Shown here: in pieces, positions 1 to 64,000 of the stretch
Layout of the letters: each line of letters begins with the position of its first letter
Position numbering within the stretch: position 1 is the stretch's first letter
NCBI GenBank assembly: GCA_022539475.1
Contig: VCMS01000125.1
Location: 1-64,000, forward strand
Source: Gracilaria domingensis
Lineage: Eukaryota > Rhodophyta > Florideophyceae > Gracilariales > Gracilariaceae
Direction: 5' to 3'
Length of the DNA: 64,000 nt
The notes under the pieces: generated by a model
The model's input: the letters and a program-made list of their open reading frames with translations, nothing else
What the model was told of the DNA's origin: nothing
Database searches by the model: none
Made by a program: the position numbers and the translations under genes

Positions 1-426
1 CAGTAAACAAGTCGGGCAGTCAAGAAACCAATGTTACTGCAAATAAACCTTACGATGGCCAACGGTGACAACCAAACATCAAGTGCAGTTAGTGTGTGTC
101 CAAGTCCACGGCTGTACCGTTCTACCAGTATACCAAGATCATAGTTCTGTTCTGTACGATTCGGATGTTCTGGAAACACCCTCCTTTTGTCACACACTCT
201 GAACTTCTTACTCATCTTTCGTATGGCAACGAAGACAACAGCTTCCGGTTCAAACAGATATCAACAACAGACAGTGAGAGCCTAAGTCTGAGGATGTTAT
301 TCTGACACCCTCCCTCTCTCACTGGCTTTGAACTTCTCTCGGAACGAAAATGCACCTCAGAGTCCTTCACAAAAGGGATCTAGATGTCCACAAGTGACCA
401 CATTCTAGACACCGAAAAACGAATGT
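1..426 (-). other. 3' end of element D (left copy), with two polypurine-tract-like motifs
   Basis: Read on the minus strand, this is the region downstream of the stem-loop array. It matches, inverted, the region before the LTR at 34910. Two polypurine tracts followed by TG are visible at about 306-330 (GAGAGAGGGAGGG then TGTC) and about 170-200 (AAAAGGAGGG then TGTT). Each is preceded by a GAAGTTCA-type string like the one before the copia-A 3' LTR. No credible coding frame is present. Bases 1 to about 50 diverge from the right copy, and I recognise nothing in them. The matching 3' LTR would lie outside the window. Confidence 0.5.
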
Positions 427-1345
427 TGCTCCGAGCATGTAACACATAACAACCTCTCGGAGCACCATTAATCACAGTACTTCAACCAGACATGCAAACA
501 CACGCAACCTTCTGGTTCAAGACCGATTTTCTGAACACCGGACATGCAACAAATAGCAACCTTCCAGTTCAACATCACCTTCGTAACAGCTGGACATGCA
601 AAAGAGAGCAACCTTCCAGCTCAACAAATCTCTTCAAACAGCGGACATGCAAAATCACCGCGACCTTCCGCGAATAACACACAAAGAGAATTGCAACACA
701 GGCATCCTGGACTTGCAAAATGACAACCTTCCAGGCCCCGTCCATACAAAATGATATCCTACGCACTCAGGCATGAAATACTCAACCTCCTGAGTCAATT
801 AGCTCTTTCATTCACACCGGACATGCAAACACATAGCAAACTTCCAGTGACAACAAACTGAAACAAAGAGCAAAACAAACATCACAAGCAATGAAACAAA
901 CACTCAGGCATGAAACACTCAACCTCCTGAATCGAACAGCTCTTCCATAACCCAGACATGCATACATGTAACAACCTTCTGGTAACATGAGAACAACATG
1001 GAGAGCAAAACACACATCACAAGTGATCAATAATACACTCAGGCATGAAACACTCAACCTCCTGAGTCAAACAGCTCTTCCATACACACCGGACATGCAA
1101 CCAAATAGCAACCTTCCGGTACAACATAAGTAAAGCGAAGAGCACAGCACACATCCCGGGCATACATAACGACAACCTTCTGAGCCTGCGTAAAGAAGTC
1201 GCGATAACAACGCACAAGTAACATCGCAACTTTCCAAAGTTGATACAAGGAAGAGCTCAGACATGTTCAACAACAAACACCCAGGAAGTGTCATAAACGA
1301 ATCTCACACACACAGTCTCAGGCAGGAAACACTCCACCTCCTGAA
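427..1345 (-). repeat. Array of about 14 variable-stem hairpins (element D, left copy)
   Basis: Read on the minus strand, each unit is a short stem, the loop motif AGGTTG, 8-10 variable bases, GCATG or TCATG, then the complementary stem. Stems differ between units yet pair. Examples: TGCTCCGAG/CTCGGAGCA at 427-464, AACCAGA/TCTGGTT near 484-517, AGCTGGA/TCCAGCT near 595-630, CCTGGA/TCCAGG near 708-740, ACTCAGG/CCTGAGT near 764-800, and ACCGGA/TCCGGT near 1090-1122. One unit pairs only with a G.U wobble on the minus strand, which favours that strand as the RNA. A higher-order repeat of about 130-145 bp (a CTCAGG hairpin plus a CCGGA or CCAGA hairpin) recurs about three times between 760 and 1125. 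No protein-coding frame is supported. Confidence 0.7.
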
Positions 1346-2463
1346 CTGTAGCGAGCATAACAACAACAAACTGCAAGCGATCGGGTGCATAAGGAACTAA
1401 GATTCCTGGTACCCTAGGGAGTCGGACCCCTGACCCCCGGAGACCCTCCGGGTAGGAAAGGACTTTCTTCTGTCTACCTCCTCCTGCGTTCCAGGAGAAG
1501 GCGCGTCGTTCTCTACGAGACGTCCAGAGGATGGTTAGTGACCAAAGATATGCCTTCACCAAGTTAAACCCTCTCTGGTCTCTTGCAAGAACTTGCGCGA
1601 CCCTGATACTGCAGGTACTATGACAAACCGAGGTACGCTTCCAGCAAGCAAACAATCAAGTTCACAAGCGGCCTGATCCTGAAAAGGAGGTCAGCCTACG
1701 ATACGTCGCCTCCCCGCAGCACCGCAGCAGTACGGATCAAAAGCTCGTTTCAGTTTGTCTTCCCAACAGATCAAGAACCCAACACACAGTCAGGTCACAC
1801 ACAACAAAGGTGAACCACCCCTGTTCGATGCAGTACGTCACGGCACCCCGTCAACTTCAGCACTCGCGGTACTACCAGGTCTTCCGACCGACACCGTTAT
1901 CTGCCCCGAAGGACCGGTGGGAGCCCGCTCGACAGCGCGTCCGAATTGGTTCAAGCCGCCAGACTAACGTCCCCGATTGCTCGGATCAACCGCTCGTCGC
2001 ACCGAAACCCAAGTGATCATCACAAATGCCGAGCACACAGGCAGTGCCCGGACTTCAACGAAAAAACGAATGCTGAGCACAACACACAAGTGCACAGACT
2101 TCAACGGCAACGGTACTCAACCCCTCGGATCAGAACCCGCAAACACGACACGCGGATCACAACAACGAAAACAGAGGCGAGAAACCAACAAAGCTGATAG
2201 CGATCGACGAAAACGAAAATGAACTAGAAACCAAAAGAATCACGAAAGTAGAACAACGTCGAACCACTACCACCACAACGCCCTCAGAGAGGAACGCAAA
2301 CCAAAAGGGAAATACAACACCACCAAACCGGTCAACGACAAGAAACACGACGAAAAGAAAACATCGAAAACATCAACAACGGCGTTCAACAACACGGACG
2401 GCGGTGAGGGAGAGCGGCGAAAAGGGAAACCTCAAGACGAACGACAACGGCAGAGGTCAGCGG
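1346..2463 (-). other. Leader (5' UTR) of element D, related to the copia-A leader
   Basis: The minus-strand sequence between PBS and hairpin array is alignable by eye with the copia-A leaders at 8690-9918, 17797-19025 and 31429-32684. It carries the same paired motif near 1400-1450: a CCCGGAGG/CTCCGGG-type stem followed by AGGGGTC...CTCCCT. The short ORFs in it are not conserved as proteins. It connects D to copia-A: D has a copia-A-like LTR, PBS and leader but no gag-pol. Confidence 0.6.
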
Positions 2464-2479
2464 GGCTGGGCCCATAACC
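2464..2479 (-). other. Primer binding site, initiator tRNA-Met internal type
   Basis: The minus-strand GGTTATGGGCCCAGCC immediately follows the LTR end (...CTAACA). It is complementary to the anticodon stem-loop region of eukaryotic initiator tRNA-Met (CTGGGCCCATAACC), not to a tRNA 3' end. Priming by a half tRNA is known for Drosophila copia. Confidence 0.75.
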
Positions 2480-3261
2480 TGTTAGAGGTTATAGCTGGGA
2501 TCAGAAAGTTGACATGAGGAAGGATGGGGGGATGCAAGGGAAGTTCGCCAGCTCTGGCTCGGAATTTACTTGGAGGCGCTCGAGTCACCGCTTATATAGA
2601 ACTACTTTGCGACACCATCGCACAACTCCAACTCCAAGCAATCTCTAAACCACTAGCTAGAGACACTCAATACTACCAATCATCTTCTAACATAACATGT
2701 TAACACTCCCACACTATCATGGCAGCTTACCTCAACAAAGCACAACAGTGCACAACAGTGCACAACAACTTACGTGCCTACACATAACCATGACCATGCA
2801 CAGATTCACATAGTGCCAACACACTGTAATCCATACACGACACCATAACAGTTACGTACAAGCTCACCAACTAACACGTCACCACAAACTCACTCCAAGT
2901 CCTACGTCACCAACAACACCACACTGTAATCCTCTTGACACCACATCAACTCTTCACCATAGTGCCCAAGTTACACCAAGCTGTCCTACATGTCCACGTA
3001 CATACGTGTGTACCCTGTGCATCATGTACAGTATGCCCAGTGTACTAGCTACACACGTGTACTCCGGAAACAACCCATTAGCGCCACAACACTTGTACGA
3101 ATCACAATGCATATGAACATTTGCAGTAGCCAATCAGAATCCCGTTTCACGTTGAGTTTGCTCAGAGGCGCATATGCGCTTTTCCAACGGCACCCTCCAA
3201 AACAGCCCATGCTCCCCAGCACTTTTGGTTTTCAGTGACAGCACAGGGTCAACATCCAACA
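2480..3261 (-). repeat. Copia-A-type LTR (782 bp), 5' LTR of element D left copy
   Basis: On the minus strand it starts TGTTGGATGTTGACC and ends CTCTAACA (TG...CA), followed directly by the PBS. It contains a TATATAAG box near 2594 and the GCGCATATGCGC palindrome near 3170. The sequence is close to the other copia-A LTRs at 3848, 9935, 16996, 23084, 26596, 32701, 36288 and 41538. Confidence 0.75.
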
Positions 3262-3671
3262 CAAGTCCCACATCATCAACAAGTACCTGTAAACCACATG
3301 ACGTCAGTCACTTAGCTGCAACATGTTCCATTCATCCATACACACACATTTGCATGTAGCACAACTCAAACATGGTGTAAACTTCACAACACTGACAGTG
3401 CTGCCACCTGTACCTTGTGTGCACATACATAGCCTTCAACCCTGTACTTCATGACCACTGTACAACCTGTCATCGTTGTACCTTGTGGTCATCCCAGCTG
3501 AACGATAGCGTTCCAGTGTAGCCATAAACGTTCAACCCATACTGAGTATACCACACAGCAACGTAGTATACCAAACAGAACAACATCAATCTCGGTTTCA
3601 CGTATCAAGGTACCATTCTAGACTCCACACATCTCAACTGCTTGATGTCAGTGACAGCATGACTTCCAACA
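3262..3671 (-). repeat. 5' part of a type-C LTR joined to the copia-A LTR
   Basis: On the minus strand this begins TGTTGGAAGTCATGCTG. It matches about the first 410 bp of the 995-bp LTR at 34910-35904, then switches abruptly to a full copia-A LTR at 3261. Either a copia-A-type LTR entered a type-C LTR, or a recombinant LTR formed. On its right it abuts copia-B pol sequence (3672). Confidence 0.6.
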
Positions 3672-3847
3672 CTCTATGACAGTATGCCGTTGGATTGCTT
3701 GGTAACGAGCAAGAATGAGTACCGGTGCAAGAATATCCACGCGAGTGCGAAGTGCCAAGTACAGCAGAGACCCGATCATCTGCTGGTACAACTGCACATC
3801 CTGAGCCGATTTGTCCTCCTCTCCGCAAGTCCGGAGAAGAATGACTC
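3672..3847 (-). pseudogene. Copia-B pol fragment (end of RT), left of the A1 insertion
   Basis: The minus-strand frame reads LYQQMIGSLLYLALRTR then VDILAPVLILARYQ, the conserved stretch that follows the RT core in copia elements. It is the continuation of the copia-B gag-pol at 10718-14320, which stops at SPMVES. The two pieces are separated only by A1, and 3843-3847 (GACTC) duplicates 10718-10722. The fragment is cut at 3671 by the type-C LTR, so the RNase H part of B1 is absent here. Confidence 0.8.
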
Positions 3848-4637
3848 TGTTAGAGGTTATAGCTGGGATCAGAAAGTTGACATGAGGAAGGATGGGGGAT
3901 GCAAGGGAAGTTCGCCAGCTCTGGCACGGATTTACTTGGAGGTGCTCGAGTCACCGCTTATATAGAACTACTTTGCGCAACCATCGCACAACTCCAACTC
4001 CAAGCAATACCTAAACCACTAGCTAGAGACACCCAATACTACCAATCATCTTCTAACATAACATGGTAACACTGCCACACTATCATGACAGCTTACAACA
4101 ACAAAGCACAACAACGCACAACAGTGCACAACCGTGCACATCAAGTTACGTGCCTACACATAACCATGACCATGCACAGATTCACATAGTGCCAACACAC
4201 TGTAATCCGTACACGCCACCATAACAGTTACGTACAAGCTCACCAACCAACACGTCACCACAAACTCACTCCAAGTCCTACGTCACCAACAATACCACAG
4301 TGTAAACCTCTTGACAGCGCATCTACTCTTCACCATAGTGCCAAAGTCACATGAAGCTGTCCTACATGTCCACGTACATACGTGTGTACCCTGTGCATCA
4401 TGTACAGTATGCCCAGTGTACTAGCTACACACGTGTACCCCGGAAACAACCCATTAGCGCCACAACACTTGTACCAACCACAATGCATATGACCATTTGC
4501 AGTAGCCAATCACAAGCCCGTTTCACGTTGAGTTTGCGCAGAGGCGCATATGCGCTTTTCCAACGGCACCCTCCAAAACAGCCCATGCTCCCCAGCACTT
4601 TTGGTTTTCAGTGACAGCGCAGGGTCAACATCCAACA
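3848..4637 (-). repeat. 3' LTR of A1 (790 bp)
   Basis: On the minus strand it runs TGTTGGATGTTG...CTCTAACA. It follows the polypurine tract AGAGGGGGGG (4638-4647) and is flanked on the outside by GACTC. It contains a TATATAAG box near 3960 and the GCGCATATGCGC palindrome near 4545. Confidence 0.85.
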
Positions 4638-4657
4638 CCCCCCCTCTGTCACTGACT

Positions 4658-7600
4658 TCAAACTTCTATGTGGATCACACCACCGGCTTCGCGGAACTTC
4701 TCGTGCTTCACTCGCGCAAGTGGCTTATTCAGCATGTCGGCAACCATGGAATCCGTCGGGCAGTAGAACAGCACAATCGACTTGGCCTGCAGAGCTTCTC
4801 GAGTGAAGTGGAACCGAATGTCAATGTGCTTGGTTCGCCTGTTCACCACTCCATTTCGAGCAAGGTCAATGCTGCCCTGGTTGTCAACATACATGGGAGT
4901 GGTTCAACCAGCAGCTTCACAGACCCGTCTGCTTCCATACCAATCACACTGCCAATGCCGTTCCAAAGTCGCCTAAGCCAGATCGCCTCCTTGGTGCCAG
5001 AGCACAAGCTCACGTACTCAGCCTCTGCACTCGACAGAGCAACTACCTCCTGTTGACGAGAAGACCACGACACAGCACCACCGCACATCATGAACAAGTA
5101 TCCACTAGTGGACTTGCGGTTGGCAACATCGCCAGCCCAGTCAGAGTCCACATAGCCGTGCAGTTGCAAATCGGTGCTGGAGCCATACGTCAACCCGAAC
5201 GTGGTAGTGCCATTGAGGTAGCGAAGAACACGCTTGACCGCCTTCCAGTGAGTGTTTCCCGGCTTCTCAACATACTTGGCCAGCTTAGCCACAGCATATG
5301 AGATGTCTGGACGAGTTCCCACAGACAGATACATGAGGCAGCCAATCGCCTGACGATACGGTACATGCGTGAGCACTTCCTCCTCAACAGACAAGTCCAC
5401 ACCGCACTCCATAGGAGTGTCAACGGGTTTCGACAGCTGCATGCCAAATCGCTCCAGGACCTTGTTCGTGTACGCTGACTGAGTCAAGTACAGCTCTCGC
5501 TTGGTTCTGTCTCGATGGATTTCAAATCCAAGAACCATGCGAGCTTCTTTGAGGTCCTTCATGCGGAAACGACTTGACAGCTCTGCCTTCACACGTTCCA
5601 CGGTTTTCATGCTCGGACTCGCAATCAGCAAGTCGTCAACATACAGAGCAATGATAACCAAGAAACCCAGTATGATCCCGGTGTAGACACACTCGTCTGC
5701 GTCATTCGGCTTGAGGTGCATTTCACCAACAAGGAAGGCGTATATCTTGGCGTGCCACTGTCTTGGTGCTTGTCTAAGCCCATAGATCGCTTTCTTCAGT
5801 CGGCACACCAAGTCCTCCTTTCCCTGCTGTGTGAATCCCATTGGCTGCTCCATGTACACTGTCTCGTCAAGGTCACCGTTCAGAAAGGCAGTCTTCACAT
5901 CCATCTGGTGCAAGTGGAAGTCTCGTACGGCAGTCACTGACAGGATCATTCTGATGGATGTGAACTTCACCACAGGTGCATATGTCTCTGAGAAGTCCAC
6001 ACCCTCGATCTGCAGGAAGCCTCTTGCAACTACACGAGCCTTGTAACGCACTGTCGGTTCACCAGATGACGAAGCCTCATACTTCTGTACATACACCCAC
6101 TTGGACGAAATCACGTTGCTGTCTGCTGGCCTTGGCACTAGATCCCATGTGTCATGCTCCATCAATGACTCGTACTCACTCTTCATCGCCTTCTTCCAAG
6201 CTTCGGAATCAGGACGTGACACTGCGTCACCGTACGACGAAGGAGTATCATCACTGGCTGTAAGGAAAGCACTGGCACCACGCCACCACGAGGATGGCGT
6301 CTTTCTCTGACGTGTGGATCTACGAAGGGGCTGCGTCTCTGTCACTTCCGGCTCATCTTGTGGAACTGGTGTGGTGTCTTCATCCGTACTGGCATTCGTG
6401 GTACTCTCATGAGAAGCTGGTGCAGAAGGATCATCTTCAGAATGATCGGCGGATGTGTCGGAGGTTGGGGCTTCAGCAGATACCGACTTGTCGACCAAGT
6501 CGATATCCGCATAGTCCTCGTGTTCAGAGTGCTCGTCACTTTCAGTTGCAGAGCACTCGTCAAACCTCACATCTCGTGACACAATCACCTTCTTCTTCTG
6601 GCTGTCCCACAACTTGTACCCGTGGGAGCCTGAAGTGTACCCAATGAAGATGGCTTCCACTGCACGCTCTTCCAGCTTCTTCAACTTGTGATCAACCACC
6701 TTGTACCAGCAACGGCTACCAAACACACGCAGATTGCTCAGATCAGGCTTCTGTCCATGCCACAGCTCAAACGGAGTCACGTCACTCGGAAGCGCTTTGC
6801 AGGTCACTCTGTTGCGCACATACACAGAAACATTCAGAGCCTCAGCCCAAAAGCTTTTTGGCACATTCTTGTGATGCAATATTGACCTGACCAAGTCCAT
6901 GAGTGTGCGATTGAACCTCTCGGCAAGCCCGTTCTGCTGTGGATTATAAGGCACAGTTCGCTGATGCTCAATACCGTACTGCTCAAGCTTTTCGGAGAAC
7001 CGATTGGACAAGTACTCACCACCATTGTCAGTGCGTAATGCACGCAACACACTCTTGCGAGCGGTGATGGTTAACACTTTCCTGCCCATCTGGTTCTCCA
7101 CAAACCTGAGCCACTTGATGAACATCCGAACACCTCATCCTTCGTCTTGAGCATGTACAAGAAGCAGTAGCGGCTGTGGTCATCGATGAATGTGACAAAG
7201 TAGTGCGAGCCTCCCAAGGACTTCACGTTCACTGGACCCGATATATCAGAGTGTACCAGGTCCAGTACGTGTTCAGCTCGTTCCCCCCCTTGCTTGGGAG
7301 TCGGAGCACGGGTTGCTTTGCCCACTACACAAGAGCCACACACATCCAGCTTCTGAGCCACATCCACATTCAGACCTGACACAACACCGTTTCGAGCCAT
7401 CTGCTTGATGCCTTCCACATTCACATGAGCCATTCGAGCATGCCAAAGAGACAAGTCTGACACAAGCGCACTGTCCGTGTCCGTGAACTGATCTGCAGCA
7501 GTGCAAAGGTAGTACAGGTCTTTGACGCGGCGCCCAACGGCAACCACTTTTGACCCCTTGTACACACATACCTTTTCTTTGTCAAACACTACCGTGCAGC

Positions 7601-8689
7601 CCAGATCACAAATCTGTGACACAGACAACAAATGGTACCGTAAGTTGGGCACGTGTACCACCTGCTTTAGCTTGCACTTACGCTTGGACCCTTCAACTGT
7701 CAGATCGAGCTCCACACTTCCGTGACCAACAGACTGCAACTTGGAATCATTGCCGATACTCACACCCGACGACACCTTTGTCTCGTACGTTTGGAACATT
7801 GAGTCATCATAAGTCATGTGTGCAGTAGCTCCAGAGTCAACAATCCAGTCACTGTTAGTGGCCTTGTCGGCACCATTCGCAATGAGGCATACAAAGTCAG
7901 AATCGCTGCCGCCCGTACCTTGCTCATCGTTGAGCGCGGTATGTACACTTGGGTGAGCAGCATCGATCTGATCCTTGTTAGCCCCATCACGTTGCTTTTT
8001 GAAACAGTTCTTCTGGATATGACCCTTTATGCCACAATAGTAACACACAACCGACTTCAATGACTTCCTACGAAACTGGCGTCCCAAGAGTGCAGCATCA
8101 ACACCGGACTCCTCCTTGGCACGATCACTCATACGTTGCTCTTCTTGCAATAAACGGCTCTTCACAAACTCCATAGTGAGTTGGCGATCTCCGATCGTGG
8201 TGTCAATTGCAACAATGAGGTGCTCAAAACGATCCGGAAGTCCACATAGAGCAGCCATAGCAATGTCCTCTTCTTCAACGTTGACGTCCATACTCTTGAG
8301 GTCGGAGGCCAAGTGCCGAACACGATTGATGAATTGCAACATCTTCTCGTCCTCGCGCATTTTGACAGAGTAGAAGGCACGTCTGGCGTTGATTCGGTTA
8401 AGAAGAGTCTTACGTTGAAACACATTGCAAATGGCCTTCCATGCGTCAGCAGCAGTCTCGATGTCTCGAATGTGATCCAAGTGCTCGTCGGCAAGCGTGA
8501 GTCCAATGATAGCTCTAGCCCTTTCGTCGCGGATTTGCCACTTTACCAGTTCTCTTCATCCGTGGGTGCAGAAGTGGTGAGATGGTTCTTGAGGTCTTTC
8601 AGTGCAAGTACATACTGAATCTTCTGCTTCCAAGTATGGAAGTTATCCTCACCCAACTTCTCGATCTTGAGCCCACTAAACGAGTCCAT
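4658..8689 (-). pseudogene. Gag-pol polyprotein of copia-A A1, three frameshifts
   Basis: ATG at 8687-8689 (MDSFSGLK), as in the intact copies at 19026 and 31428. All copia domains are present: Gag with CCHC zinc knuckle, protease DSGA, integrase (HSDISGP, TDNGGEY, NGLAERFNR), RT (AFLNGDLDE, YVDDLL) and RNase H (DSDWAGD, SSAEAEY). The frame is broken by single-base deletions near 8550 (after Gag residue 46), near 7128 (integrase) and near 4900 (RNase H). Elsewhere the protein closely matches the intact copies. Virion proteins, cDNA synthesis and integration would need to be supplied in trans. Since all three lesions are one-base losses, sequencing or assembly error cannot be excluded. Confidence 0.85.
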
Positions 8690-9918
8690 GATGTAAGAGA
8701 GGAACTGCAGCGAACCAGATAATGCGGTGGCAGACAGGCGGCAATAGCAAACGACAGCGGTAAACAACAACAGCAAACAACAACAACAAACAACAACAAA
8801 CAACAATAACAACAAACAACAACAACAATAAAGATGAATATCGGGTGCAAAAGGAACTAAGATTCCTGGTACCCTAGGGAGTCGGACCCCTGACCCCCGG
8901 AGACTCTCCGGGTAAGAAACGACTTCTGCAGTCTACCTCCTCCTGCGTTCTAGGAGAAGGTGCGTCGCTCTCTACGAGACTTCCAGAGGATGGTTAATGA
9001 CCGAAGATATGCCTTCACCAAGTAAAACCCTCTCTGGTCTCTTGCAAGAACTTGCGCGACCCTGAAACTGCAGGTACTATGACAAACCGAGGTACGCTTC
9101 TAGCAAGCAAACAATGAAGTTCACAAGCGGCCTGATCCTAAAAAGGAGGTCAGCCTACGACACGTCGCCTCCCCGCACCACCGAAGCAGTACGGATCAAA
9201 AGCTCGTTTCAGTTTGCCTTCGCCACAGATCAAGAACCCAACACAAAGTCAGGTCAGCAACAATAAAGGTGGACCACCTCCTGTCCAGTGCAGTACGTCA
9301 CGGCACCCCGTCCACAAATGCCCCCGCGAAGAATACCAGGTCTTTCGACCGACACCGTTATCTGCCCCTAAGGACCGGTGGGAAACTCGCAAGACGGAAC
9401 AAATGCTTTGGTTCAAGCCGCCAGACTAACGTCCCCGATTGCTCGGATCAACCGCTCGTCGCACCGAAACTCAAGTGATCACCACACCTGCCGAGCACAC
9501 ACGCAGTGCACGGACTTCAACAGAAACGAATGCTGAGCACAACACACAAGTGCACAGACTTCAACAACACAAGGTCCTCAACCTCTCGGATCAGAACCCA
9601 CAAAGACGACGTGGGGATCCCAACAATAATAACAGAGGGAGACCAAACGAAGCGGATAGCGATCGACAACACGGGCAACAACGAGCGCCCAAACACAATC
9701 ACGATAGAAAGTCAACGTCGAACCACCACCAACAAAACGCCCTCAGGGAGGAACGAACGACCGAAAGAAGAAAGTCAACACCGACCAACGATACGGTCAA
9801 CACACCCGACGCAACGGAGAAGGGAACGAAAGGGAAAACAGCGAAGCGGATGAACGGCGGTGAGGGAGAGCGGCGAGAATCAGCGGCGAGAGGGAACGAT
9901 AACGGCAGAGGTCAGCGG
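8690..9918 (-). other. Leader (5' UTR) of A1
   Basis: About 1.2 kb between PBS and gag ATG. It holds a (GTT)n-rich tract (8755-8830), the paired leader motif near 8870-8915, and sequence shared by all copia-A copies. Frames within it are low-complexity or not conserved, so I call no gene. Confidence 0.7.
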
Positions 9919-9934
9919 GGCTGGGCCCATAACC
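9919..9934 (-). other. Primer binding site of A1
   Basis: Minus-strand GGTTATGGGCCCAGCC directly after the LTR end, complementary to the anticodon region of initiator tRNA-Met. Confidence 0.75.
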
Positions 9935-10717
9935 TGTTAGAGGTTAAGCTGGATCAGAAAGTTGAAGAAAGGATGGGGAATGAAGGGAAGTTCGCCAGCT
10001 CTGGCACGGATTTACTTGGAGGTGCTCGAGTCACCGCTTATATAGAACTACTTTGCGCAACCATCGCACAACTCCAACTCCAAGCAATACCTAAACCACT
10101 AGCTAGAGACACCCAATACTACCAATCATCTTCTAACATAACATGGTAACACTGCCACACTATCATGACAGCTTACAACAACAAAGCACAACAACGCACA
10201 ACAGTGCACAACCGTGCACATCAAGTTACGTGCCTACACATAACCATGACCATGCACAGATTCACATAGTGCCAACACACTGTAATCCGTACACGCCACC
10301 ATAACAGTTACGTACAAGCTCACCAACCAACACGTCACCACAAACTCACTCCAAGTCCTACGTCACCAACAATACCACAGTGTAAACCTCTTGACAGCGC
10401 ATCTACTCTTCACCATAGTGCCAAAGTCACATGAAGCTGTCCTACATGTCCACGTACATACGTGTGTACCCTGTGCATCATGTACAGTATGCCCAGTGTA
10501 CTAGCTACACACGTGTACCCCGGAAACAACCCATTAGCGCCACAACACTTGTACCAACCACAATGCATATGACCATTTGCAGTAGCCAATCACAAGCCCG
10601 TTTCACGTTGAGTTTGCGCAGAGGCGCATATGCGCTTTTCCAACGGCACCCTCCAAAACAGCCCATGCTCCCCAGCACTTTTGGTTTTCAGTGACAGCGC
10701 AGGGTCAACATCCAACA
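9935..10717 (-). repeat. 5' LTR of A1 (783 bp)
   Basis: On the minus strand it starts TGTTGGATGTTG at 10717 and ends CTCTAACA at 9935. It is nearly identical to the 3' LTR of the same element apart from small deletions within about 45 bp of the internal end. The right flank GACTC (10718-10722) is the target duplication. Confidence 0.85.
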
Positions 10718-13700
10718 GACTCTACCATTGGACTGCGGGCAGGCTTGGAGTTGTCCAGACCGAAGCGTCGAAGCATGCCTTCAATGTATAAGGGTTGACC
10801 AAGCTGAACACCTGTTAGTCGACTATCGTCGTCTACACTCCAAGTAAGTTCAACACCAAGGTAAAGCATCACTTTATTCTCAACGCGAATCTCGTACAGA
10901 CTCCTGAGCTCCTCCAGGATCCCAGATCGCTCTTCCGTGGACGGAGTGAAGATTAGCAGATCGTCAACGTACACCAGGATGTAGGCGTAGCCTCTGTATT
11001 CACTGGGGCGTCGGAACACGCAAGGTGCGCTTGGCAGCTCTTCAAAACCAATGTCTGCAAGATCGCGTGTGAACTTGGTGTGCCAGGCTAGATGTGCTTG
11101 CTTCAGTCCATACATTGCCTTTTGAAGCTTGTAGCATCGTGAGCCAAGTCCTGGAACACCACGCGGTGACATGACCCAAACGTCCTCGTCGAGATCGCCG
11201 TTGAGGAATGCGGTCTTCACATCCACCTGAGCAATGTACATTTGCAAACATAAGGACAAGTACAGGAAGAAACGTACTATGCCGAAAGAAACCACTGGTG
11301 CATATGTCTCCATGTAGTTCTCACCAAAGGTCTGATGATTACCACCAGCCACCACTCGAGCCTTGAAGCGTTCGACTGAACCATCGGCATTACGCTTTAC
11401 CTTGAGAACAATGTGCGTTGGGAGTGGTTGCTGTGCAGGAGATTTGTCCTCACGCCAAGTATTCTTGGACTCAAGTGATGCAAGCTCCTCTTCGATGGCT
11501 GCTCGCCACAGACTTTGCTCCATTGGCGTCGCAGACATTGCTTCCTTAAGTGTGGGTTCATCACTCGTCGTCACTTGAACAGCAGAAGTGGTGGCAGATC
11601 CAGCCATAAACCACCTCCGCGGAGCACGACGCGTGCGCTGCGGGTATCGCGATGGCTCCGCAGATTGGCCGATGTTGTCAGTGGACGTGTGATCTGTGCT
11701 GTTCGGAGGCTCATGCTCATTTTCATCACCAGAGCTGGCACTTTCAACATTTTCCTCACCATCATCACTGCTCTCATTACCCAGTGCTGGTGGTGCTTCC
11801 TCGGCGGTCGGGTCAGATTCTAACGCAGATTCATCATCAGTGCCACTCGGAGTGTCACAAATGTCGTCCACATTCACTTCGTGTACTTGGTTGCCTGAGC
11901 AAGAGCCGTAGGAGTCAGAGCATGACTCGGGGTCCGAAGTGTAATCAGTGTCAGATGCACTCCATCCTCCATGTACTCCTCCAAGTATTCGGCACCGGGG
12001 AAAGAATCCTCGTCAAAGGTGACGTGACGAGAGCACATGATGCGCGGTATACCATCACCATCCCTAACAAGTATGTCGAACACACCATGCTCAAGAGTCT
12101 GCAAGTACACCCCCTCAAGTGCACGAGACTCGAACTTGGTTCCTTCGATCATCTTGAGTACGAAAGCAGCACATCCAAAAACACGAGTGTGCTTCAACGT
12201 CAGCCTGTTGCCAGTCATCAACGAGTGCGGAATTCTTCCAGTAGCTGAATGTGGAACACGATTCCGCACGAACAGTACATGTTTCAACGCAAACACCCAC
12301 AAACATTCCGGTAGATTGGCCTGAATGAGCATAGCTCGAGCAGCTTCCTCCATGGTACGATTGATGCGCTCGGCTATGGCGTTTTGTTCCGGAGTGTACG
12401 GAGGTGAGAAAGAAGTATCCTCGAATTCATTGTCTGGATTGTCTTGCAACGCAATGTACTCCTTAGCGTCATCCGAGTGCAGTTTCTTCACCACCACTCC
12501 TCCAAGCTGCTTGAGCTTCTGCGCGACAGCATCATACACATCATTGAGTTCGCTACGATGTTTCATGAATCCAATGAGGACATATCGTGAGTGGTCATCC
12601 ACGAATGCCGACGCATACTTGAACCGTTGTGGGAACGACAGAGTGAGTGGTCCGATGATATCAGTGTGCACTTTGTCACCAACTGACGATTCACGAACAA
12701 AAGAACCAGGAAACGGTAGTTTGTGTGCTTTTCCGAGACGGCATGGCCGACATACCTCCTCCATTTCAGCGAGGCGAGGCACACCATCGGCATGTTTGTG
12801 AACAACCTGCAAGTCCCTCGGGTTCATGTGCGCTAGTCTTCGGTGCCACAGTTGTGCTAGAGCAGTCATCGAGGCCTTCAGTGCGCATTCCAAATCGACT
12901 TGGTTGGAGATAAGAGCGCGGTCATGAGTGAAATGCACTATCGGTTCCGGCAAAGTGTACAGTCCGGAACGTTTATCGCGCTTTCCTGACCCAATGTGCA
13001 GACCATTGTCATGAATCAGACGAACATCTGAAGAACGGAAACGAGATTCAATCTGTTTGTCGGCTAAGCACCCCACTGACACCAAGTTGTACTCCATGGA
13101 GGGAACCAACAACGCATCGGTCAAACGTAGATTCACGTTCTCGAAAGGCAAAATCACATCTCCACGTTGAGTTGCAGACACACAGGTCTTGTCCGCGAGC
13201 TGTATAACACGCTCCTCCACGTCATGCAGTGTGCTGGGAACGAATACAGAAGGCGAGTGGAAGTAGTGCGAGGTCGCTCCACTATCTGCGTAAGTGTCCA
13301 TGTCTCTTTTCGTGGGTGGTAGAACCGTTGCTTTTCCATAGACATGCCCGCGATTTCGATCTTGGACGATTTACCGGAAGATTTTGACGATGTCTTCGGC
13401 TTCTCCTTGGACTTGAATGCCAACTTGTCCAGAATTCTCTTCGGCAAATGGTTGTCGGGATTGTCTGGGTTCATGTAGCATCGATCCTGGGTGTGTCCAT
13501 CACGATCACAAAAGTCACAGTGATGACCATTGGTGCTGCCAGCCGCCAGTGCACGAGCAGTGGGAGCATCATCAGAGTCATTTCCATCTCGATGGTTGGC
13601 ACTTACAGAGGTACCAGACTGCCTTCCGGAACCTTTTCCTCTGTTCTTCTTGCGACTGCGACTACGGCCAGAGGTTATATGACGTGCATTGTACTCATCG

Positions 13701-14320
13701 ATGAGTGTGGTAGCGACGTAGTCCCAAGTCAGTTCAGATATTTCCTTGGTACGCAACGCGGCTGCAGTTGACTCCAACGAACTCTGCGGATCAATAGAAG
13801 CCAAGAGCATAGGGGCCTTATGAGTTTCTGGAACGGCAGCCTCCTTGCCCATGCGATCCAACTGCGAGAACAGTGCAGTAAATTGATCAACATACTCGGA
13901 CATATTCTGCCCATTGTACGACATTCGGAACAGTTGAGTCTGAACCGCGATGCGGGAAACCGTTCGATTAGATGCATAACGTGCATCAAGCATCTTGAGC
14001 ATTCGTGCCGGATCGTCATCCACATCCATAACTACACGCAAGGGAGCATCGCCAAGTGCACAAATGATGATGCCACAGGCCTTTTCACGCTTAGCCAATG
14101 TGCGAATGGGGTCCACAGAGGATCCTTGACCATCAGTACCAGTAGTATCAGTTGACATGGACTGCGCGGCATCCGTGTTAACAACATTCCAGACACCTTT
14201 GATACGACATGCAGCACGAAGACGATGTCGCCAGAGTGCGTAATCTTCACCACGCTTACCATGAAAGCGGGGAATCTTCACACCAGAGTTGGTTTCCGCT
14301 TCCTTTTCCGAGTCCGACAT
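10718..14320 (-). pseudogene. Gag-pol of copia-B B1, frameshifted and interrupted
   Basis: ATG at 14318-14320 (MSDSEKEAETNSG), as in the second copy at 40145. Domains seen: Gag with a CCHC knuckle (CDFCDRDGHTQDRC), protease (YADSGATSHYF), GAG-pre-integrase (LWHRRLAHMNPRDL), integrase (VHTDIIGP, LHSDDAKEY, NAIAERINR) and RT (AFLNGDLDED, VYVDDLLIF). A one-base deletion near 13335 separates Gag from protease. A second frameshift lies near 11960, in the acidic linker before RT. The frame is cut at SPMVES by A1 and resumes at 3842. It is a copia family clearly distinct from copia-A, and dead. Confidence 0.85.
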
Positions 14321-14991
14321 TGTAAAAGACTCGTTCTGAATACAACCAGATCCAGGAAACCAAGTAGAAAACCAAAGAGGGAAACACAAAAGTAGCTTTG
14401 ACAAAAAACAATACAAGCAGAGTGAGGGACTCAATGCTTATGTTACACAAAGAGGGTAAAGGCTGGAGTGGAGTATTCTCAACACTCAACAGCGAGGGCG
14501 CCAGCGGAGACCGTGTAACCGGGTCTACAACGCTCGTCGGGACGCGTCCCGTACGCGACCACAGGCGGAGTTCGGGTACTCGACGCCTGGAGTATACTCA
14601 CGGGTGAGACAGAACTCAACCCGGAAACAACAAGAAGAAGAAGAAGCAGCGGGTCCACTGGCAGGATCTAAATATCCGGTTACCCTAGAGGTCCGAACCT
14701 CTGGTCCCTGGTTACTCTCTCCAGGTGAGGCACGAATTCTTCTTGACCTACCCTGCTCTGCGTACTTCAGAGCGAGGGGCTTTACAATCCCTACGAGACG
14801 TCCCAGGGAGGTTAGTAGCCAAAGATATGCGTTCACCAGTTAGCCCCTGCTGGTCGCTTGCGGGAAATCAGCGCGGTCCTTCTGCTCGCTCGCTCGCTCG
14901 CTCGCAACGCGTACCTGTCGCAGATAAGAAAACTTCGTAGAATCCAAAAGAGAAATTAGTAGAAGAGCGTGACGTCTGCGAAGAGTCGACG
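14321..14991 (-). other. Leader of copia-B B1
   Basis: About 670 bp between PBS and ATG. It contains the hairpin pair CCTGG/CCAGG and AGAGGT-TCGG-ACCTCT (about 14685-14725, read on minus). The flanking block is alignable with the copia-A leader. No gene is supported. Confidence 0.65.
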
Positions 14992-15007
14992 CTCTGGGCC
15001 CATAACC
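14992..15007 (-). other. Primer binding site of copia-B B1
   Basis: The minus-strand GGTTATGGGCCCAGAG adjoins the LTR. It is the same initiator tRNA-Met internal complement as in copia-A. Confidence 0.7.
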
Positions 15008-15737
15008 TAACGCAGCGTGCGCAGGTTAGACAAAGGGAAGTGAGGAAAAATGTGAACAAGATGGGTAAAACAAACAAAGGGGGTAGGCCACCTTCGACCG
15101 AGTTTAGTGAACGGGGACGATCGCAACCTTCTAGTACTAACCGCGCACCGCCGCCGTCGCTGCATGCGACATAACAGCACACGCTGTCAAAGTGCACACC
15201 TTGACAACGAAAGCGCGCGCAAATCACAATACGAATTCAAAACAACTAAATCAAACCGCGCCAAATCCAATGCCAACTCCATGATCCATTAGTAGCCCCA
15301 AAAAATCAACATTTTCAATCCGGCGCATCAAACCCCCTCGCGCAGCTCAGAATCGCACATTCGCTCCAAAACCCTTCGCAATAGCCTAGAATCGCACATC
15401 TTGCAAAAACCGCCCAGTATAGCCTGTATTCGCACATTCTCAGCTACTGCATAAGTGGCCAACACTAGCAGACTCCAACCAATCACAGCGCACCACTTGT
15501 GCCATCCGCCACTCCTAGCCCATATAGCCAGAACCACTTGTCCAAACTACGTTGCATACACGCATTTGCAGTAGCCAATCATATTGCAGTATCACGTTGA
15601 GTTTGCGTAGAGGCGCATATGCGCCTTTCGCGCGAGGGTGCCCAAAAATGCCCATGCTCCCCTGCAACTTTGTATTCCAAGTACATGGAGCACCCTTGAG
15701 GGACTGACAGGCACTCGACCATGACCCAACATCAACA
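15008..15737 (-). repeat. 5' LTR of copia-B B1 (730 bp)
   Basis: On the minus strand it runs TGTTGATGTTGGG...TGCGTTA and is followed by the PBS. The 3' terminus appears to be TA rather than the usual CA. The same end is seen at 37554, and at 39442 with an extra CGTTA. It contains GCGCATATGCGC and AGCCAATCA near 15565-15630, shared with copia-A LTRs. Confidence 0.75.
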
Positions 15738-16946
15738 TATCAGGTTATGGGCCCAGCCCCGCTGACCTCTGCCGTTATCGTTCCCTCTCGCCGCTGATTC
15801 TCGCCGCTCTCCCTCACCGCCGTTCATCCGCTTCGCTGTTTTCCCTTTCGTTCCCTTCTCCGTTGCGTCGGGTGTGTTGACCGTATCGTCGGTCGGTGTT
15901 GACTTTCCAAGTGCTCGTCGGCAAGCGTGAGTCCAATGATAGCTCTAGCCCTTTCGTCGCGGATTTGCCACTTTACCAGATCCTCTTCATCCGTGGGTGC
16001 AGAAGTGGTGAGATGGTTCTTGAGGTCTTTCAGTGCAAGTACATACTGAATCTTCTGCTTCCAAGTATGGAAGTTATCCTCACCCAACTTCTCGATCTTG
16101 AGCCCACTAAACGAGTCCATGATGTAAGAGAGGAACTGCAGCGAACCAGATAATGCGGTGGCAGACAGGCGGCAATAGCAAACGACAGCGGTAAACAACA
16201 ACAGCAAACAACAACAACAAACAACAACAAACAACAATAACAACAAACAACAACAACAGTAAAGATGAATAGTCGGGTGCAAAAGGAACTAAGATTCCTG
16301 GTACCCTAGGGAGTCGGACCCCTGGCCCCCGGAGACTCTCCGGGTAAGAAACGACTTCTGCAGTCTACCTCCTCCTGCGTTCTAGGAGAAGGTGCGTCGC
16401 TCTCTACGGGACTTCCAGAGGATGGTTAATGACCGAAGATATGCCTTCACCAAGTAAAACCCTCTCTGGTCTCTTGCAAGAACTTGCGCGACCCTGAAAC
16501 TGCAGGTACTATGACAAACCGAGGTACGCTTCTAGCAAGCAAACAATGAAGTTCACAAGCGGCCTGATCCTAAAAAGGAGGTCAGCCTACGACACGTCGC
16601 CTCCCCGCACCACCGAAGCAGTACGGATCAAAAGCTCGTTTCAGTTTGCCTTCGCCACAGATCAAGAACCAACACAAAGTCAGGTCAGCAACAATAAAGG
16701 TGGACCACCTCCTGTCCAGTGCAGTACGTCACGGCACCCCGTCCACAAATGCCCCCGCGAAGAATACCAGGTCTTTCGACCGACACCGTTATCTGCCCCT
16801 AAGGACCGGTGGGAAACTCGCAAGACGGAACAAATGCTTTGGTTCAAGCCGCCAGACTAACGTCCCCGATTGCTCGGATCAACCGCTCGTCGCACCGAAA
16901 CTCAAGTGATCACCACACCTGCCGAGCACACACGCAGTGCACGGAC
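15738..16946. mobile_element. Scrambled copia-A remnant (leader, then inverted gag/leader)
   Basis: 15738-15742 (TATCA) is the last five bases of a copia-A LTR. The PBS follows at 15743-15758, then plus-strand leader to about 15907. There the sequence jumps to minus-strand copia-A: Gag residues 1 to about 71 (15908-16120, ATG at 16118-16120), then leader (16121-16946). Two inverted copia-A pieces are thus fused without LTR ends. No intact gene is present. Confidence 0.75.
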
Positions 16947-16995
16947 TGTTGGAAGTCATGCTGTCACTGACATCAAGCAGCTGAGATGTGTGGAG
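16947..16995 (+). repeat. 49-bp scrap of the 5' end of a type-C LTR
   Basis: It begins TGTTGGAAGTCATGCTG and matches the first bases of the LTR at 34910 before stopping at the A2 LTR. Confidence 0.6.
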
Positions 16996-17077
16996 TGTTG
17001 GATGTTGACCCTGTGCTGTCACTGAAAACCAAAAGTGCTGGGGAGCATGGGCTGTTTTGGAGGGTGCCGTTGGAAAA

Positions 17078-17140
17078 GCGCATATGCGCCTCTGAGCAAA
17101 CTCAACGTGAAACGCGCTTTTGATTGGCTACTGCAAATGG
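17078..17140. promoter_or_regulatory. LTR module: 12-bp palindrome plus CCAAT-type box
   Basis: GCGCATATGCGC (17078-17089) is followed about 33 bp later by GATTGGCT (17122-17129) and CTGCAAATG. The same order and similar spacing occur in all copia-A LTRs and in copia-B LTRs (e.g. 38811-38875), which otherwise differ. Probably a U3 protein-binding module. Confidence 0.55.
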
Positions 17141-17666
17141 TCATATGCATTGTGGTTCGTACAAGTGTTGTGGCGCTAATGGGTTGTTTCCAGGGTACAC
17201 GTGTGTAGCTAATACACTGGGCATGCTGTACATGATGCACAGGGTACACACGTATGTACGTGGACATGTAGGACAGCGTGGTGTATCTTGGGCACTATGG
17301 TGAAGAGTCGATGCGGTGTCAAGAGGATTACAGTGTGGTGTTGTTACTGACGTAGGACTTGAAGTGAGTTTGTGGTGAGTTGCTGTTGGTGAGCCTGTAC
17401 GTAACTGTTATGGTGGCGTGTACGGATTACAGTGTGTTGGCACTATGTGAATCTGTGCATGGTCATGGTTATGTGTAGGCACGTAACTTGATGTGCACGG
17501 TTGTGCACTGTTGTGCGTTGTTGTGCTTTGTTGTTGTAAGCTGTCATGATAGTGTGGCAGTGTTACCATGTTATGTTAGAAGATGATTGGTAGTATTGAG
17601 TGTCTCTAGCTAGAGGTTTAGGTATTGCTTGGAGTTGGAGTTGTGCGATGGTTGCGCAAAGTAGTT

Positions 17667-17674
17667 CTATATAA
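17667..17674 (+). promoter_or_regulatory. TATA box of the copia-A LTR
   Basis: CTATATAA lies about 110 bp before the LTR end. The same motif is found at the same place in the other copia-A LTRs, in the position expected for the U3 promoter. The start site itself cannot be read. Confidence 0.5.
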
Positions 17675-17780
17675 GCGGTGACTCGAGCGCCTCCAAGTAA
17701 ATTCCGAGCGAGAGCTGGCGAACTTCCCTTCATTCCCCTATCCTTTCTTCAACCTTCCCTTTCAGCTTCAACCTCTATCA

Positions 17781-17796
17781 GGTTATGGGCCCAGCC
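17781..17796 (+). other. Primer binding site of A2
   Basis: GGTTATGGGCCCAGCC abuts the LTR end and is complementary to the initiator tRNA-Met anticodon arm. Confidence 0.8.
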
Positions 17797-19025
17797 CCGC
17801 TGACCTCTGCCGTTATCGTTCCCTCTCGCCGCTGATTCTCGCCGCTCTCCCTCACCGCCGTTCATCCGCTTCGCTGTTTTTTCTTTCGTTCCCTTCTCCG
17901 TTGCGTCGGGTGTGTTGACCGTATCGTTGGTCGGTGTTGAATTTCTTCTTTCGGTCGTTCGTTCCTCCCTGAGGGCGTTTTGTTGGTGGTGGTTCCACGT
18001 TGACTTTCTATCGTGATTGTGTTTGGGCGCTCGTTGTCGCCCGTGTTGTCGATCGCTATCCGCTTCGTTTGGTCTCCCTCTGTTATTATTGTTGGGATCC
18101 CCACGTCGTCTTTGTGGGTTCTGATCCGAGAGGTTGAGGACCTTGTGTTGTTGAAGTCTGTGCACTTGTGTGTTGTGCTCAGCATTCGTTTCTGTTGAAG
18201 TCCGTGCACTGCGTGTGTGCTCGGCAGGTGTGGTGATCACTTGAGTTTCGGTGCGACGAGCGGTTGATCCGAGCAATCGGGGACGTTAGTCTGGCGGCTT
18301 GAACCAAAGCATTTGTTCCGTCTTGCGAGTTTCCCACCGGTCCTTAGGGGCAGATAACGGTGTCGGTCGAAAGACCTGGTATTCTTCGCGGGGGCATTTG
18401 TGGACGGGGTGCCGTGACGTACTGCACTGGACAGGAGGTGGTCCACCTTTATGTTGCTGACCTGACTTTGTGTTGGGTTCTTGATCTGTGGCGAAGGCAA
18501 ACTGAAACGAGCTTTTGATCCGTACTGCTTCGGTGGTGCGGGGAGGCGACGTGTCGTAGGCTGACCTCCTTTTTAGGATCAGGCCGCTTGTGAACTTCAT
18601 TGTTTGCTTGCTAGAAGCGTACCTCGGTTTGTCATAGTACCTGCAGTTTCAGGGTCGCGCAAGTTCTTGCAAGAGACCAGAGAGGGTTTTACTTGGTGAA
18701 GGCATATCTTCGGTCATGAACCATCCTCTGGAAGTCTCGTAGAGAGCGACGCACCTTCTCCTAGAACGCAGGAGGAGGTAGACTGCAGAAGTCGTTTCTT
18801 ACCCGGAGAGTCTCCGGGGGTCAGGGGTCCGACTCCCTAGGGTACCAGGAATCTTAGTTCCTTTTGCACCCGACTATTCATCTTTACTGTTGTTGTTGTT
18901 TGTTGTTATTGTTGTTTGTTGTTGTTTGTTGTTGTTGTTTGCTGTTGTTGTTTACCGCTGTCGTTTGCTATTGCCGCCTGTCTGCCACCGCATTATCTGG
19001 TTCGCTGCAGTTCCTCTCTTACATC
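17797..19025 (+). other. Leader of A2
   Basis: About 1.2 kb. It carries hairpins CCCGGAGA/TCTCCGGG (18802-18818) and AGGGG...CTCCCT (18823-18838), then a (GTT)n-type tract (18885-18955) just before the gag ATG. The open frame upstream of ATG 19026 (Cys/Leu/Val-rich) is only the translated GTT repeat, not protein. Confidence 0.7.
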
Positions 19026-22000
19026 ATGGACTCGTTTAGTGGGCTCAAGATCGAGAAGTTGGGTGAGGATAACTTCCATACTTGGAAGCAGAAGATTCAG
19101 TATGTACTTGCACTGAAAGACCTCAAGAACCATCTCACCACTTCTGCACCCACGGATGAAGAGGAACTGGTAAAGTGGCAAATCCGCGACGAAAGGGCTA
19201 GAGCTATCATTGGACTCACGCTTGCCGACGAGCACTTGGATCACATTCGAGACATCGAGACTGCTGCTGACGCATGGAAGGCCATTTGCAATGTGTTTCA
19301 ACGTAAGACTCTTCTTAACCGAATCAACGCCAGACGTGCCTTCTACTCTGTCAAGATGCGCGAGGACGAGAAGATGTTGCAATTCATCAATCGTGTTCGG
19401 CACTTGGCCTCCGACCTCAAGAGTATGGATGTCAACGTTGAAGAAGAGGACATTGCTATGGCTGCTCTATGTGGACTTCCGGATCGTTTTGAGCACCTCA
19501 TTGTTGCAATTGACACCACGATCGGAGATCGCGAACTCACTACGGAGTTTGTGAAGAGCCGTTTATTGCAAGAAGAGCAACGTATGAGTGATCGTGCCAA
19601 GGAGGAGTCCGGTGGTGATGCTGCACTCTTGGGACGCCAGTTTCGTAGGAAGTCATTGAAGTCGGGGGTGTGTTACTATTGTGGCATAAAGGGTCATATC
19701 CAAAAGAACTGTTTCAAAAAGCAACGTGATGGGGCTAACAAGGATCAGATCGATGCTGCTCACCCAAGTGTACATACCGCGCTCAACGATGAGCAAGGTA
19801 CGGGCGGCAGCGATTCTGACTTTGTATGCCTCATTGCGAATGGTGCCGACAAGGCCACTAACAGTGACTGGATTGTTGACTCTGGAGCTACTGCACACAT
19901 GACTTATGATGACTCAATGTTCCAAACGTACGAGACAAAGGTGTCATCGGGTGTGAGTATCGGCAATGATTCCAAGTTGCAGTCTGTTGGTCACGGAAGT
20001 GTGGAGCTCGATCTGACAGTTGAAGGGTCCAGACGTAAGTGCAAGTTGAAACAGGTGGTACACGTGCCCAACTTACGGTACCACTTGCTGTCTGTGTCAC
20101 AGATTTGTGATCTGGGCTGCACGGTAGTGTTTGACAAAGAAAAGATATGTGTGTACAAGGGGTCAAAAGTGGTTGCCGTTGGGCGACGCGTCAAAGACCT
20201 GTACTACCTTTGCACTGCTGCAGATCAGTTCACGGACACGGACAGTGCGCTTGTGTCAGACTTGTCTCTTTGGCATGCTCGAATGGCTCATGTGAATGTG
20301 GAAGGCATCAAGCAGATGGCTCGAAACGGTGTTGTGTCAGGTCTGAATGTGGATGTGGCTCAGAAGCTGGATGTGTGTGGCTCTTGTGTAGTGGGCAAAG
20401 CAACCCGTGCTCCGACTCCCAAGCAAGGGGGGGAACGAGCTGAACACGTACTGGACCTGGTACACTCTGATATATCGGGTCCAGTGAACGTGAAGTCCTT
20501 GGGAGGCTCGCACTACTTTGTCACATTCATCGATGACCACAGCCGCTACTGCTTCTTGTACATGCTCAAGACGAAGGATGAGGTGTTCCGGATGTTCATC
20601 AAGTGGCTCAGGTTTGTGGAGAACCAGATGGGCAGGAAAGTGTTAACCATCACCGCTCGCAAGAGTGTGTTGCGTGCATTGCGCACTGACAATGGTGGTG
20701 AGTACTTGTCCAATCGGTTCTCCGAAAAGCTTGAGCAGTACCGTATTGAGCATCAGCGAACTGTGCCTTACAATCCACAGCAGAACGGGCTTGCCGAGAG
20801 GTTCAACCGCACACTCATGGACTTGGTCAGGTCAATGTTGCATCACAAGAATGTGCCAAAAAGCTTTTGGGCTGAGGCTCTGAATGTTTCTGTGTATGTG
20901 CGCAACAGAGTGACCTGCAAAGCGCTCCCGAGTGACGTGACTCCGTTTGAGCTGTGGCATGGACAGAAGCCTGATCTGAGCAATCTGCGTGTGTTTGGTA
21001 GCCGTTGCTGGTACAAGGTGGTTGATCACAAGTTGAAGAAGCTGGAAGAGCGCGCAGTGGAAGCCATCTTCATTGGGTACACTTCAGGCTCCCACGGGTA
21101 CAAGTTGTGGGACAGCCAGAAGAAGAAGGTGATTGTGTCACGAGATGTGAGGTTTGACGAGCGCTCTGCAACTGAAAGTGACGAGCACTCTGAACACGAG
21201 GACTATGCGGATATCGACTTGGTTGACAAGTCGGGAGCTGCTGAAGCCCCAACCTCCGACACATCCGCCGATCATTCTGAAGATGATCCTTCTGCACCAG
21301 CTTCTCACGAGAATACCACGAATGCCAGTACGGATGATGACACCACACCAGTTCCACAAGATGAGCCGGAAGTGACAGAGACGCAGCCCCTTCGTAGATC
21401 CACACGTCAGAGAAAGACGCCATCCTCGTGGTGGCGTGGTGCCAGTGCTTTCCTTACAGCCAGTGATGATGATACTCCTTCGTCGTACGGTGACGCAGTG
21501 TCACGTCCTGATTCCGAAGCTTGGAAGAAGGCGATGAAGAGTGAGTACGAGTCATTGATGGAGCAGGACACATGGGATCTAGTGCCAAGGCCAGCAGACA
21601 GCAACGTGATTTCGTCCAAGTGGGTGTATGTACAGAAGTATGAGGCTTCGTCATCTGGTGAACCGACAGTGCGTTACAAGGCTCGTGTGGTTGCAAGAGG
21701 CTTCCTGCAGATCGAGGGTGTGGACTTCTCAGAGACGTATGCACCTGTGGTGAAGTTCACATCCATCAGAACGATCCTGTCAGTGACTGCCGTACGAGAC
21801 TTCCACTTGCACCAGATGGATGTGAAGACTGCCTTTCTGAACGGTGACCTTGACGAGACAGTGTACATGGAGCAGCCAATGGGATTCACACAGCAGGGAA
21901 AGGAGGACTTGGTGTGCCGACTGAAGAAAGCGATCTATGGGCTTAGACAAGCACCAAGACAGTGGCACGCCAAGATATACGCCTTCCTTGTTGGTGATAT

Positions 22001-23063
22001 GCACCTCAAGCCGAATGACGCAGACGAGTGTGTCTACACCGGGATCATACTAGGTTTCTTGGTTATCATTGCTCTGTATGTTGACGACTTGCTGATTGCG
22101 AGTCCGAGCATGAAAACCGTGGAACGTGTGAAGGCAGAGCTGTCAAGTCGTTTCCGCATGAAGGACCTCAAAGAAGCTCGCATGGTTCTTGGATTTGAAA
22201 TCCATCCAGACAGAACCACGCGAGAGCTGTACTTGACTCAGTCAGCGTACACGAACAAGGTCCTGGAACGATTTGGCATGCAGCTGTCGAAACCCGTTGA
22301 CACTCCTATGGAGTGCGGTGTGGACTTGTCTGTTGAGGAGGAAGTGCTCACGCATGTACCATATCGTCAGGCGATTGGCTGCCTCATGTATCTGTCTGTG
22401 GGAACTCGTCCAGACATCTCATATGCTGTGGCTAAGCTGGCCAAGTATGTTGAGAAGCCGGGAAACACTCACTGGAAGGCGGTCAAGCGTGTTCTTCGCT
22501 ACCTCAATGGCACTACCACGTTCGGGTTGACGTATGGCTCCAGCACCGATTTGCAACTGCACGGCTATGTGGACTCTGACTGGGCTGGCGATGTTGCCAA
22601 CCGCAATTCCACTAGTGGATACTTGTTCATGATGTGCGGTGGTGCTGTGTCGTGGTCGTCTCGTCAACAGGAGGTAGTTGCTTTGTCGAGTGCAGAGGCT
22701 GAGTACGTGAGCTTGTGCTCTGGCACCAAGGAGGCGATCTGGCTTAGGCGACTTTGGAACGGCATTGGCAGTGTGATTGGCATGGAAGCAGAGGGGTCTG
22801 TAAAGCTGCTGGTTGAACCAACTCCCATGTATGTTGACAACCAGGGCAGCATTGACCTTGCTCGAAATGGAGTGGTGAACAGGCGAACCAAGCATATTGA
22901 AATTCGGTTCCACTTTACTCGAGAGGCTCTGCAGGCCAAGTCGATAGTGCTGTTCTACTGCCCGACGGATTCCATGGTTGCCGACATGCTGAATAAGCCG
23001 CTTGCGCGAGTGAAGCACGAGAGGTTCCGCGAAGCCGGTGGTGTGATTCACATAGAAGTTTAA
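19026..23063 (+). CDS. Intact gag-pol polyprotein of copia-A A2 (1345 aa)
   Basis: A single uninterrupted frame for the whole replication machinery of a Ty1/copia element. The start is at MDSFSGLK, conserved in every copia-A copy. Domain order: Gag (1-~200) with CCHC knuckle C216-C219-H224-C229; aspartic protease D285-S286-G287; GAG-pre-integrase around HARMAH (417-422); integrase with D482, D555 and E591; an acidic Ser/Thr/Asp-rich linker (710-800); RT with AFLNGDLDE (935-943) and YVDD (1018-1021); RNase H with DSDWAGD and SSAEAEY towards the C-terminus. Length and order are normal for copia. No catalytic residue appears lost, so this copy could be active or supply proteins to defective relatives. 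No separate Gag stop is visible. Confidence 0.95.
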   Translation: MDSFSGLKIEKLGEDNFHTWKQKIQYVLALKDLKNHLTTSAPTDEEELVKWQIRDERARAIIGLTLADEHLDHIRDIETAADAWKAICNVFQRKTLLNRINARRAFYSVKMREDEKMLQFINRVRHLASDLKSMDVNVEEEDIAMAALCGLPDRFEHLIVAIDTTIGDRELTTEFVKSRLLQEEQRMSDRAKEESGGDAALLGRQFRRKSLKSGVCYYCGIKGHIQKNCFKKQRDGANKDQIDAAHPSVHTALNDEQGTGGSDSDFVCLIANGADKATNSDWIVDSGATAHMTYDDSMFQTYETKVSSGVSIGNDSKLQSVGHGSVELDLTVEGSRRKCKLKQVVHVPNLRYHLLSVSQICDLGCTVVFDKEKICVYKGSKVVAVGRRVKDLYYLCTAADQFTDTDSALVSDLSLWHARMAHVNVEGIKQMARNGVVSGLNVDVAQKLDVCGSCVVGKATRAPTPKQGGERAEHVLDLVHSDISGPVNVKSLGGSHYFVTFIDDHSRYCFLYMLKTKDEVFRMFIKWLRFVENQMGRKVLTITARKSVLRALRTDNGGEYLSNRFSEKLEQYRIEHQRTVPYNPQQNGLAERFNRTLMDLVRSMLHHKNVPKSFWAEALNVSVYVRNRVTCKALPSDVTPFELWHGQKPDLSNLRVFGSRCWYKVVDHKLKKLEERAVEAIFIGYTSGSHGYKLWDSQKKKVIVSRDVRFDERSATESDEHSEHEDYADIDLVDKSGAAEAPTSDTSADHSEDDPSAPASHENTTNASTDDDTTPVPQDEPEVTETQPLRRSTRQRKTPSSWWRGASAFLTASDDDTPSSYGDAVSRPDSEAWKKAMKSEYESLMEQDTWDLVPRPADSNVISSKWVYVQKYEASSSGEPTVRYKARVVARGFLQIEGVDFSETYAPVVKFTSIRTILSVTAVRDFHLHQMDVKTAFLNGDLDETVYMEQPMGFTQQGKEDLVCRLKKAIYGLRQAPRQWHAKIYAFLVGDMHLKPNDADECVYTGIILGFLVIIALYVDDLLIASPSMKTVERVKAELSSRFRMKDLKEARMVLGFEIHPDRTTRELYLTQSAYTNKVLERFGMQLSKPVDTPMECGVDLSVEEEVLTHVPYRQAIGCLMYLSVGTRPDISYAVAKLAKYVEKPGNTHWKAVKRVLRYLNGTTTFGLTYGSSTDLQLHGYVDSDWAGDVANRNSTSGYLFMMCGGAVSWSSRQQEVVALSSAEAEYVSLCSGTKEAIWLRRLWNGIGSVIGMEAEGSVKLLVEPTPMYVDNQGSIDLARNGVVNRRTKHIEIRFHFTREALQAKSIVLFYCPTDSMVADMLNKPLARVKHERFREAGGVIHIEV

Positions 23064-23073
23064 AGTCAGTGAC

Positions 23074-23083
23074 AGAGGGGGGG
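23074..23083 (+). other. Polypurine tract of A2
   Basis: AGAGGGGGGG lies 10 bp after the gag-pol stop and directly before TGTTGG of the 3' LTR; the expected plus-strand primer site. Confidence 0.8.
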
Positions 23084-23868
23084 TGTTGGATGTTGACCCT
23101 GTGCTGCCACTGAAAACCAAAAGTGCTGGGGAGCATGGGCTGTTTTGGAGGGTGCCGTTGGAAAAGCGCATATGCGCCTCTGCGCAAACTCAACGTGAAA
23201 CGGGCTTCTGATTGGCTACTGCAAATGGTCATATGCATTGTGGTTCGTACAAGTGTTGTGGCGCTAATGGGTTGTTTCGGGGGTACACGTGTGTAGCTAA
23301 TACACTGGGCATGCTGTACATGATGCACAGGGTACACACGTATGTACGTGGACATGTAGGACAGCTTGATGTGACTTTGGCACTATGGTGAAGAGTAGAT
23401 GCGCTGTCAAGAGGTTTACACTGTGGTATTGTTGATACGTAGGACTTGGAGTGAATTTGTGGTGACGTGTTAGTTGGTGAGCTTGTACGTAACTGTTATG
23501 GTGGCGTGTACGGATTACAGTGTGTTGGCACTATGTGAATCTGTGCATGGTCATGGTTATGTGTAGGCACGTAACTTGATGTGCACGGTTGTGCACTGTT
23601 GTGCGTTGTTGTGCTTTGTTGTTGTAAGCTGTCATGATAGTGTGGCAGTGTTACCATGTTATGTTAGAAGATGATTGGTAGTATTGAGTGTCTCTAGCTA
23701 GTGGTTTAGGTACTGCTTGGAGTTGGAGTTGTGCGATGGTTGCGCAAAGTAGTTCTATATAAGCGGTGACTCGAGCGCCTCCAAGTAAATTCCGAGCGAG
23801 AGCTGGCGAACTTCCCTTCATTCCCCTATCCTTTCTTCAACCTTCCCTTTCAGCTTCAACCTCTATCA
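23084..23868 (+). repeat. 3' LTR of A2 (785 bp)
   Basis: TGTTGGATGTTG...CTCTATCA. It is followed immediately by the truncated LTR of A3 rather than by a duplicate of the left flank. Confidence 0.85.
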
Positions 23869-25253
23869 TTAGGTATTGCTTGGAGTTGGAGGTTTGCGAT
23901 GGTTGCGCAAAGTAGTTCTATATAGGCGGTGACTAGAGGACCTCCAAGTAAAATCCGAGCCAGAGCTGGCGAACTTCCCTTCATTCCCCCATCCTTTCTC
24001 TCAACCTTCCCTTTCCAGCTATAACCTCCATCAGGTTATGGGCCCAGCCCCGCTGACCTCTGCCGTTATCGTTCGTCTATCGCCGCTCTCCCTCACCGCC
24101 GTTCACCCGCTTCGCTGTTTTCCTTTCTCGTTCTCTTCGTCGTTGCGTCGGGTGTGTTGACCGTGTTGTTGGTTGGTGTTGATCTTCTCCTTTCGGTCTT
24201 GCGTTCCTCCCTGAGGGCGTTGTGGTGGTAGTGGTTCGCGGTTGATTCTGTATCGTTATTGTGTTTGGGCGCTCGTTGTTGCCCGTGTTGTCGATCGCTA
24301 TCCGTTTCGTTTGGTCTCCCTCTGTCGTTATTGTTGGGATCCCCGCGTCGTGTTGCGGGTTCTGATCCGAGAGGTTGAGGACCATTTGTTGTTGAAGTCT
24401 GTGCGCTGCCTGCGTGCTCAGCAGTTGTTGAAGTCTGTGCACTGTGTGTGCTCAGCGTTTGGTGTTGTCATCTGAGGTCCAGCGACAAGCGGTTGATCCG
24501 AGCAATCGGGGACGTTAGTCTGGCTGCTTGAACCAAAGCGGACGTGCTGTCTAGCGGGCTCCCACCGGTCCTTCGGGGCGGACAACGGTGTCGGTCGGAA
24601 GACCTGCTAGTACCGCGAGTTCTGAAGTGGACGGGGTGCCGTGACGCACTGTTGGACTTGGGTGGCTCACCTTTGTTGTTGTTGACCTGACTTTGTGTCG
24701 GGTTCTTGATCTGTGGTGAAGGCAAACCGAAACGAGCTTTTGATCCGTGCAACCTTGGTTGAGCGGGGAGGCGACGTACCGAAGGCTGACCTCCTTTTCA
24801 GGATCAGGCCGCGTGTGGGCATTATTGTCTGCTCGTTAGGAGCGTACCTTGGTTTGTCATAGTAGCTGCAGTTTCGAGGTCGCGCAAGTTCTTGCAAGAG
24901 GCCAGATTGCGTTAAGTGGTGAAGACATATCTTTGGTCATTAACCATCCTTTGGACGCCTCGTAGAGAGCAACGCGCCTTCTCCTGGAGCGCAGGAGGAG
25001 GTAGACTGCAGAAGTCGTTTGCTACCCGGAGGGTCTCCGGGGGTGAGGGGTCCGATCCCCTAGGGTACTGGGAATTTAGTTCCTGCCAGTGGTCCCGACT
25101 ATTGAAGTTTTTGTTGTTGTTGTTGTTGTTGTTTGCCGTTGTTGTTGTTTGCAGTTGTTGTTGTTTGCTGCTGTTGTTTGCTGTCGTTGTTTGCCATTGC
25201 TGTCTACCTGCCACCGCCGTATTTGATTTGCTCCCCTGTTCCCTTCTTACAAC
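23869..25253 (+). mobile_element. A3: truncated 5' LTR, PBS and leader
   Basis: 23869-24033 is only the last 165 bp of a copia-A LTR (TATATAGG in place of the TATA box, ending CTCCATCA). The PBS is at 24034-24049 and the copia-A leader runs to the ATG. The leader repeats the CCCGGAGG/CTCCGGG stem near 25025 and a GTT-rich tract near 25110-25180. The LTR start was lost at the A2 junction. Confidence 0.8.
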
Positions 25254-26595
25254 ATGGATTCGTTCAGTGCGCTCAAGATCGAGAAGTTGGGTGAGGATAA
25301 CTTCCACACCTGGAAGCAGAAGATTCAGTACGTACTTGCACTGAAAGACCTCAAGAACCATCTCACCACTTCTGCACCCACGGATGAAGAGGAACTGGTA
25401 AAGTGGCAAATCCGCGACGAAAGGGCTAGAGCGATCATTGAACTCACGCTTGCCGACGAGCACTTGGATCACATTCGAGACATCGAGACTGCTGCTGACG
25501 CATGGAAGGCCATTTGCAATGTGTTTCAACGTAAGACTCTTCTTAACCGAATCAACGCTAGACGTGCTTTCTACTCTGTCAAAATGCGCGAGGACGAGAA
25601 GATGTTGCAATTCATCAATCGTGTTCGGCACTTGGCCTCCGACCTCAAGAGTATGGATGTCAACGTTGAAGAAGAGGACATTGCTATGGCTGCTCTATGT
25701 GGACTTCCGGATCGTTTTGAGCACCTCATTGTTGCAATTGACACCACGATCGGAGATCGCGAACTCACTATGGAGTTTGTGAAGAGCCGTTTATTGCAAG
25801 AAGAGCAACGTATGAGTGATCGTGCCAAGGAGGAGTCCGGTAGTGATGCAGCACTCGTGGGACGCCAGTTTCGTAGGAAGTCATTGAAGTCGGGGGTGTG
25901 TTACTATTGTGGCATAAAGGGTCATATCCAGAAGAACTGTTTCAAGAAGCAACGTGATGGGGCTAACAAGGATCAGATCGATGCTGCTCACCCAAGTGTA
26001 CATACCGCGCTCAACGATGAGCAAGGTACGGGCGGCAGCGATTCTGACTTTGTATGCCTCATTGCAAATGGTGCCGACAAGGCCACTAACAGTGACTTGA
26101 TTGTTGACTCTGGAGCTACTGCGCACATGACTTATGATGACTCAATGTTCCAAACGTACGAGACAAAGGTGTCTTCGGCTGTGAGTATCGGCAATGATTC
26201 CAAGTTGCAGTCCGTTGGTCACGGAAGTGTGGAGCTCGATCTGACAGTTGAAGGGTCCAGACGTAAGTGCAAGTTGAAACAGGTGATACACGTGCCCAAC
26301 TTACGGTACCACTTGTTGTCTGTGTCACAGATTTGTGATCTGGGCTGCACGGTAGTGTTTGACAAAGAAAAGGTATGTGTGTACAAGGGGTCAAAAGTGG
26401 TTGCCGTCGGGCGACGCGTCAAAGACCTGTACTACCTTTGCACTGCTGCAGAACAGCTCACGGACACGGACAGTGCGCTGGTGTCAGACTTCTCTCTTTG
26501 GCACGCTCGAATGGCTCGTGTGAATGTGGAAGGCATCAAGCAGATGGCTCGAAACGGTGTTGTGTCAGGTCTGAATGTAGATGTGGCTCAGAAGG
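25254..26595 (+). pseudogene. 5' part of copia-A A3 gag-pol (about 447 codons)
   Basis: Open from ATG 25254 (MDSFSALK) through Gag, zinc knuckle, protease (IVDSGATAHM) and GAG-pre-integrase, ending at NVDVAQK. There it is cut by the inverted LTR of A4 at 26596, and the frame runs on meaninglessly into antisense LTR to about 26816. Integrase, RT and RNase H are missing. What remains is a Gag-protease fragment with almost the sequence of A2. Confidence 0.85.
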
Positions 26596-27393
26596 TGATG
26601 GAGTTTATAGCTGGAAAGGGAAGGTTGAGAGAAAGGATGTGGGGAATGAAAGGAAGTTCGCCAGCTCTGGCTCGGAATTTACTTGGAGGTGCTCGAGTCA
26701 CCGCTTATATAGAACTACTTTGCGCAACCATCGCAAACCTCCAACTCCAAGCAATGCCTAAACCACTAGCTAGAGACACTCAATACTACCAATCATCTTC
26801 TAACATAACATGGTAACACTCCCACACTATCATGGCAGCTTACAACAACAAAGCACAACAGTGCACAACAGTGCACAACAACTTACGTGCCTACACATAA
26901 CCATGACCATGCACACATTCACATAGTGCCAACACACTGTAATCCCTACACGACACCATAACAGTTACGTACAGGCTCAACAACAGCAACTCACCACAAT
27001 CTCACTCCAAGTCCTACGTCACCAACAACACCACACTGTAATCCTCTTGACACTGCATCAACTCTTCACCATAGTGCCCAAGTTACACCAAGCTGTCCTA
27101 CATGTCCACATACATACGTGTGTACTCTGTGCATCATGTACAGTATGCCCAGTGTACTAGCTACACACGTGTACCCCGGAAACAACCCATTAGCGCCACA
27201 ACACTTGTACGAACCACAATGCATATGACCATTTGCAGTAGCCAATCAGAAGCCCGTTTCACGTTGAGTTTGCGCAGAGGCGCATATGCGCTTTTCCAAC
27301 GACACCCTCCAAAACAGCCCATGCTCTCCAGCACTTTTGGTTTTCAGTGACAGCAATGGGTCAACATCCAACACCCCCCCTCTGTCACTGACT

Positions 27394-30300
27394 TCAAACT
27401 TCTATGTGGATCACTCCACCGGCTTCGCGGAACCTCTCGTGCTTCACTCGCGCAAGTGGCTTATTCAGCATGTCGGCAACCATGGAATCTGTCGGGCAGT
27501 AGAACAGTACAATCGACTTGGCCTGCAGAGCTTCTCGAGTGAAGTGGAACCGAATCTCAATGTGTTTGGTTCTCCTGTTTACCACTCCATTTCGAGCAAG
27601 TTCAATGCTGCCCTGGTTGTCAACATACATGGGAGTTGGTTCAACCAGCAGCTTTACAGACCCCTCTGCTTCCATGCCAATCACACTGCCAATGCCGTTC
27701 CAAAGTCGCCTAAGCCAGATCGCCTCCTTGGTGCCAGAGCACAAGCTCACGTACTCAGCCTCCGCACTCGACAGAGCAACTACCTCCTGTTGACGAGACG
27801 ACCACGACACAGCACCACCGCACATCATGAACAAGTATCCACTAGTGGAATTGCGGTTGGCAACATCGCCAGCCCCGTCAGAGTCCACATAGCCGTGCAG
27901 TTGCAAATCGGTGCTGGAGCCATACGTCAACCCGAACGTGGTAGTGCCATTGAGGTAGCGAAGAACACGCTTGACCGCCTTCCAGTGAGTGTTTCCCGGC
28001 TTCTCAACATACTTGGCCAGCTTAGCCACAGCATATGAGATGTCTGGACGAGTTCCCACAGACAGATAAATGAGGCAGCCAATCGCCTGACGATACGGTA
28101 CATGCGTGAGCACTTCCTCGTCAACAGACAAGTCCACACCGCACTCCATAGGAGTGTCAACGGGTTTCGACAGCTGCATGCCAAATCGTTCCAGGACCTT
28201 GTTCGTGTACGCTGACTGAGTCAAGTACAGCTCTCGCGTGGTTCTGTCTGGATGGATTTCAAATCCAAGAACCATGCGAGCTTCTTTGAGGTCCTTCATG
28301 CGGAAACGACTTGACAGCTCTGCCTTCACACGTTCCACGGTTTTCATGCTCGGACTCGCAATCAGCAAGTCATCTGCATACAGAGCAATGATAACCAAGA
28401 AACCCAGTATGATCCCGGTGTAGACACACTCGTCTGCGTCATTCGGCTTGAGGTGCATTTCACCAACAAGGAAGGCGTATATCTTGGCGTGCCACTGTCT
28501 TGGTGCTTGTCTAAGCCCATAGATTGCTTTCTTCAATCGGCACACCAAGTCCTCCTTTCCCTGGTGTGTGAACCCCATTGGCTGCTCCATGTACACTGTC
28601 TCGTCAAGGTCACCGTTCAGAAAGGCAGTCTTCACGTCCATCTGGTGCAAGTGAAAGTTTCGTACGGCAGTCACAGAAATGATCATTCTGATGGATGTGA
28701 ACTTCACCACAGGTGCATAAGTCTCTGAGAAGTCCACACCCTCGATCTGCAGGAAGCCTCTTGCAACCACACGAGCCTTGTAACGCACTGTCGGTTCACC
28801 AGATGACGAAGCCTCATACTTCTGCACATACACCCACTTGGACGAAATCACGTTGCTGTCTGCTGGCCTTGGCACTAGATCCCACGTGTCGTGCTCCATC
28901 AACGATTGATACTCACTTTTCATCGCCTTCTTCCAAGCTTCGGAATCAGGACGTGACACTGCGTCACCGTACGACGAAGGAGTATCATCACTGGCTGTAA
29001 GCAAAGCACTGGCACCACGCCACCATGAGGATGTCGTCTTTCTCTGACGTGTGGATCTACGAAGGGGCTGCGTCTCTGTCACTCCCGGCTCATCATGTGT
29101 GTCTGGTGTGGTGTATTCATCCGTACTGGCATTTGTGGTACTCTCGTGAGAGGCTGGTGCAGAAGGGTCATCTTCAGAATCATCGGTGGATGTGTCAGAG
29201 GTTGAGGCTTCAGCAGCTCCCGATTTGTCGACCAAGTCGATATCCGCATAGTCCTCGTGTTCAGAGTGCTGGTCACTTTCAGTTCCAGAGCACTCGTCAA
29301 ACCTCACATCTCGTGACACAATCACCTTCTTCTTCTGGCTGTCCCACAACTTGTATCCGTGGGAGCCTGAAGTGTACCCAATGAAGATGGCTTCCACTGC
29401 GCGCTCTTCCAGCTTCTTCAACTTGTGATCAACCACCATGTACCAGCAACGGCTACCAAACACACGCAGATTGCTCAGATCAGGCTTCTGTCCATGCCAC
29501 AGCTCAAACGGAGTCACGTCACTCGGAAGCGCTTTGCAGGTCACTCTGTTGCGCACATACACAGAAACATTCAGAGCCTCAGCCCAAAAGCTTTTTGGCA
29601 CATTCTTGTGATGCAACATCGACCTGACCAAGTCCATGAGTGTGCGATTGAACCTCTCGGCAAGCCCGTTTTGCTGTGGATTGTAAGGCACAGTTCGCTG
29701 ATGCTCAATACCGTACTGCTCCAGTTTCTCGGAGAACCGATTGGACAGGTACTCACCACCGTTGTCTGTGCGCAAAGCACGCAGCACACTTTTACGAGCA
29801 GTGATGGTAAGCACCTTCCTGCCCATCTGGTTCTCCACAAACCTGAGCCACTTGATGAACATCCGGAACACCTCATCCTTCGTCTTGAGCATGTACAGAA
29901 AGCAGTAACGCCTGTGGTCATCGATGAATGTGACAAAGTAGTGCGAGCCTCCCAAAGACTTCACGTTCACTGGACCCGAAATATCAGAGTGTACCAGGTC
30001 CAGTACGTGTTCACCTCGTTCCCCCCCTTGCTTGAGAGTCGGAGCACGGGTTGCTTTGCCCACTACACATGAGCCACACACATCCACCTTCTGAGCCACA
30101 TCCACATTCAGACCTGACACAACGCCATTTCGAGCCATCTGCTTGATGCCTTCCACATTCACATGAGCCATTCGAGCATGCCAAAGAGACAAGTCTGACA
30201 CAAGCGCACTGTCCGTGTCCGTGAGCTGATCTGCAGCAGTGCAAAGGTAGTACAGGTCTTTGACGCGTCGCCCAACGGCAACCACTTTTGACCCCTTGTA

Positions 30301-31428
30301 CACACATACCTTTTCTTTGTCAAACACTACCGTGCAGCCCAGATCACAAATCTGTGACACAGACAACAAGTGGTACCGTAAGTTGGGCACGTGTACCACC
30401 TGTTTCAACTTGCACTTACGTCTGGACCCTTCAACTGTCAGATCGAGCTCTACACTTCCGTGACCAACAGACTGCAACTTGGAATCATTGCCGATACTCA
30501 CAGCCGAAGACACCTTTGTCTCGTACGTTTGGAACATTGAGTCATCATAAGTCATGTGCGCAGTAGCTCCAGAGTCAACAATCCAGTCACTGTTAGTGGC
30601 CTTGTTGGCACCATTTGCAATGAGGCATACAAAGTCAGAATCGCTGCCGCCCGTACCTTGCTCATCGTTGAGCGCCGTATGTACATTTGGGTGAGCAGCA
30701 TCGATCTGATCCTCGTTAGCCCCATCACGTTGCTTCTTGAAACAGTTCTTCTGGATATGACCCTTTATGTCACAATAGTAACACACAACCGACTTCAATG
30801 ACTTCCTACGAAACTGGCGTCCCACGAGTGCTGCATCACCACCGGACTCCTCCTTGGCACGATCACTCATACGTTGCTCTTCTTGCAACAAACGGCTCTT
30901 CACAAACTCCATGGTGAGTTCGCGATCTCCGATCGTGGTGTCAATTGCAACAATGAGGTGCTCAAAACGTTCCGGAAGTCCACATAGAGCGGCGATGGCA
31001 ATGTCCTCTTCTTCAACGTTGACGTCCATACTCTTGAGGTCGGAGGCCAAGTGCCGAACACGATTGATGAATTGTAACATCTTCTCGTCCTCGCGCATCT
31101 TGACAGAGTAGAAGGCACGTCTGGCGTTGATTCGGTTCAGAAGAGTCTTGCGTTGGAACACATTGCAGATGGCCTTCCATGCGTCAGCAGCAGTGTCAAT
31201 GTCACGAATGTGATCCAAGTGCTCGTCGGCAAGCGTGAGTCCAATGATCGCTCTAGCCCTTTCGTCTCGGATTTGCCATTTCGCCAGTTCCCCTTCATCG
31301 GTGGAGGCAGAAGTGCTGAGATGGTTCTTGAGGTCTTTCAGTGCAAGTACGTACTGAATCTTCTGCTTCCAGGTGTGGAAGTTATCCTCACCCAACTTCT
31401 CGATCTTGAGCCCACTGAACGAATCCAT
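27394..31428 (-). CDS. Open gag-pol polyprotein of copia-A A4 (1344 aa)
   Basis: Unbroken frame from ATG 31428 (MDSFSGLK) with the same domain order as the copy at 19026: Gag and CCHC knuckle, DSGA protease, integrase (HSDISGP, TDNGGEY, NGLAERFNR), RT and RNase H. Two conserved positions differ: the RT box reads YADD instead of YVDD, and an RNase H block reads DSDGAGD instead of DSDWAGD. YADD keeps both catalytic aspartates. The Trp-to-Gly change could reduce RNase H function. It is open but perhaps weakened. Confidence 0.92.
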   Translation of the reverse strand: MDSFSGLKIEKLGEDNFHTWKQKIQYVLALKDLKNHLSTSASTDEGELAKWQIRDERARAIIGLTLADEHLDHIRDIDTAADAWKAICNVFQRKTLLNRINARRAFYSVKMREDEKMLQFINRVRHLASDLKSMDVNVEEEDIAIAALCGLPERFEHLIVAIDTTIGDRELTMEFVKSRLLQEEQRMSDRAKEESGGDAALVGRQFRRKSLKSVVCYYCDIKGHIQKNCFKKQRDGANEDQIDAAHPNVHTALNDEQGTGGSDSDFVCLIANGANKATNSDWIVDSGATAHMTYDDSMFQTYETKVSSAVSIGNDSKLQSVGHGSVELDLTVEGSRRKCKLKQVVHVPNLRYHLLSVSQICDLGCTVVFDKEKVCVYKGSKVVAVGRRVKDLYYLCTAADQLTDTDSALVSDLSLWHARMAHVNVEGIKQMARNGVVSGLNVDVAQKVDVCGSCVVGKATRAPTLKQGGERGEHVLDLVHSDISGPVNVKSLGGSHYFVTFIDDHRRYCFLYMLKTKDEVFRMFIKWLRFVENQMGRKVLTITARKSVLRALRTDNGGEYLSNRFSEKLEQYGIEHQRTVPYNPQQNGLAERFNRTLMDLVRSMLHHKNVPKSFWAEALNVSVYVRNRVTCKALPSDVTPFELWHGQKPDLSNLRVFGSRCWYMVVDHKLKKLEERAVEAIFIGYTSGSHGYKLWDSQKKKVIVSRDVRFDECSGTESDQHSEHEDYADIDLVDKSGAAEASTSDTSTDDSEDDPSAPASHESTTNASTDEYTTPDTHDEPGVTETQPLRRSTRQRKTTSSWWRGASALLTASDDTPSSYGDAVSRPDSEAWKKAMKSEYQSLMEHDTWDLVPRPADSNVISSKWVYVQKYEASSSGEPTVRYKARVVARGFLQIEGVDFSETYAPVVKFTSIRMIISVTAVRNFHLHQMDVKTAFLNGDLDETVYMEQPMGFTHQGKEDLVCRLKKAIYGLRQAPRQWHAKIYAFLVGEMHLKPNDADECVYTGIILGFLVIIALYADDLLIASPSMKTVERVKAELSSRFRMKDLKEARMVLGFEIHPDRTTRELYLTQSAYTNKVLERFGMQLSKPVDTPMECGVDLSVDEEVLTHVPYRQAIGCLIYLSVGTRPDISYAVAKLAKYVEKPGNTHWKAVKRVLRYLNGTTTFGLTYGSSTDLQLHGYVDSDGAGDVANRNSTSGYLFMMCGGAVSWSSRQQEVVALSSAEAEYVSLCSGTKEAIWLRRLWNGIGSVIGMEAEGSVKLLVEPTPMYVDNQGSIELARNGVVNRRTKHIEIRFHFTREALQAKSIVLFYCPTDSMVADMLNKPLARVKHERFREAGGVIHIEV

Positions 31429-32684
31429 GTTGTCAGAAGGAAACAGGGGAGCAAATCAAATACGGCGGTGGCGGGTAGACAGCAACGGCAAACAACGACA
31501 GCAAACAACGACAGCAAACAACAGCAGTAAACAACAGCAGCAAACAACAGCAGCAGACAACAGCAGCAAACAACAACAACTGCAAACAACAACAACGGCA
31601 AACAACAGCAGCAAACAACAATAACAGCAAACAACAACAACGGCAAACAACAACAACAAAAACTTCAATAGTCGGGACCAGTGGCAGGAACTAAATTCCC
31701 AGTACCCTAGGGGATCGGACCCCTCACCCCCGGAGACCCTCCGGGTAGGAAACGACTTCTGCAGTCTACCTCCTCCTGCGTTCCAGGAGAAGGCGCGTTG
31801 CTCTCTACGAGGCGTCCAAAGGATGGTTAATGACCAAAGATATGTCTTCACCACTTAACGCAATCTGGCCTCTTGCAAGAACTTGCGCGACCTCGAAACT
31901 GCAGCTACTATGACAAACCAAGGTACGCTCCTAACGAGCAGACAATAATGCCCACACGCGGCCTGATCCTGAAAAGGAGGTCAGCCTTCGGTACGTCGCC
32001 TCCCCGCTCAACCGAGGTTGCACGGATCAAAAGCTCGTTTCGGTTTGCCTTCACCAAAGATCAAGAACCCGACACAAAGTCAGGTCAACAACAACAAAGG
32101 TGAGCCACCCAAGTCCAACAGTGCGTCACGGCACCCCGTCCACTTCAGAACTCGCGGTACTACCAGGTCTTCCGACCGACACCGTTATCCGCCCCGAAGG
32201 ACCGGTGGGAGCCCGCTAGACAGCACGTCCGCTTTGGTTCAAGCCGCCAGACTAACGTCCCCGATTGCTCGAATCAACCGCTCGTCGCTGGACCTCAGAT
32301 GACAAACCCAAACGCTGAGCACACACAGTGCACAGACTTCAGCAACAAATGGTCCTCAACCTCTCGGATCAGAACCCGCAACACGAAGCGGGGATCCCAA
32401 CAATAACGACAGAGGGAGACCAAACGAAACGGATAGCGATCGACAACACGGGCAACAACGAGCGCCCAAACACAATAACGATACAGAATCAACCGCGAAC
32501 CACTACCACCACAACGCCCTCAGGGAGGAACGCAAGACCGAAAGGAGAAGATCAACACCAACCAAAAACACGGTCAACACACCCGACGCAACGACGAAAG
32601 GAGAGAGAAAGGAAAACAGCGAAGCGGGTGAACGGCGGTGAAGGAGAGCGGCGATAGACGAACGATAACGGCAGAGGTCAGCGG
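31429..32684 (-). other. Leader of A4
   Basis: Contains an A/C/G trinucleotide-rich tract (31480-31670; GTT/GCT repeats on minus) and the paired motif with AGGGG/CCCCT (31709-31724) and CCCGGAG/CTCCGGG (about 31728-31745). Here the second stem is fully complementary where other copies have a G.U pair. No gene is supported. Confidence 0.7.
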
Positions 32685-33488
32685 GGCTGGGCCCATAACC
32701 TGATGGAGCTTATAGCTGGAAAGGGAAGGTTGAGAGAAAGGATGGGGGGAATGAAAGGAAGTTCGCCAGCTCTGGCTCGGAATTTACTTGGAGGTGCTCG
32801 AGTCACCGCTTATATAGAACTACTTTGCGCAACCATCGCAAACCTCCAACTCCAAGCAATACCTAAACCACTAGCTAGAGACACTCAATACTACCAATCA
32901 TCTTCTCACATAACATGGTAACACTCTCATACTATCATGGCAGCTTACAACAACAAAGCACATCAACGCACAACAGTGCACAACAGTGCACAACAAGTTA
33001 CGTGCCTACACATAACCATCACCATGCACACATTCACATAGTGCCAACACACTGTAATCCATACACCACACCATAACAGTTACGTACAAGCTCACCAACA
33101 ACACTTCACCACAAACTCACTCCAAGTCCTACGTCACCAACAACACCACACTGTAATCCTCTTGACACCGCATCAACTCTTCACCATAGTGCCCAAGATG
33201 CACCAAGCTGTCCTACATGTCCACGTACATACGTGTGTACCCTGTGCATCATGTACAGTATGCCCAGTGTACTAGCTACACACGTGTACCCCGGAAACAA
33301 CCCATTAGCGCCACAACATCTGTACGAACCACAATGCATATGACCATTTGCAGTAGCCAATCAGAAGCCTGTTTCACGTTGAGTTTGCGCAGAGGCGCAT
33401 ATGCGCTTTTCCAACGACACCCTCCAAAACAGCCCACGCTCTCCAGCACTTTTGGTTTTCAGTGACAGCACAGGGTCAACATCCAACA

Positions 33489-33646
33489 CCAGGAATCTTA
33501 GTTCCTTATGTACCCGATCGCTTGCAGTTTGTTGTTGTTATGCTCGCGTCTCCGGGGGTCAGGGGTCCGACTCCCTAGGGTACCAGGAATCTTAGTTCCT
33601 TATGCACCCGATCGCTTGCAGTTTGTTGTTGTTATGCTCGCTACAG
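33489..33646 (+). repeat. Tandem duplication of leader sequence at the start of D (right copy)
   Basis: A 58-bp segment (33489-33546) recurs at 33583-33640, with one base change noticed (TGTACCC versus TGCACCC), separated by 36 bp of leader. The left D copy has it once. It directly follows the end of the A4 5' LTR. Confidence 0.75.
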
Positions 33647-34428
33647 TTCAGGAGGTGGAGTGTTTCCTGCCTGAGACTGTGTGTGTGAGATTCGTTTATG
33701 ACACTTCCTGGGTGTTTGTTGTTGAACATGTCTGAGCTCTTCTTTGTATCAACTTTGGAAAGTTGCGATGTTACTTGTCCTCTGTTATCGTGACTTCCTT
33801 ACGCAGGCTCAGAAGGTTGCCGTTATGTATGCCCGGGATGTGTGCTGTGCTCTTCGCTTTACTTATGTTGTACCGGAAGGTTGCTATTTGTTTGCATGTC
33901 CGGTGTGTATGGAAGAGCTGTTTGACTCAAAATGTTGAGTGTTTCATGCCTGAGTGTGTTATTGATCACTTGTGATGTGTGTTTTGCTCTCCATGTTGTT
34001 CTCATGTTACCAGAAGGTTGTTACATGTATGCATGTCTGGGTTATGGAAGAGCTGTTCGATTCAAGAGGTTGAGTGCTTCATGCCTGAGTGTGTAGAACA
34101 TCATTTTGTATGGACGGGGCCTGGAAGGTTGTCATTTTGCAAGTCCAGGATGCCTGTGTTGCAATTCTCTTTGTGTGTTATTCACGGAAGGTCGCCGTGA
34201 TTTTGCATGTCCGCTGTTTGAAGAGATTTGTTGAGCTTGAATGTTGCTCTCTTTTGCATGTCCAGCTGTTACGAAGGTGATGTTGAACTGGAAGGTTGCT
34301 ACTTGTTGCATGTCCGGTGTTCAGAAAATCGGTCTTGAACCAGAAAGTTGCGTCTGTTTGCATGTCTGGTTGAAGTACTCTGATTAATGGTGCTCCGAGA
34401 GGTTGTTACGTGTTACATGCTCGGAGCA
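33647..34428 (+). repeat. Array of about 12 variable-stem hairpins (element D, right copy)
   Basis: Inverted copy of the array at 427-1345, here in sense orientation. Units include ACCGGA/TCCGGT (33872-33904), CCTGGA/TCCAGG (34120-34149), AACCAGA/TCTGGTT (34338-34371) and TGCTCCGAG/CTCGGAGCA (34391-34428). All have the loop motif AGGTTG...GCATG (one with AAGTTG). Some units have lost pairing relative to the left copy, e.g. ACTCAAA/CCTGAGT near 33925. One higher-order unit fewer is present than on the left. A further degenerate unit with TCTAGA arms lies near 34442-34480. Open frames across it are not conserved as protein. Confidence 0.7.
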
Positions 34429-34909
34429 ACATTTGTTTTCGGTGTCTAGAATGTGGTCACTTGTGGACGTCTAGATCCCTTTTGTGAAGGACTCTGAGGT
34501 GCATTTTGGTTCCGAGAGAAGTTCAAAGCCAGTGAGAGAGGGAGGGTGTCAGAGTAACATCCTCAGACTTAGGCTCTCACTGTCTGTTGTTGATGTCTGT
34601 TTGAACCGGAAGCCGTTGCCTTCGTTGCCATACGAAGGATGAGTAGGAAGTTCAGAGTGTGTGACAAAAGGAGGGTGTTTCCAGAACATGCGAATCGTAC
34701 AGAACAGAACTATGATCTTGGTATACTGGTAGAACGGTACACCCGTGGACTTGGACACACACAAACTGCACTTGATGTCTGGTTGTCGCCGTTTGACATT
34801 GTCAGATTTCAGTGCGGTACCGTTGTGTTCCTCACCACCCAACGTGTTACTTTGCATGTACTTGGCCAGCAGCAGCGCTGGTTGCTTGAAGTCAGTAACA
34901 GAGGGAGGG
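34429..34909 (+). other. Region with three successive polypurine-tract-like motifs
   Basis: GAGAGAGGGAGGG+TGTC (about 34537-34552), AAAAGGAGGG+TGTT (about 34666-34680) and AGAGGGAGGG+TGTT (34900-34911). Each is preceded by a GAAGT(TC)A-type string as at the copia-A 3' end. Only the last is followed by a recognisable LTR. No gene is supported. Confidence 0.5.
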
Positions 34910-35904
34910 TGTTGGCAGTCATGCTGTCACTGACATCAAGCAGCTGAGATGTGTGAAGTCTAGAATGGTACCTTGCTATGTGAAAGCGAGATTGATGTTG
35001 TTCTGTTTGTTATACTATGGTGGTCGTGTGGTATACGCAGTATGGGTTGAACGTTTTTGGCTACACTGGAACGCTATCGTTCAGCTCTGATGACCACAAG
35101 GTACAACGATGACAGGTTGTACAGTGGTCATGAAGTACAGGGTTGAAGGCTATGTATATGCACACAAGGTACAGGTAGCAGCACTGTCAGTCTTGTGAAG
35201 TTTACACCATGTTTGAGTTGTGCTACATGCAAATGTGTGTGTATGGATGAATGGAACATGTTGCAGCTAAGAGACTGACGTCATGTGGTTTACAGGTACT
35301 TGTTGATGATGTGGGACTTGGGTACCTGGCACGTACACATTACGGTGTCGTGTAGGGATTACAGCGCGCAAGCAACACGTGAAGTGTGGTGTCATGTTCC
35401 GTAAGCATGTCTGGTCATAATGGTGAGGTGTTGCATTGTGTGTATGCATGGTCGCGTTGCTATGGTCTGCTGTCATATTGTTGACTGCATTGATGTGTGG
35501 TGCTTGTGGTGTGCTGCAGAAATGTGTCGGTACACTCTCAGGGACGTGCATGGCTGCTACATTGGTGTGCATTGTTGTGCATTGTTGTGCACTGCTGTGC
35601 AGTGGTGTATGGAATTGTTGTGCATTGTTGTGCACTGTTGTGCGTTGTTGTCCATTGCTGTTGTAAGCGGTTTGGCACTGTTACCATGTTATGTCCGTTG
35701 ATGATTGGTAGTATTGAGTGTCTCTGGTTAGTGGGTTGCATGTTGGGCAGAATTGGGGTCGCATGATGGTGTAGCGAGGAAGTGCTATATAAGTTGTGAC
35801 TCAAGCACCTCCAAGTAAATTCCGAGCCAGAGCTGGCGAACTTCCCTTGCATCCCCCCATCCTTCCTCATGTCAACTTTCCGATCCCAGCTATAACCTCT
35901 AACA
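34910..35904 (+). repeat. Type-C LTR (995 bp), 3' LTR of element D right copy
   Basis: TGTTGGCAGTCATG...CTCTAACA. The last about 170 bp (CTATATAAG box, CTCCAAGTAAATTCCGAGCC) are homologous to copia-A LTRs. The 5' 410 bp are unrelated and match 3262-3671. A run of TTGTGCATTG-type repeats lies at 35570-35660. The GCGCATATGCGC module of the other LTRs is absent. It is joined at 35905 to copia-B coding sequence. Confidence 0.65.
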
Positions 35905-36287
35905 TACGCAGATAGTGGAGCGACCTCGCACTACTTCCATTCGCCTTCTGTATTCGTTCCTAGCACACTGCATGACGTGGAGGAGCGTGTTATACAGCTC
36001 GCGGACAAGACCTGTGTGTCTGCAACTCAACGTGGAGATGTGATTTTGCCTTTCGAGAACGTGAATCCACGTCTGACCGATGCGTTATTGGTTCCCTCCA
36101 TGGAGTACAACTTGGTTTCAGTGGGGTGCTTAGCCGACAAACAGATTGAATCTCGTTTCCGTTCTTCAGATGTTCGTCTGATCCATGACAATGGTCTGCA
36201 CATTGGGTTAGGAAATCGCGATAAACGTTCCGGACTGTACACTTCGCCGGAACCGATAGTGCAATTCACTAATGACCGCGCTCTTAT
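35905..36287 (+). pseudogene. Copia-B fragment B3 (protease region)
   Basis: The frame reads YADSGATSHYF, then VIQLADKTCVSATQ, VPSMEYNLVSVGCLADK and SGLYTSPEPIV, nearly identical to residues just after the protease motif of B1 (13301 downwards). It is bounded by the type-C LTR at 35904 and by a copia-A LTR at 36288. Confidence 0.8.
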
Positions 36288-37065
36288 TGTTGGATGTTGA
36301 CCTTGTGCTGTCACTGAGAACCAAAAGTGCTCGGGAGCATGGGCTGTTTTGGAGGGTGTCGTTGGAAAAGCGCATATGCGCCTCTGCGCAAACTCAACGT
36401 GAAACGGGCTTCTGATTGGCTACTGCAAATGGTCATATGCATTGTGGTTCGTACAAGTGTTGTGGCGCTAATGGGTTGTTTCCGGGGTACACGTGTGTAG
36501 CTAGTACACTGGGCATACTGTACATGATGCACAGGGTACACACGTATGTACGTGGACATGTAGGACAGCTTGGTGTAACTTGGGCACTATGGTGAAGAGT
36601 TGATGCGGTGTCAAGAGGATTACAGTGTGGTGTTGTTGGTGACGTAGGACTTGGAGTGAGTTTGTGGTGAAGTGTTGTTGGTGAGCTTGTACGTAACTGT
36701 TATGGTGTGGTGTAGGGATTACAGTGTGTTGGCACTATGTGAATGTGTGCATGGTGATGGTTATGTGTAGGCACGTAACTTGTTGTGCACTGTTGCGCGT
36801 TGATGTGCTTTGTTGTTGTAAGCTGCCATGATAGTATGAGAGTGTTACCATGTTATGTTAGAAGATGATTGGTAGTATTGAGTGTCTCTAGCTAGTATTT
36901 TAGGTATTGCTTGGAGTTGGAGGTTTGCGATGGTTGCGCAAAGTAGTTCTATATAAGCGGTGACTCGAGCACCTCCAAGTAAATTCCGAGCCAGAGCTGG
37001 CGAATTTCCCTTCATTCCCCCCATCCTTTCTCTCAACCTTCCCTTTCCAGCTATAACCTCCATCA
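36288..37065 (+). repeat. Isolated copia-A LTR (778 bp)
   Basis: TGTTGGATGTTG...CTCCATCA with no adjacent copia-A interior. Its left flank is copia-B in plus orientation, its right flank copia-B in minus orientation. Its right junction with copia-B (CATCA|ATGACGGG) is the mirror image of the one at 41537/41538. Confidence 0.8.
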
Positions 37066-37553
37066 ATGACGGGTTCGGGCAAAGTAAACAGGCCAGAACG
37101 TTTATCGCGCTGTCCGCACCCGATGACCAAGCCATTTTCATGAATCAGGCGAACTTCACGTGCACGGAACCGAGACTCAATAGACTTGTCGGCAAGGCTC
37201 CCAACAGAAACTAGGTTGTACTCCATGTCAGGCACGAGTAGTGCGTCAGTCAACCTTAGATTCACATTTTCAAAAGGCAGAATAACATCTCAACCTTCGT
37301 CGCAGACACAGTACTCTTTTCCGCCAACCGTATGTGTCGCTTCTCCAATCCGTGCAATCAGCTTGGAACGAAGGCAGCTGCAGAGTGGAAGTAATGAGAA
37401 GATGCTCCACTGTCTGCATAAGTGTCCATCTCCCGTTGTGCAGCTGGCAGGACTGTTGCCTTTTCGAATGACATGCCTGTAATCTCTATCTTGGAGGACT
37501 TACCAGCCGACTATGCTGACGCTTTAGATCCTCCGGACTTGTCCTTCGCCTTC
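37066..37553 (-). pseudogene. Copia-B fragment B4 (Gag end to GAG-pre-integrase region)
   Basis: Minus-strand sequence matching B2 (41050-41537): SSKIEIAGMSFEKA, then MEYNLVSVGSLADK and SGLFTLPEPVID. The frame is broken as in B2. With the LTR at 36288 it forms an inverted duplicate of 41050-42324. Confidence 0.75.
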
Positions 37554-38282
37554 TAACGCAAGGCGCGTAGGTTAGACGAGGGGAAGTGACAAGGACACAA
37601 ACAAGAAGAGTAGAATAAGTAAAGGGGGTAGGCCACCTTCGACCGAGTTTAGTGATCGGGGACAATCGCAACCTACTAGTACTAACCGCCCACCGCCGCC
37701 GTCGCTGCATGCGACATAACAGCACACGCTGTCAAAGTGTACACCTTGACAACGAAAGCGCGCGCAAATCATAATACGAATTCAAAACAACTAAATCAAA
37801 CCGCGCCAAATCCAATGCCAACTCCATGATCCATAAATCGCTCTAAAAAATCAACAATTTCCATCTGGCGCAACAAACCTCCTCGCGCAGCTCAGAATCG
37901 CACATTCGCTCAAAAACCGTTCGTACTAGCCTAGAATCGCACATAAAGCAAAACCCACCCAGAACAGCCTGTATTTGCACATTCTCAGCTACTGCATAAC
38001 TGGCCAGCACTAGCACACTTCAGCCAATCACAGCGCACCACTTGTAGCATCCGCCACTCCTGCCCCATACAGCCAGGCACACTTGTCTATACTACGTTGC
38101 ATACACGCATTTGCGGTAGCCAATCATATTGCAGTATCACGTTGGGTTTTCGGAGAGGCGCATATGCGCTTTTCGCGCGAGGGTGCCCAAAAGTGCCCAT
38201 GCACCCCTGCAACTTTGTGTTCCAGGTAATTGGAGACACATTGAAGGACTGCCAGGCACTCGACCCTTTCCAAACATCAACA
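37554..38282 (-). repeat. 3' LTR of copia-B fragment B5 (729 bp)
   Basis: On the minus strand it starts TGTTGATGTTTGG at 38282 and ends GCGTTA at 37554. The polypurine stretch GAGGAAAAG precedes it (minus). It is inverted relative to the LTR at 38698. Confidence 0.75.
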
Positions 38283-38697
38283 CTTTTCCTCGAGTTTCTG
38301 ACCAAGACCAATTCTTTCCATAATGGCCTGGGCGTCCAGGGGACCTAGAGGCTTTGTCAGGATGTCCGAGTCGTTCAATTTACTTGGGAAATACAGCACC
38401 ACAATAACAGACTCCTTGACCAGTTCCCTAATAAAGTGCAGCTTGACATCAATATGTTTGGCACGACCAGAAGGACAACGCTCGCCTGCACTCCAGTCTA
38501 TGGCAATCTGATTGTCAGAGTGCATAGGAACAGCCCGGGGACTATCCAGACCAATCTCAGAGAGTACACGCCTCATCCACACAACCTCCTGAGCCGCCAT
38601 GGTTAGGGCGTAGCACTCGGCCTCAGCAGTAGACAGAGCAACCGAAGCCTGCTTCTTGGCACCAAAGAATACCACTGCAGATCCGAACTTGATCATG
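38277..38697 (-). pseudogene. Copia-B fragment B5 (RNase H C-terminus)
   Basis: 139 codons of the C-terminal copia RNase H: KQASVALSTAEAECYAL, VVWMRRVLSEIGL, DNQIAIDW, HIDVKLHFIREL and DILTKPL. The frame runs through the polypurine tract and ends on TGA inside the first six bases of the LTR (TGT TGA). It is cut at 38697 by the 5' LTR of B2. It supplies the RNase H portion missing from the other copia-B copies. Confidence 0.8.
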
Positions 38698-39442
38698 TGT
38701 TGATGTTTGGATAGGGTCGAGTGCCTGGCAGTCCTTCAATGTGTCTCCAATTACCTGGAACACAAAGTTGCAGGGGTGCATGGGCACTTTTGGGCACCCT
38801 CGCGCGAAAAGCGCATATGCGCCTCTCCGAAAACCCAACGTGATACTGCAATATGATTGGCTACCGCAAATGCGTGTATGCAACGTAGTATAGACAAGTG
38901 TGCCTGGCTGTATGGGGCAGGAGTGGCGGATGCTACAAGTGGTGCGCTGTGATTGGCTGAAGTGTGCTAGTGCTGGCCAGTTATGCAGTAGCTGAGAATG
39001 TGCGAATACAGGATGTTCTGGGCGGGTTTTGCTTTATGTGCGATTCTAGGCTAGTACGAACGGTTTTTGGAGCGAATGTGCGATTGTGAGCTGCGCGAGG
39101 AGGTTTGTTGCGCCAGATGGAAATTGTTGATTTTTTAGAGCGATTTATGGATCATGGAGTTGGCATTGGATTTGGCTCGGTTTCAAATCGGTTGATTTAG
39201 TTGTTTTGAATTCGTATTGTGATTTGCGCCCGCTTTCGTTGTCGAGGTGTACACTTTGACAGCGTGTGCTGTTATGTCGCATGCAGCGACGGCGGCGGTG
39301 GGCGGTTAGTACTAGTAGGTTGCGATTGTCCCCGATCACTAAACTCGGTCGAAGGTGGCCTACTCCCTTTGTTTGTTTTACCCATCTTGTTCACATTTTT
39401 CTCACTTCCCTTCGTCTAACCTGCGCGCCTTGCGTTACGTTA
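38698..39442 (+). repeat. 5' LTR of copia-B B2 (745 bp)
   Basis: TGTTGATGTTTGG...CGTTACGTTA. The palindrome GCGCATATGCGC is at 38811-38822 and GATTGGCT at 38855-38862. It has an extra CGTTA at its end compared with the other copia-B LTRs. Confidence 0.75.
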
Positions 39443-40144
39443 GGTTACGGGCCCAGAGCGTCGACTCTTCGCAGACGTCATGCTCTTCTACTGATTTCTC
39501 TTTTGAATTCTACGAAGTTTTGTTTTCTTGCGACAGGTACGCGTTGCGAGCGAGCGAGCGAACAGAAGCATCGCGCTGATTTCCCGCAAGCGAATAGCAG
39601 GGGCTAACTGGTGAACGCATATCTTTGGCTACTAACCTCCCTGGGACGTCTCGTAGGGATTGTAAAGCCCCTCGCTCTGAAGAACGCAGAGCAGGGTAGG
39701 TCAAGAAGAACTCGTGCCTCACCTGGAGAGAGTAACCAGGGACCAGAGGTTCGGACCTCTAGGGTAACCGGATATTAGATCCTGACAGTGGACCCGCTGC
39801 TTCTTCTTCTTCTTGTTGTTTCCGGGTTGAGTTCTGTCTCACCCGTGAGTATACTCCAGGCGTCGAGTACCCGAACTCCGCCTGTGGTCGCGTACGGGAC
39901 GCGTCCCGACGAGCGTTGTAGACCTGGTTACACGGTCTCCGCTGGCGCCCTCGCTGTTGAGTGTTGAGAATACTCCACTCCAGCCTTTACCCTCTTGTGT
40001 AACTGAAGCATTGATTCCCTCTTTCCGCTTCTTTGTTTGTGTTTTTGAGATTTGTTCTTCACTTCCGAGCTGGTTCTCTACTTTTCTTGGCTTGGTTGCT
40101 ACCTGTTTTTCTGATTCTGGCTGTCCACCACCAGGTCTTTCGTC
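39443..40144 (+). other. PBS and leader of copia-B B2
   Basis: The PBS GGTTACGGGCCCAGAG (39443-39458) has one change from the initiator tRNA-Met complement. The leader contains CCTGG/CCAGG (39722-39740) and AGAGGT-TCGG-ACCTCT (39745-39760), about 390 bp before the ATG. No gene is supported. Confidence 0.7.
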
Positions 40145-41537
40145 ATGTCTGACTCCGAAAAGGAAACGGATACCAACTCTGGTGTGAAGATTCTTCGCTT
40201 CTATGGCAAGCGTGGTGAGGATTACGCACTCTGGAGGCACCGACTTCGTGCCGCCTGTCGCATCAAAGGTGTCTGGAATGTGGTTAACACTGATGCTGAG
40301 CAGTCTATTTCAACTGAGACGACCGGTACTGATGGTCAGGGATCATCTGTTGATGCCATTCGCACGCTATCCAAACGCGAGAAGGCTTGTGGAATCATCA
40401 TCTGTGCACTTGGTGATGCTACTCTACGTGTGGTTATGGACGTGGATGACGATCCGGCAAAGATGCTCAAGTTGCTGGATGCACGCTATGCTTCGAATCG
40501 TACGGTTTCTAGGATTGCCGTTCAGACCCAACTATTCCGTATGACATATAATGGGCAGAACATGTCCGAATACGTCGACCAATTCACGGCTCTGTTCTCG
40601 CAGTTGGATCGTATGGGCAAGGATGCTGCCATTCCCGAATCTCACAAAGCTCCCATGTTGTTGGCTTCTATTGATCCACAGAGCTCATTGGAGTCCACGG
40701 CTGCCGCATTACGTACCAAGGAGATCTCTGAGTTGACGTGGGACTATGTTGCTACCACCCTCATCGATGAATATAATGCACGTCATATGACTACTGGTCG
40801 CAGTCGCAACCGCAAGAAAGGAAAGGGAAGAGGTTCCAACAAGTCTCATGGTACCTCCTCTATCACACATCATCGAGATGGTAATGATTCGGATGATGTT
40901 TCTGGTACACATGCACTTGCAGCAGCCAGTGGCAGCGGGTATCACTGTGACTTTTGTGGTCGAGATGGACATACCAAAGACCGTTGCTGTGTAAACCCGG
41001 ACAATCCTGACAACCATCTGCCTCAGAGCATACTCGACAAGTTGGCTTTTAAGGCGAAGGACAAGTCCGGAGGATCTAAAGCGTCAGCAAAGTCGGCTGG
41101 TAAGTCCTCCAAGATAGAGATTGCAGGCATGTCATTTGAAAAGGCAACAGTCCTGCCACCTGCACAACGGGAAATGGACAATTATGCAGACAGTGGAGCA
41201 ACTTCTCATTACTTCCACTCTGCAGCTGCCTTCGTTCCAAGCTGATTGCACGGATTGGAGAAGCGACACATACGGTTGGCGGACAAGAGTACTGTGTCTG
41301 CGACGAAGGTTGAGATGTTATTCTGCCTTTTGAAAATGTGAATCTAAGGTTGACTGACTCACTACTCGTGCCTGACATGGAGTACAACCTAGTTTCTGTT
41401 GGGAGCCTTGCCGACAAGTCTATTGAGTCTCGGTTCCGTGCACGTGAAGTTCGCCTGATTCATGAAAATGGCTTGGTCATCGGGTGCGGACAGCGCGATA
41501 AACGTTCTGGCCTGTTTACTTTGCCCGAACCCGTCAT
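40145..41537 (+). pseudogene. Gag and protease region of copia-B B2, truncated
   Basis: ATG 40145 (MSDSEKETDTNSG) opens a 366-codon frame: Gag, CCHC knuckle (CDFCGRDGHTKDRC) and protease start (YADSGATSHYF). It ends at TGA near 41243 within what is VPSTL in B1. The frame resumes shifted at about 41338 (MEYNLVSVGSLADK...LPEPVID) and is cut at 41538 by an inverted copia-A LTR. RT, integrase and RNase H are absent. Confidence 0.85.
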
Positions 41538-42324
41538 TGATGGAGGTTATAGCTGGAAAGGGAAGGTTGAGAGAAAGGATGGGGGGAATGAAGGGAAGTT
41601 CGCCAGCTCTGGCTCGGAATTTACTTGGAGGTGCTCGAGTCACCGCTATATAGAACTACTTTGCGCAACCATCGCAAACCTCCAACTCCAAGCAATACCT
41701 AAAACACTAGCTAGAGACACTCAATACTACCAATCATCTTCTAACATAACATGGTAACACTCTCATACTGTCATGGCAGCTTACAACAACAAAGCACATC
41801 AACGCACAACAGTGCACAACAGTGCACAACAAGTTACGTGCCTACACATAACCATCACCATGCACACATTCACATAGTGCCAACACACTGTAATCCATAC
41901 ACCACACCATAACAGTTACGTACAAGCTCACCAACAACACTTCACCACAAACTCACTCCAAGTCCTACGTCACCAACAACACCACACTGTAATCCTCTTG
42001 ATACCGCATCAACTCTTCACCATAGTGCCCAAGATACACCAAGCTGTCCTACATGTCCACATACATACGTGTGTACTCTGTGCATCATGTACAGTATGAC
42101 CAGTGTACTAGCTACACACGTGTACCCCGGAAACAACCCATTAGCGCCACAACACTTGTACGAACCACAATGCATATGACCATTTGCAGTAGCCAATCAG
42201 AAGCCCGTTTCACGTTGAGTTTGCGCAGAGGCGCATATGCGCTTTTCCAACGACACCCTCCAAAACAGCCCATGCTCTCCAGCACTTTTGGTTTTCAGTG
42301 ACAGCAATGGGTCAACATCCAACA
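41538..42324 (-). repeat. 3' LTR of A5 (787 bp)
   Basis: On the minus strand it runs TGTTGGATGTTG...CTCCATCA. The polypurine tract AGAGGGGGGG is at 42325-42334. Its outer junction to copia-B is the same as that of the isolated LTR at 37065. Confidence 0.8.
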
Positions 42325-42344
42325 CCCCCCCTCTGTCACTGACT

Positions 42345-45300
42345 TCAAACTTCTATGTGGATCACTCCACCGGCTTCGCGGAACCTCTCGTGCTTCACTC
42401 GCGCAAGTGGCTTATTCAGCATGTCGGCAACCATGGAATCTGTCGGGCAGTAGAACAGTACAATCGACTTGGCCTGCAGAGCTTCTCGAGTGAAGTGGAA
42501 CCGAATCTCAATGTGTTTGGTTCTCCTGTTTACCACTCCATTTCGAGCAAGTTCAATGCTGCCCTGGTTGTCAACATACATGGGAGTTGGTTCAACCAGC
42601 AGCTTTACAGACCCCTCTGCTTCCATGCCAATCACACTGCCAATGCCGTTGCAAAGTCGCCTAAGCCAGATCGCCTCCTTGGTGCCAGAGCACAAGCTCA
42701 CGTACTCAGCCTCCGCACTCGACAGAGCAACTACCTCCTGTTGACGAGACGACCACGACACAGCACCACCGCACATCATGAACAAGTATCCACTAGTGGA
42801 CTTGCGGTTGGCAACATCGCCAGCCCAGTCAGAGCCCACATAGCCGTGCAGTTGCAAATCGGTGCTGGAGCCATACGTCAACCCGAACGTGGTAGTGCCA
42901 TTGAGGTAGCGAAGAACACGCTTGACCGCCTTCCAGTGAGTGTTTCCCGGGTTCTCAACATACTTGGCCAGCTTAGCCACAGCACATGAGATGTCCGGAC
43001 GAGTTCCCACAGAGAGATACATGAGGCAGCCAATCGCCTGACGATACGGTACATGCGTGAGCACTTCCTCGTCAACAGACAAGTCCACACCGCACTCCAT
43101 AGGAGCGTAAACGGGTTTCGACAGCTGCATGCCAAATCGTTCCAGGACCTTGTTCGTGTACGCTGACTGCGTCAAGTACAGCTCTCGCGTTGTTCTGTCT
43201 CGATGGATTTCAAATCCAAGAACCATGCGAGCTTCTTTGAGGTCCTTCATGCGGAAACGACTTGACAGCTCTGCCTTCACACGTTCCACGGTTTTCATGC
43301 TCGGACTCGCAATCAGCAAGTCGTCAACATACAGAGCAATGATAACCAAGAAACCCAGTATGATCCCGGTGTAGACACACTCGTCTGCGTCATTCGGCTT
43401 GAGGTGCATTTCACCAACAAGGAAGGCGTATATCTTGGCGTGCCACTGTCTTGGTGCTTGTCTAAGCCCATAGATTGCTTTCTTCAATCGGCACACCAAG
43501 TCCTCCTTTCCCTGGTGTGTGAACCCCATTGGCTGCTCCACGTACACTGTCTCGTCAAGGTCACCGTTCAGAAAGGCAGTCTTCGCGTCCATCTGGTGCA
43601 AGTGAAAGTTTCGTACGGCAGTCACAGACAAGATCATTCTGATGGATGTGAACTTCACCACAGGTGCATAAGTCTCTGAGAAGTCCACACCCTCGATCTG
43701 CAGGAAGCCTCTTGCAACCACACGAGCCTTGTAACGCACTGTCGGTTCACCAGATGACGAAGCCTCATACTTCTGCACATACACCCACTTGGACGAAATC
43801 ACGTTGCTGTCTGCTGGCCTTGGCACTGGATCCCACGTGTCGTGCTCCATCAACGATTGATACACACTCTTCATCGCCTTCTTCCAAGCTTCGGAATCAG
43901 AACGTGACACTGGTTCACCGTACGACGAAGGAGTATCATCACTGGCTGTAAGGAAAGCACTGGCACCACGCCACCATGAGGATGTCGTCTTTCTCTGACG
44001 TGTGGATCTACGAAGGGGCTGCGTCTCTGTCACTCCCGGCTCATCATGTGTGTCTGGTGTGGTGTATTCATCCGTACTGGCATTCGTGGTACTCTCGTGA
44101 GAGGCTGGTGCAGAAGGGTCATCTTCAGAATCATCGGCGGATGTGTCGGAGGTTGGGGCTTCAGCAGATCCCGAATTGTCAACCAAGTCGATATCCGCAT
44201 AATCCTCGTCTTCAGAGTGCTCGTCACTTTCTGTTGCAGAGCACTCGTCAAACCTCACATCTCGTGACACAATCACCTTCTTCTTCTGGCTGTCCCACAA
44301 CTTGTATCCGTGGGAGCCTGAAGTGTACCCAATGAAGATGGCTTCCACTGCACGCTCTTCCAGCTTCTTCAACTTGTGATCAACCACCTTGTACCAGCAA
44401 CGGCTACCAAACACACGCAGATTGCTCAGATCAGGCTTCTGGCCATGCCACAGCTCAAACGGAGTCACGTCACTCGGAAGCGCTTTGCAGGTCACTCTGT
44501 TGCGCACATACACAGAAACATTCAGAGCCTCAGCCCAAAAGCTTTTTGGCACATTCTTGTGATGCAACATCGACCTGACCAAGTCCATGAGTGTGCGATT
44601 GAACCTCTCGGCAAGCCCGTTTTGCTGTGGATTTTAAGGCACAGTTCGCTGATGCTCAATACCGTACTGCTCCAGTTTCTCGGAGAACCGATTGGACAGG
44701 TACGTACCACCGTTGTCTGTGCGCAAAGCACGCAGCACACTTTTACGAGCGGTGATAGTTAGCACCTTCCTGCCCATCTGGTTCTCCACAAACCTGAGCC
44801 ACTTGATGAACATCCGGAACACCTCATCCTTCGTCTTGAGCATGTACAGAAAGCAGTAACGACTGTGGTCATCGATGAATGTGACAAAGTAGTGAGAGCC
44901 TCCCAAGGACTTCACGTTCACTGGACCCGAAATATCAGAGTGTACCAGGTCCAGTACGTGTTCACCTCGTTCCCCCCCTTGCTTGGGAGTCGGAGCACGG
45001 GTTGCTTTGCCCACTACACATGAGCCACACACATCCACCTTCTGAGCCACGTCCACATTCAGACCTGACACAACGCCATTTCGAGCCATCTGCTTGATGC
45101 CTTCCACATTCACATGAACCATTCGAGCATGCCAAAGAGACAAGTCTGACACAAGCGCACTGTCCGTGTCCGTGAGCTGATCTGCAGCAGTGCAAAGGTA
45201 GTACAGGTCTTTGACGCGTCGCCCGACGGCAACCACTTTTGACCCCTTGTACACATATACCTTTTCTTTGTCAAACAATACCGTGCAGCCCAGATCACAA

Positions 45301-45549
45301 ATCTGTGACACAGACAACAATTGGTACCATAAGTTGGGCACGTGTACCACCTGCTTTAGCTGGCACTTACGCTTGGACCCTTCAACAGTCAGATCGAGCT
45401 CCACACTTCCGTGACCAACAGACTGCAACTTGGAATCATTGCCGATACTCACACCCGACGACACCTTTGTCTCGTACGTTTGGAACATTGAGTCATCACA
45501 AGTCATGTGCGCAGTAGCTCCAGAGTCAACAATCCAGTCACTGTTAGTG
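42345..45549 (-). pseudogene. Copia-A A5 pol, 5'-truncated, one nonsense codon
   Basis: Minus-strand copia-A protease (VDSGATAHM), GAG-pre-integrase, integrase, RT (YVDD intact) and RNase H. The only interruption noticed is TAA at 44634-44636 in the integrase, where the intact copies read PYNPQQNG (TAC to TAA). The sequence stops abruptly at 45549, just upstream of the protease motif, and joins gypsy-2. Gag, leader and 5' LTR are gone. It is close in sequence to A4. Confidence 0.85.
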
Positions 45550-46852
45550 TTAGGTACACATCATCAAGGAGCAGGACCAACCGGATCCCGCCCCGCAGGC
45601 GGAAAACGCCGAACATTTGGGATAGAGGCCGTCCCCAACTGTATGATTGCGGAGGGTCTTCCAGAACCAAGTGGTACAAGTATGGACAATTACCCATTGG
45701 TTACAGGGGAGGAGAGCCTCACGAGTGGCACCGAACCAATATTCTTTCTCAAGCATAGTAACTATTAAGTAAACGTCACCCTCGGGTTTACTTCTAACCA
45801 CTTGGTACCATGCGTCACTGTCCTAGACACCGGGGCAGGACCTAATCTGTTGAATGCCAAACTACTAACTAACCGACAACGTGATAAGCTTCGGCCGTGT
45901 ACACTAACTAACCCACTGGTGAACGCTAACAATAGACCACTAACTGTCATGGGAGCGCTTACCATAATGGTATTGATCGACACCATGAAGGTCCGAGTTG
46001 GCTTCATAGTGGTCAACCAATTGGCAACAGACTGTATCCTGGGGACAACTTTTATAGATCAGCACGTCAGGGCAATTTTCCCACGCTCCAAGACGGTAGT
46101 GTTCCACAATGGTCCCCGTATCGCCATTATTGGTAACCACAAAGGTGCCCCTACGACGGAGAAGTGCATCAGGCACCAACCGGTTCCGGAAAACACACTT
46201 TCCAACAAAGTGCGACTGGCAAAGGCGGTTACTATACCACCGATGAACCACTTGGTAGTGAAGGTAACACGACAACAACCCGGCCTGTTATCCATTCAGA
46301 ACCATTCACGGCTGGCCGAGCGACATATGACTTTTATGGCAAGTGGCATAGTCGATAATATACCGACGAAACCGTTTCAGGTCTACCTCAGTAATTTCAG
46401 CAACCGTCCGGTCAAGTTGCCAAAGCACACCATAATTGGTCTGGCCCTATCGGCCCCTCGTACGATCTTTATGATTACACCACAATGGACCCACGATGTC
46501 GGGAATGCTAAGGAGGGGGAAGGCAGCGCCAATTCGCTGCAAACAGACCATGTGGTGCAGCAATTAGCCAAGCGAGAAGACCAGAAATTGGAGCTCGATC
46601 CAGTTACCAATTGAAAAACGGAGGTGAATGTAGGTCTAGAAGGAGAAGAGCTTAGAGCTCGGATCCTTGGACTCTTGGATCCATTTAGTACCTTGTGGTC
46701 TGGAAAGCTGGGAGCCATTAAGGCCACTCCGCATAGGATTGACCTCAAACCGGACTCCCGTCCCATCCACCAATAGCCATACCGCGCGGGACATAAGGCC
46801 CGAGAGGTAGAGCTAGAGGAGGTGGAGCGAATGCTCCGTGAGAGGATGATAG
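45550..46852 (+). pseudogene. Gypsy-2 pol, first part (protease to start of RT)
   Basis: Ty3/gypsy pol on the plus strand. The protease motif VLDTGAGPNLLNAK lies near 45830. Next come a linker with NAKEGEGSA (as in gypsy-1 pol) and the RT entry HRIDLKPDSRPIHQ, PYRAGHKARE and EVERMLRERMI. In-frame stops are at 46612-46614 and 46774-46776. It is cut at 46852 by gypsy-1, and the same frame resumes at 58801 (EVVNSEWASPVV) once one GATAG copy is removed. No gag or 5' LTR precedes it: at 45549/45550 it joins copia-A directly. Confidence 0.85.
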
Positions 46853-47826
46853 TGTGGGGCAAACTCGGAAGAGTGAAACCCACCAGACTGTCCGAAGGTC
46901 CGCTCTCGTGAGAGATGGCAGACCAGTGACAGAGCCCTCTGTACCACCGTAACTCGGTTGTGAGGCCGAAGTGGCAACTGGCTATACCTACAGAGGTGAT
47001 AGGCCACGTGGTGAGGAAACGATGAGAAACTCCAGAGATGGGGTCGTATCGGCAACGATGAAACACGACCAACGACAGGTGTAGTCCCGAGAGGGAAAGC
47101 AACAGAAAACAACAACCAAACAACACCCACACGCGACGGGTAGGGCCTCCTCGGCACTGTGCCCGGAGCGGGGCGAGATCCTCCAACGGTAATGCACGGG
47201 TTTCCGTAAACACGGCAAAACTCTATACAGAGTCGGATCACTTCGTAATCTAGTCCTATACCTCCTCGGTACGACCCTCAGGTCCCGACATCAACGACAG
47301 ATGTTCCTCAAAGGTACCGAGAGGGTAGGACCACCGTAACCAGACGTGGCTATACTCGCGAGAGTGATAACCCACGTAGGCGGTTGGCGCCAGAGCCTCA
47401 CTCGTGTAGAGTCCACTCAGGAGAGCGCTACTCGACAAAGAGTTCACTTAGAAGTGCTCGGGTTGACTTTACAAAGGTGCTCGCGACGACGAGGTCGAGC
47501 TCACCTAAGTAGGTCTAAACTAACTATGTACACGTGGTGCACACCCGCAGGGGTCCGTACACGTGGCTAGCCCAGTGTCAGGCACCTCAGGTGCACTACC
47601 TATTGTCCCGTAATATGCACACACACGGTGATGTAGTACACGCGTCCACCTAGCGGTATTGGCCAGCAATGGCAACCCTGATTACAGGTAACTGTGGGAA
47701 AGCCATTCCAAAAGTAACCGCCAAAATTGGGTCCAACTCATAACTCTTCGAGTGCATCCTCGTATCACTCCCCTGAGTATATGAGGCGCATCATCCTGAT
47801 AACCACGCAAAATGCGTTGCTCTACA
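46853..47826 (-). repeat. 3' LTR of gypsy-1 (974 bp)
   Basis: Plus-strand TGTGGGGCAAAC...TTGCTCTACA. It is the same as 57822-58795 except for about five substitutions between about 46950 and 47100. Short frames inside are not supported as genes. Confidence 0.92.
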
Positions 47827-47839
47827 TCTCCCCCTCCTT
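47827..47839 (-). other. Polypurine tract of gypsy-1
   Basis: The minus-strand AAGGAGGGGGAGA immediately precedes the 3' LTR start (TGTAGAGC). Confidence 0.8.
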
Positions 47840-48016
47840 AGAGCCGAGAACGACTTCGAGGCTGAAGTTTTGTGCGAAACGCAAGTACGTAAATACGTCA
47901 CAATCAAGAGCGGTACCAACTCCTCGGTTTCTATACCTCGCAAGCGCGAAACACACTCAAGCGAACAGAGTATTCAAGTATCCGAACTCGATCACAGTAC
48001 ATCATCTGTCATTCCG

Positions 48017-49759
48017 ATGAACCCGAATCAGTTTCCTCATCACCCGACGGGTCAGGCGAGCGCGTCGAACTACCCTCAGCCGGGTTCTGCGACGGCTCCA
48101 CTGCCTCAGCCTCAACCGATGGTCCCGGTGAACGTTCCGTTATGGAATTCAGCGCAAGCGATGCCGCTGATGGCGAACCAAGCTGGTTGGATATCGAGGG
48201 AATCTCTCGCAGTACGCGATCCACTCCGTGATGGGTTTGCGTTCAGCCGTGCACCGTGGTTTCATCCGGTAGCTGTTAACGATGACACTCTCCTGGAGTC
48301 GTATGCCGAAAACGGCTTCCTACCGGGCGGTCTGCCGTTAGCGGTAGTGCAATCCCCAGAATGGAAAGTTCGTATAGCGATCGACCCGATGCTCCTCCGG
48401 TACGATACCCGCGAGGGTGAGAACCTGAACACCGCGCGCGCGGAACACGCGAAGTTGGCGTACAAGAGACTCAGTCGAGTGCACCTCGAGCACCTGGTTC
48501 CACCGTCATATGGGTTCGATACTCCGTTCTACCGTACTTTCGGTAAAGTCCGATATGGAGACAACTTGGCGACGTTCGACCATGCGCGGTACGCTGGCGA
48601 TGGCCCGACCACATCGAGTTTGATGTTGTGCTGGAATCGGCCCATACTCCGAGCGGAGTTCCGTTATCTTCGCAAGAACGCTTCCCAGGGTGGGTTCGTC
48701 AACCGCATTCGGTTTGAGCGGAAAGCTCGTTCCCGTCATGGGTATCTGATTCCGTACCCGAATATCGAGACCGAGAGGTACAGACCGCAGGCCTTTGTTG
48801 GACGGTTCCCTCCTCTACCAGATTGGTGGCGTGATGTGGAGGTACCCAAAGGGTGTTTTGCAGAACTGCCTCCGTGCTTGAGTTACAGCGGCTCCCGATT
48901 GATCAGCGATCCGCGTTCAGGATGGTGGGGTCTGGTAGCCGGCGAGTGGGCGGCACGCGTAGCAGCGTTTCTCCTCTGGGAGGCTTACGACAACTACCGT
49001 GTTTGGTATATTCCGCCGATGCTTCGCAGCATTATCCGCTCGCTGGATTTGCACACTCCCTTGGGGTCCGAAGAGAACGTGGATGAGATCCATTACATCT
49101 TGGATGTTATCGATGGAGTCGATTGGGAAACGGTGCCCCGTTCGCAGCGTGGGAAAGGTCCTCGTCGTCACTACGACCGCTCACCCGGTAGGAGGCATCC
49201 CACCGCAGGAGATTTCGTGTATTACGACCCATGGGAGGGTACGATGACGACTAGCGCATATGCCGAGTGGGCAGCGAACCAGCCACGGTCGATTCCAGAC
49301 AGTCACCCCGTTGGGTTCATGTTCAGTGACAACTGGGTCGCCCCAGTAGATCTGGATGATCCGAACATGGATACCGGTGGAGAGGCGGCGGGAGCACTCG
49401 TCGAGATGGACCAGGAGTTGGTGAACGACCTACCGGCGGCGAATCAGGTGTTGCACGCCAGCGGCGGGGTACCCCAGGCTCCTGTGGGTTGGAATGTTCC
49501 GACTCAAGCGAGTGTTCCGGTGGTGGGTCCGGCCCCTGTAGCGGCTACCGTTCCTTCGGTCCTTCCGGCCCCGACAGCTCCGGTCGCTCCGGGAGATTCT
49601 CCGGCGAACATCGCGATGTTGCGCGCCAGTCTCCAGAACGCTGGAATTATCGTGCCCGATCATCTCACCACTATGGCAGGGATACTGGCTTACGCCGTTC
49701 CGCACCCTTCGCAGGGTCCCTCCGGTAGCGGCGGTGCCGGTCCCTCATCGGGGGTGTAA
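48017..49759 (+). CDS. Antisense ORF of gypsy-1 (580 aa, unknown function)
   Basis: I do not recognise the family. It is a full-length open frame on the strand opposite gag-pol, between the chromodomain ORF and the 3' LTR. I chose ATG 48017 (MNPNQF); the frame is open to 47870 but without an upstream ATG. Visible: a Pro/Gln-rich N-terminus (1-50); a central, probably folded part (60-400) with many W/Y/R residues, including PDWWRD (268-273), LPPCLSYSGS (284-293), EWAARVAAFLLW (310-321) and WYIPP (330-334); an acidic stretch; and a Pro/Ala/Val-rich then Gly/Ser-rich tail. No zinc finger, signal peptide or clear membrane segment is seen. A decayed relative lies at 61968-64000. It could be an RNA- or capsid-related accessory protein; this is inference only. 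Confidence 0.7.
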   Translation: MNPNQFPHHPTGQASASNYPQPGSATAPLPQPQPMVPVNVPLWNSAQAMPLMANQAGWISRESLAVRDPLRDGFAFSRAPWFHPVAVNDDTLLESYAENGFLPGGLPLAVVQSPEWKVRIAIDPMLLRYDTREGENLNTARAEHAKLAYKRLSRVHLEHLVPPSYGFDTPFYRTFGKVRYGDNLATFDHARYAGDGPTTSSLMLCWNRPILRAEFRYLRKNASQGGFVNRIRFERKARSRHGYLIPYPNIETERYRPQAFVGRFPPLPDWWRDVEVPKGCFAELPPCLSYSGSRLISDPRSGWWGLVAGEWAARVAAFLLWEAYDNYRVWYIPPMLRSIIRSLDLHTPLGSEENVDEIHYILDVIDGVDWETVPRSQRGKGPRRHYDRSPGRRHPTAGDFVYYDPWEGTMTTSAYAEWAANQPRSIPDSHPVGFMFSDNWVAPVDLDDPNMDTGGEAAGALVEMDQELVNDLPAANQVLHASGGVPQAPVGWNVPTQASVPVVGPAPVAATVPSVLPAPTAPVAPGDSPANIAMLRASLQNAGIIVPDHLTTMAGILAYAVPHPSQGPSGSGGAGPSSGV

Positions 49760-50128
49760 GATGACCAGCAGGGCTGGAGGACTTGGTCCTTAGTATAAGA
49801 TAGAAACAGTAAAACCATCTAGTGGTAACTTTCCCTTCACCCTTTTGCCTGTTCTCCACGAACTTGATCGATCTCCGATTACTTCTTCACTCACACTGTG
49901 TTCAAGTGTACTTCACTTCTTTGGTGTTTCTTCTACTCTAACCGTTTTAAATCGGTACAACCGGCATTTCGGTATGCTCTTCTTTCTTTCTTCTCACTTC
50001 CTCTAGTTAAGTCTTCACCGCTTCATTGGTCTTCTTCCTTCATTCATCCCCACACAAAAGGGGTCAACTCTCCATTCTGAGTCTTCCGCATCGCGGTATA
50101 GTTGAAAGCTCCTCACCGGGAACGGTTC
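49760..50128. other. Spacer between the antisense ORF and the chromodomain ORF of gypsy-1
   Basis: The tail-to-tail gap between two converging frames. It is T/C-rich on the plus strand. I see no hairpin or gene that I can support; 3' processing signals for both transcripts might lie here. Confidence 0.4.
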
Positions 50129-50482
50129 TTATCCCACCTGGGCTTGGTCCAGGTTGGACGGCAAGGCTGACCGAGTGCGACGGTGGTATGAAACGATCTT
50201 CGACCTAGGTAGGTGCTCGACCGGCTCCATGGTGTTCTCCTCGGCGGAGTAGCCATACCATCGCACTTGGTACAGTACCGTCCCATCGGGGTCTACAACA
50301 TGACGTACGATACGTTCGATCACGTATTCCTGCGGATACACCTCGGTGTTTGACTGCTCTCCTTCACCCATTGTGGTTTCGTACTTTCGAGGGTGGCGAG
50401 GTGGTGGCCGGCTAACCTCTAGAGGGGTTCCTCTTGGACTTAACCAGTCACGACTCACTAGGAGTTCCTCGCTGCGCGACAA
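50129..50482 (-). CDS. Chromodomain ORF of gypsy-1 (up to 117 aa)
   Basis: Contains a chromodomain: YVIERIVRHVVDPDG, then VLYQVRWYGYSAEENTMEP and EHLPRSKIV, with the aromatic/acidic pattern of the fold (Y, W, Y, E). In chromoviruses this module sits at the C-terminus of integrase and steers integration to particular chromatin. Here it lies 580 bp beyond the pol stop in a separate frame. The frame opens at a TTG; the first ATG is at 50371 (MGEGEQ). It may be reached by splicing, by readthrough/frameshift, or be translated separately; the sequence does not decide. Gypsy-2 has the same module at 61539. Confidence 0.8.
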   Translation of the reverse strand: MSRSEELLVSRDWLSPRGTPLEVSRPPPRHPRKYETTMGEGEQSNTEVYPQEYVIERIVRHVVDPDGTVLYQVRWYGYSAEENTMEPVEHLPRSKIVSYHRRTRSALPSNLDQAQVG

Positions 50483-51064
50483 CTACAACTTACGCCAAAA
50501 GCGTCCAATCTTCAACCTGAAAGGTTCTTCTTGAAGTACTCTCCTTCTTGAGTCTGACGAGCTTCGGCTCGTTTTGGTTGAGCTTCCAACCGTCCAACGG
50601 TAGCTTCGGGATTCTGAGCTCCCTCTTGCTATCCAGAAGGATCGTCCGTGCGACGGAGAACGGGCAGGGTCTCGCTCGTGCGCCATGGAGGCGGATTGAC
50701 CAATCACGGTGCATATCGCGGCCTTCTGGTTGGCCAGGCGATGGCACGTGTGAGCCACGAGTTACCCTAACAGGTGTCCGTTCGCCTACGGTTGGCGACC
50801 GTACATCGTGCACCGTGCACGTGTGGTACTCGCGCACGCGACTTACTGTCAGCCGTTCCCCGCGTCGGCGGTGCTTTTCATACGTCACCACGTCACACAA
50901 CGTGTTACTCTCCACTTGGGTGTGTCATGAGTCCTCTGCCACGCGGCGTGTGTGCACCATCGACGGTTTCCAAACTCGTACTTCGTACTTCACCTTTCCA
51001 AGGTTGTTTTCCCAAATAATACGCGGGTAAGTACGACTTCTCGTTTCCTCATACCACGGCGTGG
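50483..51064 (-). other. Region between pol stop and chromodomain ORF in gypsy-1
   Basis: It holds open but unrecognised minus frames (e.g. 50490-50915, basic, Arg-rich) that resemble no known domain. It might be an intron, a linker of a longer pol, or degraded coding sequence. I call no gene. Confidence 0.4.
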
Positions 51065-54000
51065 TTAACACCGGTCGGTAACATTGAGCTGATCTACCGC
51101 TTGCGGCTCTGCGTTCTCCGGGAAGCCCGGGTCTACAGATACTGTCTTCTCCGCTCTGCGGGTGGTGACCTCACTCAGTTGTGGTGTTCCCGACGGGGTT
51201 ACGTTATCCACAGCGGTGTGTACCCCCTGGGTGGGTCGTGTCGTTTCCAGCGCATTGCTCAACGAACTCGACGGAGTATCACCACGAGGTACAGCGCCTC
51301 GGCGCACCACAACGCTATCGGTAGGGACCGCGAGATTGGTGGCGGTACCTTGCGACAGAGTGTGACCGTGCGACGCCGGTGTAACGGGTTCCGTACTTTC
51401 CTCCCCCTCCTTAGGCGGTGGCACGGGAGCCACGACGTCCGGTGGGGGGTCAACTCTAGTTGAGTTTTCCTCTTCGTCTCCCGCAACGGGTTGTGCTACC
51501 CGCGTGGGTGATTCTGACTTGGGTAGATCCGATAAGCCGCGATCAGGGCGGAGAGTCGCAGGGCGCGAAGATACGACCTGTTCGTCCCCTGTAGCTTCAC
51601 CCAGTTGGGTGTTAACGTGAACGTAGGGTGGTGGTGCCAGCGCGACACGGTCTAACGATATCCGTTCGTGGAGATTATTGATATCCAATACTACGGTATC
51701 GTCCGTGACGGAAATAACCTTGTAGGGTCCTTCCGCGATAGGCGAGAGCTTGTGGCGGCGTTCCTTCTCCGGATTATAGTATTCTTTGCGGAGAAATACC
51801 ATATCGTCTGGTTTGACCTTTGGTAATGGGGTCTTAACCTTCGCATCGAAGTTGCGCTTATAAGCGGCCTGCGCCTTATCCATCGCTGTGCGAGCGACCG
51901 GTACCATTTTGGTTAACCAATCCTTCCAAGCGTTCCTGTATAACCCAACAGACGGGTACGTAGAAATCGTTTCTTGAGCCTCGATTGCAACCGGTGGCGG
52001 TACTCTTGACAATACCAACTCAAAAGGTGCTAGCTTCGTTACCCGGTGGACTTGGGTGTTGTACGCATACGTAATAGCGTCCGTATACAAATCCCAATCC
52101 TTAGGATGATCTGCCACATAAGATCTTAATGCATTCAGCATGGTACGGTTAAATCGTTCTACCTGACCATTTGTTTGGGGGTGGTAGGTGGTCGTAAATA
52201 AATTCTTGACACTCAAGATCCGACAGACGTCCTGGAAAAACTTCGACGTGAACTGTGAACCGTTATCTGATAATAGATGAACCGGTGGACCGTACACAAA
52301 GACACAGTGGGTGACAAAAGCTTGTGCAACCACGGTGGCCGTAATCCGTTTCAGCGGGACTGTCCGTACCAACTTAGAGAACCGATCGGTGATAACCAGA
52401 AGGTATCGATTACCTCTTGCGGTTCTGATCAATTCACCTAAGATATCGATAGCGATAAACTCCAAAGGAGACCGTGCTGGGAACAGCGTTAACTTCTTCG
52501 AGTACTTACAAAGTTTCACGTTATTCTTAGCGCACTCGGTGCAAGAGCGTCGTACTGCGTAGCAGTCTAATGCCATTGACGGCCAGTAAAAATCCCTACG
52601 CAGGGTCAAGTATAGTTTTCGACCTCCTGGGTGGGCTCCTACCTTCACATAGTGTGTCATTACCAACACACGGTTTTGCAGCGAGTATGGGACCACAATT
52701 TGGGTATACGCTTCGACCAACCTAACCAGGTACCCCTGATCGTTAACCTGAAAAGGTATACGATCTCCTCCATTGAGACGAGCGCGAATTCGCGTACAAA
52801 ACTCATCCGTTTGCTGTTCTCGGATCATCTCCTCGGGAGTGATGGGTACAAAAGATCCAGTCAAGGGATCCAACTTCTCAGAAGTGAGCAGGATGTCGTC
52901 ACAGATGTCATCCGACAAGGATTCGACCCAACCTGCTTGTTCTTCCACCATAAAGCATGGTATGTCCAGATCGTCAACTGGTGCCGCTTCTGCATCTGTC
53001 CCCAAGCGGGAGAGTGCATCTGCCTGCAGATTCAACGTTCCTTTTTTGTACGTAACTGTGAAATCGAACTCCGATAACCTCAAGCGCCAACGCATCAAGC
53101 GTCCTGATGGTTCCGAGATTTCCATGAGCCATCGGAGAGATGAGTGGTCCGTATGTACCGTAAAATGGTTGCCCATAAGATATGGCCTCAGTGTAGTTAG
53201 AGCCCATACAACGGCTAAGCACTCTTTCTCCGAAACTGAGTAGTTACGTTCGTGTACGTTCAAGGATCGCGACCAGTATCCAATTGGATGTCTCACGCCG
53301 TCTTCCGTGACCTGAAACAGGGCGCAACCAACCTGGTGTGCACTGGCGTCAGTGTCTACTTCGAATGGAAGTCCTAGCTTAGGCAAAGCCAAGATTGGCG
53401 GTGACGTTACTGCGTCAATTAATGCCGAAAAGGCAGACGCTTCCGCGTCGCCTAGGGGTTCCAGTTGAACTGGTTGACCTTTTCTCAAAAGGTGGTTAAG
53501 GGGGGTCGCAATATCTGCGAAGTTCGGGACAAAACGCCGATATACATTACAAAGACCCAGAAAACTGCGGAGTTCCGTTTGTGTCGTAGGGTGTTTCGCT
53601 TCCTTCAGCGACTTCACGCGAACTGCGTCAACTGAGAGCTGTCCAGGTCGAATGATATGCCCTAGGTATTTGACAGAATCTGTGAAGAACTCGCACTTCT
53701 TGAGTTTCAGCGTAATGCCCGCGTCCCTGAGGACTCTCATGACGTCCCGGACGTGTGTTAAGTGGTCATCAAGGTTATCGGAGAACACGATGATATCGTC
53801 AAGATACACCAAGCAGGTCTTCCACTTGAATCGAGCCAAGAGGATATCGATAGCACGTTGAAACGTAGCCGGTGCGTTGGTTAATCCGAACGGCATTCGC
53901 TTAAACCGGTACAAACCTTGGTGGCACACAAAAGCAGTTTTGTCCTTATCCTTTTCACGGATCGGAACTTGCCAGTATCCCCAATTGGCATCCAAGGCGG

Positions 54001-55474
54001 TGAACACTGTAGCACTCCCAAGCGAGTCAATGTATTCGTCCATCCTGGGTATGGGATAAACGTCTTTGACGGTGACCGAATTTAGACGACGGTAATCAAT
54101 ACAGAATCGCCACGATCCGTCCGCTTTTGGAACTAGCACCACGGGTGAGGCCCAAGCGGATTGAGCCGCCTCTATGACGCCAGCGCGTAACATCTTCTCA
54201 ACCTGAGATTGCTCTTCTTCCCTAGCTTTGGGACCAGCCCGGTATGGGTGTTGGGAAATGGGGCTAGTACCTGGAAGTAGGTCAATACGGTGTTCCGTGA
54301 TTCCAATTGTCCCGAGGGATCCATCCCACATGGGTGTGAACTCCCTCAACATTTCTCTTAGCTTACCTCTATGAGATTCAGGTACATGATTAAAATTCAA
54401 CTGTTCTAGTTCCTTGACAGGGTCTGTATCTTCCGTTCCTGGTGGCAACGCTTTACCCTCGGTGGGTGCCAGCGATTCGGTAACTTCGCTCGCCGGGGTA
54501 ACCGATGCGGTAAAAGCGGTTTCCGCTGATCCCTCCCCCTCCTTAGCATCGGTTATACCGAGAACATCCGCAACGGGTATCTTCGTCGGTACGATAGCAG
54601 CAGGGTGTGGGAGAGTGGTACCAAGGATTTGGTTTTTAGCTAACCACTGTCGGGTTGTGCCAAAGTTGGGGACCAAAACTCTGAATGGTTTGTCGGGTTC
54701 CACCGAGATTACTCCGTTCGCCAAAGCGAGTTGCTTCTGATCATACAATGATGGCAATGGTTGTACCACACGTAGACCAGACTGCTTAGTAGTTATGGTG
54801 ACCCAAACTTGGGATTGCGCAGGGATTGCGATGGCATGAGCCACATGGAGCTTAGATGATACCGGGTCGACGGTTGGAACTTCCTGTGCAGCAGGGAGTG
54901 GGACGCGCTTGCGTGTAGCTCTCTTTAGCGGTTTCCTTACAATCGGTATTTCGGAACCATCATCCATGGTAACAACTCGAGCTCGAGGTCGAATCGCTTC
55001 AACAAAACGATCACAAAAGTCACAACCGAGTATCACCGGTGCGGCAATGCTTTTGCAAACCATGAAATCTACTTTAACCATACAGGTTCCTAATCGTACC
55101 ATGAGAGGTATGTACCCAAGAGTACGCAACGGGTTATTGTTGGCATCCGCGATGTCCAAACCTGGACCATGACGAATTTCATCCCGTAGCGCGGGTGGCA
55201 CCAACTCAAGGTGAATCAGGTTCGGTGCAGCTCCTGTATCCAACACAGACAACTGTCGAACCATGAACTGGTTAGACAAGCCAAGATCGGCATAAACTTT
55301 GTAGTTTCTCTTGGCCATCACAAGAACTCTTTCCGGAATACGGAGATTACGGGACCGTATCCACGGACGACGTAGAACCGAAAGGTGTTCTGAGCTCACG
55401 TCAGTTGTAGCCGCTATCCTTGAAAGGATTCTAACAGCTGGGGAGCGAAGCTGTGACGCCTCGGGCGCCTTCAA
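51065..55474 (-). CDS. Pol polyprotein of gypsy-1 (protease, RT, RNase H, integrase; 1469 aa)
   Basis: One uninterrupted frame. Protease DTGA at 79-82. RT with RFCIDYRRLN (456-465), RMPFGLTNAPATF (526-538) and YLDD at 557-560. RNase H from EVDTDAS (705) through SEKECLAVVW and HTDHSSLRWL to ADALSRL. Integrase zinc-binding HHCC region (about 940-981) and catalytic D1010 (AIDILG), D1070 (LLSDNGSQF), E1106 (NGQVERFNR). A Pro/Thr-rich tail follows. The listed start is a TTG; the frame stays open upstream and overlaps the end of gag in the -1 frame, so Pol is probably made by frameshift from Gag. All catalytic residues are present. Confidence 0.95.
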   Translation of the reverse strand: MKAPEASQLRSPAVRILSRIAATTDVSSEHLSVLRRPWIRSRNLRIPERVLVMAKRNYKVYADLGLSNQFMVRQLSVLDTGAAPNLIHLELVPPALRDEIRHGPGLDIADANNNPLRTLGYIPLMVRLGTCMVKVDFMVCKSIAAPVILGCDFCDRFVEAIRPRARVVTMDDGSEIPIVRKPLKRATRKRVPLPAAQEVPTVDPVSSKLHVAHAIAIPAQSQVWVTITTKQSGLRVVQPLPSLYDQKQLALANGVISVEPDKPFRVLVPNFGTTRQWLAKNQILGTTLPHPAAIVPTKIPVADVLGITDAKEGEGSAETAFTASVTPASEVTESLAPTEGKALPPGTEDTDPVKELEQLNFNHVPESHRGKLREMLREFTPMWDGSLGTIGITEHRIDLLPGTSPISQHPYRAGPKAREEEQSQVEKMLRAGVIEAAQSAWASPVVLVPKADGSWRFCIDYRRLNSVTVKDVYPIPRMDEYIDSLGSATVFTALDANWGYWQVPIREKDKDKTAFVCHQGLYRFKRMPFGLTNAPATFQRAIDILLARFKWKTCLVYLDDIIVFSDNLDDHLTHVRDVMRVLRDAGITLKLKKCEFFTDSVKYLGHIIRPGQLSVDAVRVKSLKEAKHPTTQTELRSFLGLCNVYRRFVPNFADIATPLNHLLRKGQPVQLEPLGDAEASAFSALIDAVTSPPILALPKLGLPFEVDTDASAHQVGCALFQVTEDGVRHPIGYWSRSLNVHERNYSVSEKECLAVVWALTTLRPYLMGNHFTVHTDHSSLRWLMEISEPSGRLMRWRLRLSEFDFTVTYKKGTLNLQADALSRLGTDAEAAPVDDLDIPCFMVEEQAGWVESLSDDICDDILLTSEKLDPLTGSFVPITPEEMIREQQTDEFCTRIRARLNGGDRIPFQVNDQGYLVRLVEAYTQIVVPYSLQNRVLVMTHYVKVGAHPGGRKLYLTLRRDFYWPSMALDCYAVRRSCTECAKNNVKLCKYSKKLTLFPARSPLEFIAIDILGELIRTARGNRYLLVITDRFSKLVRTVPLKRITATVVAQAFVTHCVFVYGPPVHLLSDNGSQFTSKFFQDVCRILSVKNLFTTTYHPQTNGQVERFNRTMLNALRSYVADHPKDWDLYTDAITYAYNTQVHRVTKLAPFELVLSRVPPPVAIEAQETISTYPSVGLYRNAWKDWLTKMVPVARTAMDKAQAAYKRNFDAKVKTPLPKVKPDDMVFLRKEYYNPEKERRHKLSPIAEGPYKVISVTDDTVVLDINNLHERISLDRVALAPPPYVHVNTQLGEATGDEQVVSSRPATLRPDRGLSDLPKSESPTRVAQPVAGDEEENSTRVDPPPDVVAPVPPPKEGEESTEPVTPASHGHTLSQGTATNLAVPTDSVVVRRGAVPRGDTPSSSLSNALETTRPTQGVHTAVDNVTPSGTPQLSEVTTRRAEKTVSVDPGFPENAEPQAVDQLNVTDRC

Positions 55475-55518
55475 CTTCGGCTCGGAAGGCGCCCCTCCCG
55501 TAGGGGAAACTCCCGAAG

Positions 55519-57081
55519 TCAGTTTTTCTGAGCGGGGCTCACCGAATTTGGTGCCTGAACTCCGTTCGGGGGGCCTAACTGAACCCCATGCGTGGGTACT
55601 TCGCCTTGAACCTGGTTCGAAGGTGCCTGTGCCGGAACGGAGGGCTGAGCATAGACCGGAACCGGTAATCCCAGTTCAGCTCTGGCCTTATCATATTCCT
55701 TTCGTGGAACAGATTCCTTTTCCTCGGGCGTGAGGGCGTCGTAATACGCAATAATTTTCGGCCGGTGCGACGGCGGAAATACGCACTGCGTCGATACGTG
55801 ACCTGGAAGGTAGCACTGGTAACATATGACCGAGGCCGGTTTGTCGCGAGGGCGATTGTCCACTCGACGTTGTGGTGCTGTGTCCTTCCACCCTGGACGG
55901 TTCAGACGCGACGAATTGTTAGCGTAAGGCAGCGGGGCTGCAGGCACCCGGACACCTTGGGCATACAATGCGGGGTCTTCTTCCGTGCTCGGAATCGAGG
56001 TTGACGGCAGGTCCGTAGATCCGTAAGAATCGGGGTTACTTCCGATGAAGTGGACGTTATCAGCATCACCGACAGCGGTTTCACGTCGCAAAACCGACAT
56101 CGATGGTGACGAACTCTCCGCGAGTAGCGCTTTCGAGCGGCGCTGCCCCGGGTTGCGTGCTCGATACGTCTCTCCTTCCGCCTGGGCGTAATTAACCAAC
56201 TCTAGGTACGTCATTCGGCGTTTTTCCTCGCGTCGGCGAGCGACCAACGACCGAATGGTGGGGTCCAAACCATCAACAAACATGGTACACCGCTTCTGTG
56301 CGGAATACACATTACCACATCGGTGAAACGCTTTGTTCAACCGCGTTGAATAAACCGTTTCAGATTCTCCACTCTTCTGTCTAGTGTCGCGAACAGCAAG
56401 AGTAGCACTGTAAATCGCGTTGGAAGTCGCGTACGACCTGAGAAGGTAGTTCACGGCTTCCGGCCAACCCGTGACTCCTCCTTCCGAGGCTCTCGAGGTT
56501 CCTCGAACTGAGTTGTACTGATCTTCCGCAGTCCCTGTTAGGAAGTACGGCAGTGCCACATATGCCTGTGCTTCACTCATACCGAGTATATCGGCCTCCT
56601 GGACGAACCTGGCTAGGAAATCCAAGATAAGGATAGGATCTGTCCCCGAGAACTTCCTTGTTTCAAGGGTAACATTCAACCTTCGAATGTAGTCCTTCAC
56701 CTTACCGGTTCCTCGCGAGGAGCGATTCGAAGTAACATCCTCCAACCGATAATAGCGGTACGACAACAGCTTTGTGTAGAGCGGGTCCGTCGGCTTTAAC
56801 TCTTTGAGTCCCAAGTGGCGCCGTCCTTTCACGCGTGATCTCATCACTGCCTGAGTAGACTGCGTCGCTTTCGACCGTGTCGAACGTGACCTATGACGGT
56901 TGTCATCACTATCAGATGAATCTGACGAACTGTCTTCAGTCATGCCGCTCGAGTCAGAGCGCGATGAATCCGAATCATAGTGAACTCGTTTTGGGTGTCG
57001 ACGTTTCTGCTTCACCGAACGATGGTCTTCATCCGCAGATGGATTTCCTTGAGGAACCTGTGCGTCCACAGCTTCATCCAT
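55519..57081 (-). CDS. Gag of gypsy-1 (520 aa)
   Basis: Structural protein of the particle. ATG 57081 (MDEAVDAQ). It has a basic and Ser/Asp-rich N-terminus (with an SDSSDSD run), a central capsid-type region (DYIRRLNVTLETRKFSGTDP, then FLARFVQEADILG and YLLRSYATSN), and a CCHC zinc knuckle CYQCYLPGHVSTQC near residue 425. It ends CAG AAA AAC TGA. The frame upstream at 57012-57377 encodes a coiled-coil-like segment in a different phase and may be the true N-terminus after a frameshift. Confidence 0.88.
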   Translation of the reverse strand: MDEAVDAQVPQGNPSADEDHRSVKQKRRHPKRVHYDSDSSRSDSSGMTEDSSSDSSDSDDNRHRSRSTRSKATQSTQAVMRSRVKGRRHLGLKELKPTDPLYTKLLSYRYYRLEDVTSNRSSRGTGKVKDYIRRLNVTLETRKFSGTDPILILDFLARFVQEADILGMSEAQAYVALPYFLTGTAEDQYNSVRGTSRASEGGVTGWPEAVNYLLRSYATSNAIYSATLAVRDTRQKSGESETVYSTRLNKAFHRCGNVYSAQKRCTMFVDGLDPTIRSLVARRREEKRRMTYLELVNYAQAEGETYRARNPGQRRSKALLAESSSPSMSVLRRETAVGDADNVHFIGSNPDSYGSTDLPSTSIPSTEEDPALYAQGVRVPAAPLPYANNSSRLNRPGWKDTAPQRRVDNRPRDKPASVICYQCYLPGHVSTQCVFPPSHRPKIIAYYDALTPEEKESVPRKEYDKARAELGLPVPVYAQPSVPAQAPSNQVQGEVPTHGVQLGPPNGVQAPNSVSPAQKN

Positions 57082-57377
57082 ACGGACAGCGTTTCCAAGC
57101 GCGAACGAATTCGACCGATATCGGTGCGCATTTCCTCGACAAATGCCCGGTACTCCGTGACGAAGACGTCTGGGGTACCCAGATTTTCCATAATGGAATT
57201 CACGTCCCTTCTCAGAAGACGTAAGTCTCCTGAGACATCCCTCACCTGGGCATTATCAACCTGCGTCCTCAACGAGGTAACATCCTGTAGGAGTTCCACG
57301 TGAGCAGCGTGATTAATATCCAAGCGGGATTGCAACCTAGCCAACTCGGCTACGGTAGCAGCGTTAGGGTTAACCAT
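57012..57377 (-). CDS. Coiled-coil ORF overlapping the start of gypsy-1 gag (121 aa)
   Basis: ATG 57377 (MVNPNAATVAELARLQ). The sequence has heptad-like spacing of L/V/I/M (VAELARLQSRL, VELLQDVTSLR, LRLLRRDVNSI, VEEMRTDIGRIRSRLETL), suggesting a coiled coil. It ends in KEIHLRMKTIVR after overlapping the 520-aa gag frame by 70 bp in another phase. A single indel would join it to MDEAVDAQ, giving a Gag with an N-terminal coiled coil. A third overlapping frame (57350-57594, MPQPPRGSRAG) could be a still earlier part. Whether these are frameshift mutations, expression by frameshifting, or separate ORFs is open. Confidence 0.5.
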   Translation of the reverse strand: MVNPNAATVAELARLQSRLDINHAAHVELLQDVTSLRTQVDNAQVRDVSGDLRLLRRDVNSIMENLGTPDVFVTEYRAFVEEMRTDIGRIRSRLETLSVWMKLWTHRFLKEIHLRMKTIVR

Positions 57378-57800
57378 GGATGGTGTCTCAACGACGGTTG
57401 AGCAGAACCCACATTTTCCTTAGGTGCTTCCGTAACTGAACGCGTTCTCCGGGGGCGGGGTACGACCTCAAGAGGTTGCGCCTCATCTGGGATAGACCGG
57501 GACGTCGGTGCAACGGGTGGAACCGCAGCTGACGACCGCGCGGAACCAGCTCGAGAACCTCGAGGCGGTTGCGGCATACTGGAAACCAGTAAGCAATCTG
57601 ATCCAGATGATCCAGTTAAACTCGTACACGAGTCTCCAAAGAACAAGAAAACTCAATAAACCTTCTCGGTAAACCACCACGTCAGCGGTTCACGTTCAAA
57701 AGTTGTCAACCTCCAAAACTCTAAAGAGTCCCCTGATCGTTGTCAGAAAACGGTGATCCGTCAACAATCAAGTCAATTCCACGACAGTGATCTAAAACGG
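57378..57800 (-). other. Leader of gypsy-1
   Basis: Between PBS and the coiled-coil ORF. It includes a Pro/Arg/Ser-rich open frame (57350-57594 on minus) that may be gag N-terminal. The remainder (57595-57800) shows nothing recognisable. Confidence 0.5.
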
Positions 57801-57818
57801 TTCTAGGTCGGGAGACCA
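57801..57818 (-). other. Primer binding site of gypsy-1
   Basis: The minus-strand TGGTCTCCCGACCTAGAA starts 3 bp after the 5' LTR end. It begins TGG as expected for pairing with a tRNA 3' CCA, so it is a conventional 3'-end PBS, unlike the copia families here. The tRNA is not identified. Confidence 0.65.
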
Positions 57819-57821
57819 CTT

Positions 57822-58795
57822 TGTGGGGCAAACTCGGAAGAGTGAAACCCACCAGACTGTCCGAAGGTCCGCTCTCGTGAGAGATGGCAGACCAGTGACA
57901 GAGCCCTCTGTACCACCGTAACTCGGTTGTAAGGCCGAAGTGGCAACTGGCTATACCTACAGAGGTGCTAGGCCACGTCGTGAGGAAACGATGAGAAACT
58001 CCAGAGATGGGGTGGTATCGGCAACGATGAAACACGACCAACGACAGGTGTAGTCCCGAGAGGGAAAGAAACAGAAAACAACAACCAAACAACACCCACA
58101 CGCGACGGGTAGGGCCTCCTCGGCACTGTGCCCGGAGCGGGGCGAGATCCTCCAACGGTAATGCACGGGTTTCCGTAAACACGGCAAAACTCTATACAGA
58201 GTCGGATCACTTCGTAATCTAGTCCTATACCTCCTCGGTACGACCCTCAGGTCCCGACATCAACGACAGATGTTCCTCAAAGGTACCGAGAGGGTAGGAC
58301 CACCGTAACCAGACGTGGCTATACTCGCGAGAGTGATAACCCACGTAGGCGGTTGGCGCCAGAGCCTCACTCGTGTAGAGTCCACTCAGGAGAGCGCTAC
58401 TCGACAAAGAGTTCACTTAGAAGTGCTCGGGTTGACTTTACAAAGGTGCTCGCGACGACGAGGTCGAGCTCACCTAAGTAGGTCTAAACTAACTATGTAC
58501 ACGTGGTGCACACCCGCAGGGGTCCGTACACGTGGCTAGCCCAGTGTCAGGCACCTCAGGTGCACTACCTATTGTCCCGTAATATGCACACACACGGTGA
58601 TGTAGTACACGCGTCCACCTAGCGGTATTGGCCAGCAATGGCAACCCTGATTACAGGTAACTGTGGGAAAGCCATTCCAAAAGTAACCGCCAAAATTGGG
58701 TCCAACTCATAACTCTTCGAGTGCATCCTCGTATCACTCCCCTGAGTATATGAGGCGCATCATCCTGATAACCACGCAAAATGCGTTGCTCTACA
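57822..58795 (-). repeat. 5' LTR of gypsy-1 (974 bp)
   Basis: Plus-strand TGTGGGGCAAAC...TTGCTCTACA, followed by GATAG (58796-58800). It is the partner of 46853-47826. Confidence 0.92.
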
Positions 58796-61278
58796 GATAG
58801 AGGTGGTTAACTCGGAATGGGCTAGCCCAGTCGTGCTAGTCCAAAAACGAGGAGAGACCCGTATGAGGTTCTGTATTAACTACAGAAAACTGAACGCCGT
58901 GACGGTGAGGGACTCATACCTCATCCCGAGGATGGATGAATTCATTGACTCCCTAAGAGATGCGAACATCTTCACCACACTGGACGCGAACTGCGGTTAT
59001 TGGCAGATCGAAATACCAGAAGGTGATCGTGATAAGACGGCGTTTACATGCCACGCAGGTCTCTATCGGTTCTTACGCATGCCGTTCGGTCTAAGGAACG
59101 TCCCAGTCACCTTTTAACGGGCATTGGACATTATCCTGTTCATGGTGAAGTGGACGACCGCACTGGTATATATCGATGACGTAGTCATCTACTCGAAGTC
59201 CATTGAAAAGCACTTCTTGCACGCCCAAGTGGTGTTGGAATTGCTACAGAAAGCAGACGTGACCCTCAAGCTAAGAAAGTGTATGTTCTTCAACCAAGAG
59301 GTAGAGTACGTAGAGCACAACATAAGCCCCAGGAAACTCGAAGTGACGAAACGGAATATCCGAGCGGTACAGGAAGCGAAGCTCTCTACGTCGCAGACGG
59401 ACATACGATCATTTATAGGTCTATGCAACGTCTACCGTCGGTTCATAAAGGGATTTGCGAAGATAGCTGCACCCCTGAACCGGAGGTTACAGAAGGGGCA
59501 ACCCACCCACTTTGACCACTTGGAAGAAGACGAGGTAGAGGCTTTCTACACATTGAAAGCAACGCTTCCCTCCCCACCGGTACTGGCACTGCCCAAGACG
59601 GGTCTTCCGTATACGCTTGACACGGGCGCATCGGACGCCCAAATAGGGTGCTGCCTCATGCAGGAGCAGGAAGACGGCACGCTCGCACCAATTGGGTATT
59701 GAAGTAGAGCTCTGAACCAGGCGGAGCAGAAATACACCGTAACGGAAAAAGAGTGCATCGCGGTTGTCTGGAGTATGCCCATGCTACGTTCTTACCTATA
59801 TGGTGTGCGTTTCACGCTCCAGACGGATCACGACTCCTTGAGGTGGATATTGGGTTTGGCGGACGCATCGGGTCGTTTGGACCGATGGCGTCTGAGACTC
59901 TCAGAGTTTGAGTACGACGTGGAGTACCGCCCGGGGGTCAAACACTAAGTAACCGACGCTATGTCGCGCTTAAACACCAATGGGTTAGATACAGACCCCG
60001 TGGGAGACGATATACAGCGCTTCACAGTAGAGACAACAAACCGAGGGGTCAACGAGGTCGTAAAGGAATACTGGGATGATGATAGAACGTACCAAGTGGT
60101 AGGGGAGGCCCTCCTCCCTGTGGAGGAAGGGGAGCGTGCCCCAATCACCCGTGAGGAATTTATACGAGAACAATCGACCGATAGGTTGTGCAAGACGCTC
60201 GCTGACGTACTAAGAAGGAAGGACTCTCAGTTCGATATCGACCCCAATGGGTATCTGGTCCGACGCTCACCTTTAGACGGAGCTCTCCAGAAGGTCGTAC
60301 CTTAGTCATTAAGGCAAAGGGTGTTGTATTTTTCGCACAACCCGCGGCTGTCGGGACACCCCGGGGCTACGAGGTTGTACTACAGCCTTCGAAGCCAATT
60401 CTACTGGCCGCACATGGCTAACGACGTATGTACCTATGTGGTGCAATGCAACTCTTGCATCAAGACCCGAGGTGGTGTTAGGAAGCACAGGAAGTACTTG
60501 AAGCAATTCCCGGCTGCGGAGCCGCTGGAGTTTGTCGCCATCGACATACTAGGGTCCCTGCCGAAGACCTCAGAGGGTTATCGCTTTATGATAGTCATAA
60601 CCGATAGATTCACAAAGCTGACGAGAGCGATACCTCTCAAGAACCAAACGGTGACCACCTTGGCGACAGCCTTCTTGGAAAACTGGGTTTACCCGTACCG
60701 CGCTCCTATCTACTTACTGACTGATAACCGTTCGAACGTAGCTTCGAAGTTCTTCGAAGCCGTTTGCACCATGTTGGGAACGAAGCACTACTTCACGATG
60801 GTCTATCACCCACAAACTAACGGCAAAGTGGAGAGGTTCAACAAGAATCTAGTGGCACGTCTACGTCATTATGTTGAAGAACATCAAACCTCGTGGTCGG
60901 AGTACGAACGCGTACAACCTCCAGGTCCCCAGGGTCACCCAAACGACCCCCTTTGACCTGGTACCGTCGCGTACACCACATGGTATCATTGTCCAGGCGG
61001 GAACAGAACGCCCCGAAGCGGCAGGTACGCTTAACCCCGCGAAAGTCAAAAAGACGATACTCCAGAAGCTGCGTACCGCCCCAGCGCACGCGAAAGTCAA
61101 GATGACGGCGCTCCAGAAGCGATACAAAGCCAATTATGACCGCCCGGTGATCAAAATAACCAAAGTGGTAGAAGGAGACATAGTCTTTCTGGATGTCCCA
61201 CCCAAAAGAGAACGACCAACCCCAGCGGAAATGAAGGACGATACTCGAATTGACGAGGACATCAATTCCAAACTATAA
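58796..61278 (+). pseudogene. Gypsy-2 pol, second part (RT, RNase H, integrase)
   Basis: It resumes the frame cut at 46852: EWASPVVLVQK, FCINYRKLNAV, RMPFGL, YIDDVVIYS (RT YIDD), an RNase H start with DTGASDAQIG, TEKECIAVVW and TDHDSLRWI, then integrase with AIDILGSLP, VITDRFTKL, LLTDNRSNV (G changed to R in DNG) and NGKVERFNK. In-frame stops: 59115-59117, 59700-59702, about 59946 and 60303-60305, then TAA near 61276. A frameshift near 60900 moves the C-terminus to another phase (VPRVTQTTPFDLV onwards). It is clearly dead, related to but well diverged from gypsy-1 pol. Confidence 0.88.
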
Positions 61279-61538
61279 CCCAAGTCAACGGGACCTTACA
61301 GGGTCGTTCGCTCGAATAAGCACACCGCTACGGTTCTGATGGATGGGTTGGAGAATACCGTCTCCATCGACAGAGTTGTCAAAGCGGCGCAGGTTGCCAC
61401 TCAGCCAGCACCACCAACTGGTCGCTCACCTCAGCAGTCGGAGCTGAGGCCAGAGATACCCCGAAGGCCACGTCGGAAAGCACAACAAGTGGAATAGCGC
61501 CCACTAAAACTGTAACTGCTTACCCTACGACCCAAGCG
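61279..61538 (+). pseudogene. Gypsy-2 pol C-terminal linker
   Basis: In the pre-61278 frame the sequence continues GPYRVVRSNKHTATVLMDG, then ENTVSIDRVVKA, matching gypsy-1 GPYKVISVTDDTVVLDI and HERISLDRVALA. It continues as a Pro/Arg-rich tail to a TAG near 61495. The chromodomain frame is offset by one and already open here. Confidence 0.7.
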
Positions 61539-61880
61539 GTGGAGGAGAATGAGCCACAGCGAGACCAACAGGTCACGCTACAAACGGAAGACTCACACCC
61601 TCAAGTAGACACTCAGGAGTGTGCCATCGATACCATTGTAGGTCACGAACACACCACAGGAGGTATCCGCTACAGGGTCAGGTGGTATGGATGGTCCCCA
61701 GAGTATGACTGCATGGAACCACCTGGTCATATCCCCAACAACTTCATCATCACGTATTGGCGTAAACGAGGGCGAATCCCCCACCAACTGCCTTGGCCCC
61801 GCGTGGTACGCGCCGCTAAAGGAGAGGGGGGGGGGGGTGTCAAAGCCCTTGAACGCCACGCCACAGGGAAAGCTAACTAA
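61539..61880 (+). pseudogene. Chromodomain of gypsy-2
   Basis: CAIDTIVGHEHTTGG, RYRVRWYGWSPEYDCMEP and HIPNNFIITYWRKRG form a chromodomain homologous to that at 50129 (YQVRWYGYSAEENTMEP). The listed start is a GTG, and the frame is open upstream to about 61480. A run of 12 G (61826-61837), then TGTC, interrupts its 3' end. It is in a different phase from pol. The domain itself is intact, but the parent pol is dead. Confidence 0.75.
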
Positions 61881-61967
61881 CTAACCTAACAGGAAAACGG
61901 AAAGAGATCACAACGGAAGATACTTTATCAGTCGAGAAAGGCCCAGAAGAGCTAACCACAAGGTAAC
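61881..61967. other. Gap between chromodomain and antisense ORF of gypsy-2
   Basis: The short tail-to-tail spacer, comparable in position to 49760-50128 in gypsy-1. Nothing recognisable. Confidence 0.4.
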
Positions 61968-64000
61968 TTAGGAGGCCTTGGAAGAACCACGACCACGTTC
62001 GCGACCACGACCGGTCCCGCGACCGCGCCCACGGCCACGAGAGGTAACAGGAGACGACGCTGAACCTCCACGACCAGAGGACACCGACATAGGACCGGCG
62101 AAGCTTCCGCCTCCGCCGCTAGCTGCGCTCGCTGGCGCACCACCACTTGGTAATGGAGTAGAGGGAGAAGGCCCTACCGGGGTGCCGCTGCTAATTACCA
62201 GCATGGTATTCGCAGAACCAGTGGGTGGATAGAAGGAAGGCGGCAAGCTAGTCTGAGGGATACCGCCAGAGGTTGGAGGAAGAGCAAGACCGCTGGACGG
62301 CCCTGCACCAGGGGTCACACCAGGAGATGCCTCAACTTCAGAAGGCCCAGGACCAGCAGGCGGCATCGGAGCGCTGGACGACGACGGAAGCGGAGCCGAG
62401 CGGAAACCAGTTTGGAAACCACTTGGCGCTCCCACCCCAGTACTGGCTGGAGGGAGAGGAACGTTATGAGGACCAAGCGGTGTGTGGAAGGGAGCCGAAG
62501 GATCTGCACCAGGGGGTCCACCGCGCGGTTGATAGGTTCTGAGGCCGCCAAAGCCCACAATTTGGGTCACAGGCGTCTGAGACGCAGCCTGCGAAAAGTT
62601 TCAACCCGTATGCCCCTGAGGGACATACGGGTTGAAACTTTCCACAGGGGGTCGATGCAGGGGCGCATGGCCTTCCACGAGGTTGCTCAACTGACCGACA
62701 TAGGCAGTCACCTCAGGGTAGATATTGCGCTGGAAGTAGTCGCGGAACTGCCGCAACTCGTTAGTGCACCGCTCATGGTGAGCGACCACTGGGAGCAAGT
62801 TTGTCAAGGTACCCACCGCGGTGAGGATGTCGTTCGGACCAGGACGGTTGAAGTGCACCATCGAGGCGTGGTTGAGACGCGCCAGAGCGCTTCTAATCGC
62901 ACCGCTGTCACCACCTGGAGGTACCGGGTTCACCGGGAGAGACTGAAAACCAATGCGGAGAGGCCCATGGGTCTCCCGGCCGGGGGGATGCGCCGCTGCG
63001 TGAGCATTGGGAGGACCACTAGGGGTGGGAGCCGCCACACTGGTAGGAGGAGTGGCCTGTACGGGAGCCGACGGAGGTAATGCAGGGCACTCATAGTTCT
63101 CGGCGGCCACCATCATGGCATCGTCGTTGCGAAAAGGGTCCTCGCCAGCCACATGCTGGTTCTGCAAGGGCACTATGCTCTGTACCTCAGGGTCATAGAC
63201 GTCCCAACCTTGATGGCCGCCCCAATTGTGGTTACTCACAGCCGTGAAGTAGTTGTCCAGCTGCTGAGCAGTATACTTCGTACCTTCCACAATGGCGGCA
63301 AGTCTCATCGCACGAATGTCTCCAATGTCATCAGCCGGAATGTAGAAAATACGACCAATTGGTTGAGTACGGCTGATGCCGACGCCCTTGTCAGGACAGC
63401 GGGTGTCCCAGGTCAAACCCTCCGCAGAGGTCTGAAGGGCGAGAATCGCCACCATAACGGCCCATTCGCTGCGCGCAACCTATCAAACGGCGTACGCATT
63501 GTTCCTTTCGAGGACGATGCTAGTTCCAAAGTACGCTAGAACCGGAGGGGTCAGCACCTTCAACCACTGGCAAACTTCGTAGTGATCCAACCAAGACGGT
63601 CTGCTCACATACCACGACGGGCGGTTCTGGTCGCTCTGCGAACAGTGTTCAACGTTGTGGAAGAGGTGCATCGTACGCGTACGACTGTGACGGTGACGGA
63701 CACGGCTCTCGGCCATCGCATCGGTCGCCCACCTGCCACGGTCTTTCCAGTAGTTGGTGTCTAGAGGGCGTTTGAGCGCCACGTAATCGAGATTAACCTC
63801 GAAGTTACCAGTTGGTTCGTCCAGAAAGTGAAGAATGTCGACCACGCGGCGGAAGTAATGGACCTCCCCGTCGCATCGGATGAACGGGAGGTCCGACGGA
63901 ATGGCCATTGGAATGTAGTAGAGGAACTTCGTGTGCCTCTGCCGTGCGTGGAAGCACTGAGGACGACTAAATTGGTGTTGCTTCTCACCCTGGCGGGGTG
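61968..64000 (-). pseudogene. Antisense ORF of gypsy-2 region, decayed, runs off the window
   Basis: One minus-strand frame, open from the window edge to 63486, interrupted by tandem stops TGA TAG (63480-63485) and TGA (62601-62603), then open to the stop at 61968. It is related to the 580-aa antisense ORF of gypsy-1: PSWLDHYEV / PDWWRDVEV, LTPPVLAYFGTS / LPPCLSYSGS, SEWAVMVAILAL / GEWAARVAAFLLW, FYIPADDIGDIRAMRL / WYIPPMLRSIIRSLDL. The C-terminal part is Pro/Ser/Gly-rich and ends in RG repeats (RGRGRGRGTGRGRERGRG), suggestive of RNA binding. It has the same place and orientation relative to the chromodomain as in gypsy-1. Function unknown. The start lies beyond the window. Confidence 0.7.
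62595..62641. repeat. Perfect 18-bp inverted repeat inside the gypsy-2 antisense ORF
   Basis: Arm 62595-62612 pairs base for base with 62624-62641, with an 11-bp loop (CCCCTGAGGGA). The in-frame TGA at 62601-62603 lies in one arm. Confidence 0.8.

Follow-up and report, generated by a model that had tools for sequence, protein, structure and literature searches.

Element D is a non-coding derivative of a Copia-type retrotransposon, not a coding Copia, in which a tandem array of short hairpins occupies the place of gag-pol; the stems of the hairpins differ between units yet pair, an internal loop of constant sequence lies within each unit, and the element has moved recently without coding capacity. 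The best overall explanation is that the array acts as a multivalent protein-binding RNA for packaging or export, a tentative reading that we place a little below an even chance. Two copies of D, inverted relative to each other, lie in the window (the whole stretch of red algal DNA that was analysed, 64,000 nucleotides; Table 1), and the initial annotation, which had reported about 12 and about 14 units for their arrays, is borne out by 12 units on the plus strand and 14 in the inverted copy. The host is a Gracilaria-like red alga, judging from a full-length rbcL gene, located on a different contig of the assembly, that shares 98% identity with Gracilaria species.

Table 1. Positions in the window of the parts of element D and of the coding Copia proposed as its partner
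Feature	Position	Strand	Basis or remark
Hairpin array, 12 units	33645-34427	+	Covariance model matches (E 1.5e-13 to 1e-4) and unit parse; more decayed copy
Unit starts of the + array	33645, 33806, 33870, 33924, 34007, 34059, 34118, 34181, 34233, 34285, 34337, 34392	+	
Example unit, stem ACCGGA/TCCGGT, internal loop AGGT/TG, inner stem TGC/GCA	33870-33906	+	Top model score, 52.4 bits; counterpart unit 1086-1122 folded
D leader remnant	33489-33611	+	5' LTR and most of leader missing where a minus-strand Copia LTR (ends 33488) abuts
3' non-coding tail of D	34455-34909	+	Extra polypurine-tract-like stretches near 34542 and 34671; LTR-adjacent one near 34905
3' LTR of D	34910-35904	+	About 991-995 bp; L028 form TGTTGG...TAACA
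3' tail of second D copy	2-399	-	Cut by window start
Hairpin array, 14 units, inverted second copy	428-1347	-	Covariance model matches and permutation test; better preserved
Leader of second D copy, common to autonomous Copia leaders	1381-2478	-	97% to L028 leader
5' LTR of second D copy	2479-3671	-	Hybrid: D-type 3259-3671 (413 bp) and Copia-type about 2485-3261 (about 777 bp)
Coding Copia, proposed protein source	16996-23868	+	LTRs 16996-17780 and 23084-23868; stop-to-stop gag-pol frame 18858-23063

A covariance model built from 23 distinct units of the D family gives 27 matches in the window at E up to 5, i.e. the 12 units of the plus-strand array, the 14 of the inverted copy and one elsewhere (E=0.48), so that no hairpin unit is found in the window beyond the two arrays; since the model units come from the same family, the matching of the arrays is partly by construction. 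Read directly in both arrays, the unit consists of a stem, A-G-G-U-U-G, 6-11 nt, C-A-U-G and the complementary stem. The stems quoted in the initial annotation are present, with the exception that ACTCAGG/CCTGAGT is whole in the inverted copy only, its plus-strand counterpart at 33932 reading ACTCAAA and being partly unpaired. Pair-breaking changes of this type (e.g. ACTCAAA as against the ACTCAGG of most copies) occur in several units of the plus-strand array, where 70 of 84 outer-stem cells are paired compared with 82 of 91 in the inverted copy (among units preselected as having 4 or more of 6 pairs). One unit, at 33814 on the plus strand and 1186 on the minus strand, is a poor hairpin, with two A.C mismatches in all 39 of 39 compared copies.

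The constant part of the hairpin is the AGGU/UG internal loop, rather than the whole AGGTTG...GCATG loop between the outer arms as had been proposed, because an inner 3-bp helix within that loop itself covaries: its third pair occurs as C-G, A-U, U-A and U-G, and its first changes from U-A to G-C in unit 33653. Each unit thus comprises a variable stem of 6-7 bp, the constant and asymmetric AGGU/UG internal loop, a 3-bp inner stem (UGN/NCA) and an apical loop. Without a given structure, RNAalifold folds the unit alignment into an outer helix of 7 bp and an inner helix of 3 bp, separated by a 4-nt/2-nt internal loop and capped by an apical loop, and 10 of the 14 units, extracted and folded singly as the initial annotation had advised, adopt this architecture. 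A reading of GCAUG as an RBFOX-like motif was rejected, since its first base varies together with its partner. That AGGU may serve as a 5'-splice-site decoy was also considered.

The claim that the stems differ and nevertheless pair holds up under permutation. In the inverted copy, the 14 units found by the model are paired at 89 of 98 outer-stem cells, compared with a mean of 68.4 and a maximum of 87 over 100,000 permutations of the 3' arms (p about 1e-5); with one unit per distinct stem (n=11) the values are 69 of 77 and a permutation mean of 53.1 (p=2e-5). Choosing units by the loop only gives 15 candidates, one of them a false leader match, with 92 of 105 cells paired (permutations mean 70.5, maximum 89), and a cruder thinning of the loop-chosen candidates to 8 units gives p=0.008. 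Across 20 arrays with at least 10 preselected units p ranges from 5e-5 to 1.5e-4, a few permutations tying the observed value in some. Pairing no better than in shuffled units, the outcome named in advance as telling against a structure, is not what is seen: over all 70 distinct units of 25 arrays, with decayed ones kept, pairs form in 405 of 490 outer cells (shuffled arms mean 319, maximum 345, n=1000) and in 199 of 210 inner-helix cells.

The 23-unit set, chosen from 35 sequences each seen at least twice, shows that the changes are paired ones. In it 93.5% of 230 cells pair, compared with 73.3% in shuffles of the 3' letters, 0 of 500 of which reach the observed value, and sliding the partners by 1-3 columns reduces pairing to 23-46%. 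Two-sided change is seen for 9 of 10 pairs (6.6 in shuffles, as high in 2 of 500), double-change cells number 55 vs 19.6, and the covariation score is 0.664 vs 0.271 when shuffled; further pair types are no higher than in shuffles of these units (20 vs 18.6, 133 of 500). Tests of single column pairs mostly fall short of significance. In a G-test with APC on 14 units, for which 9 of the 10 proposed pairs were scorable (the innermost being excluded), 8 proposed pairs fall within the top 15 of 325 column pairs and 1 lies above the shuffle threshold; with 55 distinct column sets, 2 of the 5 pairs above threshold are proposed ones, shared ancestry adding false pairs.

That the array stands in the place of gag-pol, as first claimed, is clear from its position between a leader common to coding Copia elements and the 3' end. 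The 4.5-kb copy L028 comprises an LTR (2158-3148), leader (3149-4249), array (4250-5229), tail (5230-5681) and second LTR (5682-6672). Its leader and adjoining LTR end are 79-90% identical to window Copia copies, and the leader likeness between D and Copia ends approximately 15 nt inside the stop-to-stop gag-pol frame of the partner (counted from the frame start, not the gag start codon). The 2.5-kb internal domain has no coding frame; the longest stop-free stretch in array and tail is 84 codons, and gag, integrase and RT in Copia order are accordingly absent from this region.

Copia-type LTR features are otherwise retained, including two direct LTRs (TG...CA) with a 5-bp target duplication in L028, and a primer site and polypurine tract in common with coding Copia. 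The 15-nt primer site, GGTTATGGGCCCAGC, adjoins the 5' LTR and is identical in six D copies and in Copia 16996-23868. Its complement lies in the anticodon arm of the tRNA-Met(cat) of the host (a tRNA that ARAGORN predicts at 4 of the 5 places matching the pattern), and the site fits a tRNA-Met half-molecule as the D primer. A purine tract precedes the 3' LTR in both D and Copia 16996-23868. The tail of D contains extra polypurine-tract-like stretches, GGAGGGTGT (window 34520-34960; L028:5290-5690), one of which in L028 matches the 3' end of an autonomous Copia over 33 nt (88%); these look as if former 3' ends had been retained inside D. Interiors of D carry either the 991-bp LTR or a mostly partner-like LTR, the array persisting with both types. 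In four further copies (L026, L027, L029 and L040) about 165-245 bp of D-type sequence lies beside a Copia-type LTR. Beside the point where the D leader meets the minus-strand Copia LTR, 60 bp of that leader occur twice (33488-33547 and 33582-33641, 98%).

The LTRs of L028 are identical over 991 bp (TGTTGG...TAACA) and flanked by a GTAAC target duplication. Seven LTR pairs tested have 0-1 substitutions and 0-3 gap columns each, and 5-bp target duplications are present in three of them (GTAAC in L028, TGAAC in L037 and CAGGA in L032); with the LTR ends used, a target duplication was not seen in the other four. The coding Copia of Table 1 has Pfam gag, integrase and RVT_2 matches, and all 40 of the 185 candidate places of its family that were scored have 98-100% identity. 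The best named relative of the Copia protein is from Chondrus crispus (44%). From the near-identical LTR pairs, the lack of coding capacity and the numerous and uniform partner family we infer that D uses proteins of other elements and is probably mobilised in trans by an autonomous partner. The Copia copy itself is without a hairpin unit (best model match E=0.47). A leader hairpin, CCCGGA/UCCGGG (window 18800-18820; L028:4176-4196), is common to Copia and D and resembles the outer stems of the array; as a possible seed of the array (E 0.47 and 0.13) it is a weak lead.

The search of the genome for other arrays with the same loop, likewise recommended at the outset, was productive. In all 42 arrays were read, i.e. 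40 that were fetched and the two of the window. When an older copy was used as query, the arrays found were 84-90% alike (40 of 61 candidates scored), which suggests that one D family is seen in the genome. Array lengths (n=42) cluster near 980 (23 arrays), 845 (6), 1030 (3) and 1115 nt (2), with eight shorter or cut; most length steps fit a 135-bp repeat with two units, and unit number is thus not tightly held. Two D elements in tandem with a common LTR occur in L030 (G000:C316:1-10000), which suggests recombination between D copies. The core of the last unit is in the D form at 44 of 53 places among the matches listed (reversed control 8), and two other unit patterns have 278 vs 17 and 128 vs 3 genome matches relative to reversed controls. 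One unit pattern gave no matches in the bacterial/archaeal or in the viral contig collections.

The initial annotation had ascribed the paired stems either to a selected structure or to a process copying one arm onto the other. The paired change around a constant motif stands, and the tests bearing on selection fall short of significance. Wobbles are present in sense orientation, as had been noted for one unit, with U.G pairs in units 1339, 925, 850 and 562; their excess over A.C is not significant (9 G.U vs 3 A.C in outer and inner stems of 14 units, 209:183 in wrongly paired arms, p=0.11). A strand polarity of 13:3 (p=0.027) was withdrawn, 4 of its 13 wobbles being due to the false leader match. 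With the loss of significance on this recount, the estimated likelihood of sense transcription of the array and of its selection as RNA was lowered from quite likely to somewhat likely, at which it still stands.

Evidence for selection between D copies is borderline. Across the 42 arrays, variants common to at least 3 copies number 30 over 364 structured sites vs 56 over 456 spacer sites (p=0.067), single-copy variants being alike in the two (107 structured vs 127 spacer, p=0.64). Pairing is kept by 10 of 21 shared stem variants vs 19 of 74 single-copy ones (p=0.065), after setting aside 9 variants seen twice (4 of which keep pairing) and 9 pairs unpaired in the majority; shared one-sided stem changes comprise 8 between Watson-Crick and G.U vs 6 to A.C. 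Since D copies are presumably mostly neutral once inserted, weak signals of this type are to be expected. In unit 985 one pair is seen as G-C, G.U and A-U across copies, as stepwise change would give, albeit that the 135-bp repeats are possibly misaligned in places. In unit 1186 most copies have C-G at one pair where three older copies (L041, L042, L044) have U-A, an observation that rests on the alignment of the 135-bp repeat.

These results bear most directly on the proposal that the pairing is a by-product or structure of DNA, the array being a palindromic tandem repeat whose arms were copied by snap-back synthesis, template switching or conversion, without RNA function. The array is indeed tandemly repeated and changes copy number in steps near 135 bp, strand polarity falls short of significance, and between-copy constraint is weak. 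Furthermore, the sense strand does not stand out by folding energy: mean z values for units are -1.97 in sense and -2.32 in antisense, and whole-array values favour antisense (sense -2.3 and -0.7 for the two arrays, antisense of the inverted copy -7.2). By contrast, arm copying would not yield the sense wobbles, nor, as aligned, the G.U state between G-C and A-U, and it leaves unexplained that AGGU/UG stays constant and the 3-bp inner helix covaries amid varying outer stems. On balance the evidence leans towards sense RNA rather than DNA arm copying, which we consider unlikely, though it is the strongest of the alternatives.

If the array is selected as a sense RNA, the following mechanism can be envisaged. 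D would have kept the leader of its partner, the tRNA-Met half-molecule primer site, the polypurine tract and the LTR ends, with the place of gag-pol taken by a tandem array of about 12-14 hairpins. Its RNA, transcribed from the 5' LTR, would fold into a string of hairpins, the stems of which would vary with compensation because pairing alone matters; a protein would read the AGGU/UG loop, and the dozen copies would raise avidity. Candidate readers, by analogy, are an export receptor, as for the constitutive transport element, or the Gag of the partner, as suggested by BARE2. That the hairpins are putative protein-binding sites, their multivalence raising packaging by partner Gag or nuclear export, is possible rather than probable. 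As the tested partner Copia copy is without the hairpin, nuclear export is slightly favoured over Gag packaging, this being a mild argument for a host factor. More ambitiously, the AGGU/UG hairpin may be an undescribed RNA recognition module, and D a Copia parasite that has swapped its coding region for an array of such modules, with multivalent RNA binding as its contribution; this stronger version is doubtful.

It may be instead that the RNA structure is selected as a shield from ribosomes, decay or host silencing, or for length or compactness, with no specific protein involved, as would suit an element without coding capacity, with many redundant hairpins and with a unit number that differs between copies. 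The constancy of AGGU/UG among variable stems, however, points to recognition of the loop and not to structure alone, and we regard a shield as improbable. Capture of part of a non-coding RNA gene of the host, such that any function belongs to the host RNA, has a precedent in Cassandra (5S RNA, in the available part of PMC7215508), and in the window no match to the array better than E=0.56 is found in 4000-33400 and 37100-64000. Against it, the unit patterns show no excess over reversed controls outside known D arrays (5 and 2 places for the two patterns, among the matches listed), and the outside place examined, L047, which was picked because it contains the core, has a model score of 18.8 bits (E=3.4e-5 over 601 bases), i.e. 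an E of approximately 4 when scaled to the genome. Rfam gives no match to the 64-kb window at gathering score and none to positions 1-1400 at E up to 5, and host capture is very unlikely. Least probable is that each hairpin is an undescribed small catalytic RNA, comparable to the hammerheads of retrozymes, or a small-RNA precursor. The recurrence of a compact, conserved internal loop within an LTR element that is non-autonomous would suit either, but the lack of Rfam matches even at the relaxed threshold stands against it and 10-bp two-helix hairpins are short for processing into small RNAs.

Multivalent protein binding, the preferred reading, can be set beside several known systems. The Xist A-repeat, in which tandem short hairpin units and spacers act as a multivalent protein platform, resembles D in having tandem short hairpins with spacers; it belongs, unlike D, to a mammalian chromatin RNA. 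D is LARD-like, in that it shows the LARD features examined and adds a covarying hairpin array. Classic LARDs exceed 4 kb in size, and the 2.5-kb internal domain of D (in L028) is shorter. LARDs, e.g. Sukkula, are described in the available part of PMC7215508 as LTR elements with a non-coding core domain of well-conserved RNA secondary structure and an assumed dependence on autonomous elements, and D likewise is an LTR element with a long non-coding internal domain kept as a family in the 42 arrays read. Its structure, by contrast, repeats one hairpin in tandem with stems that covary, an arrangement that does not appear in that part of the source; D also comes from a red alga and has a Copia leader kept up to the gag-pol frame.

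TRIMs and Cassandra are also non-coding LTR elements dependent on others, conserved RNA structures being ascribed to TRIMs as to LARDs, and Cassandra having a 5S-like RNA sequence (available part of PMC7215508). D lacks the short LTRs and near absence of an internal domain that characterise TRIMs (LTR 991 bp and internal domain 2.5 kb in L028), and, compared with both, its structured part is internal and repeated. BARE2, as presented in the available part of PMC3735527, is a Copia element without Gag, the RNA of which is packaged in particles and has conserved dimerisation and packaging signals; the part after gag may still be translated, whereas D has no coding region. Retrozymes, according to the portion of their literature available, resemble D in being non-autonomous LTR elements that contain a small functional RNA motif. 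They differ in that the motif is a hammerhead within the LTRs, of which the Rfam searches above found no sign, while the hairpin of D is internal and without an Rfam match. The constitutive transport element of simple retroviruses is a hairpin that has two internal loops and acts in cis to recruit an export receptor (available part of PMC7551171). It is one long hairpin with two loops vs an array of internal loops in D. NXF1/TAP binding and export of unspliced RNA by the D array would be a working analogy only. No sign of such a hairpin array was found in the titles and abstract openings of the open-licence literature searched, an absence that is not proof of novelty.

Non-coding LTR elements are well known, and the role of their internal domains is mostly unclear. 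The internal domain of D resolves into countable hairpins with one constant internal loop and covarying stems, i.e. a specific and testable ligand, and the design of the array makes the choice of Copia-type RNAs for packaging or export directly testable. If a protein does bind the array, it would amount to a multivalent RNA tag of natural origin, similar in design to engineered arrays of hairpins, and D would be a parasite of a parasite that competes by RNA structure alone.

Other features of the window concern its coding elements. A 660-aa open frame at 47777-49759 (plus strand) has no Pfam match at E up to 0.001. Near the gag-pol frame starts of several Copia copies lie GTT/AAC-rich tandem repeats of 13-16 bp (8762-8832, 16193-16258, 18888-18973, 25107-25194 and 31479-31660). 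In this Copia-rich region an LTR retrotransposon of another type is also present, with a 1536-aa frame at 51065-55675 (minus strand) containing RVT_1, RNase H and integrase.
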